From the NCBI RefSeq assembly GCF_028898845.1, contig NZ_CP118574.1, positions 1,116,001-1,180,000 of the forward strand: DNA of 64,000 nt, read 5' to 3'. Origin of the DNA: Streptomyces sp. WZ-12 (GTDB lineage: Bacteria > Actinomycetota > Actinomycetes > Streptomycetales > Streptomycetaceae). Under the pieces are notes generated by a model, which saw only the letters and a program-made list of their open reading frames with translations, searched no databases and had not been told where the DNA came from. Below are positions 1-64,000 of the stretch, one piece after another; the stretch's first letter is position 1; every line of letters begins with the position of its first letter. The translations under genes were made by a program, and so were the position numbers.

Positions 1-389
1 CCCCCGCCCCCAAGGCCGCCCCGCCCGGTCATCCCTCCCGCACACGCGTGTGCGTCCCCTCCCCTCGCCGGTCCGTCCGCGTTGACCCACCCAACGGGAC
101 CGTCGGGGAACCGTGGAGGAGCCCCGGCTCCTCCGTGGGGCGCACGACCACGGTTCCCTCGTGAGTCCATGCGCCCCGTTTAGGCCCGCTGTCGCGGCGG
201 GTACGTTTCGTTACGCACGGCAACTCACGGGGTCGCAGGAGTTCCGCCTCGGGAGCCCGGTTCAGGAGTTCGCCCCGGGAGGGCGGCGGATCCGTGCGCG
301 CGAGCTGCGACCGGGTCTCGACACGGGGCGCTGGGCGGACCGCGGCGACCAACTGTGCTTTCTCTACGGGGAGATGAGGGGAGATCACC
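1..389. other. Non-coding leader region before the SDR gene
   Basis: I see no convincing gene here. A perfect 16-bp palindrome (CGCACACGCGTGTGCG) lies at 39-54. Positions 106-116 (GGGAACCGTGG) are fully complementary to 148-158. Between them is a second hairpin, GGAGGAGCC at 115-123 pairing with GGCTCCTCC at 126-134. This could be the terminator of a gene to the left of the window or a structured 5' leader for the SDR gene. No U-tract follows it. Confidence 0.4.
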
Positions 390-1181
390 TTGGCTGACCG
401 ACCCTATCCGTACCGCACCGCGCTGATCACCGGCGCCTCCAGCGGCATCGGCGCGGCCCTGGCCCGGCGCCTGGCGGCCCAGGGCGTCTCCCTGGTGCTC
501 GTCGCCCGGCGGGCGGCGCGCCTGCGGGAGCTCGCGGAGGAGCTGCACCGCGCGCACGGCGTCGAAGTGGAGGCGCTGCCCGCGGACCTGACCGACCCCG
601 AGCAGCTCCGACGGGTGGAGGCCCGCCTCACCGACCCGGACAAGCCGATCGAACTCCTGGTCAACAACGCCGGTTCCGGCGCGGCCGGGGTCTTCGCCCA
701 CCTCCCGGTGGACGGCGAGGAGGCCACGGTGCGGCTCAACAGCCAGGCTCCGGTGCGGCTCACCCGGGCCGTCCTGCCGCGCCTGCGCATGGCGGGCCGC
801 GGCGGCATCCTCAACGTCTCGTCCATGAGCGGCCAGTTGCCCTCGCCCTCGCTCGCCACCTCCGCCGCGACCGAGGCGTTCCTCACCCACTTCTCGCAGA
901 ACCTCGCCATCGAGAACCGCGGCTCGGGGGTCCATGTCACCGCGCTGGTGCCGGGCCTGACCAAGACCGACTACTTCGCCGCGAACGACTTCGGGCCCGC
1001 GCCGATGCCGAAATTCCTGTGGTTGGGCGCGGACCAGGTGGCCGCCGCCGGTTTGAAGGCGGTCGCGGCCGGCAGTCGGCGCTGCGTGCCCGGGTTCCCC
1101 TACAAGCTCGCGAGCGTGCTGCTCTCCTTCACCCCGCCGCCGCTCAAGCGGGCTCTCGGGCGGTACGTGTGGCGTCGGTGA
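390..1181 (+). CDS. SDR-family protein lacking the catalytic Tyr/Lys
   Basis: The 263-residue protein has a classical short-chain dehydrogenase fold. The cofactor motif TGASSGIG is at residues 14-21 and NNAG is near 92-95. The serine-containing strand (NVSSMSG) is present. The expected catalytic YxxxK is replaced: the aligned stretch reads S154-L-A-T-S158, so both Tyr and Lys are Ser. The enzyme may therefore not be a normal NAD(P)-dependent oxidoreductase and may instead bind nucleotide or act as a partner. Translation starts at TTG, chosen because GAGGGGAG precedes it at the right distance and the fold begins about ten residues later. The gene stands alone, convergent with the ATP-grasp gene. 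Confidence 0.85.
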   Translation: MADRPYPYRTALITGASSGIGAALARRLAAQGVSLVLVARRAARLRELAEELHRAHGVEVEALPADLTDPEQLRRVEARLTDPDKPIELLVNNAGSGAAGVFAHLPVDGEEATVRLNSQAPVRLTRAVLPRLRMAGRGGILNVSSMSGQLPSPSLATSAATEAFLTHFSQNLAIENRGSGVHVTALVPGLTKTDYFAANDFGPAPMPKFLWLGADQVAAAGLKAVAAGSRRCVPGFPYKLASVLLSFTPPPLKRALGRYVWRR

Positions 1182-1239
1182 CGGTGCGGGCGGTGGGCGC
1201 CCGATATCCCACCGGGGACCAGGCACCTGAACCGCCGTC

Positions 1240-2169
1240 CTACGCCTCGGCGTTGATGCCGGCCAGCAGCCTGTCGACGTAGGCGGTGAGGGCGGGCAGC
1301 ACCGTGGTCATGCGGGGGCGCCAGCCGGGGACGGCGTTGACCTCGCAGAGGGTGTGGCCACCGTCGGCGGTGAAGAGCAGGTCGACCCCGGCGATGCTCA
1401 GGCCGAGCGCCGCGGCGGCGCGGACCGCCAGGGCCTCCGCCTCCGGGTAGCGGCCCAGGCAGAGTTCCGCGGTGGCACCCCGGGCGAGGTTGGAGGCCAG
1501 GGAGCCGTCGCGCGAGCTGCGGATCTGGGCCGCGACCGGCTCGCCGTCCACGATGAACACCCGTAGGTCCCGCCCGTGGGAGGGGGCGACGTATTCCTGG
1601 AGGATCAGCGGCACCTCCTCGGCCAGGCTGCCCGCCACCGCCCGCAGCAGGTCGGTGTTCGGGGCCAGGAACACCCCTCTTCCGTTGCGCCCGTTGACCG
1701 ACTTCACCACGCACGGGGCCACCACCTCGGGGCTGCGCACCACGCCGGCGAACGGCGCCGTGGCGTACGACAGGGAGTCGGGCACCGGCAGTCCGGCCGC
1801 GGCCAGTTCCTGCAACTGCCACATCTTGTTGCCGCACCGCTGGTGGGAGTCGGCCGAGTTGACCAGTACCGCGCCCATCCGTTCCAAGTGCCGGAGCAGG
1901 GTGAACTCGCGGTGCTGCGTCATGGTGCCTGGTGTCTGTCGCACCAGGACGACCTTGGGCGGCGGGACGTCCAGGCCCCCGAGGGTCTGGAGCACCAAGC
2001 GGCCGTCCCGCACGCCGAAGAGGAGTTCGTTGGAGTGCCAGACGGCGAAGCGCGGGCCGTACGCCCGCTGCAGCGCCGCGGCCAGCACGCGGGTGGCCTT
2101 CATCAGGGGCACCGGGTGCTCCCGTACCAACACCCACACCTCGGCGGGCGCTTCGATCGCCGACGACAT
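1240..2169 (-). CDS. ATP-grasp (RimK-like) carboxylate-amine ligase
   Basis: This 309-residue protein resembles RimK-type ATP-grasp enzymes, which use ATP to make an acyl-phosphate and join it to an amine or thiol. An N-terminal pre-ATP-grasp domain (residues 1-100) contains HREFTLLRHLERMGA. The ATP-grasp core follows, with the adenine-binding lysine in CVVKSVNGRNGRGVF, the strand LILQEYV, the basic patch DLRVFIVDGE, and the metal-binding end GVDLLF...CEVNAVPG. Only one Asp/Glu-Asn metal-binding end is seen, as is normal. The start has GGGAGAGGAG upstream. The substrate cannot be read from the sequence. It could add an amino acid to a small molecule or carrier protein, but no LysW-like carrier was seen nearby. 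Confidence 0.8.
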   Translation of the reverse strand: MSSAIEAPAEVWVLVREHPVPLMKATRVLAAALQRAYGPRFAVWHSNELLFGVRDGRLVLQTLGGLDVPPPKVVLVRQTPGTMTQHREFTLLRHLERMGAVLVNSADSHQRCGNKMWQLQELAAAGLPVPDSLSYATAPFAGVVRSPEVVAPCVVKSVNGRNGRGVFLAPNTDLLRAVAGSLAEEVPLILQEYVAPSHGRDLRVFIVDGEPVAAQIRSSRDGSLASNLARGATAELCLGRYPEAEALAVRAAAALGLSIAGVDLLFTADGGHTLCEVNAVPGWRPRMTTVLPALTAYVDRLLAGINAEA

Positions 2170-2423
2170 CCCAGGCTCCTCTCCCCGGCCTCAGCGCCGG
2201 CGCTCCGACGCCCTGGCGATCCTAGAGGGTTCGCCGGGGCGCGGTCAGGCGCCCACGTGCAGCCGGGGACGGTCCGCAACAGGCCGGGGAGCCTCGTCGA
2301 AGCAGCGCCCGCACGCCCGCCCGGCGGGTCGGATCGGCCGGCGCGGTGAGGGCCTCGGAAAGCGGCACCGAGGAGGGCCGCCGGGGCGCGGGTGTCTGTG
2401 CCAGGCATCCGGGCCGGGGGACG

Positions 2424-3590
2424 TCAGGCGTCCAGGCCGCCGCGGCGCACCAACTGACGGGCGATGACGTTGCGTTGGATTTCGTTGGTGCCCTCACCCA
2501 CGATCATCAGGGGGGCGTCGCGGAAGTAGCGCTCCACGTCGAACTCGGTGGAGTAGCCGTAACCACCGTGGATGCGCACCGCGTTGACGGCGATCTCCAG
2601 GGCCGTTTCGGAGGCGAACAGCTTGGCCATCCCGGCCTCCATGTCCACCCGCCGGCCGGCGTCGGCCTCGCGGGCCGCGTACAGGGTGAGCTGGCGGGCG
2701 GCGGTCAGCGAAGTGGCCATGTCGGCGAGGTAGTTGCCGATGGACTGGTGCTGCCAGATCGGTTTGCCGAACGACTCCCGCCGCTGGGCGTAGGCGAGGG
2801 CGTCCTCCAGCGCCGCCCGACCGACGCCGAGCGCGCGGGCGGCGACCTGGAGCCGGCCGGTCTCCAGTCCCTTCATCATCTGCCCGAACCCCTCCCCCTC
2901 GACGCCGCCCAACACGGCGTCGGCCGGCGCCCGGTAGTCCTCGAAGGCCAGCTCGCAGCTCTCCACCCCCTTGTAGCCCAGCTTGGGCAGGTCGCGGGAG
3001 ACGGTGAGACCGGGGCCGGGTTCGCCGAGGAGGACGGAGATGCCGCGGTGCGCGGGCTGGGCGCGCGGGTCGGTCTTGCAGAGAAGGGCGATGAGTTGGG
3101 AGTGCCGGGAGTTGGTGATCCAGGTCTTCACCCCGTTGACCAGGTAGGCGTCGCCGTCCTTGCGGGCGACGGTGCGGAGGGCCTGGAGGTCGGAGCCGCC
3201 GCCCGGTTCGGTCAGGGCCATGGTCGCGCGGATCTCGCCGGTGGCCATCCGCGGCAGATAGCGGCGCCGTTGCCGCTCGGTGCCGTAGTGCAGCAGCAGC
3301 TTGGCGACGACGGTGTGGCCGCCCATCGCGCCGGCCAAACTCATCCATCCGCGGGCGAGTTCCTCGGTGACCAGGACGTAGCAGGGGGTGGAGACCGGGG
3401 TGCCGCCGTACTCCTCGGGGACGGCCAGGCCGAAGACGCCGAGCCGCTTCATCCGCTCGATCAGGGCCTCTGGGTAGGTGTTGGTGTGCTCCAGTTCCCG
3501 GACGACGGGCTTGACGTCCTTGGTGACGAAGTCGCGCACCGTGCGGACGACGGACCGCTCGTCCTCGGGGAGTGCGTCGAGCGTGCTCAT
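2424..3590 (-). CDS. Acyl-CoA dehydrogenase
   Basis: This 388-residue FAD flavoprotein of the acyl-CoA dehydrogenase family oxidises an acyl-CoA to the 2,3-enoyl-CoA. Visible landmarks are the N-terminal helical domain (VRTVRDFVTKDV), the FAD/substrate loop MALTEPGGGSD, the strand TWITNSRHS, and the C-terminal catalytic signature GEGTNEIQRNVIARQL, whose Glu is the usual catalytic base. The open frame extends 53 codons further upstream, but that stretch is Pro/Thr-rich and GAGGAG lies just before this ATG, so this start is preferred. It is divergent from the hotdog dehydratase gene, with 161 bp between the two starts. The pair could act on one CoA thioester, but the chain is not identifiable. 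Confidence 0.9.
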   Translation of the reverse strand: MSTLDALPEDERSVVRTVRDFVTKDVKPVVRELEHTNTYPEALIERMKRLGVFGLAVPEEYGGTPVSTPCYVLVTEELARGWMSLAGAMGGHTVVAKLLLHYGTERQRRRYLPRMATGEIRATMALTEPGGGSDLQALRTVARKDGDAYLVNGVKTWITNSRHSQLIALLCKTDPRAQPAHRGISVLLGEPGPGLTVSRDLPKLGYKGVESCELAFEDYRAPADAVLGGVEGEGFGQMMKGLETGRLQVAARALGVGRAALEDALAYAQRRESFGKPIWQHQSIGNYLADMATSLTAARQLTLYAAREADAGRRVDMEAGMAKLFASETALEIAVNAVRIHGGYGYSTEFDVERYFRDAPLMIVGEGTNEIQRNVIARQLVRRGGLDA

Positions 3591-3751
3591 GGGGTGCTCC
3601 TCGTCAACGGGCGGTGGGCAACGGGTGTTGGGGCGGGGGCGGGGCGTCGCCGGGCACGGGGCGGATGGTGGAGGGTGGGTGGTGGTCGGGTCGGTGGTCC
3701 GCCCCGTCCGGTTGATCACCAGCGTGCCGTGCCCTGTGGAAGGACGCAACG

Positions 3752-4624
3752 ATGCCCACTGCCCAGTCCCCGTTCGGCCCCGCCCTGGATGCCTGGCGGC
3801 CGGAGCCCGTCACCACCGAGGACCCGCTGCCGCCCGGGCCGGTCGAGGCGGTGTCGGCACTCCTCGACCTGCCCGAACCGGCCGCCGCCACCGGCGGTCC
3901 GCTGCCGCCGCTGTGGCAGTGGTTCTACTTCCTGCACTGGCCCGCCCAGCGTGCGCTCAGCGCCGACGGGCACCCGCACGACGAGCGCTTCCTGCCGCCC
4001 GTCCCGGACCGGCAGCGGATGTTCGCCGGCGGGCGCTGCGAGTTCGTCGAGCCGCTGCGCCTGGGCCGGCCCGCCACCTGCGTCGGCAGTCTGGGCGCGG
4101 TGACGCCCAAGCGGGGCCGCACCGGCGAGATGCTGTTCGTCACCGAGCGCCGGGAGTACCGCCAGGACGGGCGCCGCTGCCTGGTCGAGGAGCAGGACTA
4201 CGTCTACCGCTCGGGCCGCACCGCCGACCCGGGACTCCCCACCACGCTCGACGCGCGGGGCGCCCCCACGGCCGAGGACCCCTGGCAACTGCCCCTCCAA
4301 CCCGACCCGACGCTGCTGTTCCGCTTCAGCGCGCTCACCGCCAACACCCATCGCATCCACTACGACGCGCCCTACTGCCGCGCCGCGGAGGGGTATCCGG
4401 GCCTGGTCGTGCACGGCCCGCTGCTGGCCCTGCTGATGCTCGAACTCGTCCGCCGCAACGCCCCCGAACGCCGGGTGCGCGCACTGGCGTACCGACTGCG
4501 GCGCCCGGTGTTCGCGGGCGAGCGCCTGCTGGCCGCCGGTACCGCCTCGGGCGGGCGGGCCGGCCTGCGCATCGCCACCCACCGGGAGACGGGCCACGCG
4601 ACCGGCGAGGTGACGTTCGACTGA
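3752..4624 (+). CDS. FAS1-like / MaoC hotdog dehydratase
   Basis: This 290-residue protein has two hotdog halves. The first (WQWFYFLHWP, then FAGGRCEFVEPLRLG) matches the FAS1-like dehydratase domain found in mesaconyl-CoA hydratases and HTD2-type 3-hydroxyacyl dehydratases. The second carries a MaoC-like hydratase signature, TANTHRIHYDAPYCR, followed by PGLVVHGPLLALLML. It should hydrate or dehydrate a 3-hydroxyacyl or C4/C5 dicarboxyl CoA thioester in the cytoplasm. The divergent acyl-CoA dehydrogenase is its likely partner. The ATG at 3752 has AAGGA at a usual distance. Its stop codon lies inside a perfect hairpin shared with the convergent gene. Confidence 0.82.
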   Translation: MPTAQSPFGPALDAWRPEPVTTEDPLPPGPVEAVSALLDLPEPAAATGGPLPPLWQWFYFLHWPAQRALSADGHPHDERFLPPVPDRQRMFAGGRCEFVEPLRLGRPATCVGSLGAVTPKRGRTGEMLFVTERREYRQDGRRCLVEEQDYVYRSGRTADPGLPTTLDARGAPTAEDPWQLPLQPDPTLLFRFSALTANTHRIHYDAPYCRAAEGYPGLVVHGPLLALLMLELVRRNAPERRVRALAYRLRRPVFAGERLLAAGTASGGRAGLRIATHRETGHATGEVTFD

Positions 4625-4663
4625 GCGGCCGGGGCCGGCCGACGGGCCGGCCCCGGCCGCTCA
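4622..4663. terminator. Perfect bidirectional hairpin embracing two stop codons
   Basis: Positions 4622-4640 are fully complementary to 4645-4663, giving a 19-bp GC-rich stem with loop GACG. The base of the stem is the TGA stop of the plus-strand dehydratase paired with the stop of the minus-strand glycosyltransferase-like gene. It would fold identically in both transcripts. No U-tract is present, as is common for actinomycete terminators. Confidence 0.8.
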
Positions 4664-6469
4664 TACCTCCAGGGCGAAGTGGATGCCCTCGTAGGCGAGC
4701 CATTGGGCGTGGGTGTGCAGCCCGTAGCGGAGGTCGGTGGTGGGTTTCCAACCGGGCGGGGGCGCGGGCCAGTTGAGGGGGTCGGGCGTGGTGCGGGGGG
4801 TGGTCGGTTCCGGTGGGGTAAGGGGGACCGGGCGGACGGCGGCGCGGACCGCCTCGGCCAGTTCGGTGGCGGTCAGGGGGGCGTCCGCCACTCCGGTCAC
4901 CGGGTCCGTGGGCGGGGTGCGGAGCAGCGTGGACAGGGCGGTGACCAGGTCGCGGGTGTGCAGGGGGCGCAGCGTCCCGGTGGGGTCGTCGAGGGTCAGC
5001 GGGTGGCTGCGCAGGGCGTCCCAGACCAGGCGGCCGATGCGCGAGTCGGGCGGGCAGCCGGGACCGTAGAGGTCGCCGAGGCGGAGGGTGAAGTCCGTTG
5101 CGCTGCCCGGGATGTGCAGGGTGAGGGTGGAGGGTTGGTCGAGGGCGGTGAGGTCCAGGAGGGCGGTGGCGGGGCGGTCGGGCGGGAGGTGGGTGAGGAG
5201 GGTGACGGGGTGTCCGGCGTCCCGCAGGCCGCGGACCAGGTGTTCGCCGAGCGGGGTGCCGGCGCCCAGGACGGCGACGTGGGGGTGGTCGGTGCGAGGG
5301 GGGTCGGTCGGGCGGGGGTCGGCCGCGGGCGCGGCGGCCCGGCGGGGCCGGCGGAGGCGCCCGGCCGCCTCGTGGCCCGCCTCCAGCCCGGCCGCGGTGA
5401 TCCGGGCCAACTCGTCCCGCTGTGCGGCGATCCGGTCCTCGCCCTGGGCGTGACTGATGCCTCCGGGGCCGACGGTGGCGAGCGCCTCGGCGAGCACGGC
5501 GGGGTCCGGCGCGGGGTCCGGGGCGGCGTCGTCCCCGGGGGCCGGATCGCAGCGGAGGCCGTCCCTGCGGTGGACGAAGCCCATCGTGAAGGCGGTGAGC
5601 CAGGCGCCCTCGGCCGCCTCGGGGGTGGTGGCTTCGGCCATCCGCACGATGGCCGGTTGCCGTCTTTCCACGCGGATGCCGGAGCCCTCCAGGTACTGCG
5701 CGCAGTCGAGGTGGAGCCAGTGGCCGGAACCGGCCCCCCAAGTCCCTTGGAGCGCGGCCCCGTTCGACGGGTCGTCGACGCGTACCGCGCACTGCGCCAC
5801 GCCCTGCTTGAAGAACGGGAGGACCCGCAGCCCGGTGAGCCGGGCCGCCTCGCGGCCGGGGGCGTCGTGCGGCAGAAAGCACACCGAACGGCGCGGCCCG
5901 CGGAAGGCATTGCCGGAGATGCTGCCGTGGTCCTCGTGTTCGGCGAGGCTGGGCACCGAAACGTACGCCGGGATTTTCTGTGCCCGTAAGTAGCGGTTCA
6001 TGAGGATGTCGTCGGGCCAGCCGTCGAGATGGCGGCGGCCGAAAGCGGCGAATCCGGCGGCGACTTCCCTGGGGAGAATGATGGCCACACAGGGAAAGTA
6101 CTCATTGACCGCGCCGACCCACCGGGCCCCGGCCATGGCGCCGAATCGCACCGCGGCGCCGTTCCGGGAGTCCCAGAGCGCGAAGAGCGCGAGGGCGGCG
6201 TCGGGCATCGCGGAAATCGCCTGCCGGGCGCGGGCGAAGAAGCCATCCGAGAGGATCATGTCGTCCTGGACGACGAGTTGGTGGGTGGCGCTCTCCTCGA
6301 TCGCCTCCCATGCGCACAGCGCGGTCCGCAATACGGACGGTTTACCGGCCGGGTCGGGGTCCATGACGACGCGCAGGGCGCCCGGTGGGGCGGAACTGGC
6401 GAGCCGTTCCGCGGCCGTGCGGCGTTTGGGATGGGTCATCACGGCCCCGCTCAACCGATAACGCGTCAT
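4661..6469 (-). CDS. Glycosyltransferase-like protein fused to a short Rossmann domain (TTA codon)
   Basis: This 602-residue protein has two parts. Residues 1 to about 430 are homologous along their length to the protein at 18832-19965. Both begin with (S)xAVMTHP, followed by DPDPxGxPSxLRTAL, then HxLVVQDD, a DD pair resembling a glycosyltransferase DXD, and later SVPSLAEHE / SVPSVVEHI. The C-terminal 170 residues begin with HVAVLGAGTPLGEHLV, an NAD-binding GxxGxxG strand, and contain RLGDLYGPG and LHTRDL as in sugar epimerases. The stretch that would hold YxxxK is missing, so this domain is probably non-catalytic. A TTA leucine codon at 5987-5989 (NRYLRAQ) suggests bldA control. The ATG follows GGAGGAATTG. 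Sugar transfer is inferred, not proven. Confidence 0.7.
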   Translation of the reverse strand: MTRYRLSGAVMTHPKRRTAAERLASSAPPGALRVVMDPDPAGKPSVLRTALCAWEAIEESATHQLVVQDDMILSDGFFARARQAISAMPDAALALFALWDSRNGAAVRFGAMAGARWVGAVNEYFPCVAIILPREVAAGFAAFGRRHLDGWPDDILMNRYLRAQKIPAYVSVPSLAEHEDHGSISGNAFRGPRRSVCFLPHDAPGREAARLTGLRVLPFFKQGVAQCAVRVDDPSNGAALQGTWGAGSGHWLHLDCAQYLEGSGIRVERRQPAIVRMAEATTPEAAEGAWLTAFTMGFVHRRDGLRCDPAPGDDAAPDPAPDPAVLAEALATVGPGGISHAQGEDRIAAQRDELARITAAGLEAGHEAAGRLRRPRRAAAPAADPRPTDPPRTDHPHVAVLGAGTPLGEHLVRGLRDAGHPVTLLTHLPPDRPATALLDLTALDQPSTLTLHIPGSATDFTLRLGDLYGPGCPPDSRIGRLVWDALRSHPLTLDDPTGTLRPLHTRDLVTALSTLLRTPPTDPVTGVADAPLTATELAEAVRAAVRPVPLTPPEPTTPRTTPDPLNWPAPPPGWKPTTDLRYGLHTHAQWLAYEGIHFALEV

Positions 6470-6680
6470 CAATTCCTCCGGTTCTCCGCTTTTCCGGCCC
6501 GTCGGTCTTTTGCGTCGCAGCCGGTCGATCCGGCCACGTGAATCCGGACAGTACGGCGGCCCGCACACGCCCCGCAAGACTGCCGAAATGGCGCTCTGGC
6601 CCTGCCGATTGGCGCCGGACATGCTGACCGCCGGCCCATGTGCGGTCGGCTCGTGCTCCGTTATGCGAAGAGAGGGATCG

Positions 6681-7811
6681 ATGCCCGGAACGCTGAACGG
6701 AAACAGGAACGTCGGGGGGAACGGCAATGCGAGCGGTAATGCGGGTGCCGGTGCGGGGAGTCCGGTGCCCGGGGTGTTGACGGAATCGGTATCGGCGCGG
6801 CTGGAGAAACTCCGGGATTCCCGGGTGGTGGTGACCGGCGGCGCCGGGCTCGTCGGCAGCCGGCTGGTGCGGCTGTTGCGCCGGGCGGAGGCCGAGGTGA
6901 CGATACTGGACCGGCTGGACGCCTATCCGGACGATGCGCACGCCACGCTGTTCGGGGTCGACGGCCTCGGGGCGGATCTGGTGGTCGGGGACATCTGCGA
7001 CCGGGCCGCGGTGCGCCGGGTGCTGGCCGGCGCCGACTACGTGGTGCACGCCGCCGCCTATGCCGATGTCGCCGCCTGCACCCGCCGGCCCGACATCGCC
7101 TTCCGGGCGAACGTCGAGGGCACCCAGGTGGTGTTGGAGGAGGTCGCGGCCTCCGACGTGCGGCGGCTGGTGCTGATCTCGTCGGCGGCGGTGTACGGGA
7201 ACGGCGAACCCGGTGTACGGGGGCCGCAGGTGTTCCGGGAGGACCAGCGGCTGCTGCCGGTTTCGGTGTACGCCAACTCCAAGCTGTGGGCGGAGCACCA
7301 GACCCGGTTGCTGCTGAGCGGCGCGGGCTCCCCGGAGTACGCGGTGTTGCGGTACTTCTCCGTCTACGGCGATCCGCAGGTGCCCAAGCCGGGCAGCCAC
7401 TCGTGGATGGTCGCCTGGCTGTCGATGCAGGCCCGGCTGGGGCGTCCGATGCGGCTCAACGGCGGCGGGGTGCAGGTGCGGGACCTGGTCCACGTCGAGG
7501 ACGTGGCGGCGGCCACCGCGCTGGCCCTGGTGGAGGAGGGGATGGCGGGGGCGACCGTCAACGTCGGTACGGGCGTGCCGACTTCGGTCCGCGAGGTCGG
7601 GCAGTTGATCGCCCGGCACTTCCCGCGGGTGCACTTCCTCACCACGCCACTGCCGGAGGGCGACCCGCTGGGCGGCTACGCGGACACCGAGCAGTGCCGC
7701 GAACTGCTGCGTTGGACACCGGGGATCGACGTGCGGGCGGGCGTGGAGCGGTATGTGCGCTGGCTGACGAGGACCCCGCACGCGGTGCCTGGTTGGCTGA
7801 GCGAAGGGTGA
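6681..7811 (+). CDS. NAD-dependent sugar epimerase/dehydratase (extended SDR)
   Basis: This 376-residue protein is a nucleotide-sugar epimerase/dehydratase-type extended SDR. After a flexible 45-residue Gly/Asn-rich head come VVVTGGAGLVGSRLV (NAD binding), VVHAAAYADV, the SSAAVYG strand, the catalytic YANSK (Y and K of YxxxK), RYFSVYGDPQ and VHVEDVAAA, all as in GalE/RmlB relatives. It should act on an NDP-sugar or sugar-phosphate in the cytoplasm. It is divergent from the glycosyltransferase-like fusion and heads a coupled run with the 43-codon ORF and the GHMP kinase. The ATG at 6681 has AGAGGGA upstream. The head has low complexity and is unusual for the family. Confidence 0.85.
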   Translation: MPGTLNGNRNVGGNGNASGNAGAGAGSPVPGVLTESVSARLEKLRDSRVVVTGGAGLVGSRLVRLLRRAEAEVTILDRLDAYPDDAHATLFGVDGLGADLVVGDICDRAAVRRVLAGADYVVHAAAYADVAACTRRPDIAFRANVEGTQVVLEEVAASDVRRLVLISSAAVYGNGEPGVRGPQVFREDQRLLPVSVYANSKLWAEHQTRLLLSGAGSPEYAVLRYFSVYGDPQVPKPGSHSWMVAWLSMQARLGRPMRLNGGGVQVRDLVHVEDVAAATALALVEEGMAGATVNVGTGVPTSVREVGQLIARHFPRVHFLTTPLPEGDPLGGYADTEQCRELLRWTPGIDVRAGVERYVRWLTRTPHAVPGWLSEG

Positions 7812-7818
7812 CGTGCGG

Positions 7819-7950
7819 GTGAGTCATGTCGGCTCGCACCTCTGGGAGGTGCGGTTCCGGGCGCTCGGTGATCCGCTGCATCCGCCCACCGCTGTGGTCC
7901 CGGAGATGTTCCGGGAGTGCAGCTCGACCGGAAGGTTCCAGGCCCGATGA
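7819..7950 (+). CDS. Small 43-codon ORF coupled between epimerase and kinase
   Basis: A short frame starts at GTG seven bases after the epimerase stop and ends in ATGA, whose ATG is the kinase start. The AAGGG at 7804-7808 is suitably placed as a ribosome binding site. The predicted peptide contains HLWEVRFRALGDPLHPP and PEMFRECSS. I do not recognise it. It could be a real small protein, a translational coupler, or the remnant of a larger gene. The tight spacing on both sides is the main support. Confidence 0.4.
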   Translation: MSHVGSHLWEVRFRALGDPLHPPTAVVPEMFRECSSTGRFQAR

Positions 7951-9002
7951 GCGGAGCGACGAGGGTGTCGGGGGCACAGGGCACTACGGCGGTGCCGGCC
8001 GCGGGGCAGGCGGTAGTGCCGTGCCGGGCCTGTCTGTCCGGGGAGGACCTGGACTGGTTGGGCGGCCGGTCGGTCAGTCTGGCGCTGGACCTGCCGACGT
8101 CGGTGACGGTCCACCCGCCCGGCGCCGCCGGGCCGGGCGGCGGCGGTGCCGGGGACTGGGCGGGCGAGGTGTGGGCGTTCCTGCGCCGCCGGCTGCCCGG
8201 GCTGGGGCCGCGACCGCCGGCGGTCTCCACGGACAGCCGGGCGCCGGCGGCCAGCGGCCTGTCGTCGTCGACGGCGCTGATCGTGGCGCTGTTCCGGGCG
8301 TTCACCCAGGCCGCGCTGCCGGCCGACGGTGACCCCGGTGGCTGGCCGGTCCCCGCGCGGACGCTGGCCCAGTGGGCGTACGAGTTCGAGTTCGCGCGCT
8401 TCAACGGCGGGGGCATGGACCATCTCGCGGTCATCGCGGGCGGGTTGCTGCTGCTCGACGGGCGGACCACCGGCCTGCCGGAGATCCGGCACCGGGTCGA
8501 CTTCCCCGCGGAGTGGTCCGTCGTGGTGCTCGACTCGGGCACCCGGAAGGACACCCGCGACCACATCCGGTCCGTCCGCGCTCAACTCGCCACCGGGGAC
8601 GCCCGCCTGGCCGCGTACCGGAAGCGGACCGACGCCGCGTCCGGCGCCGTGTGGGAGGCGGTGCGGGGCCGGGACCTGGCCGCCCTGGGCGCGGCGATGA
8701 GCGAGGCGCACAGCGCGATGCGGGACCTGCAACGGATGTCCACGCCGCTGTTGGAGGAGCTGCGGTCGCTGGCGCTGCGCTCCGCCGGCCTGCCGCTGAA
8801 GTTGAGCGGGGCCGGCGGGGGCGGGGCGCTGGTCGGCGTCTGTCCGGCCGTCGAGCGGGCCGAGGTGGTGGCGCGGCTGCGGCGGGCGCTCGGCCCGGTG
8901 CACCCCGCGGCCCGGGTCATCGGGGCCCGGGCCGCGGCGGGCCTGGCTCCTGCGCTCGCCGCGGCACCGGTCCCCAAGAGGCCCGCCCCCGCGCCTAGAT
9001 GA
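7947..9002 (+). CDS. GHMP-family sugar kinase
   Basis: This 351-residue protein is a GHMP kinase (galactokinase / glucuronokinase / heptose kinase group), expected to phosphorylate a sugar at the anomeric carbon with ATP. Motif 1 reads CLSGEDLDWLGGRSVSLAL near residue 33. Motif 2 is PAASGLSSSTALIVAL near residue 100, the ATP phosphate-binding loop. GGGMDHLAVIAGG is the sugar/Asp region, and motif 3 LSGAGGGGALVG is near 290. The ATG overlaps the preceding ORF's stop as ATGA. The kinase ends eight bases inside the convergent radical SAM gene. Next to an epimerase, a role in making an activated sugar is likely. The substrate is unknown and no nucleotidyltransferase is seen in the window. Confidence 0.82.
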   Translation: MSGATRVSGAQGTTAVPAAGQAVVPCRACLSGEDLDWLGGRSVSLALDLPTSVTVHPPGAAGPGGGGAGDWAGEVWAFLRRRLPGLGPRPPAVSTDSRAPAASGLSSSTALIVALFRAFTQAALPADGDPGGWPVPARTLAQWAYEFEFARFNGGGMDHLAVIAGGLLLLDGRTTGLPEIRHRVDFPAEWSVVVLDSGTRKDTRDHIRSVRAQLATGDARLAAYRKRTDAASGAVWEAVRGRDLAALGAAMSEAHSAMRDLQRMSTPLLEELRSLALRSAGLPLKLSGAGGGGALVGVCPAVERAEVVARLRRALGPVHPAARVIGARAAAGLAPALAAAPVPKRPAPAPR

Positions 9003-10107
9003 ACGGGTCGTAGTCCGTGCCGGGCTCCGGCTCGGACACGGTGCCCGCCGCCGCTCCGGCCCCGATGCCGTCGAGTGCGAGGTTGGAGCGGTGGCGGGCG
9101 CAGTGGAAGCGGCAGTCCCGGCTCGGGTCCACGATGCCGCGGTCGGAGGTGCGCCAGATCTCCGGGAGGCGCTCGGTCACCGCGTCACCGATCCGGGCCC
9201 CGGCGTTGCCCCGGTGGTACGAGCAGACGTACACGCCCGACGGGGTCACCAGGGTGCGCAACTCGGCGACCCGGCAGCGGTGGTAGTCCTTCTCCTGGAC
9301 GGGCCCGACGCGGTTGCGCAGGGACGTCAGCGTCGAGGAGTTGACGATCTCGAAGCCGTCGCCGGCGAGCGCGGCGGCCTTCCCGAGCTGCTCCTCCACG
9401 GAGGCGAGGAGGTCGTCCGGCACCTGGATGATGTGGTGTCCGTCGTCGAACATCGCCTTGGTCTCGAAGTAGTCGCAGCCGATGTCGTGGGCGAGTTCGG
9501 CGGCCCGCAGGACCTCGTGGTGGTTGCTGACGACGGTGCCGTCCGGCTCCTGGCGGGTCATGACGAGGAACGAGTAGCCCAGCGCGCCGCGCTTGGCCTC
9601 GGCAAGCAGCCGCATGTTGCCGATGACCTTGTCGAAGACGCTGCGGCCCTTGCGGTCGGGGCGGAAGCGGCGGTACGTGGCGCTGGTGCCGGCGTCCACG
9701 GAGACCCGCACCCAGGAGGCGTAGGCGGCGAGTTCGGTCAGGTTCTGCTTGATCAGGGTGCCGTTGGTGACCACGCCGATCGCGATGCCGGCCTCGCCGA
9801 GGATGCGGAGGACCTGGCGGGTGCCCCGGTGGGCGAGCGGTTCCCCGCCGCCTATCAGGACCACCGCCCGGACCTCCATCTCCACCAGTTCGGCGGCGAG
9901 TTCGGCGAGCCGTTCCGGGGTGAAGCGGCCCTGGTTGAGCAGCTTTCCGCTGATGCACTCCGGGCAGGCCAGATCGCAGAACGTGGTCGGGTCCAGGTCG
10001 ACGACCAGGGGGCCGCTGGAGCGGGTGCCGGTGGCGGCTTCGAGGATCCGGGGCCAGCCGGACGGCTGGTACAGCTTGGACACCAGGTCGAGACGGTCGA
10101 ACGTCAC
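8995..10107 (-). CDS. Radical SAM enzyme with SPASM-like C-terminus
   Basis: This protein is about 370 residues long. The radical SAM signature CDLACPEC gives cysteines 44, 48 and 51 (CX3CX2C), which would bind the 4Fe-4S cluster that cleaves S-adenosylmethionine. The glycine-rich strand VLIGGGEPLAH and the SAM-ribose strand VVTNGTL follow. Late cysteines (CRVAELRTLV...VYVCSYHRG and CRFHCARH) suggest a SPASM or twitch auxiliary cluster. The GTG start was chosen because GGAG precedes it; an ATG at 10179 in the same frame has no ribosome binding site. It follows the sugar ABC operon on the same strand after 157 bases. Such enzymes oxidise, epimerise or dehydrate sugars, cyclitols and peptides. 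The substrate here is unknown. Confidence 0.83.
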   Translation of the reverse strand: MTFDRLDLVSKLYQPSGWPRILEAATGTRSSGPLVVDLDPTTFCDLACPECISGKLLNQGRFTPERLAELAAELVEMEVRAVVLIGGGEPLAHRGTRQVLRILGEAGIAIGVVTNGTLIKQNLTELAAYASWVRVSVDAGTSATYRRFRPDRKGRSVFDKVIGNMRLLAEAKRGALGYSFLVMTRQEPDGTVVSNHHEVLRAAELAHDIGCDYFETKAMFDDGHHIIQVPDDLLASVEEQLGKAAALAGDGFEIVNSSTLTSLRNRVGPVQEKDYHRCRVAELRTLVTPSGVYVCSYHRGNAGARIGDAVTERLPEIWRTSDRGIVDPSRDCRFHCARHRSNLALDGIGAGAAAGTVSEPEPGTDYDPFI

Positions 10108-10264
10108 GTGTTCTCCTGCTTGGTCGGAGGTTCCGTATCCCGGCGGGACGTCGGTCCGCGGGTCGAGCGCGTGCGACATGGCTGTGGGCGGCGGGCCCGT
10201 GGAGGGGGGATCGGGCGGCGGCCGGGCGCGCCTCAACGGCGGCCGACCGCCGGTCTTCGGCGAC

Positions 10265-11113
10265 TCATCCCTTGACCGCGCCGGTGGTCAGGCCGGCGGC
10301 GATGCGCCGTTGGACCAGGGCGAAGAAGACCGCCACCGGGAGCGCGGTGAGGGTGGCGCCGGCCATCAGGCCCCCGTAGTCGGTGCCGAAGCTGGTCTGG
10401 AAGGACATCAGCCAGATGCTGAGGGTCTGTTTGTCGTTGCTGGACAGCAGGACGTAGGCCAGGACGTACTCGTTCCACGCCTGGACCAGCGCGTAGATGG
10501 AGGTCGCCACCAGGCCAGGCGCGAGCAGCGGCAGCACGACCCGGCGGAAGGCGCCCAGGCGGGTGCAGCCGTCGGTCATCGCGGCCTCCTCCAACTCGAC
10601 CGGGACGGCGGCGATGAAGCCGCGCAGCAGCCAGACCGTGAACGGCAGCGTGAAGACGAGGTAGGTGAGGATCACGCCGGCCAGGCTGTCGGTGAGGCCG
10701 GCGTCGCTGAGCAGCAGGTAGACGGGGATGATCAGGCCGGCGAGCGGGATCATCTGGACGCCGAGGATGACCAGGACCAGGGCCTTGCGGCCGGCGAAGG
10801 CGAAGCGGGCCAGCGCGAACGCCGCGAGCGTGCCGATGAGCAGGGAAATCAGCACGGTGCCGGCGCCGATCAGCACGCTGGCGCGGACGTTGGACCAGAA
10901 CGTGGGGGTGGCCAGGGCCCGGCGGAAGTGTTCGAGGGTGAGGTGGTCGGGCCAGAAGTGCGGGGGGTCGGCGTGGATCTCGGTGGCCGGGCGGAAGGCG
11001 GTGAGCAGCATCCAGTAGAGCGGGAAGGCCAGCAGTGCGCTGACGACGAGCCCGAGGGCGTTGGCGGCCGCGCGGTGGCGGCGCGGGGTCCCGGTGCCGG
11101 GGGCGGTGGTCAT
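10265..11113 (-). CDS. Carbohydrate ABC transporter permease (MalG/AraQ type)
   Basis: This 282-residue inner-membrane permease has about six hydrophobic segments (for example LGLVVSALLAFPLYWMLL near the N-terminus). The cytoplasmic EAA loop, ELEEAAMTDGCTRLGAFRRVVLPLL, contacts the ATPase. The family is the MalG/CUT1 type that imports oligosaccharides. The ATG overlaps the stop of the upstream permease as ATGA, so the two are translationally coupled. No ATP-binding subunit is encoded in the operon. In streptomycetes the shared ATPase MsiK often serves such transporters, which is inferred here. Confidence 0.9.
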   Translation of the reverse strand: MTTAPGTGTPRRHRAAANALGLVVSALLAFPLYWMLLTAFRPATEIHADPPHFWPDHLTLEHFRRALATPTFWSNVRASVLIGAGTVLISLLIGTLAAFALARFAFAGRKALVLVILGVQMIPLAGLIIPVYLLLSDAGLTDSLAGVILTYLVFTLPFTVWLLRGFIAAVPVELEEAAMTDGCTRLGAFRRVVLPLLAPGLVATSIYALVQAWNEYVLAYVLLSSNDKQTLSIWLMSFQTSFGTDYGGLMAGATLTALPVAVFFALVQRRIAAGLTTGAVKG

Positions 11114-12063
11114 TCGGCCGCTCCCAGGTGGAGGAGTTGGCGGACGTAGACGACGGCGCCGACCAGCAGCATCAGGACGGTGAGGACGGCGATGGCGGCG
11201 CCGACGCTGTAGCGGTTGACGGCGAAGGACTCGATGAACGAGTAGACGCCCAACAGGTAGTAGTCCTTCTCGGGTTGGCCGCCGCGCATCAGCCAGATCT
11301 GGTTGAAGACCCCGAAGTCCCAGATGGCGCTGAGCGTGGTGACCAGGACTGCGGTCGGTTTGATCACCGGCCAGGTGACGTACCGGAAGAGCTGGCCGGG
11401 GCGGGCGCCGTCGACCAGTGCCGCCTCCTCCAGTTCGGCGGGGACCTGGCTGAGCGCGGCGTGCAGGGTGAGGGCGGCGAACGGGACGGCGCCCCACACC
11501 ACCACGCCGGTGATCACCGCGAAGCCCTGCCAGGGGTCGTCGAACCAGTTGTGCTTGCTGAAGTCCAGCCCCGGCACCAGGCTGAGCAGCCAGTTGACGA
11601 CGCCGTAGTCGGCGTCGGACAGCCAGCGGAAGATGGACGCGGCCACCATGACGGGCATGGCCCAGACGGCCACCAGGACACCGGTCATCGTCGTCCGCAC
11701 CCAGGGCGCCACCCGCCGCATCAGGAGGGCCACCAGCAGCGACAGCGCCATGGTGGCCATCACGCAGGCGACGGTGAACAGGGCGGTGCGGCCGACGACG
11801 GTCCAGAAGAAGCCGTCGGAGAGGATCGAGCGGTAGTTGGCGAGCCCGGCCCAGGGGGGTGCGGCCCCGGAGAACAACTCGCGGCGGGTCATGTCCCGGA
11901 AGGACAGCAGCACCAGGTCGACGAGCGGGTAGCCGAGGACCGCGGCGAGGGCCAGCACGGTCGGGGCGATCAGCAGGTACGGGAGCGCCCGCCGCCGGAG
12001 GGCGCGCCGCCCGCGGGGTGCCCGGCCGGGCCCCGGTGGGCCCGGGTTCTGCACGATCAGCAC
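11110..12063 (-). CDS. Carbohydrate ABC transporter permease (MalF/UgpA type)
   Basis: This 317-residue membrane permease is the partner of the next gene. A basic N-terminus (RAPRGRRALRRRALPY) precedes the first membrane segment LLIAPTVLALAAVLGYPLV. The EAA loop reads ELEEAALVDGARPGQLFRYVTWPVI. It starts at GTG, five bases after the stop of the binding-protein gene, and runs four bases into the MalG-like gene. The protein forms half of the membrane channel for the sugar bound by the upstream lipoprotein. Confidence 0.9.
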   Translation of the reverse strand: MLIVQNPGPPGPGRAPRGRRALRRRALPYLLIAPTVLALAAVLGYPLVDLVLLSFRDMTRRELFSGAAPPWAGLANYRSILSDGFFWTVVGRTALFTVACVMATMALSLLVALLMRRVAPWVRTTMTGVLVAVWAMPVMVAASIFRWLSDADYGVVNWLLSLVPGLDFSKHNWFDDPWQGFAVITGVVVWGAVPFAALTLHAALSQVPAELEEAALVDGARPGQLFRYVTWPVIKPTAVLVTTLSAIWDFGVFNQIWLMRGGQPEKDYYLLGVYSFIESFAVNRYSVGAAIAVLTVLMLLVGAVVYVRQLLHLGAAE

Positions 12064-12068
12064 GGCGG

Positions 12069-13361
12069 TCAGTGCTCGTTGATCACGGCGTCGATGCGGC
12101 GGTCCGCGGCCCGCGCGGCGTCCGCCACCGACTGCTTACCGGTGGCGATGTCCTGGAGCACCTCCGGCAGGACGTTGGACTTCTCAACGGCGCCCCAACC
12201 GGGGGCGGTTGGGGTCACCCAGCCGTGTTCGGCGGCCCGCGCGGCCGGGCCGTTGATGCCGCCGGCGGCCACCTCGTGGAGCTGGGCGGTGTTGTTGGGC
12301 AGGGTGTCGGCGGCGATCAGGCGGCGCTGCGAGGTGCGGTCGGTGAAGAGCCTGATCCAGTCCTGGGCCAGGTCCTGGTTGCCGGACTTGGCGGGGATGG
12401 CCAGGGTGGAGCCGCCCAGGAACGGCGGCAGCGGTTTGCCGGAGGGGCCGGGGAAGGCGAACGTGGCGAACTTCCCGCGCAGCGCGGGGTTTCCGCCCGA
12501 AGTGCTGTCGGTGGCGGCCTTGGCCTCCCAGGTGTTGCCGTAGAACATGCCGACCTTGCCCTGGCCGACGACGGCGGGCTCGTCGCCGTTGTCCTTGGAG
12601 CGGTCGCCCGTGTAGTAGGCGTCCAGGAGGTCCTTCCACTGCGTCAGCCCGGCGACGGAGCGGGGGGCGGAGAGCGCGCCGTGCCAGCGGCCGTCCTTGC
12701 GCACCGCGATGTCGCCGCCGGCGTCCTTGACGAAGGCCATCGCCGCGTACCAGTAGCGGCCCGGCATGTAGAAGGCGGAGAAATTCTTGTCGGCGCTGCC
12801 GAACGTGGCCTTCAATTTGTCGAGGTCGGTGCGGAGTTCGGGATAGCTGCGCGGTGGTTGGTGCACGCCGACCTGGGCGAGGAGGTCGGTGCGGTAGATT
12901 CCGACGCGAGCGCCCACGTAATAGGGCACGCAGTACGTTTTGCCGCCGTCCTGACAGGCGTCGCGGAGGGCCGGGAGCCATTCCTTGGAATGGTCGAATT
13001 TTCCTGGATCCACGGCGCTGAAGGCCCCGTTGACAATGTAATTGGTGGTCTCGCTGTTGCCCATTTCGACTACATCGGGCACTTTCCGGCCGGCCAGCGC
13101 GGCGTCGATCTTCTGGTTCTTGGTCGTCCACTGCTGGTACTGCACCGTGACCTTGATCTTCGGATAGGCCTTCCGGAAGCGGGCGTTGACCTCGGACACC
13201 AGATCGGGCCAGCTCTCCTGGGCGTCCACGGTCAGCCAGACCGTGAGCTCGCCCGTCCGGTTCGTGGCCGCGACCGGTGTGCCGCCGCCACAGCCGGTCA
13301 CCGCGCCGAGCACGGCTATTGCCCCCAGGCCCGCCGTTATCCGGGAGATGCGTTCGGCCAT
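12069..13361 (-). CDS. Sugar-binding lipoprotein of ABC transporter
   Basis: This 430-residue solute-binding protein is family 1 (MalE-like). A short signal peptide ends in the lipobox GAVTGC at about residue 26, so the mature protein should be anchored outside the membrane. The mature start ELTVWLTVDAQESWPDLV is typical for oligosaccharide binders. Aromatic residues that stack on sugars are frequent (FYMPGRYWYAAMAF, YYTGD). The start follows GGAGGAGATC. It opens the operon binding protein - permease - permease, with the radical SAM gene next. The sugar is not readable from the sequence. It may feed or protect against the neighbouring pathway. Confidence 0.9.
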   Translation of the reverse strand: MAERISRITAGLGAIAVLGAVTGCGGGTPVAATNRTGELTVWLTVDAQESWPDLVSEVNARFRKAYPKIKVTVQYQQWTTKNQKIDAALAGRKVPDVVEMGNSETTNYIVNGAFSAVDPGKFDHSKEWLPALRDACQDGGKTYCVPYYVGARVGIYRTDLLAQVGVHQPPRSYPELRTDLDKLKATFGSADKNFSAFYMPGRYWYAAMAFVKDAGGDIAVRKDGRWHGALSAPRSVAGLTQWKDLLDAYYTGDRSKDNGDEPAVVGQGKVGMFYGNTWEAKAATDSTSGGNPALRGKFATFAFPGPSGKPLPPFLGGSTLAIPAKSGNQDLAQDWIRLFTDRTSQRRLIAADTLPNNTAQLHEVAAGGINGPAARAAEHGWVTPTAPGWGAVEKSNVLPEVLQDIATGKQSVADAARAADRRIDAVINEH

Positions 13362-13525
13362 GATCTCCTCCGTCGGGTTGTCGGAACCGGCTGTATCTAC
13401 CCCGGGCACCTCGGCTTTCACCCCGGGAACCCTTTCCGGCCAGAAATTCCGGCGGCCGGAAGTGAGTCATGGCGGAATCCGCGAACGACCACCCGGCAGG
13501 CCGGACCATATACCGATCTTGAGTT

Positions 13526-13546
13526 GGCGTCGGGAAAGCCGACACC
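13526..13546. promoter_or_regulatory. Inverted repeat between the sugar-transport operon and the amidinotransferase
   Basis: GGCGTCGG at 13526-13533 and CCGACACC at 13539-13546 form an 8-5-8 inverted repeat with one mismatch, in the 295-bp divergent region. A TTGACG at 13586-13591 with TCAGTT 17 bases later could be the plus-strand promoter. TATATG-like bases near 13508-13513 could be the minus-strand -10. It may be an operator, but no regulator is encoded beside it. Confidence 0.35.
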
Positions 13547-13656
13547 GGTTTGACGCAAAAGGCGCGCTCCGCCAATGATCGGCTCTTGACGGTGCCGCCC
13601 CCACTGCCTCAGTTTTGCTCGGGTGTCTCCCACGTCCCCTATCGAAGGGTTTGCAC

Positions 13657-14820
13657 GTGACTGAGTACGGCACGACGACCGCAGATCAGGCCACCCGCCC
13701 GGTGAAGGTCAATTCCTGGAACGGCTGGGATCCGCTGCGGCACGTCGTCGTCGGACGCGCCGACAACGCGGTGGTGCAGGCTCCCGAACCCGCGATCCGG
13801 CGGGACTTCCCCGAGGACGGCTTCCCGCTCGGCACCTACGGTCCGATGCCGGCCGACATGACCGCCGAGGCCAACGAGCAACTCGACGGCTTCGCCGAGC
13901 TGTTGCGGCGCCGCGGCATCCGCGTGGACCGGCCCGCGCCCGTCGACTTCAACCAGCGCGTGAGCACCCCGGACTGGACCCAGGAGTCCATGTCCGGCTG
14001 CATGCCGCCCCGGGACCTGCTGCTGACCGTCGGCAACGAGATCCTCGAAGCCACCATGTCCTACCGCAGCCGCTGGTTCGAGTACCTCTGCTACCGGCCG
14101 CTCCTCCAGGAGCTCTTCCGCGCCGACCCGCGGATGCGCTGGGAGGCCGCCCCCAAGCCCCGGCTGACCGACGCCTCCTACCACGCCGGGTTCTGGGACA
14201 CCTACAACACCCTGCCCACCGAGGTGCAGTTGGCCCGGGTGCGCGACTACGACCTGGTGCTGACCGAGGAGGAGCCGCTGTTCGACGCGGCCGACATCGC
14301 GCGCTTCGGCAAGGACCTCTTCGTCCAACTGTCGTTCGTCACCAACCGCAGCGGCTACCAGTGGCTCCGGCGCCACTTCCCCGACCACCGGGTGCACGCG
14401 GTGACCTCCACCAACACCCACCCGCTGCACATCGACGCCACCTGGGTGCCGCTCCGTCCCGGACTGGTGCTGCACTGCGGCGAGCGGCTCGCGGACCCCG
14501 AACTGATGGAGTTCTTCCGGCGCAACGACTGGGAGATCATCGAGGCGGTGCAGCCGGCCAGTTGGGACCACCCGCCGAAGCTGTCGTTCTGCAGCCCGTG
14601 GCTGGCGGGCAACATGCTCAACCTCGACCAGAACACCCTGTGCGTCGAGGAGAAGGAGGTCGCGCTCGCCGACCAACTGGCCGGCTACGGCTTCGAGATC
14701 GTGCCGGTGCCGTTCCGCGCGGTGGGCCCGTTCGGCGGCGGACTGCACTGCGCCACCTTCGACATCGAACGGGACGGGGAACTGGAGGACTACTTCCCGC
14801 ACCGCTACGGACGGTACTGA
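13657..14820 (+). CDS. Glycine amidinotransferase-like enzyme
   Basis: This 387-residue protein belongs to the arginine:glycine amidinotransferase family, which moves the amidino group of arginine onto an amine and leaves ornithine. Signatures include EYGTTT...NSWNGWDPLRHVVVGRA, CMPPRDLLLTVGNEILEA, and the catalytic residues H258 in THPLHIDATW and C365 in GGGLHCATFDI. The nearest known roles are creatine precursor formation, StrB-type inosamine-phosphate amidinotransfer and the toxin enzymes CyrA/SxtG. Length fits all of these. It starts at GTG with GAAGGG upstream and is followed six bases later by a HAD phosphatase. Together they suggest guanidine installation on a phosphorylated intermediate. 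The acceptor is unknown. Confidence 0.85.
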   Translation: MTEYGTTTADQATRPVKVNSWNGWDPLRHVVVGRADNAVVQAPEPAIRRDFPEDGFPLGTYGPMPADMTAEANEQLDGFAELLRRRGIRVDRPAPVDFNQRVSTPDWTQESMSGCMPPRDLLLTVGNEILEATMSYRSRWFEYLCYRPLLQELFRADPRMRWEAAPKPRLTDASYHAGFWDTYNTLPTEVQLARVRDYDLVLTEEEPLFDAADIARFGKDLFVQLSFVTNRSGYQWLRRHFPDHRVHAVTSTNTHPLHIDATWVPLRPGLVLHCGERLADPELMEFFRRNDWEIIEAVQPASWDHPPKLSFCSPWLAGNMLNLDQNTLCVEEKEVALADQLAGYGFEIVPVPFRAVGPFGGGLHCATFDIERDGELEDYFPHRYGRY

Positions 14821-14826
14821 GGCCCG

Positions 14827-15558
14827 GTGTCGGCCCCCACTCCCCCCGGCCGGAGGGCCGTCCGGGGCGTGATCCTCGACTTCTACGGGACGCTGGTGCG
14901 GCTGATCGAACCGCTGCCGCCCAGTCACCGGTCGCTGTTCCTGAGGCGGGGCCTGGCCGAGGCCGCCGACAAGTGGGGCGACCAGTGGGCCGTCGGCCCC
15001 CGGGAGGGCGAGGAGCACGCCGCCCACTCCGTCAGCCAACAGACCTACCATTCCTGGGAGTTGGAGCGACTGCGGAGCCGGGCGCTGTCCTGCGGCGTCC
15101 CCGCGTCCGTGGCCGGCCCGCTCGCCGTCGAGCTGGACCGGGCGATGAAGGACCTGCGCCTGGCGCCGTTCGGCGACGTCCCGGCGGCGCTGGCCGGGCT
15201 GCGCGCCCGGGGCCTGACGGTGGCGGTCTGTTCCAACTGGTACTGGGACCTGGACGGCGCCCTGGCGGACGTCGGACTGGCCGGACTGGTCGATGTCGCG
15301 GTCACCTCGGCCCGGGCCGGCGCCCGCAAACCGCACCCGCTGATCTACCGGACGGTGTTGGAGCGCTGCGGGCTCCGGCCCGAACAGGCCCTGTTCGTCG
15401 GGGACATGTGGGAACCGGACGTGGCGGGGCCGCTGGCCCACGGGATGCGCGCGGTGCACCTGTGGCGGCCGGACCGGGTCGTGGTGGGCGCGGCCCCGCC
15501 GTTGCCGGACGGGGCCGCGCGCATCCCCTCGCTGGCCGCGCTCAGCGCGCTGCTGTGA
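14827..15558 (+). CDS. HAD-superfamily hydrolase (phosphatase-like)
   Basis: This 243-residue haloacid-dehalogenase-type hydrolase begins VILDFYGTLVRLIEP (motif I DxYGT), has the motif II serine in VAVCSNWYWDLD, and the lysine and acidic motifs III/IV ARAGARKPHPLIY and LFVGDMWEPDVAG. Motif I has Asp-Phe-Tyr rather than DxDGT, as seen in several sugar and amino-acid phosphatases of this class. It starts at GTG six bases after the amidinotransferase stop, so the two are probably co-translated. It may remove the phosphate after amidinotransfer, as a phosphatase does in streptomycin assembly; this is inference. Its 3' end overlaps the convergent gene by 17 bases. Confidence 0.8.
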   Translation: MSAPTPPGRRAVRGVILDFYGTLVRLIEPLPPSHRSLFLRRGLAEAADKWGDQWAVGPREGEEHAAHSVSQQTYHSWELERLRSRALSCGVPASVAGPLAVELDRAMKDLRLAPFGDVPAALAGLRARGLTVAVCSNWYWDLDGALADVGLAGLVDVAVTSARAGARKPHPLIYRTVLERCGLRPEQALFVGDMWEPDVAGPLAHGMRAVHLWRPDRVVVGAAPPLPDGAARIPSLAALSALL

Positions 15559-17023
15559 CGGGAGCGGGGGTGGCGGGGCCGGCGGCGGAGAGCCGGTCCA
15601 GGACGTTGCGGGTGACTCGGACGACGCCGGCGTCCAGTTCCCGGCCGCAGACCACCGGCCAGTCGGTGGTCCCGGCCGTGAAGACCGTGCCGCCGGCGGT
15701 GTAGAGCCCCATGGTCGCCGCGCGCGGGCTGGTGATCGCCGCCTCGCGCGCCGGGCAGTTCCAGTGCCCCCATTTCAGGTGGTGGAAGTCGTCGTGCACC
15801 GGATCGAGGAGGTAGATCCCCAGGATGAGGAAGGACTCCGGCGTGCCGTCCACGCCGGTGGCGTGCGCCACGCCGGCCGCGTCCCGGGCGAAGGCCGCGC
15901 CATCGCACTCGTAGCCGATCAGCGGTGTGCCGGCGCCCAGGGCGTCGGCCGGCCCGCCGTCGGCGCCGTCGCGCAGCCCGGTGCCCTCGTACACCCAGTG
16001 CTCGGCGTGCTGGACCTGGTAGCCGTCGCGCGGCCGGTCGCCGGGCCAATCGCCCGGCCACATCCCGCCGTTGCGGAAGCTGACGCCGGTGAGGGCGTTC
16101 TCGGGCTCCCCGACGCCGTCGGGCGGCGCGGGCCACCACTGGTCGGTCGCCGGGAGGTGCGGGTACTCCGTGCCGACGTGGTGGTCGGTGTCGGAGACGA
16201 ACGCGGCGTTGTCGTCCACTGGGTGGACGCGCCACCAGCAGGTGTTGGCGCTGAGGAAGGCCACGTTGCCGCCGCCGGCGACGAACCCCGCGACGTTCTC
16301 GCGCATCGCCGCGCTCCAGTATTCGTCGTGCCCGACGCTGAGCAACAGCCGGTAGGGGGCGAGGAGTTCGGGGTCCTCGTGGAGGTCGAGGTCGGTGCAG
16401 TAGTCGACGTGGTAGCCGCTGCGTTCCAGCCAGGCGATGAACGGGGCGTCCCAGTAGGCGAGGTCGATGACGCCGCCGGGGCGGTGCAGGCTGAGGCGGT
16501 GGCCGCGCGGGCCCTGGGGGCCGGCCTGCTGGTAGACGGGGTTGTCGTAGAGGCTGCCGGCCCGTTGGACGTCGGCCCGGTCGGCGCGGTTGTAGGCGTG
16601 CCGGGTGTAGGTCGATTTCTTGTAGAGGATGTGGGCGCCGGTCGCGCCGGGCCGGGCCGGCCGGGCGACGAAGAACTCCCGCTCGAAACCCTCGATTTCG
16701 GAGTCGCCCAGCAGCGGGACGTGTCGGCCGTCGCCCTCGACGAAATGGGCGAGGTAGATTCCCGGCGGCCAATCGCCGGGCAGGGTGTGGTGGTGGGGCG
16801 GCCAACTCCAGTCCACGGCCGGACAGGCATGGTCCGGGACGCCGTCCGGGTGCGGCGGCGCGGCGGCCCGTTTCCCCGGATAGGGACCGGTCTCCGCCAT
16901 GAACGACAGTTCCCGTCCCAAACGGTAGAAACGGACCCGGAATTCCGCGGCGTCCGTCGACACATGAAAGGTCAGACGCCGACCAACTGTCACGCTCTCA
17001 CGATCCAGATATCCCTCGATCAC
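15542..17023 (-). CDS. N,N-dimethylformamidase-like large subunit
   Basis: This 493-residue protein resembles the beta (large) subunit of N,N-dimethylformamidase, a mononuclear iron amidohydrolase. An N-terminal beta-sandwich (EGYLDRESVTVGRRLTFHVS) is followed by a glutamine-amidotransferase-like core holding LLLSVGHDEYWS, the family hallmark, then GGGNVAFLSANTCWWR. There is no obvious small alpha subunit nearby. Many actinomycete relatives are unassigned. It is the only gene on its strand here and is divergent from the methyltransferase. Near an amidinotransferase it could act on an amide or related C-N bond, which is speculative. Confidence 0.7.
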   Translation of the reverse strand: MIEGYLDRESVTVGRRLTFHVSTDAAEFRVRFYRLGRELSFMAETGPYPGKRAAAPPHPDGVPDHACPAVDWSWPPHHHTLPGDWPPGIYLAHFVEGDGRHVPLLGDSEIEGFEREFFVARPARPGATGAHILYKKSTYTRHAYNRADRADVQRAGSLYDNPVYQQAGPQGPRGHRLSLHRPGGVIDLAYWDAPFIAWLERSGYHVDYCTDLDLHEDPELLAPYRLLLSVGHDEYWSAAMRENVAGFVAGGGNVAFLSANTCWWRVHPVDDNAAFVSDTDHHVGTEYPHLPATDQWWPAPPDGVGEPENALTGVSFRNGGMWPGDWPGDRPRDGYQVQHAEHWVYEGTGLRDGADGGPADALGAGTPLIGYECDGAAFARDAAGVAHATGVDGTPESFLILGIYLLDPVHDDFHHLKWGHWNCPAREAAITSPRAATMGLYTAGGTVFTAGTTDWPVVCGRELDAGVVRVTRNVLDRLSAAGPATPAPVTAAR

Positions 17024-17170
17024 CGCGCCAGGCTAGGCAGGGGAACGAGAACCCGACAACCGATCTTCCGGCCAAGGGGGCGAGTGGTCGAGGAGCAGAG
17101 CAGCGAAGTAGCCGGGTAACCACATTGCCACGCAGCCGCTGGCCGCGTGGTCGCGGAAGGAGAGGGAAAG

Positions 17171-18043
17171 ATGGACAGGGAATTCCGGGTGCGCGAACTC
17201 ATGCTGGGCATCGAGGGGTTGGCGCTGCTGCGCCATGCGTTGGACGCCGACGAGGATTTCCTCAAGGCCCGCCTGGCGGAGATCACGGCCCTCGTGTCCG
17301 GCGAGGGGATGTCGCTGCCGGACGGCGGGACGGCGGTCGGCGAGTTGGACGCGGCGGCCGGCTACGCCTCCTGGGCGGCCCGCTACGACTCGCTGCCCAG
17401 CGCGTACATCGAGGTCGAAGAGCCGCTCGTGCACGGGCTGTTGGACCGCGGCCCGGTGGGCACCGCGCTGGACGCGGCCTGCGGCACCGGGCGGCAGAGC
17501 GCCGCGCTGGCCGCCCGCGGGTACCACACCATCGGCGTCGACCAGTCGCCGGAAATGCTGGCCCGGGCCGCCGACAAGGTGCCCGGGGCGGAATTCCGGC
17601 GCGGTCGTCTGGAAAGCCTTCCGCTCGACGACGAAAGCGTCGATCTGGCGCTCTGCTCGCTGGCCCTGACCCACCTTCCGGACGTCTCCCGCGGGATTGC
17701 CGAACTGGCCCGGGTGGTGCGCCCTGGTGGCCGGATCATCGTCTCCGACCTGCATCCGTTCGTGATCGCCCTCCAGGGGCAATGCGTGTTCGTCGACGGC
17801 AGCGAACGGTTGGCCTTCGTCCGCAATCACGTCCATCTGCCCAGCAGTTATCTCGACGGCTTCCGGGCCGCCGGGCTGACCGTGCGGGAATGCCGCGAAC
17901 CGGTCTTCAACGGCCGGTTGGCACCGGGAGGTTACGAGGAGGCCATCGCGGACGCCGCCCGGGCCGCCTGGGACGGAATGCCGTTGGTGGTCGTCTGGGA
18001 CGTCGAGAAGCCTGCCGGAACCGACCGGGAGCGCGCCGTATGA
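17171..18043 (+). CDS. Class I SAM-dependent methyltransferase
   Basis: This 290-residue enzyme has a distinctive N-terminal region (MDREFRVRELMLGIEGLAL) that also appears to bind a helix bundle. The SAM-binding motif I TALDAACGTGRQSAAL is near residue 102. Motif II TIGVDQSPEMLA and LCSLALTHLPD are typical of UbiE/Coq5-like small-molecule methyltransferases. The ATG at 17171 has GAGAGGGAAAG upstream and was preferred over a GTG eight codons earlier. Its stop overlaps the next gene as ATGA, so it is coupled to the acetyltransferase-like gene. The substrate is likely a metabolite of the cluster, by position only. Confidence 0.8.
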   Translation: MDREFRVRELMLGIEGLALLRHALDADEDFLKARLAEITALVSGEGMSLPDGGTAVGELDAAAGYASWAARYDSLPSAYIEVEEPLVHGLLDRGPVGTALDAACGTGRQSAALAARGYHTIGVDQSPEMLARAADKVPGAEFRRGRLESLPLDDESVDLALCSLALTHLPDVSRGIAELARVVRPGGRIIVSDLHPFVIALQGQCVFVDGSERLAFVRNHVHLPSSYLDGFRAAGLTVRECREPVFNGRLAPGGYEEAIADAARAAWDGMPLVVVWDVEKPAGTDRERAV

Positions 18044-18813
18044 CCCTGCGTTTCGTGCACCATTCCGAGCGCCCGGAATTGTGGGACCGGATCACCGGGG
18101 AATTCGCCGGAGTGGTCCCCGAATACAACCTGCACGGCGACATCAACGCCGGTTTCTGGGAGCGGCTGTTCAGCGACTTCCCCGACCATCAGTTCCTGCT
18201 CCACGACACCGCCACGGACACCGTCCTGGGCACCGGCCGCACCCTGCCCCGCACCTGGGACGGCACCCCCGAGGGTCTGGGCACCGGCCTCGACGCCTCC
18301 ATCGAGGCGGCCTTCCGCGACCACGACGCCGGGGCCGCGCCCGACGCCCTGTGCGCCCTGGGCATCGAGATCGCCCCCGCCCACCAGGGCTGCGGGCACT
18401 CCGCCCGGCTCCTGGCGCACATGGCCGACATGGCCCGCGCGGCCGGCCTCTCCCATGTGATCGTCCCGGTCCGCCCCACCTGGAAGGACCGCTACCCGCT
18501 CGTCCCCATCGACCGCTACGCCACCTGGGCCCGTGCCGACGGCGCCCCGTTCGACCCGTGGATCCGCGCCCAGGTGCGCCAGGGCGGCACCGTCGCCGCG
18601 GCGGTGGCCGAGTCGTCCCGCATCACCGGCACCCTCGCCGAGTGGGAGGCGTGGACCGGGATGTCCTTCCCCGACGACGGCCGCTACGTCTTCCCCGGCG
18701 GCCTCGCCCCGCTCGACATCGACCGCGCCAGCGACCGCGGCGCGTACTGGGAACCCTGCGTCTGGATCACCCACGACGTCCGGTCCAACCCACCGGCGGC
18801 GGCCGGGACTTAG
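18040..18813 (+). CDS. GNAT-like N-acetyltransferase
   Basis: This 257-residue protein resembles a streptomycete GNAT group. It has a central CoA-binding region (LGIEIAPAHQGCGHSARLLAHM, where HQGxGxS is the pyrophosphate loop) and conserved VRPTWKDRYPLVPIDRYATW and DPWIRAQVRQGG. It should transfer an acyl group from acyl-CoA to an amine or hydroxyl. The ATG is inside the stop of the methyltransferase gene (ATGA), so both are made together. It ends 18 bases before the convergent glycosyltransferase-like gene. Confidence 0.72.
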   Translation: MTLRFVHHSERPELWDRITGEFAGVVPEYNLHGDINAGFWERLFSDFPDHQFLLHDTATDTVLGTGRTLPRTWDGTPEGLGTGLDASIEAAFRDHDAGAAPDALCALGIEIAPAHQGCGHSARLLAHMADMARAAGLSHVIVPVRPTWKDRYPLVPIDRYATWARADGAPFDPWIRAQVRQGGTVAAAVAESSRITGTLAEWEAWTGMSFPDDGRYVFPGGLAPLDIDRASDRGAYWEPCVWITHDVRSNPPAAAGT

Positions 18814-18814
18814 G

Positions 18815-18854
18815 GCGTCCCGACCCGGGTCCTAGCGCGTCCCGGCCCGGGTCC
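18815..18854. repeat. 18-bp tandem direct repeat at a convergent gene end
   Basis: The 18-base unit (GCGTCCCRACCCGGGTCC-like, one mismatch) occurs at 18815-18832 and again at 18837-18854. The second copy covers the last codons of the minus-strand gene and the first lies just past its stop. It looks like a local slippage duplication rather than a functional site. Confidence 0.6.
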
Positions 18855-19965
18855 GCGGGACCGGGCCGAGCAGCAGGCCGCCCCGCCGCACCGCGCTGTC
18901 GGCGTACGCGGTCAGCAGCGCGGTGTGTTCCGGGGTCACCTCGGGCCGGCGCTCGGGCGGGAGTCCGGCCGGGCCGACCGTGGACAGCGCGGCGGTCCGG
19001 ACCCGGGCCGCGGCCGCGCCGGCCGGCCCGGAACCCGGTGGCGGCGCCTGGTGCCGGCGGGCGGCGTCCTCGGCCTGGCGGCCCAACAGCAGGCAGTGGA
19101 TCCACAGTTCGTCCGCGAAGGCGGTGCCGAACAGCCGGCCCACCTCCGCCGCGGCGCCCCCGGGCCGGTGCCGTCGCGCCACGTCCCGCACCCGGCCCTC
19201 GGTCAGGCCGGTGTCCGGCAGCGCCTCGGTCCACCGCGGGTGCCGGCGCGGATCGGCGTCGCGCTCGTGCCCCACCGGCCGCAGATAGCCCTCGCCGTAC
19301 CGCATGTACGGCAGCCAGTCCACCTCCTCCAGCACCCAGCCGCGCTCCAGCAGCGGGCGGGCGTCCGCGACCCCGACCGGGCACACCGCGAGCCGAATCC
19401 CCTGCGCCGCATGGCCGTTGATGCTGCTCGTCCCGATGTGTTCGACCACGCTCGGCACCGCCAGCAGCGCGGACCGCCCGGTGGTGCGCAGGAACGCGGC
19501 CATCACCTCGTCGTCGTGGCGCTCGCCGGTCTCCGCGGCGAACGACCGGAACGCGTCCGCCGTGCCCACCGGCAGGCAGATCGCCAGCGTCGGCGCGAAC
19601 TCCTCCGGCACCGCGCGCACCCAGCCGGCGCCGGCCAGCGCCGCCAGGCGGGCCGCGGCGCCGTTCCGGGCGTGCCAGTTCGTGTAGAAGACCAGCGCCT
19701 CGTCCGGGAACCGCGCCACCGATCCGGCCACCAGCGCCAGCAGTTCCGGCGGCCCGGCCACGTCGTCCTGGACGACCAGGTGGTGATCGGCGCCCGCCGC
19801 CCGGGCCGCCCAGGCCACCAACGCGGTGCGCAGCGCCGACGGCGGCCCGTCCGGGTCCGGGTCGCGCGCCAGCCCGTCGAGGCCCAACCGGGCGGCCAGC
19901 GCCGCCGCTTGGGCCTCGCGCACCGGGTGCGTCATCACGGCCGAACTCAGGGACGTGGTGCTCAC
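18832..19965 (-). CDS. Glycosyltransferase-like protein, paralog of the 4661-6469 product
   Basis: This 377-residue protein matches the N-terminal part of the fused glycosyltransferase-like protein. Shared elements are SSAVMTHPVREA at the start, DPDPDGPPSALRTALVAW, HHLVVQDDV, AVPEEFAPTLAICLP, SVVEHIGTSSINGHA, and a tail TAALSTVGPAGLPPERR aligning with the paralog. It has no Rossmann extension. The DD pair after HHLVV resembles a nucleotide-sugar metal site. The GTG at 19965 has GAGGAG upstream. I infer sugar transfer onto a cluster product. The two paralogs bracket the region from 4.66 to 19.97 kb. Confidence 0.65.
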   Translation of the reverse strand: MSTTSLSSAVMTHPVREAQAAALAARLGLDGLARDPDPDGPPSALRTALVAWAARAAGADHHLVVQDDVAGPPELLALVAGSVARFPDEALVFYTNWHARNGAAARLAALAGAGWVRAVPEEFAPTLAICLPVGTADAFRSFAAETGERHDDEVMAAFLRTTGRSALLAVPSVVEHIGTSSINGHAAQGIRLAVCPVGVADARPLLERGWVLEEVDWLPYMRYGEGYLRPVGHERDADPRRHPRWTEALPDTGLTEGRVRDVARRHRPGGAAAEVGRLFGTAFADELWIHCLLLGRQAEDAARRHQAPPPGSGPAGAAAARVRTAALSTVGPAGLPPERRPEVTPEHTALLTAYADSAVRRGGLLLGPVPRTRAGTR

Positions 19966-20285
19966 CGGGCCACCCACTCCTCATGTCGCGCGGTCATCGC
20001 CGTCGGGCCGCCTCATCGTGGCAGATCGCCGCGGCCCGCCCGGCCCGCCCGCGGAGAGTGGCCGAATCCCTACGCCCGCGGCGGGAGTCCGCCCGGCCAC
20101 CGCCACCAGGACCTCGCGCAGCGCCGCCGTGCGCGCGCCGGCCGACCGGCCGTCCCGTAGGCGCGCACGGTACGCGAGGGGCACGGGAGGCCGGTGGCGT
20201 CGCCCATAGCCCCAGGGGGTATGGTCGGCTCGCGAGGAGGCGCCGGGAGCACCGCGCCGACCTGCGCGGAAGGGAGGGGAGCGAG
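19966..20285. other. Intergenic region without a recognised gene
   Basis: These 320 bases separate the glycosyltransferase-like gene from the copper-associated gene. They contain only GC-rich shadow frames. A plus-strand promoter for the DUF6153-like gene should lie near its right end, but I cannot point to convincing -35/-10 boxes. A strong ribosome binding site (GGAAGGGAGGGGAG) sits just before 20286. Confidence 0.4.
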
Positions 20286-20783
20286 GTGAGCATGCCGTTG
20301 CCGCGGGGGACGCGGGGCGGAACGCGACGCCGCGCCGCGCGCTCGCGCCGGTCCCCGTCGGGCCACCGCCGACCCGCGGTCCTGCTCGCCCTGCTGTGGC
20401 TGGTCGTCGCCGTGGTCTCGCACCACAGCCTGCCCGGCACCACCCCGCGGATGGCGTCGGCCATGTCCCACCCCTCGGCCGTGGGCCAGGCAGCGGCGCA
20501 GCCGATGGCCGCCGCGCCCCGACTCGATCACACCGACCCCGGACCCGACCACGCGCACCCCGGGCACCACCCCCGGATCAGCGACGCGCAGTCCGAGCAC
20601 GCCGACCACGGCGGCGCCCACTGCTCGTCCTACGACGTCCGGTCCGAGCAGTTCGTCCCCCCGCCTCCGCTCCTCGGCCACGCCCGCGCGCCCCAGTGCG
20701 CGACCGGCACACCGCCCGGGCCCCACCAGACCAGCGGGCTCTCCCCGCCCGACCCGACATCCCTCTCCGTCCTGCGCATATAG
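20286..20783 (+). CDS. DUF6153-like membrane-anchored His-rich protein
   Basis: This 165-residue protein has a basic N-terminus (many Arg), one membrane segment AVLLALLWLVVAVVSHHSL near residues 33-51, then a His/Asp/Pro-rich outer domain (HTDPGPDHAHPGHHP, SEHADHGGAHCSSY). The last residues PPDPTSLSVLRI match the end seen in DUF6153 proteins. It is 108 bases upstream of the multicopper oxidase on the same strand, so copper capture or delivery outside the cell is inferred. Either GTG 20286 or ATG 20292 could start translation; the ribosome binding site fits both. Confidence 0.7.
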   Translation: MSMPLPRGTRGGTRRRAARSRRSPSGHRRPAVLLALLWLVVAVVSHHSLPGTTPRMASAMSHPSAVGQAAAQPMAAAPRLDHTDPGPDHAHPGHHPRISDAQSEHADHGGAHCSSYDVRSEQFVPPPPLLGHARAPQCATGTPPGPHQTSGLSPPDPTSLSVLRI

Positions 20784-20891
20784 GCCGTCGGCCCTCCCCC
20801 ACGGCCCATTCCCCCCCCCGCGGTGCACGGGCGTCGCGCCCTCCGGCGCGCGCACGCCGCGCCGCGCACCCCTGCGTAAGGACACCTCCCC

Positions 20892-22520
20892 ATGCATCCG
20901 CTCAACCGACGCTCCGTCCTGCTGGCCGGACTGGGCGCGGCAGGCGCCGGCCTGCTCGCGGCCTGCTCCGACGCCCCCCGGGCCGCCGGCCCCACCCTGC
21001 TCAGCCCGTCCGCCCCGGCGGTGGCCGAGGCCGAGAAGAAGCGCCGGCGCACCGGCGGCAAGGAACGCCGGGTCCGGCTCACCGCGACCGCCGGCACCGT
21101 GGACCTCGGCGCCGACAAGACGGTCCGGACCTGGAGCTTCGACGGACAACTGCCCGGCAAGGAGATCCGCCTGACCGCCGGCGACACCCTGGTCGCCGAC
21201 CTCGCCAACCACCTGCCGACGAGCACCTCGGTCCACTGGCACGGCCTCGCCCTGCGCAACGACATGGACGGCGTGCCGCCGGTCACCCAGCGCGCCGTGG
21301 CCCCCGGCGGCTCGTTCACCTACCGGTTCATCACCGACACCCCGGGCACCTACTGGTTCCACCCGCACGTCGGCGTCCAGTTGGACCGCGGCCTGTACGG
21401 CCCGTTGATCGTCGAGGACCCGCACGAGCCGCTGCGCTACGACGACGAGTGGGTCGTGGTGCTCGACGACTGGCTCGACGGCGTCACCGGCACCCCGGAC
21501 CAGGCACTCGCCACCCTGCGCCGGGGCATGGGCGGTTCCCCGTCGCACGGCGACCAGGGCCACGGCGGCGGGGACGACAAGGGCGCGCACGGTGGCATGG
21601 AGGGCATGCCCGGCATGGACATGGGCGGCGACATGGACATGGGCGACAAGGGCTCGGGCGGGGGCGGCATGTCCATGGACGACCCGTTCATGCTCATGGG
21701 GGCGACCAGCAAGCTGCTGGGCGGCGACGCCGGCGACGTGAAGTACCCGCACTATCTGGTCAACGGGCGGGTCCCGGCCGCGCCGGCCACGTACCGCGGC
21801 AAGCCCGGCCGGAAACTGCGGCTGCGGATCATCAACGCCGGTGGCGACACCGCGTTCCGGGTCGCGCTCGGCGGCCACCGGCTGACGGTCACCCACACCG
21901 ACGGCTACCCGATCGCGCACCAGCCGGCCGACGCCCTGTTGCTCGGCCCCGGCGAGCGCTACGACGCGCTGGTCACGCTCGAAGACGGCGTCTTCCCGCT
22001 GGTCGCCGTGGCCGAGGGCAAGGGCGCGGCCGGCCTGGCCCTGGTGCGCACCGGATCCGGCGACGTCCCCTCCGCCGACGTCCGCCCCAAGGAGCTCAAC
22101 GGCCGGATACCGACCGCGACTTCGCTGCGCGCGGCCGACGACGTCCGGTTGGCGTCCCGCACGCCGGACATCACCCACCGCATCGACCTGACCGGCTCGA
22201 TGGCGAGGTACGACTGGGCGCTCAACGGCCGGCCGTTCGACATGAACCACGCGGACGCCCACCCCTACGCGGTGGAGTCCGGCCAGCGGGTCCGCCTCCA
22301 GTTCCGCAACACGACCGACATGTGGCACCCCATGCACGTGCACGGGCACACCTATCAACTCGGCGCGTCCGGCCCGCGGAAGGACACCGTGATCGTCCTC
22401 CCCGGCGCCACGGTCAACTGCGACTTCGACGCGGACAATCCGGGCCGGTGGCTGCTGCACTGCCACAACGCGTACCACGGTGAGAGCGGCATGATGGGGC
22501 TGGTCGGCTACCGCGGCTGA
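20892..22520 (+). CDS. Multicopper oxidase with Met/His-rich insert
   Basis: This 542-residue exported oxidase starts with RRSVLLAG (Tat-like) and a lipobox LLAAC near residue 25, so it may be a lipoprotein. Copper motifs are HWHG near residue 115, WFHPHVG near 154, HPMHVHGH near 479 and HCHNAYHGESGM near 521, which supply the type 1, 2 and 3 sites. Residues about 213-270 are an insert rich in Met, His and Gly (GMEGMPGMDMGGDMDMG), as in the copper-tolerance oxidase CueO. It should oxidise Cu(I) or phenolic substrates with O2. The His-rich neighbour upstream supports a copper-handling pair. Confidence 0.88.
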   Translation: MHPLNRRSVLLAGLGAAGAGLLAACSDAPRAAGPTLLSPSAPAVAEAEKKRRRTGGKERRVRLTATAGTVDLGADKTVRTWSFDGQLPGKEIRLTAGDTLVADLANHLPTSTSVHWHGLALRNDMDGVPPVTQRAVAPGGSFTYRFITDTPGTYWFHPHVGVQLDRGLYGPLIVEDPHEPLRYDDEWVVVLDDWLDGVTGTPDQALATLRRGMGGSPSHGDQGHGGGDDKGAHGGMEGMPGMDMGGDMDMGDKGSGGGGMSMDDPFMLMGATSKLLGGDAGDVKYPHYLVNGRVPAAPATYRGKPGRKLRLRIINAGGDTAFRVALGGHRLTVTHTDGYPIAHQPADALLLGPGERYDALVTLEDGVFPLVAVAEGKGAAGLALVRTGSGDVPSADVRPKELNGRIPTATSLRAADDVRLASRTPDITHRIDLTGSMARYDWALNGRPFDMNHADAHPYAVESGQRVRLQFRNTTDMWHPMHVHGHTYQLGASGPRKDTVIVLPGATVNCDFDADNPGRWLLHCHNAYHGESGMMGLVGYRG

Positions 22521-22526
22521 CCCGGC

Positions 22527-22552
22527 GGGCGGCGCGGGAAGCCGTGCCGCCC
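22527..22552. terminator. Hairpin between convergent multicopper oxidase and FAD monooxygenase genes
   Basis: An 11-bp GC stem (22527-22537 with 22542-22552, one G-T pair) with loop GAAG follows the multicopper oxidase stop by six bases. It is likely the terminator for that gene and could serve both strands. Confidence 0.6.
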
Positions 22553-22584
22553 CACCGCGGGTCCCGCCCCGTACGGGCCGCCGG

Positions 22585-24198
22585 TCAGGTGGCGTGCAGC
22601 GCAGCGCGCAGCGACCGCCCGGCGCCGGCGGTGCCGCGCCAGGCCACGAAGCCGTCGGGGCGCACCAACACGGCGTCGCCCGCCAGGCCGAGTTCGCGGG
22701 CGGGCGCGTCGCCGAGCTCCCGCACGCGCGGGGTCGGGCCCGGGCCCGCGGTCGCCGTCGCCCGCCACCGCGCGCCGTCCGCCGCGGTGAACAGCGTCCA
22801 CCGCGAGCCGATCAGGTCCAGCGTGGAACGACGGCCGCCGTCGGGGGAGTTCAGCCAGCGGTGCGGGAAGCGGTGGCCGAGCCGGACGGTGTCGTCCAAC
22901 GGGTCGGGCAGCTCCCCCTCGGTGGCGTGCGGCGGATAGCCGTAGCACACCATGCCGCGCAGGTAGTCGACGGCGAGCCGGTCGTAGAGGGCGTTGGGGT
23001 CGCCGGACAGGGACTGGTAGCCCTGGTGCAGGCCGCGGGAGACGGCCAGGGACGCCTGGGCGGCGGCCCGGCGTTCGGGCTCGTAGGTGTCCAACAGCCC
23101 CGGTGCGCAAGCCCCGTGCAGGACGGCGGCCAGCTTCCAGGCGAGGTTGTGGCCGTCCTGGATGCCGGTGTTCATGCCCAGGCCGCCGGCCGAGCTCTGG
23201 ACGTGGGCGGCGTCGCCGGCGAGGAAGACCCGGCCGCGGCGGAACGCGGAGGCGAGTCCGGTGGCGGCCTCCCAGGCGTTCACGGCGTGGAGTTGGATCG
23301 GGATCGCCGGGTCGCCGATGGCGGCGCGCAGCAGCGCGACGGTGGCGTCGGGCGTCAACTCGGCCGGCCCCTCGGCGGGTTTGCCGGGGTAGCCCATGAG
23401 GTGCGAGGACCACTGGTCGCGGCCGTTCTTCGACATCAGGGTGGCGTGCACGGCGTCGTTGCGGACGAAGCACAGATGGGTGCCCCACTCCTCCATGGCG
23501 GTCCCCAAGTCGGCCCGGAAGAAGGCGGTGTTGAGATGGGCGATGGGCGCCCGGTCGGGCATGTCGATGCCCAGCAGTCGGCGCACCTCGCTCTTCGCGC
23601 CGTCGGCGCCGATGAGATAGCTCGCGGTGATCTCCCGTTCCTCGCCGGTCTCGACATCGACGAGCCGGGCGCGCACCCGATCGCGCTCGGCCGTCAGGCC
23701 GACCAACCGCAGCCCGAAGCGGGCGCGCCCGCCCCGCCCGGTCAGTTCCGCCCGCGCCAGGCGCTGCACCTGATCGTGCGTCAGCACGCGGCGCACCGGC
23801 ACCGGCGTGCAGTTCGCCAACCAGGCGGCGTACCGCGGCGGCAGTCCCCCGTGGTGCCGGGTGGCGCCCAGCCCGCTGTCCTTGAACACCCAGCGCACCG
23901 GCTCGCCCCCGTTCCACCCCTCGCGCTCCGTGGCGGGCCCCAGGCCCACCGCCCGGAACAGTTCCAGGGTGCGCAGAGTGGTACTCGCCCGCGGCACCGT
24001 CACCATGGGGTCCCGCTTGTCGATGACCAGGGCCTCAACTCCCCAATGGGCGAGGAACATTCCCGTCGACAGTCCGACCGGCCCGGCTCCCACCACCAAC
24101 ACCGGAACGTCCGGGCCCTCGCCACCGGGGCGCGCCCCCCGCTCCCGCACCCCGCCGGGTATCCCCCGCACTCCTCGTTCCGCACGTCGTGTGCCCAT
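22585..24198 (-). CDS. FAD-dependent aromatic monooxygenase
   Basis: This 537-residue flavoprotein is of the PHBH-type hydroxylase group (class A). The FAD-binding dinucleotide motif VPVLVVGAGPVGLSTGMFLA is near residues 28-47. The DG-type motif is LIGADGAKSEVRRLLG. The second FAD motif is VFLAGDAAHVQSSAGGLGMNTG. An alpha/beta C-terminal thioredoxin-like domain follows. It should use NAD(P)H and O2 to hydroxylate an aromatic or polyketide compound. The ATG has AAGGGAG upstream; the longer frame to 24609 runs through the divergent MerR gene and is rejected. It is divergent from the MerR regulator across a 20-bp palindrome, its likely control point. Confidence 0.87.
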   Translation of the reverse strand: MGTRRAERGVRGIPGGVRERGARPGGEGPDVPVLVVGAGPVGLSTGMFLAHWGVEALVIDKRDPMVTVPRASTTLRTLELFRAVGLGPATEREGWNGGEPVRWVFKDSGLGATRHHGGLPPRYAAWLANCTPVPVRRVLTHDQVQRLARAELTGRGGRARFGLRLVGLTAERDRVRARLVDVETGEEREITASYLIGADGAKSEVRRLLGIDMPDRAPIAHLNTAFFRADLGTAMEEWGTHLCFVRNDAVHATLMSKNGRDQWSSHLMGYPGKPAEGPAELTPDATVALLRAAIGDPAIPIQLHAVNAWEAATGLASAFRRGRVFLAGDAAHVQSSAGGLGMNTGIQDGHNLAWKLAAVLHGACAPGLLDTYEPERRAAAQASLAVSRGLHQGYQSLSGDPNALYDRLAVDYLRGMVCYGYPPHATEGELPDPLDDTVRLGHRFPHRWLNSPDGGRRSTLDLIGSRWTLFTAADGARWRATATAGPGPTPRVRELGDAPARELGLAGDAVLVRPDGFVAWRGTAGAGRSLRAALHAT

Positions 24199-24247
24199 GG
24201 CACGCTCCCTTCGCGACTTCTCGACGATCGGCGCCCACCACGCTCCC

Positions 24248-24267
24248 CGCTCAAGTCGACTTGAGCG
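24248..24267. promoter_or_regulatory. MerR-type operator palindrome
   Basis: Twenty bases form a perfect palindrome (CGCTCAAGTCGACTTGAGCG) between the divergent FAD monooxygenase and MerR genes. The core CTCAAGT-ACTTGAG matches the operator shape used by SoxR and related MerR proteins. The bases CAACAT directly after it, seven bases before the MerR start, could be its -10 box with a leaderless message. Confidence 0.75.
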
Positions 24268-24279
24268 CAACATGGAGCC

Positions 24280-24771
24280 ATGACAGACGCGCTCTACTCG
24301 ATCAGTCAGGCCGCCCGTTGCTTCGGCTTGCCGGTGTCCACGTTGCGGTACTACGACGAGTTGGGAGTGCTGCCGGCGGCCGGGCGGCGGGGGAACGTGC
24401 GGTACTACGGTCGCAGGGAGCTGCGCCGCCTCGCCCTCGTCCAACGGCTGCACCACCGGGGCCTGGTGAGCCTGGCCGACACCGCGGTGCTGGTCAGCGA
24501 CGGCCCGGCCGATGACCAGCCCTCGGGGCGCGAGGTGTTGACCGCTTCGATCGCGGTGATCAAGGACCGGATCGCGCATCTCCAGGCCGCCCAGGGTCTG
24601 TTGGAACACCTGCTGACCTGCCCGAAGGCCGATCCGGTCCGGGAGTGCGCGCCGCTGCGGGCGGAGCTCGACCGGGACGTGGCGGAGGGGTTGGCGGGGC
24701 TCAGTGGGCCCGACGGCCGCCCGTCCCCTCGCGTGGCGCCTCCCCTTCGCGCTCCGCGACCGCCGCGGTGA
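24280..24771 (+). CDS. MerR-family transcriptional regulator
   Basis: This 163-residue regulator has an N-terminal winged helix-turn-helix, YSISQAARCFGLPVSTLRYYDELG, then the arginine-rich RYYGRRELRRLALVQ. A dimerisation coiled helix IKDRIAHLQAAQGLLEHLL follows. Two Cys occur (TCPKADPVREC), without the SoxR CX2CXCX5C cluster, so it is probably drug- or metabolite-sensing rather than redox. No strong Shine-Dalgarno precedes ATG 24280. It is divergent from the FAD monooxygenase and its tail overlaps the convergent MarR gene by 71 bases. The neighbouring palindrome is its probable operator. Confidence 0.83.
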   Translation: MTDALYSISQAARCFGLPVSTLRYYDELGVLPAAGRRGNVRYYGRRELRRLALVQRLHHRGLVSLADTAVLVSDGPADDQPSGREVLTASIAVIKDRIAHLQAAQGLLEHLLTCPKADPVRECAPLRAELDRDVAEGLAGLSGPDGRPSPRVAPPLRAPRPPR

Positions 24772-25213
24772 ACGCCGACCAGTTGGCGCCGGCCAACGGG
24801 GCGAGGACGGCGCGCCAGCCGTCGGCGGCGGCCGGTCCGGCCTGTTGGAGGGCGGCGTGGAACAGGTCGCGCTGTCGGGCGTGCAGGGTGCGTTCGAGGG
24901 CGGCGCCGCGGTCGGTGAGGTGGAGTTCCTTGCGGCGGCGGTCGTGGGCGCCGGGGGCGACGCGGACCAGGTCCTCGGCGATCAGCCGGCGGAGCGGGGT
25001 GTTGATGGCCTGCTTGGTGAGGTCGAGGGTGTCGCAGAGTTCACCGACGCTCATGCCGGGCGCGTAGGCGAGGAACGTGAGGATGCGGTGGTGGGCGCGG
25101 CCCATGCCGTGCTCGGCGAGGGCCTCGTCGGCGGCGCCGGTGAAGGCGCGGTAGGCGAAGTAGAAGAGCGTGAAGTCGCGGTCGAAGGCGTCCGGGCGAG
25201 ATGGGTCAAGCAT
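24701..25213 (-). CDS. MarR-family transcriptional regulator
   Basis: This 170-residue protein has a winged helix-turn-helix core: HHRILTFLAYAPGMSVGELCDTLDLTKQAINTPLRRL is the recognition unit and DRRRKELHLTDRGAAL is the wing. It forms dimers through the N- and C-terminal helices and normally loses DNA affinity on binding an aromatic ligand. It is divergent from the 2-oxoacid decarboxylase gene, with a 15-bp perfect inverted repeat between them, and so is likely its repressor. Its end overlaps the MerR gene. Confidence 0.83.
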   Translation of the reverse strand: MLDPSRPDAFDRDFTLFYFAYRAFTGAADEALAEHGMGRAHHRILTFLAYAPGMSVGELCDTLDLTKQAINTPLRRLIAEDLVRVAPGAHDRRRKELHLTDRGAALERTLHARQRDLFHAALQQAGPAAADGWRAVLAPLAGANWSAFTAAVAEREGEAPREGTGGRRAH

Positions 25214-25251
25214 GTTGACATATTACCCGGCGCCCCGTTACGCTCGCCACT

Positions 25252-25266
25252 AAGGTCAATGACCTT
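25252..25266. promoter_or_regulatory. MarR-type operator
   Basis: AAGGTCA-A-TGACCTT is a perfect 7-1-7 inverted repeat between the divergent MarR and decarboxylase genes. The half-site TGACCT recurs directly after it (TTGACCTATT). Its place over the start region of both genes fits autoregulation plus control of the decarboxylase. Confidence 0.7.
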
Positions 25267-25341
25267 GACCTATTTTCGATTCGTAGTGCGGCCGGGCCCC
25301 GATCGGCGCTCCCGGCGCATCGCTGAACGCAAGAAAGGCCG

Positions 25342-27033
25342 GTGACCGCGGTGTCGGACATCACCGTTGGCGCATACCTCCTCCGCCGTCTGCGCGAGCT
25401 GGACATCGAGCACGTCTTCGGCGTGCCGGGCGACTACAACCTCGGCTTCCTGGACCTGGTCGTCGACTTCCCCGGGCTGGAGTGGATCGGCACCTGCAAC
25501 GAACTCGACGCCGGCTACGCGGCCGACGGCTACGGCCGGCTCCGCGGCGCGGCCGCCGTGGTGACCACCTTCGGCGTCGGCGAGCTCTCCGCCGTCAACG
25601 CGATAGCGGGCTCCTACGCCGAGTCCGTCCCCGTCCTGGCGATCACGGGGATGCCCGCGACCGCGGTGGCGGCGGCCGGCACGCCCGTGCACCACACCCT
25701 CATGGACGGCGAGTACGACCACTTCGGCCGGATGTTCGCGGAGGTCACCGTGGCCCGCGCCACGCTCACCGCCCAGAACGCGCCGGCCGAGATCGACCGG
25801 GTGCTGACCGCCCTGCGCCGGCACCGCAAGCCCGTCCACCTCAACCTCCCCACCGACGTGGTGCTGGCCAACGTCCCCGCGCCCGCCGCGCCGCTGCCCG
25901 CCGCCGACGCCCCGACCGACCCCGCGCTGCTGCGCGCCTTCCGCGACGCCGCCGCGCGACTGCTCGACGACGCCCGGACCGTGACGGTGCTCGCGGGCCA
26001 CGAGGCGGACCGGTACGGGCTGCGCGCGCCGCTCGCCGGCCTGCTGGCGGCCGCACCGGTGCGCGCCGCCGTCTACTCCACCGGCAAGGGCCTGGTGGAC
26101 GAGGGCGCGCCGGGCTTCGCGGGCGTCTACACCGGCGAGTTCAGCGCCAAGCCGGCGCGGGTGGCGGTGGAGGACGCCGACTGCCTGGTCCTGGCCGGCG
26201 CCCCGGTCACCGACACCGTGACCGGCGGTTTCAGCCACCACTTCCCCGCCGGCCGCACCATCGAACTGCGGCCCGGCCGGGCCACCGTGGGCGGCGCGGA
26301 GTTCGCCGGCGTGACGATGACCGATGCGCTCGCGGCCCTCACCGAACTGGTCCGCGGCCTGGACCTGCCCGAGCCCGCGGGCTACGGCGAGCCCCCCGTG
26401 CCCACCGCGGCGCGGCCGGACCGCGGCCCGGCGGACGGCCCGCTCACCCAGGACGCGCTCTGGGCCGCCGTGGGGGACTTCCTGCCGGCCGGCGGCGTGC
26501 TCGTGGCCGAGCAGGGCACCGCGTTCTTCGGCGCCCAGGAGCTCCCGCTGCCGCGCGACGCCCGGTTCGTCGGCCAGCCGATGTGGGGCTCGATCGGCTA
26601 CACCCTCCCGGCCACCCTCGGCACCCAACTCGCCGCCCCCGACCGGCGGTCGGTCCTGGTCATCGGCGACGGATCGCTCCAACTGACCGCCCAGGAACTG
26701 GGGTCGATGGCCCGCTACGGCCTGGCACCGGTGGTGGTCGTCATCAACAACGACGGCTACACCGTCGAGCGCGCCATCCACGGCGCCACCGCTCCGTACA
26801 ACGACATCGCCGCCTGGAACTACACCGCGCTGCCGGCCGCGTTCGGCGCCGGTGACCACTGCGTCACCCGACGGGTCACGACCCCAGCGGAGCTGCTCGA
26901 CGCGTTCCGTCTGGCCGCCGCCGCCCCGGACCGGATGGTGCTGATCGAGGCCGTGCTGCCGCGCGACGACGCCCCCGAGCTGCTCACCGCCCTGGCCGGC
27001 CGGTTCGCGGCGCAGAACGACTACGGGGAGTGA
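25342..27033 (+). CDS. Thiamine-diphosphate 2-oxoacid decarboxylase (indolepyruvate/pyruvate type)
   Basis: This 563-residue enzyme decarboxylates a 2-oxo acid to an aldehyde using thiamine diphosphate and magnesium. The catalytic Glu54 is in TCNELDAGYAADGYGR. The HH pair occurs in VHHTLMDGEYDHF, as in pyruvate and indolepyruvate decarboxylases. The cofactor-binding motif GDGSLQLTAQELGSMARYG is near residue 441 and ends with INNDGYTVERAIHG. It could make indole-3-acetaldehyde, phenylacetaldehyde or branched-chain aldehydes; specificity is not readable. It starts at GTG with AAGAAAGG upstream. The divergent MarR regulator probably controls it. Confidence 0.88.
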   Translation: MTAVSDITVGAYLLRRLRELDIEHVFGVPGDYNLGFLDLVVDFPGLEWIGTCNELDAGYAADGYGRLRGAAAVVTTFGVGELSAVNAIAGSYAESVPVLAITGMPATAVAAAGTPVHHTLMDGEYDHFGRMFAEVTVARATLTAQNAPAEIDRVLTALRRHRKPVHLNLPTDVVLANVPAPAAPLPAADAPTDPALLRAFRDAAARLLDDARTVTVLAGHEADRYGLRAPLAGLLAAAPVRAAVYSTGKGLVDEGAPGFAGVYTGEFSAKPARVAVEDADCLVLAGAPVTDTVTGGFSHHFPAGRTIELRPGRATVGGAEFAGVTMTDALAALTELVRGLDLPEPAGYGEPPVPTAARPDRGPADGPLTQDALWAAVGDFLPAGGVLVAEQGTAFFGAQELPLPRDARFVGQPMWGSIGYTLPATLGTQLAAPDRRSVLVIGDGSLQLTAQELGSMARYGLAPVVVVINNDGYTVERAIHGATAPYNDIAAWNYTALPAAFGAGDHCVTRRVTTPAELLDAFRLAAAAPDRMVLIEAVLPRDDAPELLTALAGRFAAQNDYGE

Positions 27034-27047
27034 GCCGGAGGCGGGGA

Positions 27048-27076
27048 CGGGGGCCGGAGGTCGTCACCGGCCCCCG
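27048..27076 (+). terminator. Hairpin after the 2-oxoacid decarboxylase
   Basis: A perfect 10-bp stem (CGGGGGCCGG with CCGGCCCCCG) and a 9-base loop sit 15 bases after the decarboxylase stop. This is a likely intrinsic terminator of the GC-only type. Confidence 0.7.
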
Positions 27077-27180
27077 CCCGCCGGTCCGCGGGTCCGTCGT
27101 CCGCCGCCTCACCACCCCGCAACCCGCTGTCAGTGGCCGGTGCTAGCGTGCGTCACAGCTCGACGATCGGAGGAGGAGAG

Positions 27181-27828
27181 ATGTCCGAAGCCACCGGCTC
27201 CCCGGCCCAAGCACCGCACCCCTTCGGGGAGTTCTCGCCGACCACCCTCGCGGACGTGCTGGGCCGCGCGCAGGTGATGGACATCGGCATCCGCCCCCTG
27301 TGGCCGTCGATACCGCGGGTCGCCGGGCCCGCGTTCACGGTGCACTGCCCGCCCGGCGACAACCTCATGCTGCACGCCGCGATCCACCGCGCGGCACCGG
27401 GCTCGGTGATCGTCGTCGACTCGGGCGACCTCAACTACGCGCTGGCCGGCGGCAATGTCTGCGCCGTGGCCCAACGCCGGGGCATCGCCGCCTTCGTGGC
27501 CGACGGACTGATCCGCGACCTCGCCGAGGTCCGCGCGAGCGGCTTCCCGGTCTTCGCCCGCGGGGTCATCCCGATACCCGGCGGCAAGAAGGCCGTTGGG
27601 CCACTCAACGTCCCCATACAGTGCGGTGGCGTGCCGGTGTCCGCCGGGGACGTGGTGGTGGCGGACGAGGAGGGCATCGTCGTGGTGCCAGGGGACCGGC
27701 GGGACGAGGTGCTGGGCGCGGCCCGTGCGAAACAGGCCAAGGAGGACCGCGAGTCCCTTGATGACTGGGCGGCGGCGCACCGCGCCCGCATCGACGCGGC
27801 CCTGCGCGAGGGCGGTTACGAGGGGTGA
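27181..27828 (+). CDS. RraA-family protein
   Basis: This 215-residue protein resembles the RraA / HMG aldolase group. Landmarks are TTLADVLGRAQVMDIGIRPL at the start, FTVHCPPGDNLMLHAAIHRAAPGSVIVVDSGD, the glycine loop GGNVCAVAQRRGIAAFVADGLIRDLAEVR, and GDVVVADEEGIVVVP. The DGLIRDL segment matches the Arg-Asp pair that binds the ligand and metal in 4-hydroxy-4-methyl-2-oxoglutarate aldolases. It could be a pyruvate-forming aldolase or an oxaloacetate decarboxylase; true RNase E inhibition is less likely in this setting. The ATG after GGAGGAGGAG is the start; a longer frame from 27133 is possible. Confidence 0.82.
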   Translation: MSEATGSPAQAPHPFGEFSPTTLADVLGRAQVMDIGIRPLWPSIPRVAGPAFTVHCPPGDNLMLHAAIHRAAPGSVIVVDSGDLNYALAGGNVCAVAQRRGIAAFVADGLIRDLAEVRASGFPVFARGVIPIPGGKKAVGPLNVPIQCGGVPVSAGDVVVADEEGIVVVPGDRRDEVLGAARAKQAKEDRESLDDWAAAHRARIDAALREGGYEG

Positions 27829-28148
27829 ACGGGCGGGCCGGCCGGGCACCGCGGGGCCGCAGGCCGGGCCGATCCCAACGCCCATGGCGCGACCGGGTCT
27901 TGCCGGGGGCCACGCTCTGCGACATTCTCGAATCCCCGTTGCTGACGGGGGCGGTCCTGCCTCCTGGACGCCGCCGCCGACCGCGCACACGGCTCCCGCC
28001 GCGGAGCCCGGGCCGGCGCGTCGGGAAGCCCTAGGCCGGAAGGCCGACACGAAGATCCGTTCACGGGCGGTACCTGCGGTGGGACGGCGCGGCAAGAGTG
28101 GGTGGGGCATCCGTCCGACCCACTGACTGAACTGCCCGGAGGCTGACG
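27829..28148. other. Intergenic region before the O-methyltransferase
   Basis: These 320 bases between the RraA-like gene and the methyltransferase hold only shadow frames. A clear ribosome binding site (CCGGAGG) ends the region. I see no strong promoter box or terminator. Confidence 0.4.
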
Positions 28149-29195
28149 GTGGACACCCAGAACCCGATCGACCACCCCGACCTGTCCGACGCCGCGGCCC
28201 ACGCGGCGGCGGCCCACCTGATCGAACAGTCGCTGGGGCACTTGTACTCCGCGGCATTGCGGACGGCCGTCCTCCATCACCTGGCCGACCATGTGGCGGG
28301 CGGCCCCCGCACCGCCAGCGAACTCGCCCGCCGCACCGGCACCGACGCCGGCGCCCTCCGGCGCACGCTGCGTTACCTCGCCACCCGCGGGATCTTCCGC
28401 GAGGACGACAACGGGGCCTTCCACCTCACACCGTCCGGGCAGTTCCTGCGCACCGGGGTGCCCGGCTCGCTGCGCGACGCGGTGCTGATGCTCACCGACG
28501 ACATCTTCGTGCGCTCGTCGGGGGCGCTCGACGAGACCGTGCGGACCGGCGCGCCCGCCTTCCCGAAGGTCTTCGGCGCCCCGTTCTTCGAGTACCTCCG
28601 GGGCGACGACACCACCCGGGCGCTCTTCGACACCGGCATGGCCGCCTTCTCCGAGCCGCTCGACGACCTGGTGGCGGGCGCCTACCCGTTCCCCGAGCAC
28701 GGCATCGTGGTCGACGTCGGCGGCGGGCGGGGCGGTCTGCTGCGGCGCGTCCTGCTGCGGCACCCGGGCCTGTCAGGGGTGCTCTTCGACCAGGCCCCCG
28801 CGCTGCGCGAACACGTCCTGGAGGGCGTCGAGTTGGCCGGGCGGTGGCGCGCCGAGCCGGGGGACTTCTTCACGGCCGTGCCGGACGGCGGCGACGTCTA
28901 CGTCCTCAAGCACGTGCTGCACGACTGGGACGACGGGGCGGCGGTGCGCATCCTGAGCGCCTGCCGGCGCGGCCTGGCCCCCGAGGGCAGGGTCCTGATC
29001 GTCGACTCGGTGCCGGAGCCGGGCAACGACCCGCACCCGGGCAAGACCCTGGACGTGGCGATGATGACGCTGGTGACCGGCAGGGCGCGCGGACCGAAGG
29101 ACCTGGACGTCCTCTTCGCGCGGGCCGGTCTGCGCCGCTCCCGGATCCTGCCGACGCCCACCTTCGCCTCGATAGTGGAGGCGGTCGCGGCCTAG
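28149..29195 (+). CDS. SAM-dependent O-methyltransferase (acetylserotonin/type 2 family)
   Basis: This 348-residue enzyme has a winged-helix dimerisation domain (TASELARRTGTDAGALRRTLRYLATRG) and a catalytic Rossmann domain. The SAM-binding strand VVDVGGGRGGLLRRVL is near residue 188. The catalytic His lies in LKHVLHDWDD near residue 252, and LIVDSVPEPG follows. This is the plant-type and actinomycete polyketide O-methyltransferase family, acting on aromatic hydroxyls. It starts at GTG. No PKS is present, so it may modify a small phenol. It is convergent with kdpD across a hairpin. Confidence 0.85.
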   Translation: MDTQNPIDHPDLSDAAAHAAAAHLIEQSLGHLYSAALRTAVLHHLADHVAGGPRTASELARRTGTDAGALRRTLRYLATRGIFREDDNGAFHLTPSGQFLRTGVPGSLRDAVLMLTDDIFVRSSGALDETVRTGAPAFPKVFGAPFFEYLRGDDTTRALFDTGMAAFSEPLDDLVAGAYPFPEHGIVVDVGGGRGGLLRRVLLRHPGLSGVLFDQAPALREHVLEGVELAGRWRAEPGDFFTAVPDGGDVYVLKHVLHDWDDGAAVRILSACRRGLAPEGRVLIVDSVPEPGNDPHPGKTLDVAMMTLVTGRARGPKDLDVLFARAGLRRSRILPTPTFASIVEAVAA

Positions 29196-29196
29196 C

Positions 29197-29226
29197 GCCG
29201 GTCCGACCCCGATCCGTCGGACCGGC
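29197..29226. terminator. Bidirectional hairpin between O-methyltransferase and KdpD
   Basis: A perfect 11-bp stem (GCCGGTCCGAC at 29197-29207 with 29216-29226) and an 8-base loop separate the two convergent stop codons. It starts two bases after the methyltransferase stop and ends one base before the KdpD stop. Confidence 0.75.
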
Positions 29227-29227
29227 C

Positions 29228-32023
29228 CTAACGGCCGCCCGCCTCGCCCCCGTTCACCCCCGCCACGGGTGCCGCCGCCACCGACGGAGGTGGCACCGAC
29301 CGCGGTGCCACCGCCCCGGGCGTCCCGGGGCCCGCCGGAACCGGAACGCCCGCATCGGCAACGCCCGTCTCGACGACAGCCCCCTCAACGACGCCCGCCT
29401 CCCCCACGCCCGCCTCCGGAACGTCCACTTCCGGGGCCGCCGGCAGGGAGACGACCATGGTGAGCCCGCCGCCGGGGGTCTCCTCCGGGGTCAGTGTGCC
29501 GCCCATCGCCTCCGTGAGACCACGGGAGAGCGCCAGGCCGAGCCCGAGGCCGGTGGTGTTGTCGGTGTCGCCGAGCCGCTGGAACGGCTCGAACGCCCGC
29601 TCCCGGTCGTCGAGTTGGATGCCGGGCCCGCGGTCGATGATCCGCAGCTCGACGCGGCCGGCGAGCGTGCTGGCGCCGATCGTGACCGGCCGGCCGGCGG
29701 GCGAGTGACGGACCGCGTTGGACACCAGGTTGGCGATGACCCGCTCCAACAGGGGCGGATCCGCAAGCACATCGGGGGCGCGCTCCAGCCCGTGGGACAC
29801 CACCCGCCCGGGCGCCTGCGGCGGCGATCCGGGCAGGGTGTCCAGCGCGACGGGCAGCACCTCGGTGAACGCGACGGGTTCCAGGTGCAGGGTCAGCGCC
29901 CCGGCCTGGAGTCTGCTCAGGTCCAGCAGGTTGTCGACCAGGCGGCTGAGCTTGGCGAGGGATTCCTCGGCGGTGGCGAGGAGTTCCTCGCGGTCCTCCG
30001 GCGAGAAGTCCACCTCGCGGCTGCGCAACGAGCTGATCGCCGCCCAGCTTCCGGCCAGCGGTGTGCGCAGGTCGTGGCCCACCGCGGCGAGCAGCGCGGT
30101 GCGCATCCGGTTGGCGGCCTTGACCGGTTCGACCTCGGCGGCGGCCTCGGCGAGCCGGGCCCGCTCGACGGCCGCGGTCAGATGCGCGGCGAAGGCGGTG
30201 AGCACCCGGTGTTCGGAGGCCGGCAGGCGGCGCCCGATCAGCACCAGCACACTGTCGTTCCCTATGGGGACCTCGGTCCGATGGTCCACACCCGGGTCGC
30301 CGGCGGCGCCCACGGCATGCACCACCGCGCCGACGCCCCCGCCGGCGCCGTCCCCGTCCGCCACCGGCCGCCACGGCTCCGACGCGTCCGCGCGCGGCCG
30401 CAGTTCGATGCGGTCCATGCCGAAGGTCTCGCGGGTGCGCTCCAACAGCTCGGGCACCGCCCGGTCCCCGCGCAGGATGCCGCCGGCCAACGAGGTCAGC
30501 GTCTCGGCCTCCGCGGTCGCCCGGGCCGCCCGCCGCCCCAGGCGCAGCGAACGGTCCACGATGGCGGCGACGGTCACCGCGACGGTGGTGAACGCGGCCT
30601 GCGCGACCACGATGTTGGCCTCGGCGAAGGTGAACTCGCCGATCGGCGGGATGAAGTAGTAGTTCAGCAACAGCGACGTCGTCACCGAGGCGAGCAGCGC
30701 GGAGACCACCCCGCCGATGCAGGCCACGCCCAGCACCGTCAGCAGGAACAGCAGCGCCTCGCTGGTGAGGTTGAGCGACAGCGGGGCCGAGACGCCGCGC
30801 AGCACCAGCGTCAGCAGGACGGGCAGCACGAGTCCGACGATCGGGCCGGCCACCCGGCGGGTGCGCGGCAGGCCGCTGCCGGGGATGACCCAGGTGCGGC
30901 CGTGGCCGACGTACTCGTGACTGACGGTGTGGACATCGATCTCCCCGGACCGTTCGACGACGGTCTCCCCCACGCCGCGCGGGGCCAACAGCCGCCGCAG
31001 CCGGCCGCGGCGGCTGGCGCCGACGACGAGTTGGGTGGCGTTCTGGGCGCTGGCGAAGTCCAGCAGCGCGGCCGGGACGTCGTCGCCGACCACCGCGTGG
31101 TAGGTGCCGCCCAGGCTCTCGGTGAGCCGCCGTTGGCCGGCCAGCGCGGCGGGCGAGGCGCCGGCCAGGCCGTCGCTGCGGGTGATGTGGACGGCCAGCA
31201 GGTCGCCGGCGGAGCGGTCCACGATCCGGGCGGCGCGGCGGATCAGGGTGGTGCCCTCCGGCCCGCCGGTGAGCGCCACCACCACCCGCTCGCGGGTCTC
31301 CCACACCGGCCCGATCCGGTGCTCGTTGCGATACTTCCGCAGCGCCTCGTCCACCCGGCCCGCGACCCACAGCAGCGCCAACTCCCGCAGGGCGCTGAGG
31401 TTTCCCAGCCGGAAGTAGTGCGAGAGCGCGGCGTCGACCTTCTCCGGCGGGTAGATGTTGCCGTGCGCCATCCGGCGCCGCAGGCCCTCGGCCGGCAGGT
31501 CGACCAGCTCGATCTGGTCGGCGCGGCGCACCACTTCGTCGGGCACGGTCTCGTACTGCGGCACTCCGGTGATCTTCTCCACGACGTCGGTGAGTGACTC
31601 CAGGTGTTGGATGTTGAGGGTGGCCACCACGTCGATGCCGGCGCCGAGCAACTCCTCGATGTCCTGCCAGCGCTTGGTGTTCCGGCAGCCGGGCGGGTTG
31701 GTGTGGGCCAGTTCGTCGATGAGCACCACCTCGGGGCGCCGCTTGAGCACCTGGTCCAGGTCGAGTTCGGTGAACTCCACACCGCGGTGCCGGCGGACCG
31801 TCCGCGGCAGCAGGGTCAGCCCCTGGAGCATCGCCTCGGTGGCGGGCCGGCCGTGGCTCTCGGCGAAGGCCACCACCACGTCCGTGCCGCGCACGGTCCG
31901 CCGACGTCCCTCGTCCAACATCCGGTAGGTCTTGCCCACCCCGGGGGCGGCCCCGAGAAAGACCTTCAGCCGGCCGGGACACCGCCGCCCCGGCCCCCTG
32001 GTCCCCTCGCTGCCCCACTTCAT
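29228..32023 (-). CDS. kdpD: KdpD-type sensor histidine kinase, orphan, with repetitive tail
   Basis: This 931-residue protein matches KdpD, the potassium/osmotic sensor kinase. The N-terminal KdpD domain has Walker A GAAPGVGKTYR near residues 24-34 and Walker B-like VLIDELAHTN. A USP-like domain follows, then four membrane segments of DUF4118. The kinase core has the phospho-His motif AAVGHDLRTPLAG near residue 648, then HSPAGRPVTIG, DRGPGI and TGLGLGLALSRGL. The C-terminal about 70 residues are an unusual Ala/Gly/Val/Pro-rich low-complexity tail (EAGVGEAGVVEGAVVE) not typical of KdpD. No kdpE or kdpFABC lies in the window. The start follows AAGGGAG. Confidence 0.88.
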   Translation of the reverse strand: MKWGSEGTRGPGRRCPGRLKVFLGAAPGVGKTYRMLDEGRRRTVRGTDVVVAFAESHGRPATEAMLQGLTLLPRTVRRHRGVEFTELDLDQVLKRRPEVVLIDELAHTNPPGCRNTKRWQDIEELLGAGIDVVATLNIQHLESLTDVVEKITGVPQYETVPDEVVRRADQIELVDLPAEGLRRRMAHGNIYPPEKVDAALSHYFRLGNLSALRELALLWVAGRVDEALRKYRNEHRIGPVWETRERVVVALTGGPEGTTLIRRAARIVDRSAGDLLAVHITRSDGLAGASPAALAGQRRLTESLGGTYHAVVGDDVPAALLDFASAQNATQLVVGASRRGRLRRLLAPRGVGETVVERSGEIDVHTVSHEYVGHGRTWVIPGSGLPRTRRVAGPIVGLVLPVLLTLVLRGVSAPLSLNLTSEALLFLLTVLGVACIGGVVSALLASVTTSLLLNYYFIPPIGEFTFAEANIVVAQAAFTTVAVTVAAIVDRSLRLGRRAARATAEAETLTSLAGGILRGDRAVPELLERTRETFGMDRIELRPRADASEPWRPVADGDGAGGGVGAVVHAVGAAGDPGVDHRTEVPIGNDSVLVLIGRRLPASEHRVLTAFAAHLTAAVERARLAEAAAEVEPVKAANRMRTALLAAVGHDLRTPLAGSWAAISSLRSREVDFSPEDREELLATAEESLAKLSRLVDNLLDLSRLQAGALTLHLEPVAFTEVLPVALDTLPGSPPQAPGRVVSHGLERAPDVLADPPLLERVIANLVSNAVRHSPAGRPVTIGASTLAGRVELRIIDRGPGIQLDDRERAFEPFQRLGDTDNTTGLGLGLALSRGLTEAMGGTLTPEETPGGGLTMVVSLPAAPEVDVPEAGVGEAGVVEGAVVETGVADAGVPVPAGPGTPGAVAPRSVPPPSVAAAPVAGVNGGEAGGR

Positions 32024-32238
32024 GACGCACTCCCTTCCGGTACGACAGCGCGCCGGGCGGCGCCGCGGGAAGTGCCTCCCCGCGGTCTGTCACCGGCCGG
32101 CGCGCGGACCTCTTCTTCCGGGTCCTGCGAGCATCGTCACCGCCCGCCCGCGCGAACCACGCCGCGCGGCCCGGACGTTGACGCAACTCTGACCCGGCGG
32201 GACGGCGGAAGATCGGACCGGCGGGCGATACTCGACGG

Positions 32239-33084
32239 ATGACCTCCCTCTACCGCAGCGCATCGGGCCGGGAGCGCGTCCGGCGCTGGTGCCTGGACCA
32301 ACTGGATGCCTGGCCGGTGCCGCACGAGCGGACGACGGTCACCGCCCGGGGAGCCCTGACCCACGTGGTGACGGCCGGCTCCGGCGCCACGACGGTGGTG
32401 TGCGTGCCGGGCACCAACTTCTGCGCCGCCGCGTGCCTGCCGCTGGCCACGGCCCTGGTATCGGCGGGCCACCGGGTCATCCTCCTCGACGTCCCGGGGC
32501 AACCCGGTCTGAGCACGGGCGAACGGGGGCTCGCCGGCGGCCGGTTGGCGTGGTACGGCGCCTGGCTGGACGAGACGCTCGACGAGCTCGCCGCCGGCCC
32601 GGTGACGGTGCTGGGCCACTCCTTCGGCGCCGCCATCGCGCTGTCCGCCGCCTCCTGGTCCGTCGACCAACTCGTGCTGCTCTCCCCCGGTGGGCTGACC
32701 CGACTGCGCCTGACGCCCGGCGTGTTGGCCGCCTCCGCCGCCTGGTTCTTCCGCCCCGCGCCCCGGCACAGCGACCGGCTGCTGCGCACCATGCACGCGC
32801 CCGGCCACCGCCCGCGCCCGGAACTGGTGGAGTGGATGACCCTGGTGGCCCGGCACACCCGCTCCGGCGGCGCGCCGGGCCTGGCCACCCTGCCCGCGCG
32901 CCCGGTGCCGCGCCGGGTCGTCACCGGCGCGCACGACACCTTCCTCCCGCCGCGCCGCCTCGGCCCCGCGGTGCGCATCGCCCTCGACACGGACCTGGAG
33001 GTCCTCCCGGACGCCGGCCACCTGCTGCTGGACGAGCAACCCGCCTATGCCGCCTCGCTGGTGGACGAACCGGTCGGCGGGTAG
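32239..33084 (+). CDS. Alpha/beta-fold hydrolase
   Basis: This 281-residue protein has an alpha/beta hydrolase fold. The oxyanion strand is VVCVPGTNFCAAACLPLATAL. The nucleophile elbow GHSFGAA supplies the catalytic Ser, and ending strands PRRVVTGAHDTF and PDAGHLLLDEQP hold the acid and His. Substrate class (ester, lactone, epoxide) is not readable. No good Shine-Dalgarno precedes the ATG, while GATACT lies seven bases before it, so a leaderless message is possible. It is divergent from kdpD across 215 bp. Confidence 0.75.
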   Translation: MTSLYRSASGRERVRRWCLDQLDAWPVPHERTTVTARGALTHVVTAGSGATTVVCVPGTNFCAAACLPLATALVSAGHRVILLDVPGQPGLSTGERGLAGGRLAWYGAWLDETLDELAAGPVTVLGHSFGAAIALSAASWSVDQLVLLSPGGLTRLRLTPGVLAASAAWFFRPAPRHSDRLLRTMHAPGHRPRPELVEWMTLVARHTRSGGAPGLATLPARPVPRRVVTGAHDTFLPPRRLGPAVRIALDTDLEVLPDAGHLLLDEQPAYAASLVDEPVGG

Positions 33085-33119
33085 GCACCCGTCCGCGGGT
33101 GGCGGGGTGCCGGGTGCCT
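33083..33119 (+). terminator. Weak hairpin after the alpha/beta hydrolase
   Basis: AGGCACCCG at 33083-33091 pairs with CGGGTGCCT at 33111-33119. A shorter nested alternative, CACCCG-TCCG-CGGGTG, lies at 33086-33101. It starts at the stop codon of the hydrolase gene. Confidence 0.4.
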
Positions 33120-33193
33120 GGTGCCTGGTCGCGCCGGTCCGGACCGGCCGACTACGGGTCTCGCGGGACGTCCGGTCGACGCGGAGCGGCCGG

Positions 33194-35332
33194 TCAGCCC
33201 CGCGCGCCCGGTCCCGCCCCGGCGGACGCCGGCGTACACCGGTAGAGCCGGTACGCCTGCCCCGGGACGGGGGTGCAATGCCCGCGCACCCAGGGGCCGA
33301 TGGCGCGGCCCGGGTCGGTCGCCGGGCCGCCGAGGACGACGTACCGCAGTTGCCCGGTGGCGACGAGGTGTCGGAAGCCGGCGGCGGTGGGCGTGGGCGC
33401 GGTGCCGGTGAAGCCGCCCATGGGGAGCACCGGGGCGCCGGCGTGCAGGATGTACGGGGAGGCGGTGCGCCAACTGGTCGTGGCGAACAGGAAGGCGGCG
33501 CCGTCCCGGTGGGCGCGGGCGTAGTCGAGGAGCCGCCGCTGGGCGGGGCTGAGCGCCGTCCCGTCGTAGGCCCGGTCGGCGGCCTGGTGACCCTTGTGGC
33601 CGCTCTTGCCGGACGGCTTCGGGTGATGGGCCACGGCGCGGTGCCGGTTGACCACGGGCCCGGTGGAGCCCATGCCGGAGTGGCCGTAGGCGGGGTCGAG
33701 GACCGACGACGCCCAGGCGGCGGACGGCAGGAGCATGGCCACCAGCCCGGCGCCGAGACCGACGAGCGCCGTCCGCCGCCGGGCCGTTCGGCCGCCGGTG
33801 CGGGCGACGGGCCCGGCGTCAACGGCCGCCCCGGAGCCGGCCGTTGCCCCGGACCCAGCGGCCGGTCCGCCGTCGACGGCCACCCGCGAACGGGCGGCCG
33901 AGCGCCCCCGCGCCAACAGTGCCAGGGCGGCCACCGCCAGGGCGACCGCCGCCGGCGCCAGCCACGGCAGGAAGTCCGGGAACAGCTCCGCTATCGCCGC
34001 CGACCAGGCCACCGTGCCCACCACGGCGGTCGGCAACGCCCAGGCCCGCGACCGGCCGCCGCGCAGCCAGCCGCGCCAGAACTGCACCGTCCCGGCGCCG
34101 AACAGCGCCGCCAACGGGACGGCCAGCACGCCCAGATAGTAGGTATGGCCGCCGATCGCCCCGGCGCTGAACACCAGGAAGTACGTGACCAGCCACACCC
34201 CCCACAGCACGAAGCCGGCCCGCAGCGGATCCGTCCGCGGCCGGCCCCGCCGCCACACCAGCCCGCACACGGTGGCGAGCGCCGCGGTCGGGTAGAGCCA
34301 GCCGATCTGCGAAACGATCGACGGGGCGAACATCTTGACCCACTGCGCGGCGGTCGGCCGGGTGTGGCCGGTCGGTGGCGCCGGGGCGGTGCCGGCCATG
34401 GTCGACACCGCGACGCTCCCGGTGTCCGCGGCGTTGACGTGGAGGTTGGAGAAGCGGTTGACGAAGTTGTAGCCGACGACCTGGCTGACCGCCGAGTTGT
34501 TGGTCGTCCCGTCGACGAACGGGCGGTCCTGGGCGGGGGTGAACGTCACCAGCAACACCCACGACGCGGACGCCGCCAGGCACAGCGCGCCCGCCGCGGA
34601 CAGGTGCGCCAGCCGCCGCCGGAGCGTGGCCGGCGCGGAGAGCAGGTAGAGCAGGCATAGCGCCGGCAGCACCGCCCACGCCTCCAACATCTTCGCCTGG
34701 AAGCCCAGGCCGACCCAGGCACCGGCCGCCAGCAGCGGACGCAGCCGCGCCTCGCGGGCCGCGCGCAGTGCGGCCTCGGCGGCCAGCAGGACGCAGAGGG
34801 TGAACGCCGGGTCCTCGACCTCGGTGCGGAACAGGCCGGCGACCGCCGGGGTGAGCGCGAAGGCGCCCGCCGCCAGCAGCGCCGCGTTCTCGCCCGCCCA
34901 GCGCCGGACCGCGCGGTGCAGGATCGCGACGCTGAGCACGCCCTCGATCACCTGCGGGAGGGTCAACGCCCAGGGGTGGAAGCCGAAGATCCGCACGGAG
35001 AGCGCCTGCGGCCACAGGAAGCCCGGCAGTTTGTCGATGGTGATGGAGTTGCCGGGGTCGAAGGAGCCGAAGAGGAATCCCCACCAGCTCTCCGACATGC
35101 TGCGGGCGGTCTCGGAGTAGAACGCGTGGAACGCGCTGTGTTGGATGTCCCAGGCGAACAGCACCGCGGCCACCACGAGGATCGCCAGCAGCACCGGCCT
35201 GGCGTGCGCCGGCCGCGGCTCCGGGGCCGGCCGCGCCGCCCTGGCCCGCGCCAGCAGCCGGCCGGCGCCCGCGGGCCCGGTCGGCGCGGCTATCGCCGGG
35301 GGTGCGCTCCTCGCTGAGGTGGTGCTGGCCAT
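33194..35332 (-). CDS. ArnT-like family 39/83 membrane glycosyltransferase
   Basis: This 712-residue multi-pass membrane protein has about ten to twelve hydrophobic segments. The first one, PVLLAILVVAAVLFAWDIQ, is followed by the outside loop FYSETARSMSESWWGFLFGSFDPGNSITIDKLPGF. The Asp residues here resemble the PMT/ArnT catalytic acid region. It should transfer a sugar from a polyprenyl-phosphate donor to a protein, lipid or wall polymer outside the cell. Its C-terminal part is a soluble domain (YDGTALSPAQRRLLDYARAH) typical of actinomycete homologs. The start follows GGGAGG. The acceptor is unknown. Confidence 0.85.
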   Translation of the reverse strand: MASTTSARSAPPAIAAPTGPAGAGRLLARARAARPAPEPRPAHARPVLLAILVVAAVLFAWDIQHSAFHAFYSETARSMSESWWGFLFGSFDPGNSITIDKLPGFLWPQALSVRIFGFHPWALTLPQVIEGVLSVAILHRAVRRWAGENAALLAAGAFALTPAVAGLFRTEVEDPAFTLCVLLAAEAALRAAREARLRPLLAAGAWVGLGFQAKMLEAWAVLPALCLLYLLSAPATLRRRLAHLSAAGALCLAASASWVLLVTFTPAQDRPFVDGTTNNSAVSQVVGYNFVNRFSNLHVNAADTGSVAVSTMAGTAPAPPTGHTRPTAAQWVKMFAPSIVSQIGWLYPTAALATVCGLVWRRGRPRTDPLRAGFVLWGVWLVTYFLVFSAGAIGGHTYYLGVLAVPLAALFGAGTVQFWRGWLRGGRSRAWALPTAVVGTVAWSAAIAELFPDFLPWLAPAAVALAVAALALLARGRSAARSRVAVDGGPAAGSGATAGSGAAVDAGPVARTGGRTARRRTALVGLGAGLVAMLLPSAAWASSVLDPAYGHSGMGSTGPVVNRHRAVAHHPKPSGKSGHKGHQAADRAYDGTALSPAQRRLLDYARAHRDGAAFLFATTSWRTASPYILHAGAPVLPMGGFTGTAPTPTAAGFRHLVATGQLRYVVLGGPATDPGRAIGPWVRGHCTPVPGQAYRLYRCTPASAGAGPGARG

Positions 35333-35523
35333 GGACGGTCCTCCCTGGTGGAACTCACCGGTCGGTGTGCCAGATGACCGTCCGGCCGGCGCGGCTCCGC
35401 CCGCCGCCGACTGTTCAGCGGACGTTCAGCTCGCGGGCCGCCCGTTCAACTCCTCAGCCCGCGGTTCACCCCGCGGTCCGACGGGCCCGGCGCCCCAACT
35501 CCCCCAGCCGGACAAAACGCCCC

Positions 35524-35554
35524 TTGCCGCCCTTCTCTCCCCTTCCACTACATT
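35524..35554 (+). promoter_or_regulatory. Possible promoter for a leaderless SRPBCC transcript
   Basis: TTGCCG at 35524-35529 and TACATT at 35549-35554 are 19 bases apart. The ATG follows six bases after the -10 box and has no Shine-Dalgarno. This arrangement fits a leaderless actinomycete message. Confidence 0.4.
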
Positions 35555-35560
35555 CCCCCC

Positions 35561-36010
35561 ATGACCAACGAACCGCTGCGCTTCCCCGACCTCGCCGCCC
35601 GTCCGCACCAGCTCTCCGTCGACCGCCTGATGAGCGCGCCGCCCGCCGCGCTGTACCGGGCCTGGACCGAGCGGTTCGACGGGTGGTTCGCGGCCCCCGG
35701 CTCGGTGTTGATGACGGGCCGGGTGAACACGCCGTTCTTCTTCGAGACCGAACACGAGGGGAACCGCCACCCGCACTACGGCCGTTTCCTGCGGCTCGAT
35801 CCGGACCGGCTGGTGCAGCTCACCTGGGTCACGGGCGACGGCGGCACGCGGGGCGCGGAGACCGTGGTCACCGTCGAGCTCGCCGCCGAGGGCACCGGGA
35901 CCCGACTGCGGCTCTCGCACGCCGGTTTCGCCGACGAGGCGGCGCGCGACCGGCACCAGCAGGCGTGGCCGCACGTCCTGGAGCAGCTCGACCGGCGCAC
36001 CGCGCCCTGA
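35561..36010 (+). CDS. SRPBCC (AHSA1-like) domain protein
   Basis: This 149-residue single-domain protein has the START-like hydrophobic-pocket fold of the AHSA1 group. It begins [22 protein letters not shown] and ends with [21 protein letters not shown], the long closing helix. Members bind a hydrophobic ligand or help a partner regulator; some are linked to ArsR-type genes. There is no adjacent ArsR gene here. No ribosome binding site is seen before the ATG (leaderless possible). A short hairpin lies 92 bases after the stop. Confidence 0.78.
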
Positions 36011-36101
36011 TCCGGCCCGGGCCGTCGATCGACCCGCTGGCCGAAATCGTTCGCGCACCACACCAGTTGACGCCAAGTCAAGATCCAGGACGCCAAAAGA
36101 A

Positions 36102-36119
36102 GGATCCGAAGACGGATCC
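36102..36119 (+). terminator. Hairpin with partial T-tract after the SRPBCC gene
   Basis: GGATCCG-AAGA-CGGATCC forms a perfect 7-bp stem, followed closely by ACGTTTTG. The T-rich stretch is unusual for this GC-rich DNA, so this may be a true intrinsic terminator. The GGATCCGA unit also repeats directly. Confidence 0.5.
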
Positions 36120-36122
36120 GAC

Positions 36123-36147
36123 GTTTTGACTCGCGAACGAAGGGCAG
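36123..36147 (+). promoter_or_regulatory. SigB/SigF-type promoter candidate for the sigma factor gene
   Basis: GTTT at 36123-36126 and GGGCAG at 36142-36147 are 15 bases apart, close to the GTTT-N14-16-GGGTAT pattern of SigB-group promoters. It lies about 45 bases before the sigma factor start and would allow autoregulation. The -10 differs from consensus in two bases. Confidence 0.45.
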
Positions 36148-36190
36148 GCGCGCCTTACCAGACCATGATCCAAATTATGGGAGGGCAGTT

Positions 36191-37090
36191 ATGGCGACGG
36201 CAGTGACCACGCACCCCGGAACGCGACATGGCCAGGGTCGCCCCCAGGGACACCGGACCGTCCGCTCCGGTACCGGCGGACTGCCGCACGTCCCGGACGC
36301 GTCCAAGGTCGCACCGAAGGACGCCAAGGCGCTGTCGCGGCCGTTCTTCGCGCGGATGGCGGCGCTGGAGGAGGGCACCCACGAGTACCAGTACGTGCGC
36401 AACACCCTCGTCGAGATGAACCTCTCCCTGGTCCGGTACTCCGCCGCGCGGTTCCGCAACCGCGGCGGGGACCCCGGGGAGATGGAGGACATCGTCCAGG
36501 TCGGCACCATCGGGTTGATCAAGGCCATCGACCGCTTCGACCCGTCCCGCGAGGTCGAGTTCACCACCTTCGCGGTGCCGTACATCGTGGGCGAGATCAA
36601 GCGGTTCTTCCGGGACGCCACCTGGGCGGTCCATGTGCCGCGCCGTTTACAGGAGTTGCGGATCGAGATCGCACAGGCCAAGGAGCGCCTGTTCGCCCGC
36701 CTCGACCGGGACCCCACCGTCGCCGAGCTCGCCGCACACCTCGGGCGCTCCGAGGAGGAGGTGATCGACGGCCTGATCGCCGGCAACGGCTACACCGCGG
36801 GCTCGCTGGACCAGCCCACCGACCCGGCCGAGGACGAGGCGACCCACTCCCTCGCCGATGCCCTGGGCGACGAGGACCCGCGGCTCCAACTCGCCGAGGA
36901 TCTCCATGCGTTGACGCCCCTGGTGCAGAAGCTGGACCGCCGCGACCGCCGGATCCTGGCCCTGCGGTTCGTTCAGGAGAAGACCCAGTCGGAGATCGGC
37001 CAGGAGCTCGGCGTCTCCCAGATGCACGTCTCGCGCCTGCTCGCCCGGATCCTGGCCAAACTGCGGACGGGGCTGGTCGACCAGCCCTGA
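36191..37090 (+). CDS. SigF/SigB-family RNA polymerase sigma factor with a TTA codon
   Basis: This 299-residue sigma-70 protein is of the stress/sporulation SigF-SigB-WhiG subgroup. Region 2 contains MNLSLVRYSAARFRNRGGDPGEMEDIVQVGTIGLIKAIDRFD and the -10 recognition part FTTFAVPYIVGEIKRFFRD. Region 3 starts PRRLQELR. Region 4 has VQKLDRRDRRILALRFV and the helix-turn-helix TQSEIGQELGVSQMHVSRLLARIL. Codon 153 (36647-36649), the Leu of RRLQELR, is TTA, so translation should need the bldA tRNA. No anti-sigma gene is adjacent. The ATG follows GGGAGGG. Confidence 0.9.
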   Translation: MATAVTTHPGTRHGQGRPQGHRTVRSGTGGLPHVPDASKVAPKDAKALSRPFFARMAALEEGTHEYQYVRNTLVEMNLSLVRYSAARFRNRGGDPGEMEDIVQVGTIGLIKAIDRFDPSREVEFTTFAVPYIVGEIKRFFRDATWAVHVPRRLQELRIEIAQAKERLFARLDRDPTVAELAAHLGRSEEEVIDGLIAGNGYTAGSLDQPTDPAEDEATHSLADALGDEDPRLQLAEDLHALTPLVQKLDRRDRRILALRFVQEKTQSEIGQELGVSQMHVSRLLARILAKLRTGLVDQP

Positions 37091-37102
37091 CGCCGCCGAC
37101 CG

Positions 37103-38476
37103 TCAGGCCCGGCCGCGGGCCCGCTTGAACCTGGCCAGCCCGTCGGCCAGTTGGACCAGGGGCGCGGGGTAGTCGTAGCCGGCGCGCTCATGCTCTGGCA
37201 GCCGCCACGGCTCGTGGACGGCGGGTGCGGCGAGCCCGGCGAGCTCGGGGACCCAGCGGCGGACGTACGCGCCGTCCGGGTCGTACCGCCTGGCCTGGAG
37301 GAGCGGGTTGAGCACGCGGTTGGGTCGGGTGTCGGTGCCGGTGCCGGCCACCCACTGCCAGTTGAGCTGGTTGTTGGCGAGGTCGCCGTCCACCAGCAGG
37401 TCGAGGAAGTGCCGGGCGCCCACCCGCCAGTCCACGTAGAGGGTCTTGGTGAGGAAGCTGGCGGTGAGCAGCCGGCCGCGGTTGTGCATCCAGCCCTCGT
37501 ACCGCAGTTGGCGCATGGCCGCGTCGACCACCGGATAACCGGTGCGTCCCGCCTCCCAGTCGGCGATGTCGTCGGCGGCCGATTCCGCGGTGCGCCAGTG
37601 GTCGTGCCGGGTGCGGTAGTCGGCGGTGGACGCGTCGGGGCGGGCGGCCAGGACCTGGTGGTGGAAGTCCCGCCAGGCGAGCTGCCGGACGAACGCCTCG
37701 GCGCCGGGGCCGCCGCGCTCGCGCGCCCGATGGACCAGTTCGACGGGCGAGAGGGTGCCGAAGTGCAGGTGCGGGGAGAGCCGCGAGGTGGCGTCGCCGG
37801 CGAGGTCGTCGTGGCGGTCGGCGTAGTCCGCCGCCCCACCGCGCAGCCAGGCGGTCAGTCGCTTCCGGCCCGCCGCCTCGCCGCCTGCCGCCAGCCCCGC
37901 CGAGACCCCGGACACCCCTCGGGACGTCGGGATGTCCCGGGAGCCGAGGTGTGCGGGGACCGGAACGTCGCGGGGCGCCGCCAGGACGTCGCGCAGCCGC
38001 TGCCGGGACCAGTGCCGGAAGTAGGGCGTGAAGACCGCGAAGTGGTCCGAGGCCGCCGGGGTGAGCGCGCCGGGCGGGACCACGGTGAGTACCGCGTCGT
38101 GGACGCGGAGCCGGCGCCCCTCGGCCGTCAGCGCGCGGCGCAGCCGCTCCTCGCGGTGCGCGGCGTAACCGCTGACGCCGGCCGCCAGATGCACCTCGAC
38201 GGCGTCCGCCTCGGTGGCGACCCGGCACACCTGGTCGACGACGTCCCCGGCCCGGACCACCAGGCGGCCGCCGCGGTCGCGCAGCCCGGCGTCGAGCTGC
38301 GTCAGGCAATCGGCGAGGAACGCCCGGCGGTTGGGCGCGGCGAACCCGGCCGCGGCGATGCCCTCGTCGAGGACGAACAGCGGGACCACCGCGTCGGCGG
38401 AACGCAGGGCCGCGCGCAGCGGTGGATGGTCGTGCAGCCGCAGGTCGGAGGTGTAGAGGACGACGGCGACGGTCAT
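37103..38476 (-). CDS. Cryptochrome/photolyase family protein (deoxyribodipyrimidine photolyase)
   Basis: This 457-residue FAD protein should repair cyclobutane pyrimidine dimers with blue light. The N-terminal antenna domain begins VAVVLYTSDLRLHDHPPL. The FAD-binding helical domain shows SRLSPHLHFGTLSPVELVHRA, RQLAWRDFHHQVLAARP, YPVVDAAMRQLRYEGWMHNRGRLLTASFLTKTLYVDWR and GDLANNQLNWQW, where the Asn/Trp residues line the FAD and lesion. A second function as a light sensor cannot be excluded. Its stop is 12 bases from the convergent sigma factor stop. The ATG follows GGGAG. Confidence 0.88.
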   Translation of the reverse strand: MTVAVVLYTSDLRLHDHPPLRAALRSADAVVPLFVLDEGIAAAGFAAPNRRAFLADCLTQLDAGLRDRGGRLVVRAGDVVDQVCRVATEADAVEVHLAAGVSGYAAHREERLRRALTAEGRRLRVHDAVLTVVPPGALTPAASDHFAVFTPYFRHWSRQRLRDVLAAPRDVPVPAHLGSRDIPTSRGVSGVSAGLAAGGEAAGRKRLTAWLRGGAADYADRHDDLAGDATSRLSPHLHFGTLSPVELVHRARERGGPGAEAFVRQLAWRDFHHQVLAARPDASTADYRTRHDHWRTAESAADDIADWEAGRTGYPVVDAAMRQLRYEGWMHNRGRLLTASFLTKTLYVDWRVGARHFLDLLVDGDLANNQLNWQWVAGTGTDTRPNRVLNPLLQARRYDPDGAYVRRWVPELAGLAAPAVHEPWRLPEHERAGYDYPAPLVQLADGLARFKRARGRA

Positions 38477-38608
38477 GCGTCAACTCCCTTGCTCAGTAGT
38501 GGCGTCGCTGCGCACGCCGCCGGGCCACCCCCGCACCCATCACAGCGGCTCCGCGGGCCCGCTCGGCCGCGCCACGCCGCCGGGCCCGCACTCCAGAACC
38601 CCAGGACT

Positions 38609-38625
38609 TCACACAAAGTGTGTGA
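38609..38625. promoter_or_regulatory. DeoR-type operator inverted repeat
   Basis: TCACACA-AAG-TGTGTGA is a perfect 7-3-7 inverted repeat upstream of the DeoR gene. It lies just before the start region, as expected for autoregulation. AGAAC and GTTCT flank it but not symmetrically. Confidence 0.65.
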
Positions 38626-38685
38626 TGTTCTAGGGTGAGCGCACTGCGCGACGGGCGCCGGGAGACGAAAAGGGGTGCACCCGCG

Positions 38686-39483
38686 ATGGGGACGAGCCGT
38701 GGCTCCGAGGCCGAGGTGGAGGAGCGTCGGCAGGCGGTGCTGCGCCTGGTGGCGCGGGAGGGCGAGATCCGCATCGCCGCGCTCGCCGAGCGGATGCGGG
38801 TCAGTCTGATGACCATGCACCGCGACCTGGACAGCCTCCACCAGCGGCAACTGCTGCGGAAGGGCCGGGGGGTGGCCACCGCCTTCCCCGACGTCACCAT
38901 GGAGAGCGCGCTGCGCTTCCGGGAGCACGCCAACGCCGACATCAAGGCCGCGCTGGCGGACGCCCTGGTGGCCGAGGTGTCGCCGGGCGACACGGTGCTG
39001 CTCGACTGCGGCTCCACGCTCTTCCCGCTGGCCCGCCGGCTCGCCGCCGTCGACGGGGTCCGGGTGATCACCAACTCGCTGCGGATCACCGCCCTGTTGG
39101 CCGGCACTCCGGTCGAGGTCACGGTGCTCGGCGACCGCTACTACGAGGACTTCGCCTCCTGCGCCGGCCCGCAGGCCCGGCGCCAGCTCCACGACCTGCG
39201 CGCCGACGTCGCCTTCGTCACCGCCACGTCGGTCCGCCACGGCCGGCTGTTCCACCCGGTGCGCGCCTACGCCGAGTCCAAGCACGCCTACCTCCGGGCC
39301 GCCGACCGGGCCGTACTCGCCGTCGACCACAGCAAGTTCGGCCGCACGGCAACGCATCCGTACGGCGACGCCGGCGGCTACGACCTGATGGTCACGGACA
39401 CCGCGACCCCGGCGGCGGAGCTCCGGGCCGTCCGGGACCTCGGCGTCGAGGTCCGCACGGTGACCCCCGCCCCCCGCGCCTGA
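38686..39483 (+). CDS. DeoR-family transcriptional regulator
   Basis: This 265-residue repressor has an N-terminal helix-turn-helix (RRQAVLRLVAREGEIRIAALAERMRVSLMTMHRDLDSL). The C-terminal sugar-phosphate-binding domain (LADALVAEVSPGDTVLLDCGSTLFPLARRL, then ADVAFVTATSVRHGRLF) is of the DeoR sensor type. A longer frame begins at GTG 38635, but AAAAGGGG precedes this ATG and the fold starts right after it. It heads a likely operon with the zinc dehydrogenase and FGGY kinase genes. It probably responds to the phosphorylated sugar or sugar alcohol they handle. The inverted repeat upstream is its likely operator. Confidence 0.85.
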   Translation: MGTSRGSEAEVEERRQAVLRLVAREGEIRIAALAERMRVSLMTMHRDLDSLHQRQLLRKGRGVATAFPDVTMESALRFREHANADIKAALADALVAEVSPGDTVLLDCGSTLFPLARRLAAVDGVRVITNSLRITALLAGTPVEVTVLGDRYYEDFASCAGPQARRQLHDLRADVAFVTATSVRHGRLFHPVRAYAESKHAYLRAADRAVLAVDHSKFGRTATHPYGDAGGYDLMVTDTATPAAELRAVRDLGVEVRTVTPAPRA

Positions 39484-39542
39484 GCCGGGCACCACCCCGA
39501 CCCAGCCCCAGGCCCCACCTTCCCCGAGAAAGGCCCCCTCCC

Positions 39543-40541
39543 ATGCGTGCCGTCGTCATCCACACCCCCGGGCACTACGAGGTCACCACCGTCCCCGACC
39601 CGGTCCCGGGCCCGGGCGAGGTCGTCGTCGCGCCCGCCGCGGTCGGGATCTGCGGGACCGATGTGCACATCGTCGAGGGGGAGTTCGCGCCCACGCCGTA
39701 TCCGATCGTGCCCGGCCACGAGTTCACCGGTGAGGTCGTGGCACTGGGGGCCGGGGTGACCGCAGTGCGCACCGGGGAGCGGGTGGCCGTCGACCCGTCG
39801 CTGTTCTGCGGCGCCTGTCACTACTGTGCCAACGGCCGCGGCAACCTGTGCGAGAACTGGGGCGCGATCGGCGACACCGTGGACGGCGCGATGGCCGAGT
39901 ACGTCAAGGTCCCGGCCGCCAACTGCTACCGGCTGCCGGAGGGCGTCGACCTCGCGCAGGGCACCCTGATCGAGCCGCTGTCCTGCGCGGTGCGCGGCTT
40001 CGACGTGCTGCCGCGCCGGCTCGGCGACCACTACCTCATCTACGGGGCCGGCACCATGGGCCTGATGATGCTCCAACTCGCCCGGGCCGCCGGCGCGGCG
40101 TCCCTCTCCGTCGTCGACCTCAACACCGACCGGCTGCGGATCGCCGAGCGGCTGGGCGCGGACGCCACCGCGGTCAGCGCCGCGGAACTGGACCGTCCGC
40201 AGGGCTGGGAGACCGTCATCGACTGCACCGGCGTCATCCCGGTCATCGAGGACGGGCTCGGCCGGGTCCGGCGCGGCGGAACCTTCCAGCAGTTCGGCGT
40301 CGCGCCGTCCGCCGCGACCGCGTCCTTCTCGCCGTTCCGCGTCTACAACGACGAGATCACCATCGTCGGGTCGATGGCCGTGCTGCACACCTTCGGGCGG
40401 GCCGTGGACCTGATGGCGAAGGGCGTCATCGACGCCGACACGATGCTCACCCACAGCTATGACCTGGCCGAGTTCGGCGCCGCCCTGGAGACGTTCCGCA
40501 GCGGCTCCGGGCGCAAGATCCAGCTCCGCCCGCAGCGCTGA
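39543..40541 (+). CDS. Zinc-dependent medium-chain dehydrogenase (polyol/sorbitol type)
   Basis: This 332-residue enzyme is of the MDR alcohol-dehydrogenase group. The catalytic zinc site begins VGICGTDVHIVEGEF and continues with the GHEFTGEVVALG Glu/His pair. The structural zinc lobe shows CGACHYCANGRGNLCENW. The cofactor site is YGAGTMGLMML followed by SVVDLNTDRLRIAERLGAD, where the Asp after the strand suggests NAD rather than NADP. It should oxidise a sugar alcohol to a ketose, which the next gene then phosphorylates. It starts 59 bases after the DeoR gene. Confidence 0.88.
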   Translation: MRAVVIHTPGHYEVTTVPDPVPGPGEVVVAPAAVGICGTDVHIVEGEFAPTPYPIVPGHEFTGEVVALGAGVTAVRTGERVAVDPSLFCGACHYCANGRGNLCENWGAIGDTVDGAMAEYVKVPAANCYRLPEGVDLAQGTLIEPLSCAVRGFDVLPRRLGDHYLIYGAGTMGLMMLQLARAAGAASLSVVDLNTDRLRIAERLGADATAVSAAELDRPQGWETVIDCTGVIPVIEDGLGRVRRGGTFQQFGVAPSAATASFSPFRVYNDEITIVGSMAVLHTFGRAVDLMAKGVIDADTMLTHSYDLAEFGAALETFRSGSGRKIQLRPQR

Positions 40542-40584
40542 ACTCCCCTCCCTCCCCCTCCCGTTGCCCGGAGGCGACACCGTC

Positions 40585-41985
40585 ATGCCCACCGTTGCCG
40601 GGGTGGACTCCTCCACCCAGTCCTGCAAGGTCGTCGTCTGCGACGCCGACACCGGGAAGGTGCTCCACCGGGGGCGCGCCGCCCACCCCGAGGGCACCGA
40701 GGTCCCGCCCGAGGCATGGTGGCGGGCGCTTCGGGCCGCGGGCGGGGGCCTGTTGGAGCAGGTGGACGCGGTCGCGGTGGCGGGCCAGCAGCACGGGCTG
40801 GTGGCCCTGGACACCGACGGCCGGCCGGTGCGCGACGCGCTGCTGTGGAACGACACCCGCTCGGCACGGGCAGCCGCGGACCTCGTCGCGGAGCTCGGCG
40901 GGCCGCAGGCGTGGGCCACGGCGGTCGGCACCGTGCCGGTCGCCGCGCTGACGGTCGCCAAGCTGCGCTGGCTGGCCGAACACGAACCGCGCCACGCGGC
41001 CCGCACCGCACGGGTGTTGCTGCCCCACGACTGGCTGACCTGGCGACTGTGCGGCGGGCCCGGCAGCGACACCGAACCGGTCACCGACCGCGGCGACGCC
41101 TCCGGCACCGGCTACTGGTCCCCGGCCGACGGCGACTACCGGCGCGACCTGCTCGCCCTCGCCCTCGGCGGCCACACCCCCCAACTCCCGCGCGTCCTGG
41201 GCCCGTACGAGACGGCCGGCCGCACCCCGCACGGCGCCCTGGTGGCGGCCGGGACCGGCGACAACATGGGGGCCGCCCTGGGCCTGGGCCTCGGGCCGGG
41301 CGATGTGGTGGTCTCCCTGGGCACCAGCGGCACCGCGTTCGGCCGCTCCGCGCGGCCCACCGCCGACCCCACCGGCGCCGTCGCCGGTTACGCGGACGCC
41401 ACCGGCCACTTCCTGCCCCTGGTGTGCACCCTCAACGCCGCCCGGGTGCTGGGCTCCACGGCCCGGATGCTCGGCGTCGGCCTCGACGACCTGGACCGTC
41501 TGGCCCGGGCCGCCGAACCGGGCTCCGGCGGCCTGGTACTGCTCCCCTACTTCGGCGGCGAACGCACCCCCAACCTGCCCGAGGCGGCCGGGAGTCTGCA
41601 GGGGCTGCGGCACGACAACGCGACCCCGCCGAACCTCGCCCGCGCGGCCGTCGAGGGGATGCTCGGCAACATGGCCGAGGCGCTGGACCAACTCCGCGCC
41701 CAGGACGTCGAGGCCCGCCGGGTCCTGATCATCGGCGGGGCGGCCAGGTCGCCGGTGGTCGGCGAGATCGCCGCCGGGATCTTCGGCATGCCGGTGACCG
41801 TGCCCGAACCCGAGGAGTACGTGGCCCTCGGCGCCGCCCGCCAGGCCGCCTGGGCGCTGGCCGGCACCGCCGAACCGCCGCCCTGGCCGGTCGCCGCCGC
41901 CCGCGAGGTGCCCGCCCCGGCCGACCCCTCGCCGGGGCACCGGATCCGCGCGACGTACGCGGCGACCCGGGCGGCGCTGTACTGA
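40585..41985 (+). CDS. FGGY-family carbohydrate kinase (xylulokinase-like)
   Basis: This 466-residue ATP-dependent kinase begins TVAGVDSSTQSCKVVVCDAD, the first phosphate-binding loop of the actin fold. Sugar-binding residues are in AVAGQQHGLVALD and WNDTRS. The second nucleotide loop is VSLGTSGTAFG and VLIIGGAARSPVVGEIAAGIF is the third. It is most like xylulokinase and would phosphorylate the ketose made by the dehydrogenase. The ATG follows GGAGG, 43 bases after the dehydrogenase stop; a longer upstream frame overlaps that gene and is rejected. Confidence 0.87.
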   Translation: MPTVAGVDSSTQSCKVVVCDADTGKVLHRGRAAHPEGTEVPPEAWWRALRAAGGGLLEQVDAVAVAGQQHGLVALDTDGRPVRDALLWNDTRSARAAADLVAELGGPQAWATAVGTVPVAALTVAKLRWLAEHEPRHAARTARVLLPHDWLTWRLCGGPGSDTEPVTDRGDASGTGYWSPADGDYRRDLLALALGGHTPQLPRVLGPYETAGRTPHGALVAAGTGDNMGAALGLGLGPGDVVVSLGTSGTAFGRSARPTADPTGAVAGYADATGHFLPLVCTLNAARVLGSTARMLGVGLDDLDRLARAAEPGSGGLVLLPYFGGERTPNLPEAAGSLQGLRHDNATPPNLARAAVEGMLGNMAEALDQLRAQDVEARRVLIIGGAARSPVVGEIAAGIFGMPVTVPEPEEYVALGAARQAAWALAGTAEPPPWPVAAAREVPAPADPSPGHRIRATYAATRAALY

Positions 41986-42000
41986 GCGGGCCGCGGGCGC

Positions 42001-42102
42001 GGCACCGAGTACTCCCTGACCGACTTCGGGCGCGAGCTCGCCGAGGTCCTGGCGCCCCTCGACGCCTGGGGGCACCGCCGCCTGGCGCGGAGCGCTTCCT
42101 GA
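42001..42102 (+). pseudogene. C-terminal relic of an HxlR-family regulator
   Basis: The frame reads GTEYSLTDFGRELAEVLAPLDAWGHRRLARSAS and then a stop. This is the wing and last helix of HxlR/DUF24 regulators (YSLT..G..L..VL..L..W). The winged helix-turn-helix, start codon and about 80 residues are missing. It lies 15 bases after the kinase stop in the same reading frame, so it cannot be translated alone as a normal gene. It is probably a leftover of a deletion that joined the kinase gene to a former regulator. Confidence 0.7.
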
Positions 42103-42200
42103 CGTGGCGTCATTCTTGCGCTCCCCTCCGTTCCCGCCGGGTCGGCGGCCCCGGTGGCCGCCGGTGATCAGCTTCTCCCGGTGGCGGGCCGCTGGCCAAG

Positions 42201-42220
42201 TACCCACAGAGAAGTGGGTA
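42201..42220. promoter_or_regulatory. Possible HxlR-type operator near the relic
   Basis: TACCCAC-AGAGAA-GTGGGTA is a perfect 7-6-7 inverted repeat 99 bases after the HxlR relic. HxlR regulators bind palindromes of this general form, so it may be the orphaned operator. It could also be a transcription end hairpin for the kinase operon or for the beta-helix gene, which ends 27 bases on. Confidence 0.4.
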
Positions 42221-42246
42221 TCGCGTGGCCCGTCACCGCTGTCCCG

Positions 42247-44049
42247 TCAGGGGTAGGCGACCACGGTCGAGGGGGTGGTCGAGCCGCCCGAGGTCGGGGC
42301 GCCGCTGTCGTTGATGACGCGTTCGTACTGGCCCTTGCCGCCGAGCGAGACGACCAGCAGGTCGTGGAACTTCACCCCGGGGGTGTTGGGGGCGGCGAAG
42401 CCGTGGTGTTGGACGATGCCGGGGTCGACGTTGTAGTAGCAGTAGCTGCCCAGTCCCCACGCCTCGTGGGTGGTGACCGAGTCGGCGACCTTGTAGGCGG
42501 CGTAGCCCTTGACGTTGCCGTCCTGGACGGCCGCCTGGTTGGGGGCGTCGTACGCCTTCTCGTTCTGGAGGAAGACGGTGCGGCCCCGTTGGCCGTACCA
42601 CTGCACGTCGTGCTTGTTGAAGTGCTCCACGAACAGGCCGGTGGCCAGGACGTCGTCGCCGTTGACGCGGATGCCGTAGTCGGCGCGGTTGGTCTCCCAA
42701 CCCACCCCGTCGCCGTGGTCGGCGCGCCAGACCCAGGTGTGGTCGACGAGGGTGTGCCGACTGTTGATCACCATGCTGGTGGTGGCCTTGCCGGGGCCCG
42801 CGCCGCCGATCCGGACGAAGACGTCCTGGACGGTGGTCGGGTTGGCGGCGTGGTCGGCCGAGGCGCCGGGCGGGCCGATTTCCAGCAGGGTGGCGGAGTT
42901 GACCGGTCCGGCGTCGATCAGCAGGCCGGCCAGTCGGATGCCGTCGACGTCGGCGGTCTTCAGGGCGGTGACACCGTTGTCGGGGATCAGGGTGGCGTAA
43001 CCGAGGCCCAGCACCACGGTGTTGGGCGCGGTCACCTGGAGCGGCCGGTCGAGGCGGTAGATGCCGGGGGTGAACAGCAGGTGGAGTCCCTGGGCGAGCG
43101 CCTGGTTGAGGGTGGCGGCGCTGACCCCGGGCTTGGCGACGTAGAACCGCGACAGCGGGAGCGCGGTGCCGCGCGGGGTGCCGTTGCCCCAGGTGACGCC
43201 GCGGGCGGCGGTGCGCAACTCCGGTAGGAAGACCCGGTATTCGTCGCCGTGGAGGTGGAGGAAGGGCTTCTCGCGGGAGGCGGGGGTGGTGTCCAGGACG
43301 GTGTAGGGCGGTGTGGGGAAGGTCTGCGCGGGGGCGCCCTCGACGCCCGAGAACACCATGTTCCAGACGCCGTTGGACCAGCCGCCGACGGCGCTGTCGC
43401 GGCTGTACCACTGCTGTTGGGAGCGCGGCTCGACGGTGCCGTCGATGCGGCAGTCGGCGAGGTAGCCGCCGCTGGCCCAACCGTCCCCGGCGGGCGCGAG
43501 GTTGAGGCCGCCGCGGACGTGCATCCGGCGGAACGGGGCGGCCTGGGCGACGGCCCAGCGGTTGGTGCCGTTGGCGGGGACGAGGGCGAGGTTCTCCGCG
43601 GAGCGCCAGAAGTTCTGGGTGGCGTTGCCGTTGAACCAGCCGGCGTCGACGGTGACGTCGCCGTTGATGGTGGTGTCGTCCGGGGACAGCCCCAGGCCGG
43701 CTATGGAGGTGTAGAAGCCGAGTTGGGCGTTGAGGCCGTGGTAGTTGCCGGGCTTGAACAGCAGGGCGTAGCGCCCCTGGTCGAACTGGGCCTTCTCCTG
43801 CTGGTGGAAGACCTCGTCCAGCTTGGCCTGGATGCCCGGCGTGGCGGGGTCGAAGACCAGGACGTTGGGCCCGAGGTCGCCGCCGCCGGGCAGGGCGCGC
43901 GGGGGCCGGTGGGGGGTTTCGGCGGCGGCCGTCCTGAGGGGGCCGAGCAGGGTGGGCGCCGCGGCGGCCGCGGCGGCGGCACCGAGGACGGCCCGGCGGC
44001 CGACGGCGGGCCGTTGCGGGGTGGGGGGTTCCTCGGAGGCAGGGGTCAT
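42247..44049 (-). CDS. Secreted right-handed beta-helix protein
   Basis: This 600-residue exported protein has a Tat-type signal (VGRRAVLGAAAAAAAAPTLLG). The mature part begins LGPNVLVFDPATPGIQAKLDEVF and contains repeated short turns (TINGDVTVDAGWFNGN, MHVRGGLNLAP, DVFVRIGGAGPGK, DHTWVWRADHGDGVGW), the hallmark of a pectate-lyase-like beta-helix. Homologs are often mis-named adenylyl cyclase or coagulation factor domain proteins. I expect a polysaccharide-active or cell-surface role. Residues for catalysis cannot be fixed by eye. Upstream 44050-44284 carries CTTCA-GCTTCG-TGAAG at 44116-44131, a weak hairpin. Confidence 0.75.
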   Translation of the reverse strand: MTPASEEPPTPQRPAVGRRAVLGAAAAAAAAPTLLGPLRTAAAETPHRPPRALPGGGDLGPNVLVFDPATPGIQAKLDEVFHQQEKAQFDQGRYALLFKPGNYHGLNAQLGFYTSIAGLGLSPDDTTINGDVTVDAGWFNGNATQNFWRSAENLALVPANGTNRWAVAQAAPFRRMHVRGGLNLAPAGDGWASGGYLADCRIDGTVEPRSQQQWYSRDSAVGGWSNGVWNMVFSGVEGAPAQTFPTPPYTVLDTTPASREKPFLHLHGDEYRVFLPELRTAARGVTWGNGTPRGTALPLSRFYVAKPGVSAATLNQALAQGLHLLFTPGIYRLDRPLQVTAPNTVVLGLGYATLIPDNGVTALKTADVDGIRLAGLLIDAGPVNSATLLEIGPPGASADHAANPTTVQDVFVRIGGAGPGKATTSMVINSRHTLVDHTWVWRADHGDGVGWETNRADYGIRVNGDDVLATGLFVEHFNKHDVQWYGQRGRTVFLQNEKAYDAPNQAAVQDGNVKGYAAYKVADSVTTHEAWGLGSYCYYNVDPGIVQHHGFAAPNTPGVKFHDLLVVSLGGKGQYERVINDSGAPTSGGSTTPSTVVAYP

Positions 44050-44284
44050 GGACGACCCTCCTGATTCAGGAAGTGAAGCCGTGGGGGGAGGGGAGCGCGC
44101 TCCCGCCGTCGCATGCTTCAGCTTCGTGAAGGGTGCGTCAAGAGGGCCTACCCGACTTCACCGACCGGCCACCGAGCCACCGTCAACGTACGTGCCGTTA
44201 AACGGAGTTGATGCCGCTATGCACTTCGGCGCGGTGCGCCCAGGGCATACCCGCCGCGTTCAAGAGGTGACCGGTCGGGGTGGC

Positions 44285-44836
44285 TCACTTCACCGTCTGG
44301 TCGCCGTCGGGGAGGTCCTGGACGGTGACCCCGGCGCGCGGCTGGCCGAGCCCGTCCGCCACCGCCCGGGCCAGTCCGTCCGGGTCGGGCGCGGTGGGCA
44401 CCGGCACCTGCGCGCCCTCCGGGTAACTCTCGATCGCCCGGCTGAAGTAGCTGGGATGCCAGGCACCGACCGCGCCCCGCACCTCCACGGCCCGCACCGC
44501 CCTGGCGCCGATCCGCTGCTTGACGGCGGCGAGGATCCGGTCGGACCGGTACTCCCCCGGCACCTGGAACAGGCTCGCGTGCGCGCCGATCAGCCCGCCG
44601 TCCGCCAGCCGGACGGTGACCGTCAGACAACTGGTCACCGCGGGGTAGAAGAGGGTGCCGCCGGGCCCGACCTCGCCGACCTGGCCCTCGGTGATCCGCA
44701 GCGCGGTCGCCGGGGACGCGGCGGGGGCGCTCGCCACCGCCGGCCCCGCCTGGGCCAACACCGCCCCGACCGCGCCGACTTGGACCGCCAACAGCGCGGC
44801 GGCCACCGGTATCACGCCGCCTCGTCCGCGTGCCAT
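44285..44836 (-). CDS. Small secreted protein of unknown function
   Basis: This 183-residue protein has a basic start MARGRGG and a hydrophobic signal VIPVAAALLAVQVGAVGAVLA, then an Ala/Pro-rich spacer (AGPAVASAPAASPA). The mature region contains GTLFYPAVTSCLTVTVRL and GAWHPSYFSRAIESYPEG. I do not recognise the family. The true start is well inside a longer open frame that overlaps the YrdC gene; this ATG has GAGGGG upstream and lies 14 bases after the YrdC stop. Co-transcription with the YrdC gene is likely. Confidence 0.6.
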   Translation of the reverse strand: MARGRGGVIPVAAALLAVQVGAVGAVLAQAGPAVASAPAASPATALRITEGQVGEVGPGGTLFYPAVTSCLTVTVRLADGGLIGAHASLFQVPGEYRSDRILAAVKQRIGARAVRAVEVRGAVGAWHPSYFSRAIESYPEGAQVPVPTAPDPDGLARAVADGLGQPRAGVTVQDLPDGDQTVK

Positions 44837-44850
44837 CGTTGCGCCGCCCC

Positions 44851-45471
44851 TCACTCGAACCGGGCCGGGTCGCCGGCGCCCCGCCGGACGATCTCCACCG
44901 TGTCGCCCGAGAAGTCGACGACGGTGGTGGGCTCGGTCCCGCAGTCGCCGGAGTCGACCACCGCGTCGATGACGTGGTCGAGGCGCTCCTTGATCTCCCA
45001 GCCCTGGGTCAGCGGCTCCTCCTCGTCGGGCAGCAGCAGGGTGCTGGAGAGCAGCGGCTCGCCGAGCTCGGCGAGGAGCGCCTGGGTGACGGTGTGGTCC
45101 GGGATGCGGACGCCGACGGTCTTCTTCTTCGGGTGCAGGAGCTGGCGCGGGACCTCCTTCGTCGCGGGGAGGATGAAGGTGTAGCGGCCGGGGGTCGCGG
45201 CCTTGATCGCGCGGAAGACGTCGTTGTCGATCTGCACGAACTGGCCGAGCTGCGCGAAGTTCTGGCACACCAGGGTGAAGTGGTGGCGGTCGTCGAGGTT
45301 CCGGATCGACCGGATGCGGTCGATGCCGTCGCGGCTGCCGAGCTGGCAGCCGAGGGCGAAGCAGGAGTCGGTCGGGTAGGCGACGAGCCCGCCGGAGCGG
45401 ATCGTTTCGGCGACCGTCCCGATGGTGCGGCGCTGGGGGTTGTCCGGATGGACGTCGAAGTACTTGGCCAT
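44851..45471 (-). CDS. Sua5/YciO/YrdC-domain protein
   Basis: This 206-residue protein has the YrdC fold. Landmarks are GGLVAYPTDSCFALGCQLG, the basic patch RDGIDRIRSIRNLDDRHHFTLVCQNFAQ, GRYTFILPATKEVPR and VGVRIPDHTVTQALL, ending in GDTVEIVRRGAGD. YrdC enzymes make L-threonylcarbamoyl-adenylate for tRNA t6A. This shorter form is closer to YciO, whose role is less clear, so tRNA modification is a guess. The gene is followed by a secreted unknown. Confidence 0.83.
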   Translation of the reverse strand: MAKYFDVHPDNPQRRTIGTVAETIRSGGLVAYPTDSCFALGCQLGSRDGIDRIRSIRNLDDRHHFTLVCQNFAQLGQFVQIDNDVFRAIKAATPGRYTFILPATKEVPRQLLHPKKKTVGVRIPDHTVTQALLAELGEPLLSSTLLLPDEEEPLTQGWEIKERLDHVIDAVVDSGDCGTEPTTVVDFSGDTVEIVRRGAGDPARFE

Positions 45472-45547
45472 TTTCGCGAGTCTAGGTGATGGTCGGGCCG
45501 GTCAGCGGCGCCGGCGCGGGCGGGGCCCGGCGGGTACGGACGGCGGG

Positions 45548-46414
45548 TCAGCAGGTGCGGCGGAGGTAGCCGTCGTCGCCGGGCCGGCCGACGTCGCGGT
45601 CGCGCAGCACGAAGGAGAGCCGCTCGCCCCAGGCGCGGCAGGCGGTGGCGAGGTCCGGTCGGCGGTACTCGATGTCGAAGACCCGGTCGTCGTAGGTCTT
45701 GGCGTAGGCGGGGCACTCCCGGTAGCGGGCGCACTCCTCGGTGACGGCGAAGTCGAAGCCGGCGCGGCGGGCTTCGGGGAGGAGGTCGGCGGTGTTCTTC
45801 TGCGCGGCGGCCAGGCCCCGGTCGTGGGCCCGTCGGGTCAGCAGGGCGGCGAAGGCCAGCGCGTGGTCCTTGGTGAGCAGGCCCTCGGAGCGCTCGTAGG
45901 AGTCGAGGTTGTCCGGTTCGACCGCGTCGAAGCCGGCCGTGGCGCAGCCGTCGATCCAGCGTCCGACGACGTCGAGCAGGGCCGTGCGCTTGGCGGCCGT
46001 GGAGATGTCGAGCAGCGGCTCGTGCCAGTCCTCGTCGATGACCGGGCCGCCGTCCCGGTCGCGCAACAGCAGGTCGGGGTGGTGCCGCTGCCACCAGCGT
46101 CGGGCCTCGGTACCGGGCTGCGCCTGGAAGGCGTTGACGTAGCAGATGGTGTAGTGGCCGGGCGCGGGCCGGGCGGTGCGGTCGCGGGAGACGACCTCGA
46201 CGCCGTCGGCCGGGGGGTACGGGCCGCCGATCTGGTAGTCGAACGCGGCGCCCGCGGCGGGCAGTTCGACGCCGTGCCGGGCGTGCGCCGTCGGGGACGG
46301 GTGCCCCGCCTCCGCCGGAGCGGCCGGGGAGCAGCCGGCGAGCGGCAGGACGGCGAGCGCCAGGGCGCCGACGGCACGGCGCAGCGGCACGGGCATGCGG
46401 GACATGTGCGACAC
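45548..46414 (-). CDS. GH114-like endo-alpha-1,4-polygalactosaminidase-type lipoprotein
   Basis: This 288-residue exported protein has a signal ending in the lipobox LPLAGC near residue 28. The core has GVELPAAGAAFDYQIGGPYPPADG, then ICYVNAFQAQPG and PLLDISTAAKRTALLDVVGRWIDGC, with the acid-rich strand GFDAVEPDNLDSY and AAQKNTADLLPEARRAGFDFAVTEECARY. These fit the TIM-barrel GH114 / TM1410 family that hydrolyses poly-galactosamine or similar cell-envelope polymers. D and E in GFDAVEPDN and VTEE are the probable acids. Three close in-frame ATGs (46414, 46405, 46396) could start it. Confidence 0.8.
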   Translation of the reverse strand: MSHMSRMPVPLRRAVGALALAVLPLAGCSPAAPAEAGHPSPTAHARHGVELPAAGAAFDYQIGGPYPPADGVEVVSRDRTARPAPGHYTICYVNAFQAQPGTEARRWWQRHHPDLLLRDRDGGPVIDEDWHEPLLDISTAAKRTALLDVVGRWIDGCATAGFDAVEPDNLDSYERSEGLLTKDHALAFAALLTRRAHDRGLAAAQKNTADLLPEARRAGFDFAVTEECARYRECPAYAKTYDDRVFDIEYRRPDLATACRAWGERLSFVLRDRDVGRPGDDGYLRRTC

Positions 46415-46522
46415 GACACGCCACCCTATGCGCCCGCACGGCCACCATCAGCCCCAACCCGTCAGCCGGCCCAACTCCACTGAGCCACAAAGGAGTTCAA
46501 CCCACCGCAAGGTGACGCACCT

Positions 46523-46547
46523 CACATAGTCCAGAATGGATTATGTG
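46523..46547. promoter_or_regulatory. Imperfect inverted repeat upstream of the protease gene
   Basis: CACATAGTCC and GGATTATGTG form a 10-5-10 inverted repeat with one mismatch, in the divergent region between the GH114-like gene and the protease. It is AT-rich compared with its surroundings, so it may mark an operator or promoter region. No candidate regulator is adjacent. Confidence 0.4.
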
Positions 46548-46629
46548 TCGCGCGGACACCCCCGCCCGCGCTTAGCTGGTCGGGTCAGACCTTCGACCAA
46601 CTGAGCACCACCACACGGGGAGTGATCGC

Positions 46630-47394
46630 ATGTTCCGCGCCTTACGCGCGCTGGGCGCCGCCGTCCTGCTGGCGGCCCTGTCCCTCTCGGCGGCGCCGGC
46701 CGCGAGCGCGAGCGCCGATGCGCGCACGCCCGTCGGCGGCGGCAGCGGCATCATCTTCCGGATGCTGCCCGATCCCGAGCAGCACAAGAACTTCTACGTC
46801 TGCACCCTCACGGCGGTCGGCCGGGACCGGGCCGGCAATCTGGTGGGCCTGACCAACGCCCACTGCTTCATCGACGAGAAGGGCAACAAGCTGGTCGGCG
46901 CGCCGGTCTATCTGGACGCCTCGCCCGCGGGGACGGCGGCCGCGCCCGCCCCGCTCACGAAGAGCACCCCCGACCTGAAGACCGGCCAGATCGGCACGGT
47001 GACGTACGTCAGCACGCCCAACAACCTGCTCAACACCGGCCCCAAGGGCCTGGACTACACGGTGATCCGTCTGGACGAGAAGCGGGTCAGGCCCACGAGT
47101 ACGGTCGGCGGGGTGACCATCACGTCGATCGGCGCGCCGCCGGCCAACGGGACCCGGATGTGCAAGGAGGGCCACCGGACCGGCCTGACCTGCGGCATCA
47201 AGCTGGGCACCCACGGCATCTGGTTCACCCACCTGATCTGGACCAACGGCGGTGACTCCGGTTCGCCGGTGGTCAACGGCCAGACGCTGGTCGGCAACGC
47301 CTGGGGCGCGCAGCACAGTTCACCGATCCTGAGCATCATCGACGAGCTGAACGCGCACGGCGGCGTCGGCGCGGGTTTCCACCTGGCCGACTGA
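46630..47394 (+). CDS. Secreted trypsin-like serine protease
   Basis: This 254-residue protein has a signal peptide (LGAAVLLAALSLSAAPAASAS) and a chymotrypsin-like S1 fold. The catalytic triad is visible as H78 in TNAHCF, D142 in LDYTVIRL and S210 in GGDSGSPV. Cys pairs (VCTL / HCF, RMCKE / LTCG) would form disulfides. It is secreted and probably scavenges protein or processes another exported enzyme. The ATG follows GGGGAG. The chitinase lies next on the same strand, 158 bases on. Confidence 0.86.
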   Translation: MFRALRALGAAVLLAALSLSAAPAASASADARTPVGGGSGIIFRMLPDPEQHKNFYVCTLTAVGRDRAGNLVGLTNAHCFIDEKGNKLVGAPVYLDASPAGTAAAPAPLTKSTPDLKTGQIGTVTYVSTPNNLLNTGPKGLDYTVIRLDEKRVRPTSTVGGVTITSIGAPPANGTRMCKEGHRTGLTCGIKLGTHGIWFTHLIWTNGGDSGSPVVNGQTLVGNAWGAQHSSPILSIIDELNAHGGVGAGFHLAD

Positions 47395-47446
47395 GTCCGC
47401 GCACCCTCCGCGCCGCCCGGGACCCCTCGGGCGGCGCTCGCGCGTA

Positions 47447-47516
47447 GTGGTCCAGTCCAAAGTGTTGACGTGCCCACGCCGAGGGTCCACGCTGTGGTCG
47501 ATTGGTCTGGACCACC
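47447..47516 (+). promoter_or_regulatory. Two DasR-like (dre) elements and promoter of the chitinase
   Basis: TGGTCCAGTCCA at 47448-47459 and TGGTCTGGACCA at 47503-47514 each resemble the dre consensus TGGTCTAGACCA used by the N-acetylglucosamine-responsive repressor DasR. Paired repeats of this kind are known upstream of Streptomyces chitinase genes. TTGACG at 47465-47470 could be the -35 box. No dasR gene is in the window. Confidence 0.7.
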
Positions 47517-47552
47517 CCCCTGGATCCCCCCGTCGGCCTCGCTGGAGGGCAT

Positions 47553-48797
47553 GTGCCACCTCGTCAACTCAGGACCCTCGCCACGGCCGTCTCGGCGGCC
47601 GCGCTCGCGCTCGCCGCCGCCGGCACGGCGCTCGCCACCGGTCACCACGCCGCCCCACCGGCCCCGGTGACCGCCCCCACGGCGCTGGGCGGCAACTGGT
47701 ACGCGGCGGCGCCGTACCTCATGCCGCTCGACAACGACCCACCGGACGCCGGCGCGGTGATGGACGCCACCGGCATCAAGGCGTTCCAACTCGCCTTCGT
47801 CCTCGCGCCCAACGGCGGCGGCTGCGCGCCGACTTGGGACGGCCTCCACCCGGTGGACGCGGACACCGCGGTGGCCAAGGTGATCTCCGCGATCCGCGCC
47901 AAGGGCGGCGACGTCTCCGCCTCCATCGGCGGCTACAACGGCACCAAGCTGGGCCAGGCGTGCGGCACCCCCGAGGCCACCGCCGCCGCCTACCAACAGG
48001 TCATCGACAAGTACGGCCTGAAGGCCCTCGACTTCGACCTGGAGGAGCCGGAGTACGAGAACACCGCGGCGATCCACAACGAGATCGGCGCCGCCAAGAT
48101 CCTCCAGCAGAAGAACCCCGGCCTCTACCTCTCCGTCACCACCGCCGGCACCGCCGACGGCACCGGCTGGTTCGGCAAGCAGATGCTGAACGAGGCCAAG
48201 TCCCAGTCCTTCACCCCGGACAACTTCTCCATCATGCCGTTCGACGGCGGTTTCAACGGCGCCGCCGCCCAGACCTCCGCGCTCACCAACTTCAACGCCG
48301 TGCTGCGGTCCACCTTCGGTTGGGACGAGGCCACCGCCTACGCCCACGAGGGCATCTCCCAGATGAACGGCCGCAGCGACACCGGGGAGTTCTTCACCCA
48401 GGCCGACTTCCAGACCGTGCTGGACTTCGCCACCTCCCACCACATGGCGCGGCTCACCAACTGGTCGGTCAACCGGGACCGGCAGTGCACCCCGCCGGAC
48501 AACAACGGCCGCACGTCGGGGACCTGTAGCAGCGTGCCGCAGGGCGACTGGGACTTCACCAAGTTCTCGGTGAAGTTCGCCGGCGCCACCCCGCCCACCA
48601 CGCCGCCCACCACCGCGCCGCCCACCACGCCCCCGGGCGGCAACTGCGCCGCCAGCCCCTACGCCGCGGGCACCGTGTACGTGGGCGGCGACACCGTCTC
48701 CTTCAACGGCCACTCCTGGAAGGCCCGGTGGTGGACGCAGGGCGAGGCGCCCTCCACCGGCGGCTCCGGGGTCTGGCAGGACCTCGGCGCCTGCTGA
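47553..48797 (+). CDS. GH18 chitinase with C-terminal CBM5/12
   Basis: This 414-residue secreted chitinase has a signal peptide (TLATAVSAAALALAAAGTALA). The GH18 catalytic motif is D160-F-D162-L-E164 (DxDxE; Glu is the acid), following VSASIGGYNG. A Pro/Thr linker leads to a chitin-binding module (NCAASPYAAGTVYVGGDTVSFNGHSWKARWW) of the CBM5/12 type. It hydrolyses chitin into N-acetylglucosamine oligomers. The start is GTG with GGAGGG upstream, not the longer frame from 47502, which runs through the upstream operator. Regulation by the two dre-like sites is likely. Confidence 0.88.
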   Translation: MPPRQLRTLATAVSAAALALAAAGTALATGHHAAPPAPVTAPTALGGNWYAAAPYLMPLDNDPPDAGAVMDATGIKAFQLAFVLAPNGGGCAPTWDGLHPVDADTAVAKVISAIRAKGGDVSASIGGYNGTKLGQACGTPEATAAAYQQVIDKYGLKALDFDLEEPEYENTAAIHNEIGAAKILQQKNPGLYLSVTTAGTADGTGWFGKQMLNEAKSQSFTPDNFSIMPFDGGFNGAAAQTSALTNFNAVLRSTFGWDEATAYAHEGISQMNGRSDTGEFFTQADFQTVLDFATSHHMARLTNWSVNRDRQCTPPDNNGRTSGTCSSVPQGDWDFTKFSVKFAGATPPTTPPTTAPPTTPPGGNCAASPYAAGTVYVGGDTVSFNGHSWKARWWTQGEAPSTGGSGVWQDLGAC

Positions 48798-48800
48798 GCC

Positions 48801-48848
48801 GCGGAGGGGAGGGGCACCCGACCGGACATCGACGCCCCTCCCCTCCGC
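48801..48848 (+). terminator. Strong hairpin after the chitinase gene
   Basis: A perfect 15-bp stem (48801-48815 with 48834-48848) with an 18-base loop begins four bases after the chitinase stop. It should stop chitinase transcription before the next gene. Confidence 0.75.
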
Positions 48849-48911
48849 ACCCTCCCCCCGGTGCGTGGTGGATCACGCATCCGGGCGCCGGTCCGGGGCA
48901 GACTCGGCGGT

Positions 48912-49856
48912 ATGAGCACCACACCCCCGGTCCCCCACCTGCCGCGGACCATCGACGAGACCCGTCTGCTGCACGCCCTCCCGATGGCCGCGGCCGTCGA
49001 CGCGCTGCGCGCCGCGCTGCGCGACGGCCCGGACCCGGAGGCCGATCCGCCGCGCACCATCGTGCCCGTAGAGCACGGCCAGTTGCTGCTGATGCCCGCG
49101 CACCGCAGCCGGTACGCGGGCGTCAAGGTCGCCACCGTCGCCCCCGACAACCCGGCCGCCGGACTCCCCCGCGTCCAGGGCCAGTACCTCCTCTTCGACG
49201 CCGCGACCCTCGCCCCGGTCGCCCTGCTCGACGGGATCGCGCTGACCACCGTGCGCACCTCGGCGGTCTCCGCCCTCGCCGTCGATCTGCTCGCCACCCC
49301 CGACGCCGCCCACCTGGTGGTGTTCGGCACCGGCCCGCAGGCCCGCGGCCACCTCGACGCGTTCCGCGCGGTGCGCCCGCTGCGTCGCGTCACCGTCGTG
49401 GGCCGCACCCCCGCCAACGTCGAGCGCTTCGTCGCCGACGTCCGCCGGGACACCGGCCTGACCGTCGAGGCCGGCGACCCGACCACGGTCGCCGCCGCCG
49501 ACCTCGTCGCCTGCTGCACCACCGCCCGCACCCCGCTGTTCGACGGAGCGCTGCTCCCGCCGCACGCCACGGTGACCGCGGTCGGCTCCCACGAGCGCGG
49601 CAGCCGCGAGGTGGACGGCACCACCGTCCTGGACAGCACGGTCGTGGTCGAGTCGCGGGCCGCCGCGGCCCGCGAGGCCGGCGACCTGATCCCGGAGTTG
49701 GAGAGCGGCCGGCTCGCGCCCGCATCGATGCTGACGCTCGCCGGTTTGGCCACCGGAGCCGCCACCGCCGACCCGGACCGGCCGCGCCTCTTCAAGAGCG
49801 TCGGCATGGCCTGGGAGGACCTCGCGGTGGCCGGCGCCGCCTACGAGGCCACCTGA
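48912..49856 (+). CDS. Ornithine cyclodeaminase / mu-crystallin family protein
   Basis: This 314-residue protein is of the ornithine cyclodeaminase / mu-crystallin / alanine dehydrogenase-like group. It opens with HLPRTIDETRLLHALPMAAAVDALRAAL. The Rossmann site is VVFGTGPQARGHLDAFRAV near residue 138. KVATVAPDNP and TTVRTSAVSALAV are family-specific. It binds NAD(H) and could deaminate an amino acid to a cyclic imine or reduce an imine, as in siderophore or proline-type paths. No siderophore gene is near. ATG 48912 was chosen over a GTG 17 codons up. Confidence 0.82.
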   Translation: MSTTPPVPHLPRTIDETRLLHALPMAAAVDALRAALRDGPDPEADPPRTIVPVEHGQLLLMPAHRSRYAGVKVATVAPDNPAAGLPRVQGQYLLFDAATLAPVALLDGIALTTVRTSAVSALAVDLLATPDAAHLVVFGTGPQARGHLDAFRAVRPLRRVTVVGRTPANVERFVADVRRDTGLTVEAGDPTTVAAADLVACCTTARTPLFDGALLPPHATVTAVGSHERGSREVDGTTVLDSTVVVESRAAAAREAGDLIPELESGRLAPASMLTLAGLATGAATADPDRPRLFKSVGMAWEDLAVAGAAYEAT

Positions 49857-49961
49857 CGGGACGGATCTCGTCCGCTTTCCCGGTCCTCGTGCAATGCTGG
49901 GGACGCCCGGCCGACGGCATGTGACCTCGGCCGATGCCAAGGATGGGGAGCGTACGGCAGC

Positions 49962-52223
49962 GTGAAGGCAGCGATACGACGGACCAGTACCGGCATCTGG
50001 GACCGCTTCGCGGCGTCCGACCCGGGACTGCTGCGGCTGATGGCGGGGTTGCGGACGGTGGGGGCGATCGTGCTGGCCCTCGTCGCCCTGGCGCTGCTCG
50101 GCACCAGCGTCTCGCTGATGGTCGCCGGCGCGATGACGGCGATGGTCGCCACGTTCGCCATCCGGGAGAAGGAGGTGCGCGGCCAGGCCGTCACCCTCGG
50201 CCTCGGGCTGCCGACGGCGCTGGCCGCGGTGTCGCTGGGGGCGCTGCTGCACAACCAGGTGATCACCGGTGACCTGTTCTTCATCGCGCTGATCTTCGGC
50301 GCCGCCTACGCCCGCCGGTTCGGCGACCGCGGCACGGCGCTGGGCCTGATCGGCTTTCAGGTCTACTTCATCTCGCTCTTCGTGCACGCCAAGGTGGCGA
50401 TGCTGCCGGAGCTGTATCTGACCCTGGCCGTCGCGTTCGCGTGCAGCGCGGTGATCCGGTTCGCGGTCGTCCGGGACACCCCCGAGCACACGCTGGGCCG
50501 GCTGCGGGAGGCGTTCCGAGCCCGCCTGGCCCAGTTGGTCGCCACCCAGCGGAAGTTGGTGGACGCCGACCCCGAGGAGTTGGACGGCGTCCTGGACGAC
50601 CTGCGGCGGCACACCGCCCGGCTGCACGAGACGGCGCTGATGATCCAGGGCCGCCTGGAGGAGGGCACCCGGGACGCGGCCACCGCGGCACTGCTCCAAC
50701 GCCGCATCGCGGACGCCGAGATCGCCGCCGAACGCCTGGGCATGACGCTGCTCAACGCCCGCAGCGCGGAACGCACCGACACCCTCACCCTGCATCTGCC
50801 ACACGCCCCGGTGCCGGCCGGCTCCAAACCCCTGCAGTCCGAGGGCAACGCCGTGCCCACCCTGCGCCGGGACCTCGAAGCGCTCGGGCTGTTGGTGGCC
50901 CACCGCTCCCCCGGCGACCGCGGCACCGCGCTGGCCCACGTCCGCAACCGACTGCTCGGCTACCGCGACGAGGACGAACTGCCGCGCGGCTCCGCGGCGG
51001 TGCAGGACGCGTTCCGTGCGCTCGGCGAGGCCGCCCGGGCCGTGCTGGGCCTGCGGATCGCGCTGGACGGACCGCAGGACGAGTCCGACGACACCTCGGC
51101 GACCGCCCGCTCGCGGGAGGAACTCGACGCCGAGGACCTGTCGATCGTCGGCGCGGAGGAGGACGAGGAGGACGAGCGCACCGGACTCCAACGGCCCACC
51201 ACCCGGGCCGCGTTCCAGGTCGCGGCGGGCTCCGCACTGGCCATCGTCGGCGGGGAGTTCCTGTCCACCCAGCGCTGGTACTGGGCGGTCCTGACCTGCT
51301 GGGTGGTGTTCCTCAACACCGCCTCCACGGGCGAGATCCTGGTCAAGGGCTACCGCCGACTGCTGGGCACGGTCCTCGGCGTGATCGCCGGTGTGGCGCT
51401 GGCCGGGTTGGTGGGCAACCACACCTGGACGGCGTTCGCGCTGGTGCTGCTCTGCGTCTTCGGGATGTTCTTCACCGCGCCGCTGTCGTACGCGCTGATG
51501 TCCTTCTTCGTCACCGCGATGCTCGGCCTGCTCTACACCCTCCTCAACACCTACAGCGTCGCGACGCTGGTGCTGCGCATCGAGGAGACCGCGCTGGGCG
51601 CGGCGTGCGGCATCATCGCCGCGGTGCTGGTGCTCCCGGTGCACACCGACCGGCGCACCGACGAGCACCTGGGCACGGTCCTGGACCGGCTCCGGGACGC
51701 GGTGTCGGCGGCGGTGACCCAGCTCTCCGGCGGCCCCGCGGAGGACCTGCTGACCCGGGCCCGCGATCTGGACACCGCCCTCAGCGACCTGCGCGGCTCC
51801 ACCCAGCCGCTGGTGCACCCCATCACCCCGCTGCGGGTGCGCCGGCAGACCGCGCGCTATCTGGTGGCGCTGCTGGAGACCTGCGCCTACCACGCGCGTT
51901 CGCTGGCGGCGACGGCCGAACTCCTGCCGGCCAGCCGGTCGGTGGCGGCCGATCCCCGGCTCGCCCGCGCCGGCCGGCGGATCGCGCGCAACATCGAGCT
52001 GATTGCCGCCCGGGTGAACGACGAGCCCGTCGACGGCGAGGTGGAGGCGGGCGCCAGCATCGCCTCGCTGCTGGAGGCCGACGGTTCGCCGGTGCCGCCG
52101 TCGCACACCGTCACCTTCCGGGTGCTGCGGCACCTCCAGCGCCTCGACGAGGGCGTGGTGGGTATCGCCCGCGCCCTGGACGTGCCGGTCGCCGGGCGGG
52201 CGGGCCGGAAGAAGAGCGTCTGA
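49962..52223 (+). CDS. FUSC-family integral membrane protein
   Basis: This 753-residue membrane protein has two bundles of hydrophobic helices (LRTVGAIVLALVALALLGTSVSLMVAG... and WAVLTCWVVFLNTASTGEIL...) separated by a long charged central region (SDDTSATARSREELDAEDLSIVGAEEDEEDE). FUSC proteins resemble efflux pumps for aromatic acids (AaeB-like). It could export a weak acid or phenolic. It starts at GTG with GGGGAG upstream and ends before a strong hairpin. No partner membrane-fusion protein is adjacent. Confidence 0.82.
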   Translation: MKAAIRRTSTGIWDRFAASDPGLLRLMAGLRTVGAIVLALVALALLGTSVSLMVAGAMTAMVATFAIREKEVRGQAVTLGLGLPTALAAVSLGALLHNQVITGDLFFIALIFGAAYARRFGDRGTALGLIGFQVYFISLFVHAKVAMLPELYLTLAVAFACSAVIRFAVVRDTPEHTLGRLREAFRARLAQLVATQRKLVDADPEELDGVLDDLRRHTARLHETALMIQGRLEEGTRDAATAALLQRRIADAEIAAERLGMTLLNARSAERTDTLTLHLPHAPVPAGSKPLQSEGNAVPTLRRDLEALGLLVAHRSPGDRGTALAHVRNRLLGYRDEDELPRGSAAVQDAFRALGEAARAVLGLRIALDGPQDESDDTSATARSREELDAEDLSIVGAEEDEEDERTGLQRPTTRAAFQVAAGSALAIVGGEFLSTQRWYWAVLTCWVVFLNTASTGEILVKGYRRLLGTVLGVIAGVALAGLVGNHTWTAFALVLLCVFGMFFTAPLSYALMSFFVTAMLGLLYTLLNTYSVATLVLRIEETALGAACGIIAAVLVLPVHTDRRTDEHLGTVLDRLRDAVSAAVTQLSGGPAEDLLTRARDLDTALSDLRGSTQPLVHPITPLRVRRQTARYLVALLETCAYHARSLAATAELLPASRSVAADPRLARAGRRIARNIELIAARVNDEPVDGEVEAGASIASLLEADGSPVPPSHTVTFRVLRHLQRLDEGVVGIARALDVPVAGRAGRKKSV

Positions 52224-52235
52224 CGCGGGACCCAC

Positions 52236-52271
52236 CGGGCCGGCCGTGCGGATCTCCGCGCGGCCGGCCCG
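52236..52271 (+). terminator. Strong two-step hairpin after the FUSC gene
   Basis: CGGGCCGGCCG at 52236-52246 pairs with 52261-52271. Inside it, GCGG-ATCT-CCGC extends the stem after one T-G step, giving about 16 paired positions and an ATCT loop. It begins 12 bases after the FUSC stop. Confidence 0.75.
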
Positions 52272-52672
52272 CTCCCGTTCCCCAGGGCTCCGAAGCCACT
52301 CCGGTCCGTCACTTCCCGGTAAAACTTTCCCTCGTTCCCGTAGGGCGCCCGCTCCCCCGCCGGCGCCGCCCGGCGCCCGTCCCCTCGCCGAACCCGCAGT
52401 TCAGCACCGTCGCACCGGCCGGTCGCCGGGCCGTCACCCGCGCCCCGGCGGGCCCCGGCGCGCGCCGTCCCGTATGACGCCCTGGTTGACGCGACCGGCT
52501 TCCGAGGAACACTCTCGTTACATAGGTGCTCGATACAACTGACTCTGGCGAGACGGGTCGGGCGACCGTTCCTCGGCGTTGCCCGCCCCCTCCCGACCCC
52601 CGGTCCGCCGCGGCCCGTCCCGCGGTTCCGCGGCGCCGGCGGCCCCCAGGGCTCGGAGGAGGAGGACAAGGC
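52272..52672 (+). other. Upstream region of asparagine synthetase
   Basis: About 400 bases without a gene. TTGACG at 52486-52491 may be a -35 box. GTTACATAG at 52517-52525 and CGATACAAC at 52531-52539 form an imperfect inverted repeat (6 of 9 positions), possibly bound by the MarR protein encoded after asnB. The ribosome binding site GGAGGAGGA is at the right end. Confidence 0.35.
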
Positions 52673-54517
52673 ATGTGCGGCATCACCGGCTGGATTTCCT
52701 TCGACCGCGAACTGCGCGCCGAGCAGGCGACCGTGGACGCGATGACCGAGACGATGGCCTGCCGCGGGCCCGACGACCGCGGCACCTGGGTACAGGGACC
52801 CGCGGCACTGGGCCACCGGCGCCTGGCCATCATCGACCTGCCCGGCGGGCGGCAGCCGATGATCGCCGAGCGCGCCGACGGCACCAAGGTCGTCCTCGTG
52901 TACTCCGGTGAGACCTACAACTACGGCGAGCTGCGCAGCGAACTGCTCGACAAGGGACACCGGTTCACCACCGATTCCGACACCGAGGTCGTGCTGCACG
53001 CCTACCTGGAGTGGGGCGAGGCGGTCGCCGAACGCCTCAACGGGATGTTCGCGTTCGCGGTCTGGGACGAGCAGCGCCAGCGGCTGGTGATGATCCGCGA
53101 CCGGATGGGCATCAAGCCGTTCTACTACTACCCCACCGCCGACGGCGTGCTGTTCGGCTCCGAGCCGAAGGCGATCCTGGCCAACCCGCTCGCCGAGCGG
53201 CGGGTCGGCCTGGACGGGCTGCGCGAGATGTTCGCCTTCGTCAAGACGCCGGGGCACGCGGTGTGGGAGGGCATGCGGGAGGTCGAGCCCGGCACCGTGG
53301 TCACCGTCGACCGCGACGGGCTGCGCCGGCACGCCTACTGGGCACTGCGGACCCGGGCCCACCAGGACGACCGCGAGACCTCCATCGGCCACGTCCGGAC
53401 CCTGCTCGACGACATCGTCCGCCGCCAGTTGGTCTCCGACGTGCCGCGCTGCACCCTGCTGTCGGGCGGGCTGGACTCCTCGGCGATGACCGCGCTGGCG
53501 GCCCGTCAACTCGGCGAGGTGGGCGAGACGGTGCGCAGCTTCGCCGTCGACTTCGTCGGCCAGACCGAGAACTTCATCGCCGACGACCTCCGCGCCACCC
53601 CCGACACCCCCTTCGTGCACGACGTGGCGCGGCTCGCCCGCACCGAGCACCAGGACATCGTGCTGGACTCCGCCACCCTGGCCGACCTCGACGTCCGCGC
53701 CAAGATGATCCGGGCCCGCGACATACCCATGGGCCTGGGCGACATGGACTCCTCGCTGTACCTGCTGTTCAAGTCGATCCGGCAGCACTCGACGGTGGCG
53801 CTGTCCGGCGAGTCGGCCGACGAGGTCTTCGGCGGGTACAAGCAGTTCTTCGACGAGAACGCCCGGAAGGCCAACACCTTCCCCTGGCTGGTGGGCTTCA
53901 TCCAGCACTTCGGCGACGACGACCACATCCTCACCTCCGACCTCAACGGCGCCCTGGACCTGCCCTCCTACGTCCAGGACAACTACGACCGCGCCATCAA
54001 GGACGTCGAACGGCTCGACGGGGAGAGCGACTTCGAGTACCGGATGCGGAAGATCTGCTATCTGCACCTGACCCGCTTCGTGCGGATCCTGCTGGACCGC
54101 AAGGACCGGGCGAGCATGGCCGTCGGGCTGGAGGTGCGGGTCCCGTTCTGCGACCACCGCCTGGTGGAGTACGTCTACAACACCCCCTGGTCGCTGAAGT
54201 CCTTCGACGGCCGGGAGAAGAGCCTGCTGCGCGAGGCCACCGCCGATGTGCTGCCGCGCTCGGTGTACGACCGGGTGAAGAGCCCGTACCCGTCCACGCA
54301 GGACCCGCGGTACGCGGTCGCGCTCCAGCAGCACGCCAAGGACCTGTTGGCGCGCCCCTCGCACCAGATCTTCGACATCGTGGACCGCAACTGGCTCCAA
54401 CGCGCGGCGGACCACAGCGCGCCGCAGATCACCCAGGCGTCCCGGCGCGGCCTCGAACGCACCCTGGACCTGGCGCTCTGGTTGGAGATGTACTCCCCCA
54501 CCATTACGCTCTCCTGA
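52673..54517 (+). CDS. asnB: Asparagine synthetase (glutamine-hydrolysing)
   Basis: This 614-residue enzyme makes asparagine from aspartate, glutamine and ATP. The start MCGITGW exposes the catalytic Cys2 of the class II glutaminase domain (residues 1-210). RMGIKPFYYY is the domain junction. The synthetase domain has the ATP PP-loop LLSGGLDSSAMTALAA near 263 and GESADEVFGGY later. Length fits AsnB. A longer frame from 52526 would bury Cys2 and is rejected. The MarR gene follows 63 bases on. Members also amidate antibiotics or wall precursors, so the substrate is not settled. Confidence 0.9.
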   Translation: MCGITGWISFDRELRAEQATVDAMTETMACRGPDDRGTWVQGPAALGHRRLAIIDLPGGRQPMIAERADGTKVVLVYSGETYNYGELRSELLDKGHRFTTDSDTEVVLHAYLEWGEAVAERLNGMFAFAVWDEQRQRLVMIRDRMGIKPFYYYPTADGVLFGSEPKAILANPLAERRVGLDGLREMFAFVKTPGHAVWEGMREVEPGTVVTVDRDGLRRHAYWALRTRAHQDDRETSIGHVRTLLDDIVRRQLVSDVPRCTLLSGGLDSSAMTALAARQLGEVGETVRSFAVDFVGQTENFIADDLRATPDTPFVHDVARLARTEHQDIVLDSATLADLDVRAKMIRARDIPMGLGDMDSSLYLLFKSIRQHSTVALSGESADEVFGGYKQFFDENARKANTFPWLVGFIQHFGDDDHILTSDLNGALDLPSYVQDNYDRAIKDVERLDGESDFEYRMRKICYLHLTRFVRILLDRKDRASMAVGLEVRVPFCDHRLVEYVYNTPWSLKSFDGREKSLLREATADVLPRSVYDRVKSPYPSTQDPRYAVALQQHAKDLLARPSHQIFDIVDRNWLQRAADHSAPQITQASRRGLERTLDLALWLEMYSPTITLS

Positions 54518-54580
54518 TCCACGGCGGGGCCGCACGGGCCCCTCGGACCCGAGTCCGGTACGGCAGGCGATGGGTGAGCG

Positions 54581-55009
54581 ATGACGATCGGTGACGACGC
54601 GGCGCTGCAGTTGGTGGTTTCGCTGCACCGGCTCACCCGGAGCCTGCGCAGGTCCGCCACGGCGGGCAGCATCCAGCTCACGCACACCGCGGTGCTGGCG
54701 CTGTTGACCCAGCGCGGACCGTCCCGGATCGGGGAGATCGCGCAGTGGGTGCCGTGCTCCCAACCCACCGCCACCGCGGCCGTCCTCGGCCTGGAGTCCG
54801 CCGGCCTGGTGCGCCGGGAGGCGGACCCCGACGACCGGCGCGCCAGCCGGGTCCTGCTCACCGAGCGGGGCTCGGCGGCGCTGGCGGAGGTGGCCCGCGG
54901 CGAGGCCCAGGTCCTCGCCCGCCGCCTGAGCGTGCTCCGCCCGGAGGAGGTCCAACTGCTGGCCGAGGTGGAGCCGGTGCTCCGCCGACTCGCCGAGGCG
55001 GGGGACTGA
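54581..55009 (+). CDS. MarR-family transcriptional regulator
   Basis: This 142-residue protein has the MarR winged fold: LTHTAVLALLTQRGPSRIGEIAQWVPCSQPTATAAVLGLE is the helix-turn-helix, and DPDDRRASRVLLTERGSAAL is the wing. It lies downstream of asnB on the same strand and may control it. Its ligand is unknown. A possible operator is the inverted repeat before asnB. Confidence 0.82.
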   Translation: MTIGDDAALQLVVSLHRLTRSLRRSATAGSIQLTHTAVLALLTQRGPSRIGEIAQWVPCSQPTATAAVLGLESAGLVRREADPDDRRASRVLLTERGSAALAEVARGEAQVLARRLSVLRPEEVQLLAEVEPVLRRLAEAGD

Positions 55010-55224
55010 CGCGCAGCGCGCCCACTGGTGACGGTGGCCCAACAGCGCCTCCCCTGCGGCACGTTGCCCGCTGGTCGCCGGGCGGCGGCCGCGCTGCCAT
55101 GCCCGCCCTCACGGGAACGGGCATGCGCCGTACCCGCGTTTTTCGCCCGCCCGTTCACCCATCCCGCTGGACCGCTTAGTCCACCTGGCCCCTCGTTGCG
55201 GGATGACGGGGCATCAGGTCAGCC

Positions 55225-55269
55225 ATGCTGCCACTCCTCATGGAGGTCCTCGTGGAGGTGCTCAGGTAA
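55225..55269 (+). CDS. 14-residue leader ORF fused by stop/start overlap to the DUF1259 gene
   Basis: The frame encodes MLPLLMEVLVEVLR and ends TAATG, where TAA is its stop and ATG starts the next gene. The peptide is Leu/Val/Glu-rich and amphipathic. Only a weak CAGG lies upstream as ribosome binding site. It could couple translation to the DUF1259 gene or be chance. Confidence 0.3.
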   Translation: MLPLLMEVLVEVLR

Positions 55270-56291
55270 TGGCTGAAGACCGACAGCAGACCACCGATCC
55301 GCGCGTGGGGTCCCCGCGGCGGCGCGTGCTGGCCGCGGCGGCGCTCGTCCCCGTGTTCGCCGCGACGCCCACCCCCGCACCCGCCCGCCCCGCCGCCGGC
55401 CCCACCGCCGGCCCCGCCGAGTCGACCGCGGCGCACGGGCGGAAGCTGATCACCCCCGTCCACACCACCCCCGACGACTGGAAGGCCGTCGCCAAGGCGA
55501 TGGGCCGCGGCGGCGACGTGAAGCGCAACGTGATGTTCCACATCGGGCTCCCCCGCCGGGACCTCCGGGTGGTCTCCCACCGCGTCCGGGTCCGATCGGC
55601 CCTCGCCCTGGGCTCGCACTGCTCCTTCGTCCGGTACACCGACCACAGCACCCTGCTGATGGGCGACATCGTGGTCACCGAGCACGAACTGCAGGACTTC
55701 ATCGACACGTTGCAGGAACACCGGATCCGGCTGACCGCCCTGCACAAGCACCTGCTGGCCCAGCGCCCCAACGTCTGGTGGGTCCATGTGCACGCGCACG
55801 GCCACCACCCGGTGGCGGTGGCGCGCGGGTTGCGCGCCGCGTTCGCCGGCACCGGGACCCCGCCGCCGGCGACCTCCGACCCGGACGAGGAGGTCGACCT
55901 GGACACCGCCGGGATCGCCCGCGCCCTGGGCGCCAAGGGTTCCGTGGACGACGGGATCTACAAGTGCGTCTTCGTCCGCCGCGAGAAGATCACCGACGGC
56001 CATATGGTGCTCCCGCCGGGCCTGGGCTCGACCAGTGCCCTCAACTTCCAACCGCTGGGCCACGGACGGGCCGCGATCAGCGCGGACTGCTGCATGGTCG
56101 CCGACGAGGTCCAGCACGTGCTCCGGGCGCTGCGACGGGCCGGCGCCAAGCTGGTGGAGCTCCACAACCACGGGCTGACCGACCACCCCCGGCTGTTCTT
56201 CGTGCACTTCTGGGTGGTCGGCGACGCGGTCCGGCTCGCCCGCGCGCTGCGTCCCGCGCTGGACGCCACCAACGTCGTCCCGGCCGGCTGA
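55269..56291 (+). CDS. DUF1259 (LppY/LpqO-like) exported protein
   Basis: This 340-residue protein has a twin-arginine-like export signal (PRRRVLAAAALVPVFAATP). Its DUF1259 core appears twice: KAVAKAMGRGGDVKRNVMFHIGLPR with SHCSFVRYTDHSTLLMGDIVV, and GIARALGAKGSVDDGIYKCVFVRRE with GRAAISADCCMVADEV. Each half ends in a VHFWV/VHVHAHGHH-type His-rich strand. The mycobacterial LppY/LpqO homologs are lipoproteins of unknown function. It is preceded by a leader ORF that overlaps its start. Metal binding by the His-rich turns is possible. Confidence 0.8.
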   Translation: MAEDRQQTTDPRVGSPRRRVLAAAALVPVFAATPTPAPARPAAGPTAGPAESTAAHGRKLITPVHTTPDDWKAVAKAMGRGGDVKRNVMFHIGLPRRDLRVVSHRVRVRSALALGSHCSFVRYTDHSTLLMGDIVVTEHELQDFIDTLQEHRIRLTALHKHLLAQRPNVWWVHVHAHGHHPVAVARGLRAAFAGTGTPPPATSDPDEEVDLDTAGIARALGAKGSVDDGIYKCVFVRREKITDGHMVLPPGLGSTSALNFQPLGHGRAAISADCCMVADEVQHVLRALRRAGAKLVELHNHGLTDHPRLFFVHFWVVGDAVRLARALRPALDATNVVPAG

Positions 56292-56503
56292 TCCGACGCC
56301 GGGCGACCACGGGCGACGGGCCGACGACCGCCGGGCGGACGGCAGTTGTCGGCCCGGCGCCGGGCCGACATCCTCCGCACCGGCTCCCCCGCGCAGTCGG
56401 CCGGTTCCCCCGGCACGCCCCGCTTCGCCGCACCGAGGGGCCGTGCCGTGCTGACCCGGTCGACCCGCCGTTCCCACTCCCGCCCACGAAAAGGAGTTGC
56501 ACG

Positions 56504-56710
56504 GTGCGCCGAGAGGGGATTACCTCTAACCTCCGAGCCCCGGCCACCACGCGCCGCCGGGCCACGACGACACAACGAGAGGAGGGACGGGTCGATGACC
56601 ACCATGACCATCTCGCCCGTCCCCTCCCGGGGTTCCGACCAGAGCTGAACCCCGGAGGCGGACGGGCACCTTCAAGGGAGTGCCCCCGACCGTGGAAACA
56701 CCCGAACTGA
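56504..56710 (+). CDS. Possible leader ORF overlapping the GNAT start
   Basis: A GTG start with AAGGAG eight bases upstream opens a 68-codon Arg/Thr-rich frame (VRREGITSNLRAPATT then HHDHLARP). It ends 19 bases inside the GNAT gene in another frame. The ribosome binding site is as good as that of real genes, but I do not recognise the peptide. It may be a leader that affects GNAT translation or chance. Confidence 0.3.
   Translation: MRREGITSNLRAPATTRRRATTTQREEGRVDDHHDHLARPLPGFRPELNPGGGRAPSRECPRPWKHPN
56595..56648 (+). CDS. 17-residue leader peptide with attenuator-like hairpin
   Basis: The ORF MTTMTISPVPSRGSDQS has a strong ribosome binding site (GAGAGGAGGGA). CCGGGGTTC at 56627-56635 and GAACCCCGG at 56647-56655 form a perfect 9-bp hairpin that includes the stop codon. 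A ribosome on the leader would block the stem, as in attenuation. There is no T-tract, so control may be on translation of the GNAT gene. Confidence 0.4.
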   Translation: MTTMTISPVPSRGSDQS

Positions 56711-57636
56711 CGCTGCGTCCGCTCGCCGGACCGCACGAGCTCGACCTCTTCAACCGCCTGCCCTACCTCCTCAACGACGAGCTGGCGGACGACCTCGCCC
56801 AGGGCCGTCGACGGCCGGAGTGGATGTGGCTGGCGCTCCGCGGCGACCGGCCGCTGGCCAGGCTCGCCTGGTGGACCCGACCGGGAAACGACGCCCCGGC
56901 CCTGCTGGACCTCCTCGACCTCGACGACGAACTCCCGGGCCACGAGCGGATCGACGTCGGCGTCCGCCTGTTGCGCACCGCCCTGGCCGCCACCCTCCCG
57001 CGCGGCGCCACCCCGCCCGAGTACGGCCGCTTCGTCCCGCCCGACTGGCGCGACACCCCGGCCGCCCGGCAGGTCGTCCGGGACCGGATGACGGTCCTGG
57101 AGCGCGCCGGCGCCCGGCCGTTCGTCGAGCGGCTGCGCCTGGAGTGGCGCCCGGGGACGCCGGTCCCCACGCCGACCGGACGCCTCTCCTTCACCCCGGC
57201 ACCGGACCCGGAGCCGCTGCTCGCCCTGATGACCGGGGCGCTCGCCGGCACCCTGGACGCGCACAGCCGCGCCGACCTGACCCGGATGTCCCCGCGCGCG
57301 GCGGCCGTCGAGCACTACGACGGCGAGCTCGCCAACTACACCAGCCCCAGGGACTGGTGGCGCGTCGCCACCCTCCCCGGCGGCGCTCCGGTGGGCTTCG
57401 TCCTCCCCGCCCACAACGGCTACAACGCCGTCGTCGCCTATATCGCCGTGCTGCCCGAGCACCGCGGCAACGGCTACATCGACGACCTGCTCGCCGAGGG
57501 CACCCGCGTCCTCGCCGCACAGGACGTCCCCCGCATCCGGGCGTCCACGGACCTCGGCAACTCCCCCATGGCAGCCGCCTTCCAGCGCGCCGGCTACGTC
57601 AACATCGGCCGCGAGATCACCATGGTGTGGGAGTGA
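56692..57636 (+). CDS. GNAT-family N-acetyltransferase
   Basis: This 314-residue protein has two GNAT-like halves, the N-terminal half degenerate (LTLRPLAGPHELDLFNRLPYLLNDELAD) and the C-terminal half with the CoA loop VLPEHRGNGYIDDLLAEGTRVL. It should transfer an acetyl group to an amine. AAGGGAG precedes GTG 56692; the longer start GTG 56680 has no room for a binding site. A leader ORF and hairpin lie just upstream. The substrate is unknown. Confidence 0.8.
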   Translation: METPELTLRPLAGPHELDLFNRLPYLLNDELADDLAQGRRRPEWMWLALRGDRPLARLAWWTRPGNDAPALLDLLDLDDELPGHERIDVGVRLLRTALAATLPRGATPPEYGRFVPPDWRDTPAARQVVRDRMTVLERAGARPFVERLRLEWRPGTPVPTPTGRLSFTPAPDPEPLLALMTGALAGTLDAHSRADLTRMSPRAAAVEHYDGELANYTSPRDWWRVATLPGGAPVGFVLPAHNGYNAVVAYIAVLPEHRGNGYIDDLLAEGTRVLAAQDVPRIRASTDLGNSPMAAAFQRAGYVNIGREITMVWE

Positions 57637-57758
57637 GCGGGGCGGGCCCGGGGGCCGTGCCGGCAGTGCGCAGGCGGCGCGGTGCTCCGGGCCGCGGGCG
57701 CCCGAGCCCGCCGGAAAATACCGGGCGGCGGACCCGGCCGGCGCAGTACGGTCCGGGC

Positions 57759-58508
57759 ATGGTGGACGAGGACGGGTACTTCGGAGAGGGCGTCGCGGCC
57801 AGGTACGACGCGGACTGTGCGGAGATGTTCGCGGCGGAGGCGGTGGATCCGGCGGTGACGCTGCTGGCCCAACTGGCCGGGCGGGGCCGGGCGTTGGAGC
57901 TGGGCGTCGGCACGGGGCGGATCGCGCTGCCGCTGGCCCGCCGCGGGGTCCCGGTGCACGGCATCGACCTGTCCCGGGCGATGGTCGCCCGGCTGCGGGC
58001 CAAGCCGGGCGGCGACGACATCGGCGTGAGCATCGGCGACTTCGCGACGACGCGGGTGGCCGGGCGCTTCTCCGTCGCCTATCTGGTCTTCAACACCGTC
58101 ATGAATCTGACGTCCCAACAGGCGCAGGTCGACTGCTTCCGCAACGTCGCTGACCACCTCGAACGGGGTGGCGCCTTCGTCGTCGAGGTGATGGTCCCCG
58201 AGCTGCGCAAGCTGCCGCCCGGGGCGCAGGCCGTCCCGTTCCAGACCGGCCCGACGCGCTGGGCGTACGACGTCTACGACGTGGCGACGCAGGCGATGAG
58301 CTCCCACTACGTCGACGTGGTCGACGGCCGCGGCAGCTTCTCCTCGACGCCCTTCCGGTACGTCTGGCCGGCGGAGCTCGATCTGATGGCGCAGCTCGCC
58401 GGGTTGCGGCTGCGCGAGCGGTGGGGCGGATGGGCAGAGGAGCTGTTCACGGGCGAGAGCCAACGGCACGTGTCCGTCTGGGAGAAGCCCGTCCGCGCCG
58501 ATGGGTAA
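57759..58508 (+). CDS. Class I SAM-dependent methyltransferase
   Basis: This 249-residue protein has the SAM-binding motif ALELGVGTGRIALPLA near residue 47, with VHGIDLSRAMVARLR next and FVVEVMVPELRKLPP later. The C-terminal half shows RYVWPAELDLMAQLAGLRLRERWGGW, as in small-molecule methyltransferases. The ATG is supported by the match of its first residues to the fold; a longer in-frame run through the GNAT gene is a shadow. Its acceptor is unknown. Confidence 0.82.
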   Translation: MVDEDGYFGEGVAARYDADCAEMFAAEAVDPAVTLLAQLAGRGRALELGVGTGRIALPLARRGVPVHGIDLSRAMVARLRAKPGGDDIGVSIGDFATTRVAGRFSVAYLVFNTVMNLTSQQAQVDCFRNVADHLERGGAFVVEVMVPELRKLPPGAQAVPFQTGPTRWAYDVYDVATQAMSSHYVDVVDGRGSFSSTPFRYVWPAELDLMAQLAGLRLRERWGGWAEELFTGESQRHVSVWEKPVRADG

Positions 58509-58690
58509 GGGAAGTTGACCGGTCGTCTCCCTCGTGCGCCCCGAGCCGGCCGGGAGACGCGACCGGCGCGAAAACCGATTGGCCGGCGGGGCCCGGACCA
58601 GGAAGAGTGTGCGGGGGCGCCGCTCGTCGCGTTGCGATCGGGTGCCGGGTTCCGCAATTTTCGCAACGATTCCTCAGTTTGGGCCGATTC

Positions 58691-60310
58691 ATGGGGCATG
58701 TAGAAGTCGCGCACGTGGAGTACTACCTGCCGGACGGGCGGGTGTTGCTCGATGACGCCTCCTTCCGGGTGGGCGAGGGGGCCGTCGCCGCGCTCGTCGG
58801 GGCGAACGGCGCGGGCAAGACCACGCTGTTGCGGCTGATCTCGGGCGAGTTGAAGCCGCACGGCGGATCGGTGACGGTCAGCGGGGGCCTTGGGGTGATG
58901 CCGCAGTTCGTCGGCTCGGTGCGGGACGAGCGGACGGTGCGCGACCTGCTCGTGGCGGTCGCACCGGAGCGGATCCGGCACGCGGCGCACGCCGTCGACG
59001 AGGCCGAACTCGCCCTCATGGAGCGGGACGACGAGGCGGCCCAGATGGGTTACGCCCAGGCGCTGAGCGACTGGGCGGAGGCGCGCGGCTACGAGGCCGA
59101 GACGGTGTGGGACATGTGCACCACGTCGGCGCTGGGCATCCCGTACGAGAAGGCGCAGTGGCGGGCGGTGCGGACGCTGTCCGGCGGTGAGCAGAAGCGG
59201 CTGGTGCTGGAGGCGTTGCTGCGCGGGCCCGACGGGGTGCTGTTGCTCGACGAGCCGGACAACTACCTGGACGTGCCGGGGAAGCAGTGGCTTGAGGAGC
59301 AGTTGCGGGAGACCCGCAAGACGGTGCTGTTCGTCTCGCACGACCGGGAGTTGCTGGCGCGGTCCGCGCGGCGGATCGTGAGCGTGGAGCCCGGGCCGGC
59401 CGGCAGCGACGTGTGGGTGCACGGCGGCGGCTTCGCGACGTACCACGCGGCGCGGGCGGAGCGGTTCGAGCGCTTCGAGGAGTTGCGGCGGCGGTGGGAC
59501 GAGAAGCACGCCCAGTTGAAGAGGCTGGTCGTGGACATGCGGCAGTACGCCTCGCGCAGCGACGAGATGGCGTCGCGGTACCACGCGGCGCAGACCCGGC
59601 TCCAGAAGTTCGAGGAGATCGGCCCGCCACCGGAGCCGCCGCGGCCGCAGAAGATCACCATGCGGCTCAAGGGCGGCCGCACCGGGGTGCGCGCGGTCAC
59701 CTGCCAACGGCTGGCACTGACCGGGCTGATGAAGCCGTTCGACCTGGAGGTCTTCTACGGCGAGCGGGTCGCGGTGCTGGGCTCCAACGGGTCGGGGAAG
59801 TCGCACTTCCTGCGGCTGCTGGCGGGCGAGGACGTGGCGCACACGGGGCAGTGGAAGCTGGGCGCCCGGGTGGCGCCGGGGCACTTCGCACAGACCCACG
59901 CACACCCCGAGCTGATGGGGCGCACGCTGTGCGACATCCTGTGGACCGAGCATGCGAAGAGCCGGGGGCCGGCGATGAGCGCGCTGCGCCGTTACGAGCT
60001 GGACCAGCACGGGGACAAGCCGTTCGAGAAGCTGTCCGGCGGGCAGCAGGCCCGGTTCCAGATCCTGCTGTTGGAGACCGGTGGCGCCACCGCGCTGCTG
60101 TTGGACGAGCCGACCGACAACCTGGACCTGGAGTCGGCCGAGGCGCTCCAGAAGGGGCTGGAGGCGTACGAGGGGACGGCGCTGGTGGTCACGCACGACC
60201 GCTGGTTCGCCCGGTCGTTCGACCGGTTCCTGGTCTTCGGTCAGGACGGCCGGGTCCGGGAGGTGCCGGAGCCGGTGTGGGACGAGGGACGGGTGGAGCG
60301 CCGTCGCTAG
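58691..60310 (+). CDS. ABC-F family ATP-binding protein
   Basis: This 539-residue protein has two ABC ATPase domains and no membrane segment. Domain 1 has Walker A GANGAGKTT near residue 38, signature LSGGEQKRL and Walker B LLLDEPDNYLD. Domain 2 has GSNGSGKSH, LSGGQQARF and LLLDEPTDNLD. The linker EERFEELRRRWDEKHAQLKRLV resembles the arm that reaches the ribosomal P/E site. ABC-F proteins rescue or protect ribosomes, some giving resistance to antibiotics. Resistance versus housekeeping (EttA-like) cannot be told. No Shine-Dalgarno is seen before this ATG; leaderless or upstream-coupled translation is possible. Confidence 0.85.
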   Translation: MGHVEVAHVEYYLPDGRVLLDDASFRVGEGAVAALVGANGAGKTTLLRLISGELKPHGGSVTVSGGLGVMPQFVGSVRDERTVRDLLVAVAPERIRHAAHAVDEAELALMERDDEAAQMGYAQALSDWAEARGYEAETVWDMCTTSALGIPYEKAQWRAVRTLSGGEQKRLVLEALLRGPDGVLLLDEPDNYLDVPGKQWLEEQLRETRKTVLFVSHDRELLARSARRIVSVEPGPAGSDVWVHGGGFATYHAARAERFERFEELRRRWDEKHAQLKRLVVDMRQYASRSDEMASRYHAAQTRLQKFEEIGPPPEPPRPQKITMRLKGGRTGVRAVTCQRLALTGLMKPFDLEVFYGERVAVLGSNGSGKSHFLRLLAGEDVAHTGQWKLGARVAPGHFAQTHAHPELMGRTLCDILWTEHAKSRGPAMSALRRYELDQHGDKPFEKLSGGQQARFQILLLETGGATALLLDEPTDNLDLESAEALQKGLEAYEGTALVVTHDRWFARSFDRFLVFGQDGRVREVPEPVWDEGRVERRR

Positions 60311-60325
60311 GGGGTTCTCCTAGCG
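60305..60325 (+). terminator. Small hairpin at the ABC-F gene end
   Basis: CGCTAGG-GGGTTCT-CCTAGCG overlaps the stop codon of the ABC-F gene and gives a perfect 7-bp stem. It is the likely transcript end. Confidence 0.5.
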
Positions 60326-60836
60326 CACGCGGCACGGGAGGGGAAATCCGCCGCCACCCTCGGGGCGGACTCTCGGCCGTGTTCGGACCGGTTTCCGATG
60401 CGCCGTTCGGGCCGCCGGGGACCGGCCGAACAGGGCGCGGACAGAAGGACGTTCGACGCCCCGGGTCCGCTCCTGCGCGCATCCGCCCCAGAGCCGCGCA
60501 CCCGCCCCAGCATCCCCAACTCTGTCGCCGCCAGGGGTGGTGCGCGGCCGGTGGAACGCCGGGTCGGCGCTCTACTGCACCGGAACATTCCCGTCAAGGT
60601 GGTGAATTCGGGCCCGAAAGTGGGCAGTTGACCCTTGTCTTGACGCGGTGATTGACTTCCCGCGTCACCCGGCGCCGCTCCGCGCCCGCGACCCGGAGGC
60701 CGGAAAGGGATCACCGGGTCCGTCGGAATCCGCGGGCAGCGCCACGGCTCCGGGTGAGCTGTGGTCACGCATGTCCTTCAACAGGCTGCCGCCCGTCGAG
60801 GATCGAGGCCCATCGGAGCGTGAGGATCACCGTCGC
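60326..60836. other. Intergenic region before the family 2 glycosyltransferase
   Basis: About 510 bases contain only low-quality frames. An AT-richer patch with several TTGAC motifs (60628-60656) could hold a promoter for the glycosyltransferase, but no clear -10 follows. I see no other feature. Confidence 0.4.
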
Positions 60837-61739
60837 ATGAGGATAAGCGTCGTCGTCCCCGCCTACCGCGCCCGGGACGCGCTGGAGTTGTGTCTGCTGG
60901 CCCTGGCCCGCCAATCGCTCGACACCGCGCACGCGGCCGAGGTGATCGTGGTGGACGACGGCTCCGCGGACGGCACGGACCGGATGGTGGCCGCGCTGCC
61001 GGCCGGCCTCGACGTCCGCTACGTCTACGAGCCGCGCTCCCCCGCGTCCGGGCGGGCGCGGGCCCGCAACCTCGGGCTGGCGCACGCGACGGGCGACCTC
61101 GTCGTGCTGCTCGACGCGGACCAGGTGGTGGCGCCGACGTTCCTCGCCGAGCACGCCCGGGCCCATGCCGAGGGCGATGACCTGGTGGTCGTCGGCCGGC
61201 GGTTCCAGTTGGGGGACGGCCCGGTCGACCGGGAGCGACTGCGGTACGAGTTCAGTTTCGAGGCGCTGCCGCCGGTGGTGCGCGGCGACGAACGGGAGCC
61301 GGTGCTGGAGGCGTTCGACTGCGAGCTGGCCGGGCTGGAGACCGCCTGGCACTACGTGTGGGCCTGCAACGCCTCGGTGCGGCGCGGTCATCTGGTGGCG
61401 GCCGGCGGCTTCGACGAGGCGTTCGTCGGCTGGGGGTTGGAGGACGCGGAGCTGGGCTACCGGCTCACCCGCCGCGGCCTGCGCCTGCGGTACGCCACCG
61501 AGCCGGCCGTCTACCACCTGCACCGGGAGTCGCCCCCCGCGGCCCGGCACGGCGAATGGCGGCGCAATCTCGCCCACTTCGCGAGCGTGCACGACGACGT
61601 GGTGGTGCTGCTCCAGCGGGTCTTCGAACCGGTCGTCGACCCGACCGGCCCGGGCTGGGGCCGGCACGAGTGCGCGCTCCGCTTCGAACTCGCCGCCCGC
61701 GCGCTCGCCGGCCGCCTGCGGCCCGCCCCGACGGGCTGA
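60837..61739 (+). CDS. Family 2 glycosyltransferase
   Basis: This 300-residue protein has a GT-A fold of family 2. The nucleotide-sugar site begins ISVVVPAYRARDALELCLLAL with VDDGSADGTDRM. The metal site is VVLLDADQVV (DAD). FDEAFVGWGLEDAELGYRLTRRG supplies the catalytic ED. The chondroitin-polymerase-like ending (HDDVVVLLQRVFEP) is close to other actinomycete GT2 proteins. ATG 60837 follows GTGAGG; an alternative ATG at 60771 adds 22 residues. No wall or capsule cluster is near. Confidence 0.83.
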   Translation: MRISVVVPAYRARDALELCLLALARQSLDTAHAAEVIVVDDGSADGTDRMVAALPAGLDVRYVYEPRSPASGRARARNLGLAHATGDLVVLLDADQVVAPTFLAEHARAHAEGDDLVVVGRRFQLGDGPVDRERLRYEFSFEALPPVVRGDEREPVLEAFDCELAGLETAWHYVWACNASVRRGHLVAAGGFDEAFVGWGLEDAELGYRLTRRGLRLRYATEPAVYHLHRESPPAARHGEWRRNLAHFASVHDDVVVLLQRVFEPVVDPTGPGWGRHECALRFELAARALAGRLRPAPTG

Positions 61740-61950
61740 CCGAGGCCGCCGCCGCCCCGGGCCGCTCCCGGCGCGGGCCACGCGGCGCCCGGCACACCGG
61801 CGGGTTCCCCCGCCTCGCTCCCAGGGGAGGGCCGCTCGGCGTGTCTACTCTGGATGTGCGGCGGTCCTCCCCGGTCCTACGGGCGGGGCATCGGACGAGA
61901 GCCCAACGGGCCCGCGCTCCGGGCCGCACGACGCCACCCGAAGGAGAGTC

Positions 61951-63279
61951 GTGTCCGGCGCACCATCCCTCCCCACCACCGGGACGCGCGACCCGGACCG
62001 TTCCTGCGTCCTGCTCAAGCACGGCGAGATCTTCCTCAAGGGGCGCAACCGCCGGCTGTTCACCGAGCGGTTGCACGACAACCTCCGGGTGGCGCTGCGC
62101 GGTGTCGGCGGATCGACCTGGATCAAGATCGCGCAGAACGTCACCGTGCTGGGCGGCCAGGTGCCGCAGGAGGCACTGGTCGAACGGGCCCGCCGGGTGA
62201 TCGGCTTCAACTCCGTCCAGCCGGCGATCCGGGTGGACAGCTCCCTGGACGCCATCACCGCGGCGGCGGTGCGGACGCTCGCCGAGGTGGCCGCCCAACG
62301 GCCGGTGGCCAGCTTCGCGGTGCGGGTCAAGCGCCGGGACAAGGCGTTCCCGATGACGTCGTCACGGCTGGCGGCCCACCTGGGGGCCCGGATCCAGGAG
62401 GCCCTGGACGGGCTGCCGGTGGACCTCTCCCACCCCGGCCTCCGGCTGGCCGTCGAGATCGACCACAAGGAGACCTATCTGTCCTGGGCCCGGTATCCGG
62501 GCCAGGGCGGGCTGCCGGTCGGGACCAGCGGCCGGGCCCTGGTGCTGCTGTCGGGCGGCTACGACTCGCCGGTGGCCGCCTACCGCGCCATGCGCCGCGG
62601 TCTGGCCTGCGACTTCGTCCACTTCACGGGCGCCCCGTACACCAACGCGTCCTCGACGTACAAGGCGTACGCGCTGGCCCGGGAACTCAACCGTTACCAG
62701 CCGCCGGGCCGGCTGTACGTCATCGCCCTCGGGCGGGCGCAGCGGCAGTTGGCGGTGGTCGGCGCCGGCCGGCTCCAGGTGGTCGCCCAGCGGCGGCTGA
62801 TGGTGCGGGCCGCCTCGGCGCTGGCCGTCCGGATCCGGGCGCAGGCACTGGTCACCGGGGACAGCCTGGGTCAGGTGGCCAGCCAGACGCTGGCGAACCT
62901 CGTGGCCGTGGACGAGGCCGCCGCGCTCCCCGTCGTCCGGCCCCTGGTCGGCTGGGAGAAGCAGGAGATCATCGACGAGGCCCGCGCCATCGGCACCGCG
63001 GACGTCTCCGTGCTCCCGGACGAGGACTGCTGCCGGCTGCTCGCCCCGCCCCAGGTCAGCACCCGGGCCACACTGCCCCAACTGCACGCGCTGGAAAGCC
63101 GCCTGGACCTCGACGAGCTGATCGCGGAACTGCTGGCCGGCGCCCAGCTCATGCGGCCGGAGGCGGAGGGCGGGGAGGGCGGAGACGGCGCCGGCGGCGC
63201 GGGGGCCCGGGTCGGGAGTGGGTCCACTGCTCCCGGTGACGCCTCGACGCGCGCGGCGCGGGCGTCGGCAACGGTCTGA
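61951..63279 (+). CDS. thiI: tRNA 4-thiouridine synthase ThiI
   Basis: This 442-residue enzyme makes 4-thiouridine at position 8 of tRNA. It begins with a ferredoxin-like and THUMP region (CVLLKHGEIFLKGRNRRLF, then DLSHPGLRLAVEIDHKETYLSW). The PP-loop ATPase motif is LVLLSGGYDSPVAAY near residue 201, followed by LVTGDSLGQVASQTLANL and EDCCRLLAPP. There is no rhodanese domain, as is usual in actinomycetes. The last about 40 residues are a Gly/Ala/Glu-rich tail. It starts at GTG with AAGGAGAG. Confidence 0.9.
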   Translation: MSGAPSLPTTGTRDPDRSCVLLKHGEIFLKGRNRRLFTERLHDNLRVALRGVGGSTWIKIAQNVTVLGGQVPQEALVERARRVIGFNSVQPAIRVDSSLDAITAAAVRTLAEVAAQRPVASFAVRVKRRDKAFPMTSSRLAAHLGARIQEALDGLPVDLSHPGLRLAVEIDHKETYLSWARYPGQGGLPVGTSGRALVLLSGGYDSPVAAYRAMRRGLACDFVHFTGAPYTNASSTYKAYALARELNRYQPPGRLYVIALGRAQRQLAVVGAGRLQVVAQRRLMVRAASALAVRIRAQALVTGDSLGQVASQTLANLVAVDEAAALPVVRPLVGWEKQEIIDEARAIGTADVSVLPDEDCCRLLAPPQVSTRATLPQLHALESRLDLDELIAELLAGAQLMRPEAEGGEGGDGAGGAGARVGSGSTAPGDASTRAARASATV

Positions 63280-63320
63280 GGGCGCTCCCCCGACTTGGCG
63301 AGGGCCCGTCGGGACGTGGG

Positions 63321-64000
63321 TCAGGACCGGGCCTGCGGCTCGGGCTCCTGGAGCAGTTCGCCCGTCTCCAACAGGGTCTTGAGGTTGGACAACAGGGCGG
63401 GCCAACCGTTCTGGATCATGCCGCGGGCCGTGGAGTCGGCGGCGAACCCGTCGTGGACCACGGTGAGCTTCACCATGTCGCCGAGCGGCTCGATCTCGAA
63501 CGTCACCTTGGAGCGCGGCTCGGCCGCCAACTCGGCCTGGACGCCCTCGGCGACGCCCATGCGCCGGGCCCACTCCGGCGTGAAGGTGTGCCAGGTGTAG
63601 GACAGTCTCCGGTGCGGGCTGGACTCCAGGACGACCTGCTCGGGGTGGGCCGTGGCGGCGCCGCCCTCGTTCCAGGTCATGGCCGACCCGGCGCGCCAGT
63701 CCGTGTCGAACTCCACGCCCCAGTAGCGACTGGTGAAGGCCGGGTCGGTGAGGGCCTGCCAGAGCCGCTCCGGCGTGGTCCGGATGTAGGTGGTGTAGAC
63801 GAACGCGTTGCTGTCCATGGGTGGCGTCTCCAGTGCGCGTGTGAGGTCGGCGAGGGCGCGTGCCCGGTCGCGGTCGTAGTGGCTGAGCCAACGGTCAGCA
63901 AGGGCGTTGATCGGCTCGGCGTTGAGGTAGTGCAGCTTCTCCCGCCCGCGCCGGAGCGTGGTGATCAGGTTGGCCGCCTCCAGCACGGCCAGGTGCTTGC
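63321..64000 (-). CDS. ArsR-SRPBCC fusion regulator, 5' end outside the window
   Basis: The visible 226 codons carry the end of an ArsR winged helix-turn-helix (KHLAVLEAANLITTLRRGREKLHYLNAEPINALADRWL) and then an SRPBCC/AHSA1 domain (FVYTTYIRTTPERLWQALTDPAFTSRYWGVEFDTDW, closing with GMIQNGWPALLSNLKTLLE). The true start lies beyond base 64000. Such fusions act as repressors whose SRPBCC part binds a hydrophobic ligand. The two parts are in the same frame with no stop. Confidence 0.83.
   Translation of the reverse strand, partial: KHLAVLEAANLITTLRRGREKLHYLNAEPINALADRWLSHYDRDRARALADLTRALETPPMDSNAFVYTTYIRTTPERLWQALTDPAFTSRYWGVEFDTDWRAGSAMTWNEGGAATAHPEQVVLESSPHRRLSYTWHTFTPEWARRMGVAEGVQAELAAEPRSKVTFEIEPLGDMVKLTVVHDGFAADSTARGMIQNGWPALLSNLKTLLETGELLQEPEPQARS

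Follow-up and report, generated by a model that had tools for sequence, protein, structure and literature searches.

A conserved thirteen-gene block in Streptomyces sp. WZ-12, proposed to encode a guanidinylated sugar metabolite

A block of 13 genes at positions 4661-19965 was analysed in a window of 64,000 nucleotides of Streptomyces sp. WZ-12 (genome of 9.55 Mb in two contigs, the window beginning at 1.116 Mb of contig 1). The comparison with relatives supports the block as a real, sharply bounded and syntenic set that is sparsely distributed. It is read here, with a probability of roughly 60%, as a self-contained biosynthetic cluster for a small glycosylated and guanidinylated sugar metabolite. 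This reading is based on the observed gene content, gene order, purifying selection and catalytic residues of the amidinotransferase g12, together with the predicted folds of g8 and g17. Genes were called from codon usage and the proteins were searched against Pfam, NCBIfam and PDB sequences. From left to right, the features are as follows.

4661..6442, minus strand: g5, glycosyltransferase-like protein fused to a degenerate SDR-like domain (coding score, g17 paralogue)
6545..6599, plus strand: conserved element CGGACAGTACGG-N17-GCAAGACTGCCGAAATGGCGCTCTGG (window letters), between the divergent g5 and g6
6825..7811, plus strand: g6, SDR-family NDP-sugar epimerase/dehydratase, GalE-like (PF01370, 3.1e-46)
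7819..7950, plus strand: stub of a NUDIX hydrolase gene, 43 codons (DNA alignment, translation, full-length PF00293 gene in relatives)
7947..9002, plus strand: g7, GHMP kinase of galactokinase/mevalonate kinase/heptose kinase type, 351 aa (PF00288, 1.9e-9; PF08544, 7.7e-9)
8995..10179, minus strand: g8, radical SAM enzyme (PF04055)
10265..11113, minus strand: g9, ABC importer permease, sugar type (PF00528, 4.2e-19)
11110..12063, minus strand: g10, ABC importer permease, sugar type (PF00528, 1e-12)
12069..13361, minus strand: g11, extracellular solute-binding protein, MalE-like (PF13416, 2.4e-33; PF01547, 4.9e-31)
13657..14820, plus strand: g12, predicted L-arginine amidinotransferase of AGAT/SxtG type (phmmer to PDB, aligned catalytic residues)
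14869..15558, plus strand: g13, HAD-family hydrolase, presumed phosphatase (PF00702, 3.8e-17)
15542..16963, minus strand: g14, DMFA2_C-domain protein, presumed amide hydrolase (PF20254, 7.9e-63)
17147..18043, plus strand: g15, SAM-dependent methyltransferase (PF08241, 1.3e-25)
18040..18813, plus strand: g16, GNAT-family acetyltransferase, weak match (PF00583, 20.1 bits, cut-off 20.7)
18832..19965, minus strand: g17, glycosyltransferase of predicted GT-A fold with an invariant QDD

The gene content is in accordance with the original prediction for the SDR epimerase, GHMP kinase, radical SAM enzyme, permeases, solute-binding protein, HAD hydrolase, DMFA2_C protein, methyltransferase and GNAT (g16 lying just under its cut-off), and the Pfam search likewise found no PKS or NRPS domain among the block proteins. 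The true start of g6 is probably about 30 bases upstream of 6825, judged by eye from codon-like conservation there, and that of g5 may also lie upstream, its frame being open to 6727. The PDB matches of g7 include the sugar kinases 4usk and 3k85. The solute-binding protein g11 falls below the cut-off of the MalE model (46.8 bits vs 291), and no ATPase gene for the importer g9-g11 is present within the block. Assignment of g16 as a streptothricin acetyltransferase was rejected, since its score of 18.5 bits lies far below the cut-off of 420.

The conservation of the block was analysed in 19 non-redundant relatives, between any two of which the DNA identity of the amidinotransferase never exceeded 97%. 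Eight of these (L032-L039) were the loci at 82% identity or more among 80 amidinotransferase loci from named genomes, L050-L111 being left out; L114 was merged with L036 and L140 with L039 as apparently the same genome, and several stretches of one genome were counted once. All 13 genes were found in 14 of the 19 relatives (L032, L035, L037, L038, L039, L112, L113, L115, L118, L119, L136, L137, L138 and L139, with g5 of L032 and g17 of L139 extending past the end of the compared stretch). The order was identical in 13 of them, and in L039 the segment g5-g8 is relocated to the other side of g17. The complete relatives include S. jumonjinensis (L035), S. celluloflavus (L038) and S. inusitatus (L037). 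Contig ends interrupt the block in three relatives (L033, L117 and L034, which stops within g17). An adjacent g17 orthologue was not found in the compared stretch of the remaining two, L036 and L116, the latter matching g5, g7 and g14 in pieces only. Since g17-like proteins are present in S. albospinus and, apparently, in the genome of L116, g17 may be displaced in these two. The conserved syntenic set that the original prediction proposed to look for in other Streptomyces was thus found.

All 13 genes are under purifying selection. The dN/dS values of orthologous pairs between the window and eight relatives ranged from 0.12 to 0.48 (Nei-Gojobori; dS above 1 in a few cells), and those for the pair L112-L136 from 0.17 to 0.34. 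The comparison of g17 with L036 was left out of the range because its sole match is the paralogous g5 locus (0.55). The order conserved across species, together with these ratios, excludes a chance association. The flanks, compared over a few kb only (95 proteins), held no family common to more than 4 of 23 sequences. The multicopper oxidase g18 is a flanking gene common to the window, L112 and L033; this right neighbour occurs in 14 of 41 relatives and the left neighbour g4 in two, own genome included.

The distribution of the set is sparse. Within the genus sample of 295 genomes, nine, the own among them, have an amidinotransferase of at least 82% identity. The block is present in each of these nine, in two without adjacent g17 and in one cut. 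The amidinotransferase is present with the remaining block genes absent in L040-L049, and more distant loci of the genus, such as L011/L120 and L012/L121 at 64-65% identity, have no block alongside. Homologues of g17 and g8 are present in S. clavuligerus. The radical SAM enzyme was found at E 1e-80 in 2 of 394 genomes of the class, both of the own genus and the second at just 51% identity, and in 13 of 297 genomes of the family, six of them with identity of at least 78%. In a second genus of the family it was found at E 1e-130 in 2 of 70 genomes, and in a third genus none of 14 genomes gave the amidinotransferase at E 1e-150. The plasmid search returned a single record, of 2.81 Mb, from Streptomyces sp. 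BHT-5-2.

A fourteenth gene, a NUDIX hydrolase between g6 and g7, was revealed in all 17 relatives spanning that stretch. It is of full or almost full length in 16 of them and in two pieces in L116; the Pfam match to PF00293 (8.8e-18) was tested in L036 only. The alignment of the stub in the window shows one large gap and one of 9 bases; the frame is intact, and the internal deletion has taken out the Nudix box. The stop of the stub overlaps the start of the kinase g7 (ATGA), so any translational coupling could persist. A displaced orthologue elsewhere in the own genome was rejected, as its six other NUDIX matches (34-44% identity) are not close enough. This gene, eroded in the window strain, was absent from the earlier gene list.

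The intergenic element between g5 and g6 was also analysed. Of the 17 aligned sequences, which include the window, only L039 lacks its 12-mer. The bare 12-mer is not specific on its own, with 3 occurrences in the own genome and from 2 to 8 per genome in 11 relatives. The extended pattern occurs just once in the whole own genome, for which reason a role as regulon marker was rejected; an operator shared with the other two divergent promoters was likewise rejected, the 12-mer being absent in 18 sequences of each. A known RNA was rejected too, since no Rfam family reached its curated threshold and none lay over the element at E 5. That search over 4000-20900 gave only M23 RNA (13431-13503) and mir-1178 (13846-13935), both below curated scores and off the element. 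The folding of the element stretch was no better than that of shuffles (z of -0.9 in the window and 0.2 on its minus strand), and the same was found for two L036 stretches with a partial element (z of -1.2 and -1.3).

The amidinotransferase g12 has no Pfam or NCBIfam match and was identified through its PDB relatives. The phmmer search gave AGAT (2.6e-70, 241 bits), SxtG (6.5e-70, 239.7 bits), HsvA (4.9e-63, 217 bits) and StrB1 (4.2e-54, 187.6 bits), the last (1bwd) scoring lowest of the seven distinct PDB sequences matched. Alignment with human AGAT (1jdw/1jdx) revealed the catalytic Cys, His and Asp and the arginine-binding Arg, residues whose roles are known for AGAT; the Cys and His had already been pointed out and lie in GGGLHCATFD and HPLHIDAT. 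A Pfam search of the own genome for the ADI family did not pick up g12; its one match was a gene at 2.65 Mb. These results support the prediction of g12 as an AGAT/SxtG-type amidinotransferase, which would move an amidino group. Before the catalytic His, the acceptor loop reads H-P-L where human AGAT has N-P-M, a loop associated with glycine as acceptor. This difference may bear against the proposal, which we regard as unlikely, that glycine or another amino acid is the acceptor of g12 and that enzymes encoded elsewhere attach the guanidino-acid to a glycoside, as happens with guanidinoacetate in pseudouridimycin. That proposal would agree with AGAT as the best-scoring match and with the amidinotransferase that the pseudouridimycin clusters hold, assigned to guanidinoacetate supply in the available text of PMC6586884; however, the block has no ligase for a guanidino-acid, and the RimK-type ATP-grasp gene at 1240-2169 falls outside it.

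The radical SAM enzyme g8 has the CX3CX2C motif, and in the predicted model (pLDDT 86.1) the fold of DesII/BlsE type. The cysteines C68, C72 and C75 and the auxiliary C302, C319, C356 and C360 are invariant in 35 sequences. The arrangement of the four auxiliary cysteines is read as probably of twitch type, short of a complete SPASM domain; of the radical SAM/SPASM assignment made earlier, the first part stands and the second probably does not. The model is closest to DesII, SkfB and BlsE, with an identity of 17-19% to DesII and BlsE. Both of these act on sugar-bearing substrates, and their place among the top matches favours sugar chemistry, which is tempered by the tie of the peptide enzyme SkfB with DesII.

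The end genes g5 and g17 match no Pfam family. The predicted structure of g17 shows a GT-A fold with a DXD-like motif. Their paralogy, claimed from the letters, was borne out by the match of g17 to the g5 locus of L036/L114 (37% over 92% of the g17 length). The C-terminal SDR-like domain of g5 has no evident YxxxK, as judged by eye in the orthologue alignment (where the gene call behind the L036 row is wrong), and the L035 orthologue gave a subthreshold Epimerase match. The g14 protein resembles dimethylformamidase and N-acetyl-beta-phenylalanine acylase in its DMFA2_C domain. Its PDB match to N-acetyl-(R)-beta-phenylalanine acylase (1.9e-8) includes a common H-x-E, and it differs from these hydrolases in being a single 473-aa protein. 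The accessible part of PMC7686228 gives the Fe site of DMFA2_C enzymes as two Tyr and one Glu.

From these assignments we infer what the substrates are, how the steps follow one another and what is made. The importer g9-g11, its ATPase presumably encoded outside the block, would bring in a sugar or glycoside that the kinase g7 would phosphorylate. The epimerase g6 and, normally, the NUDIX hydrolase may work on nucleotide-activated or phosphorylated forms, and g8 would oxidise, epimerise or eliminate on the sugar. The amidino group of arginine would be transferred by g12 to an amine. This amine may sit on a phosphorylated intermediate, which the HAD enzyme g13 would later dephosphorylate. The glycosyltransferases g5 and g17 would link the units, methyl transfer by g15 and acyl transfer by g16 would tailor the product, and g14 may take off an N-acyl group, for example a protecting acetyl. 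The importer without an exporter and the hydrolytic enzymes would also suit a salvage island, in which imported amide- or guanidine-bearing glycosides are dismantled and not made; however, two glycosyltransferase-type proteins, a methyltransferase, a GNAT and g12 with intact catalytic residues suggest synthesis, no glycosidase family is found in the block, and this catabolic explanation is considered quite improbable. Some features speak against the reading as a biosynthetic sugar cluster: the block has no exporter, regulator, nucleotidyltransferase or aminotransferase, g8 also matches peptide enzymes, and the acceptor of g12 is not fixed by sequence.

In at least 13 cases an amidinotransferase homologue and a radical SAM homologue apparently share a genome (judged by eye among the best 120 of 2681 and of 693 matches), including Actinomadura rubteroloni, a Catenuloplanes, a Pseudonocardia MAG and Kitasatospora sp. 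GP30. For linkage outside Streptomycetaceae this is suggestive only. No g17 homologue was named Actinomadura, Catenuloplanes or Pseudonocardia among the best 90 matches listed, some without names, so the glycosyltransferases may be a Streptomycetaceae addition. As a tentative extension, the block could represent an actinomycete-wide guanidino-sugar class with linkage beyond Streptomycetaceae (Actinomadura, Catenuloplanes, Pseudonocardia). Here a radical SAM sugar enzyme would be linked to an AGAT-like amidinotransferase whose acceptor is an amino sugar; a DMFase-fold metal hydrolase would serve as the de-N-acylase, a new GT-A glycosyltransferase family would take part, and NUDIX loss in single strains might change the congener. 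Guanidine-bearing saccharides include ribosome-targeting antibiotics. The block, being compact and conserved, can be cloned and expressed, which makes the question of its product directly testable. Among the matches listed in a search of open-licence literature, with subscription journals and MIBiG outside its scope, no paper was recognisable as describing the block, and its novelty is provisional.

The streptidine/streptomycin pathway uses amidino transfer from arginine (StrB1) with a kinase and a phosphatase. The block is similar in holding kinase, amidinotransferase and phosphatase-type genes together, and differs in that no cyclitol-making or transaminating family (aminotransferase, inositol dehydrogenase, cyclase) was found in it by Pfam, in that g12 is nearer to AGAT/SxtG than to StrB1, and in having a radical SAM enzyme, an importer and an amide hydrolase on top of the streptidine-type set. 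A streptidine-type guanidino-cyclitol cluster is hence highly improbable, and the echo of streptidine proposed earlier is not upheld. Of the undescribed guanidino-sugar or cyclitol island first suggested, the syntenic set with amidino-transfer and sugar-type enzymes stands and the cyclitol is not supported. Pseudouridimycin (pum/sap) is likewise made by Streptomyces from a cluster that contains an amidinotransferase. The block has no equivalent of the pseudouridine synthase and carboxylate-amine ligases of that cluster, as far as given in the available text (PMC6586884). Saskemycin (sas) was compared by description only, from the accessible part of PMC12637814. That cluster is stated there to have been missed by conventional analysis, an example of how standard mining can overlook clusters that lack PKS/NRPS signatures. 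It differs from the block in its polyagmatine tail and its carbamoyltransferase, aminotransferase and arginine methyltransferase genes, and resembles it in bringing a glycosyltransferase, an acetyltransferase and an amidinotransferase together.

The intergenic region between g5, one of the glycosyltransferase-like end genes of the block, and the divergent SDR epimerase gene g6 was analysed. A strongly conserved non-coding element was found at 6545-6599, and the whole-genome search revealed a single occurrence of its extended pattern in the strain's own genome. The Rfam search assigned this element to no family and its folding gave no clear fold.

An additional protein family, glycosyltransferase-like as judged by eye, was observed close to g5 in four loci.

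Glycosyltransferase-like family close to g5 (assigned by eye)
L036: 2-328
L038: 16-459
L149: 2201-2905
L150: 3698-4537

In the window itself, a RimK-type ATP-grasp gene (1240-2169) lies near the block, beyond its conserved limits. One block copy, L136 (G847:C2), is located on a 2.81-Mb plasmid-collection record of Streptomyces sp. BHT-5-2, which was assigned to G847 from its coordinates and length. Among the matches listed for the amidinotransferase g12 (13657-14820), many close homologues carry the source name 'serine/threonine protein kinase', which looks like a misannotation.

The radical SAM enzyme g8 has a homologue with 64% identity in genome G727 (L141:9626-12980), where the remaining block genes are absent and the neighbours, named by eye, are SAM synthetase-like and methylthioadenosine phosphorylase-like genes. 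Within the bacterial family, a sister subfamily showing 51-55% identity to g8 was represented by seven loci, L142-L148, whose gene families were assigned by eye save for six L142 proteins. The sister enzyme stands beside an FMO-like gene and a GT2-type gene in all seven loci and is accompanied by GH3 in six, by an MFS gene in five and by a separate PIG-L in three of them. Genes for GH1, a LacI-type regulator and an ABC importer of the sugar type are additionally seen in L142, L143 and L148. The gene set of these loci looks like another conserved sugar cluster.
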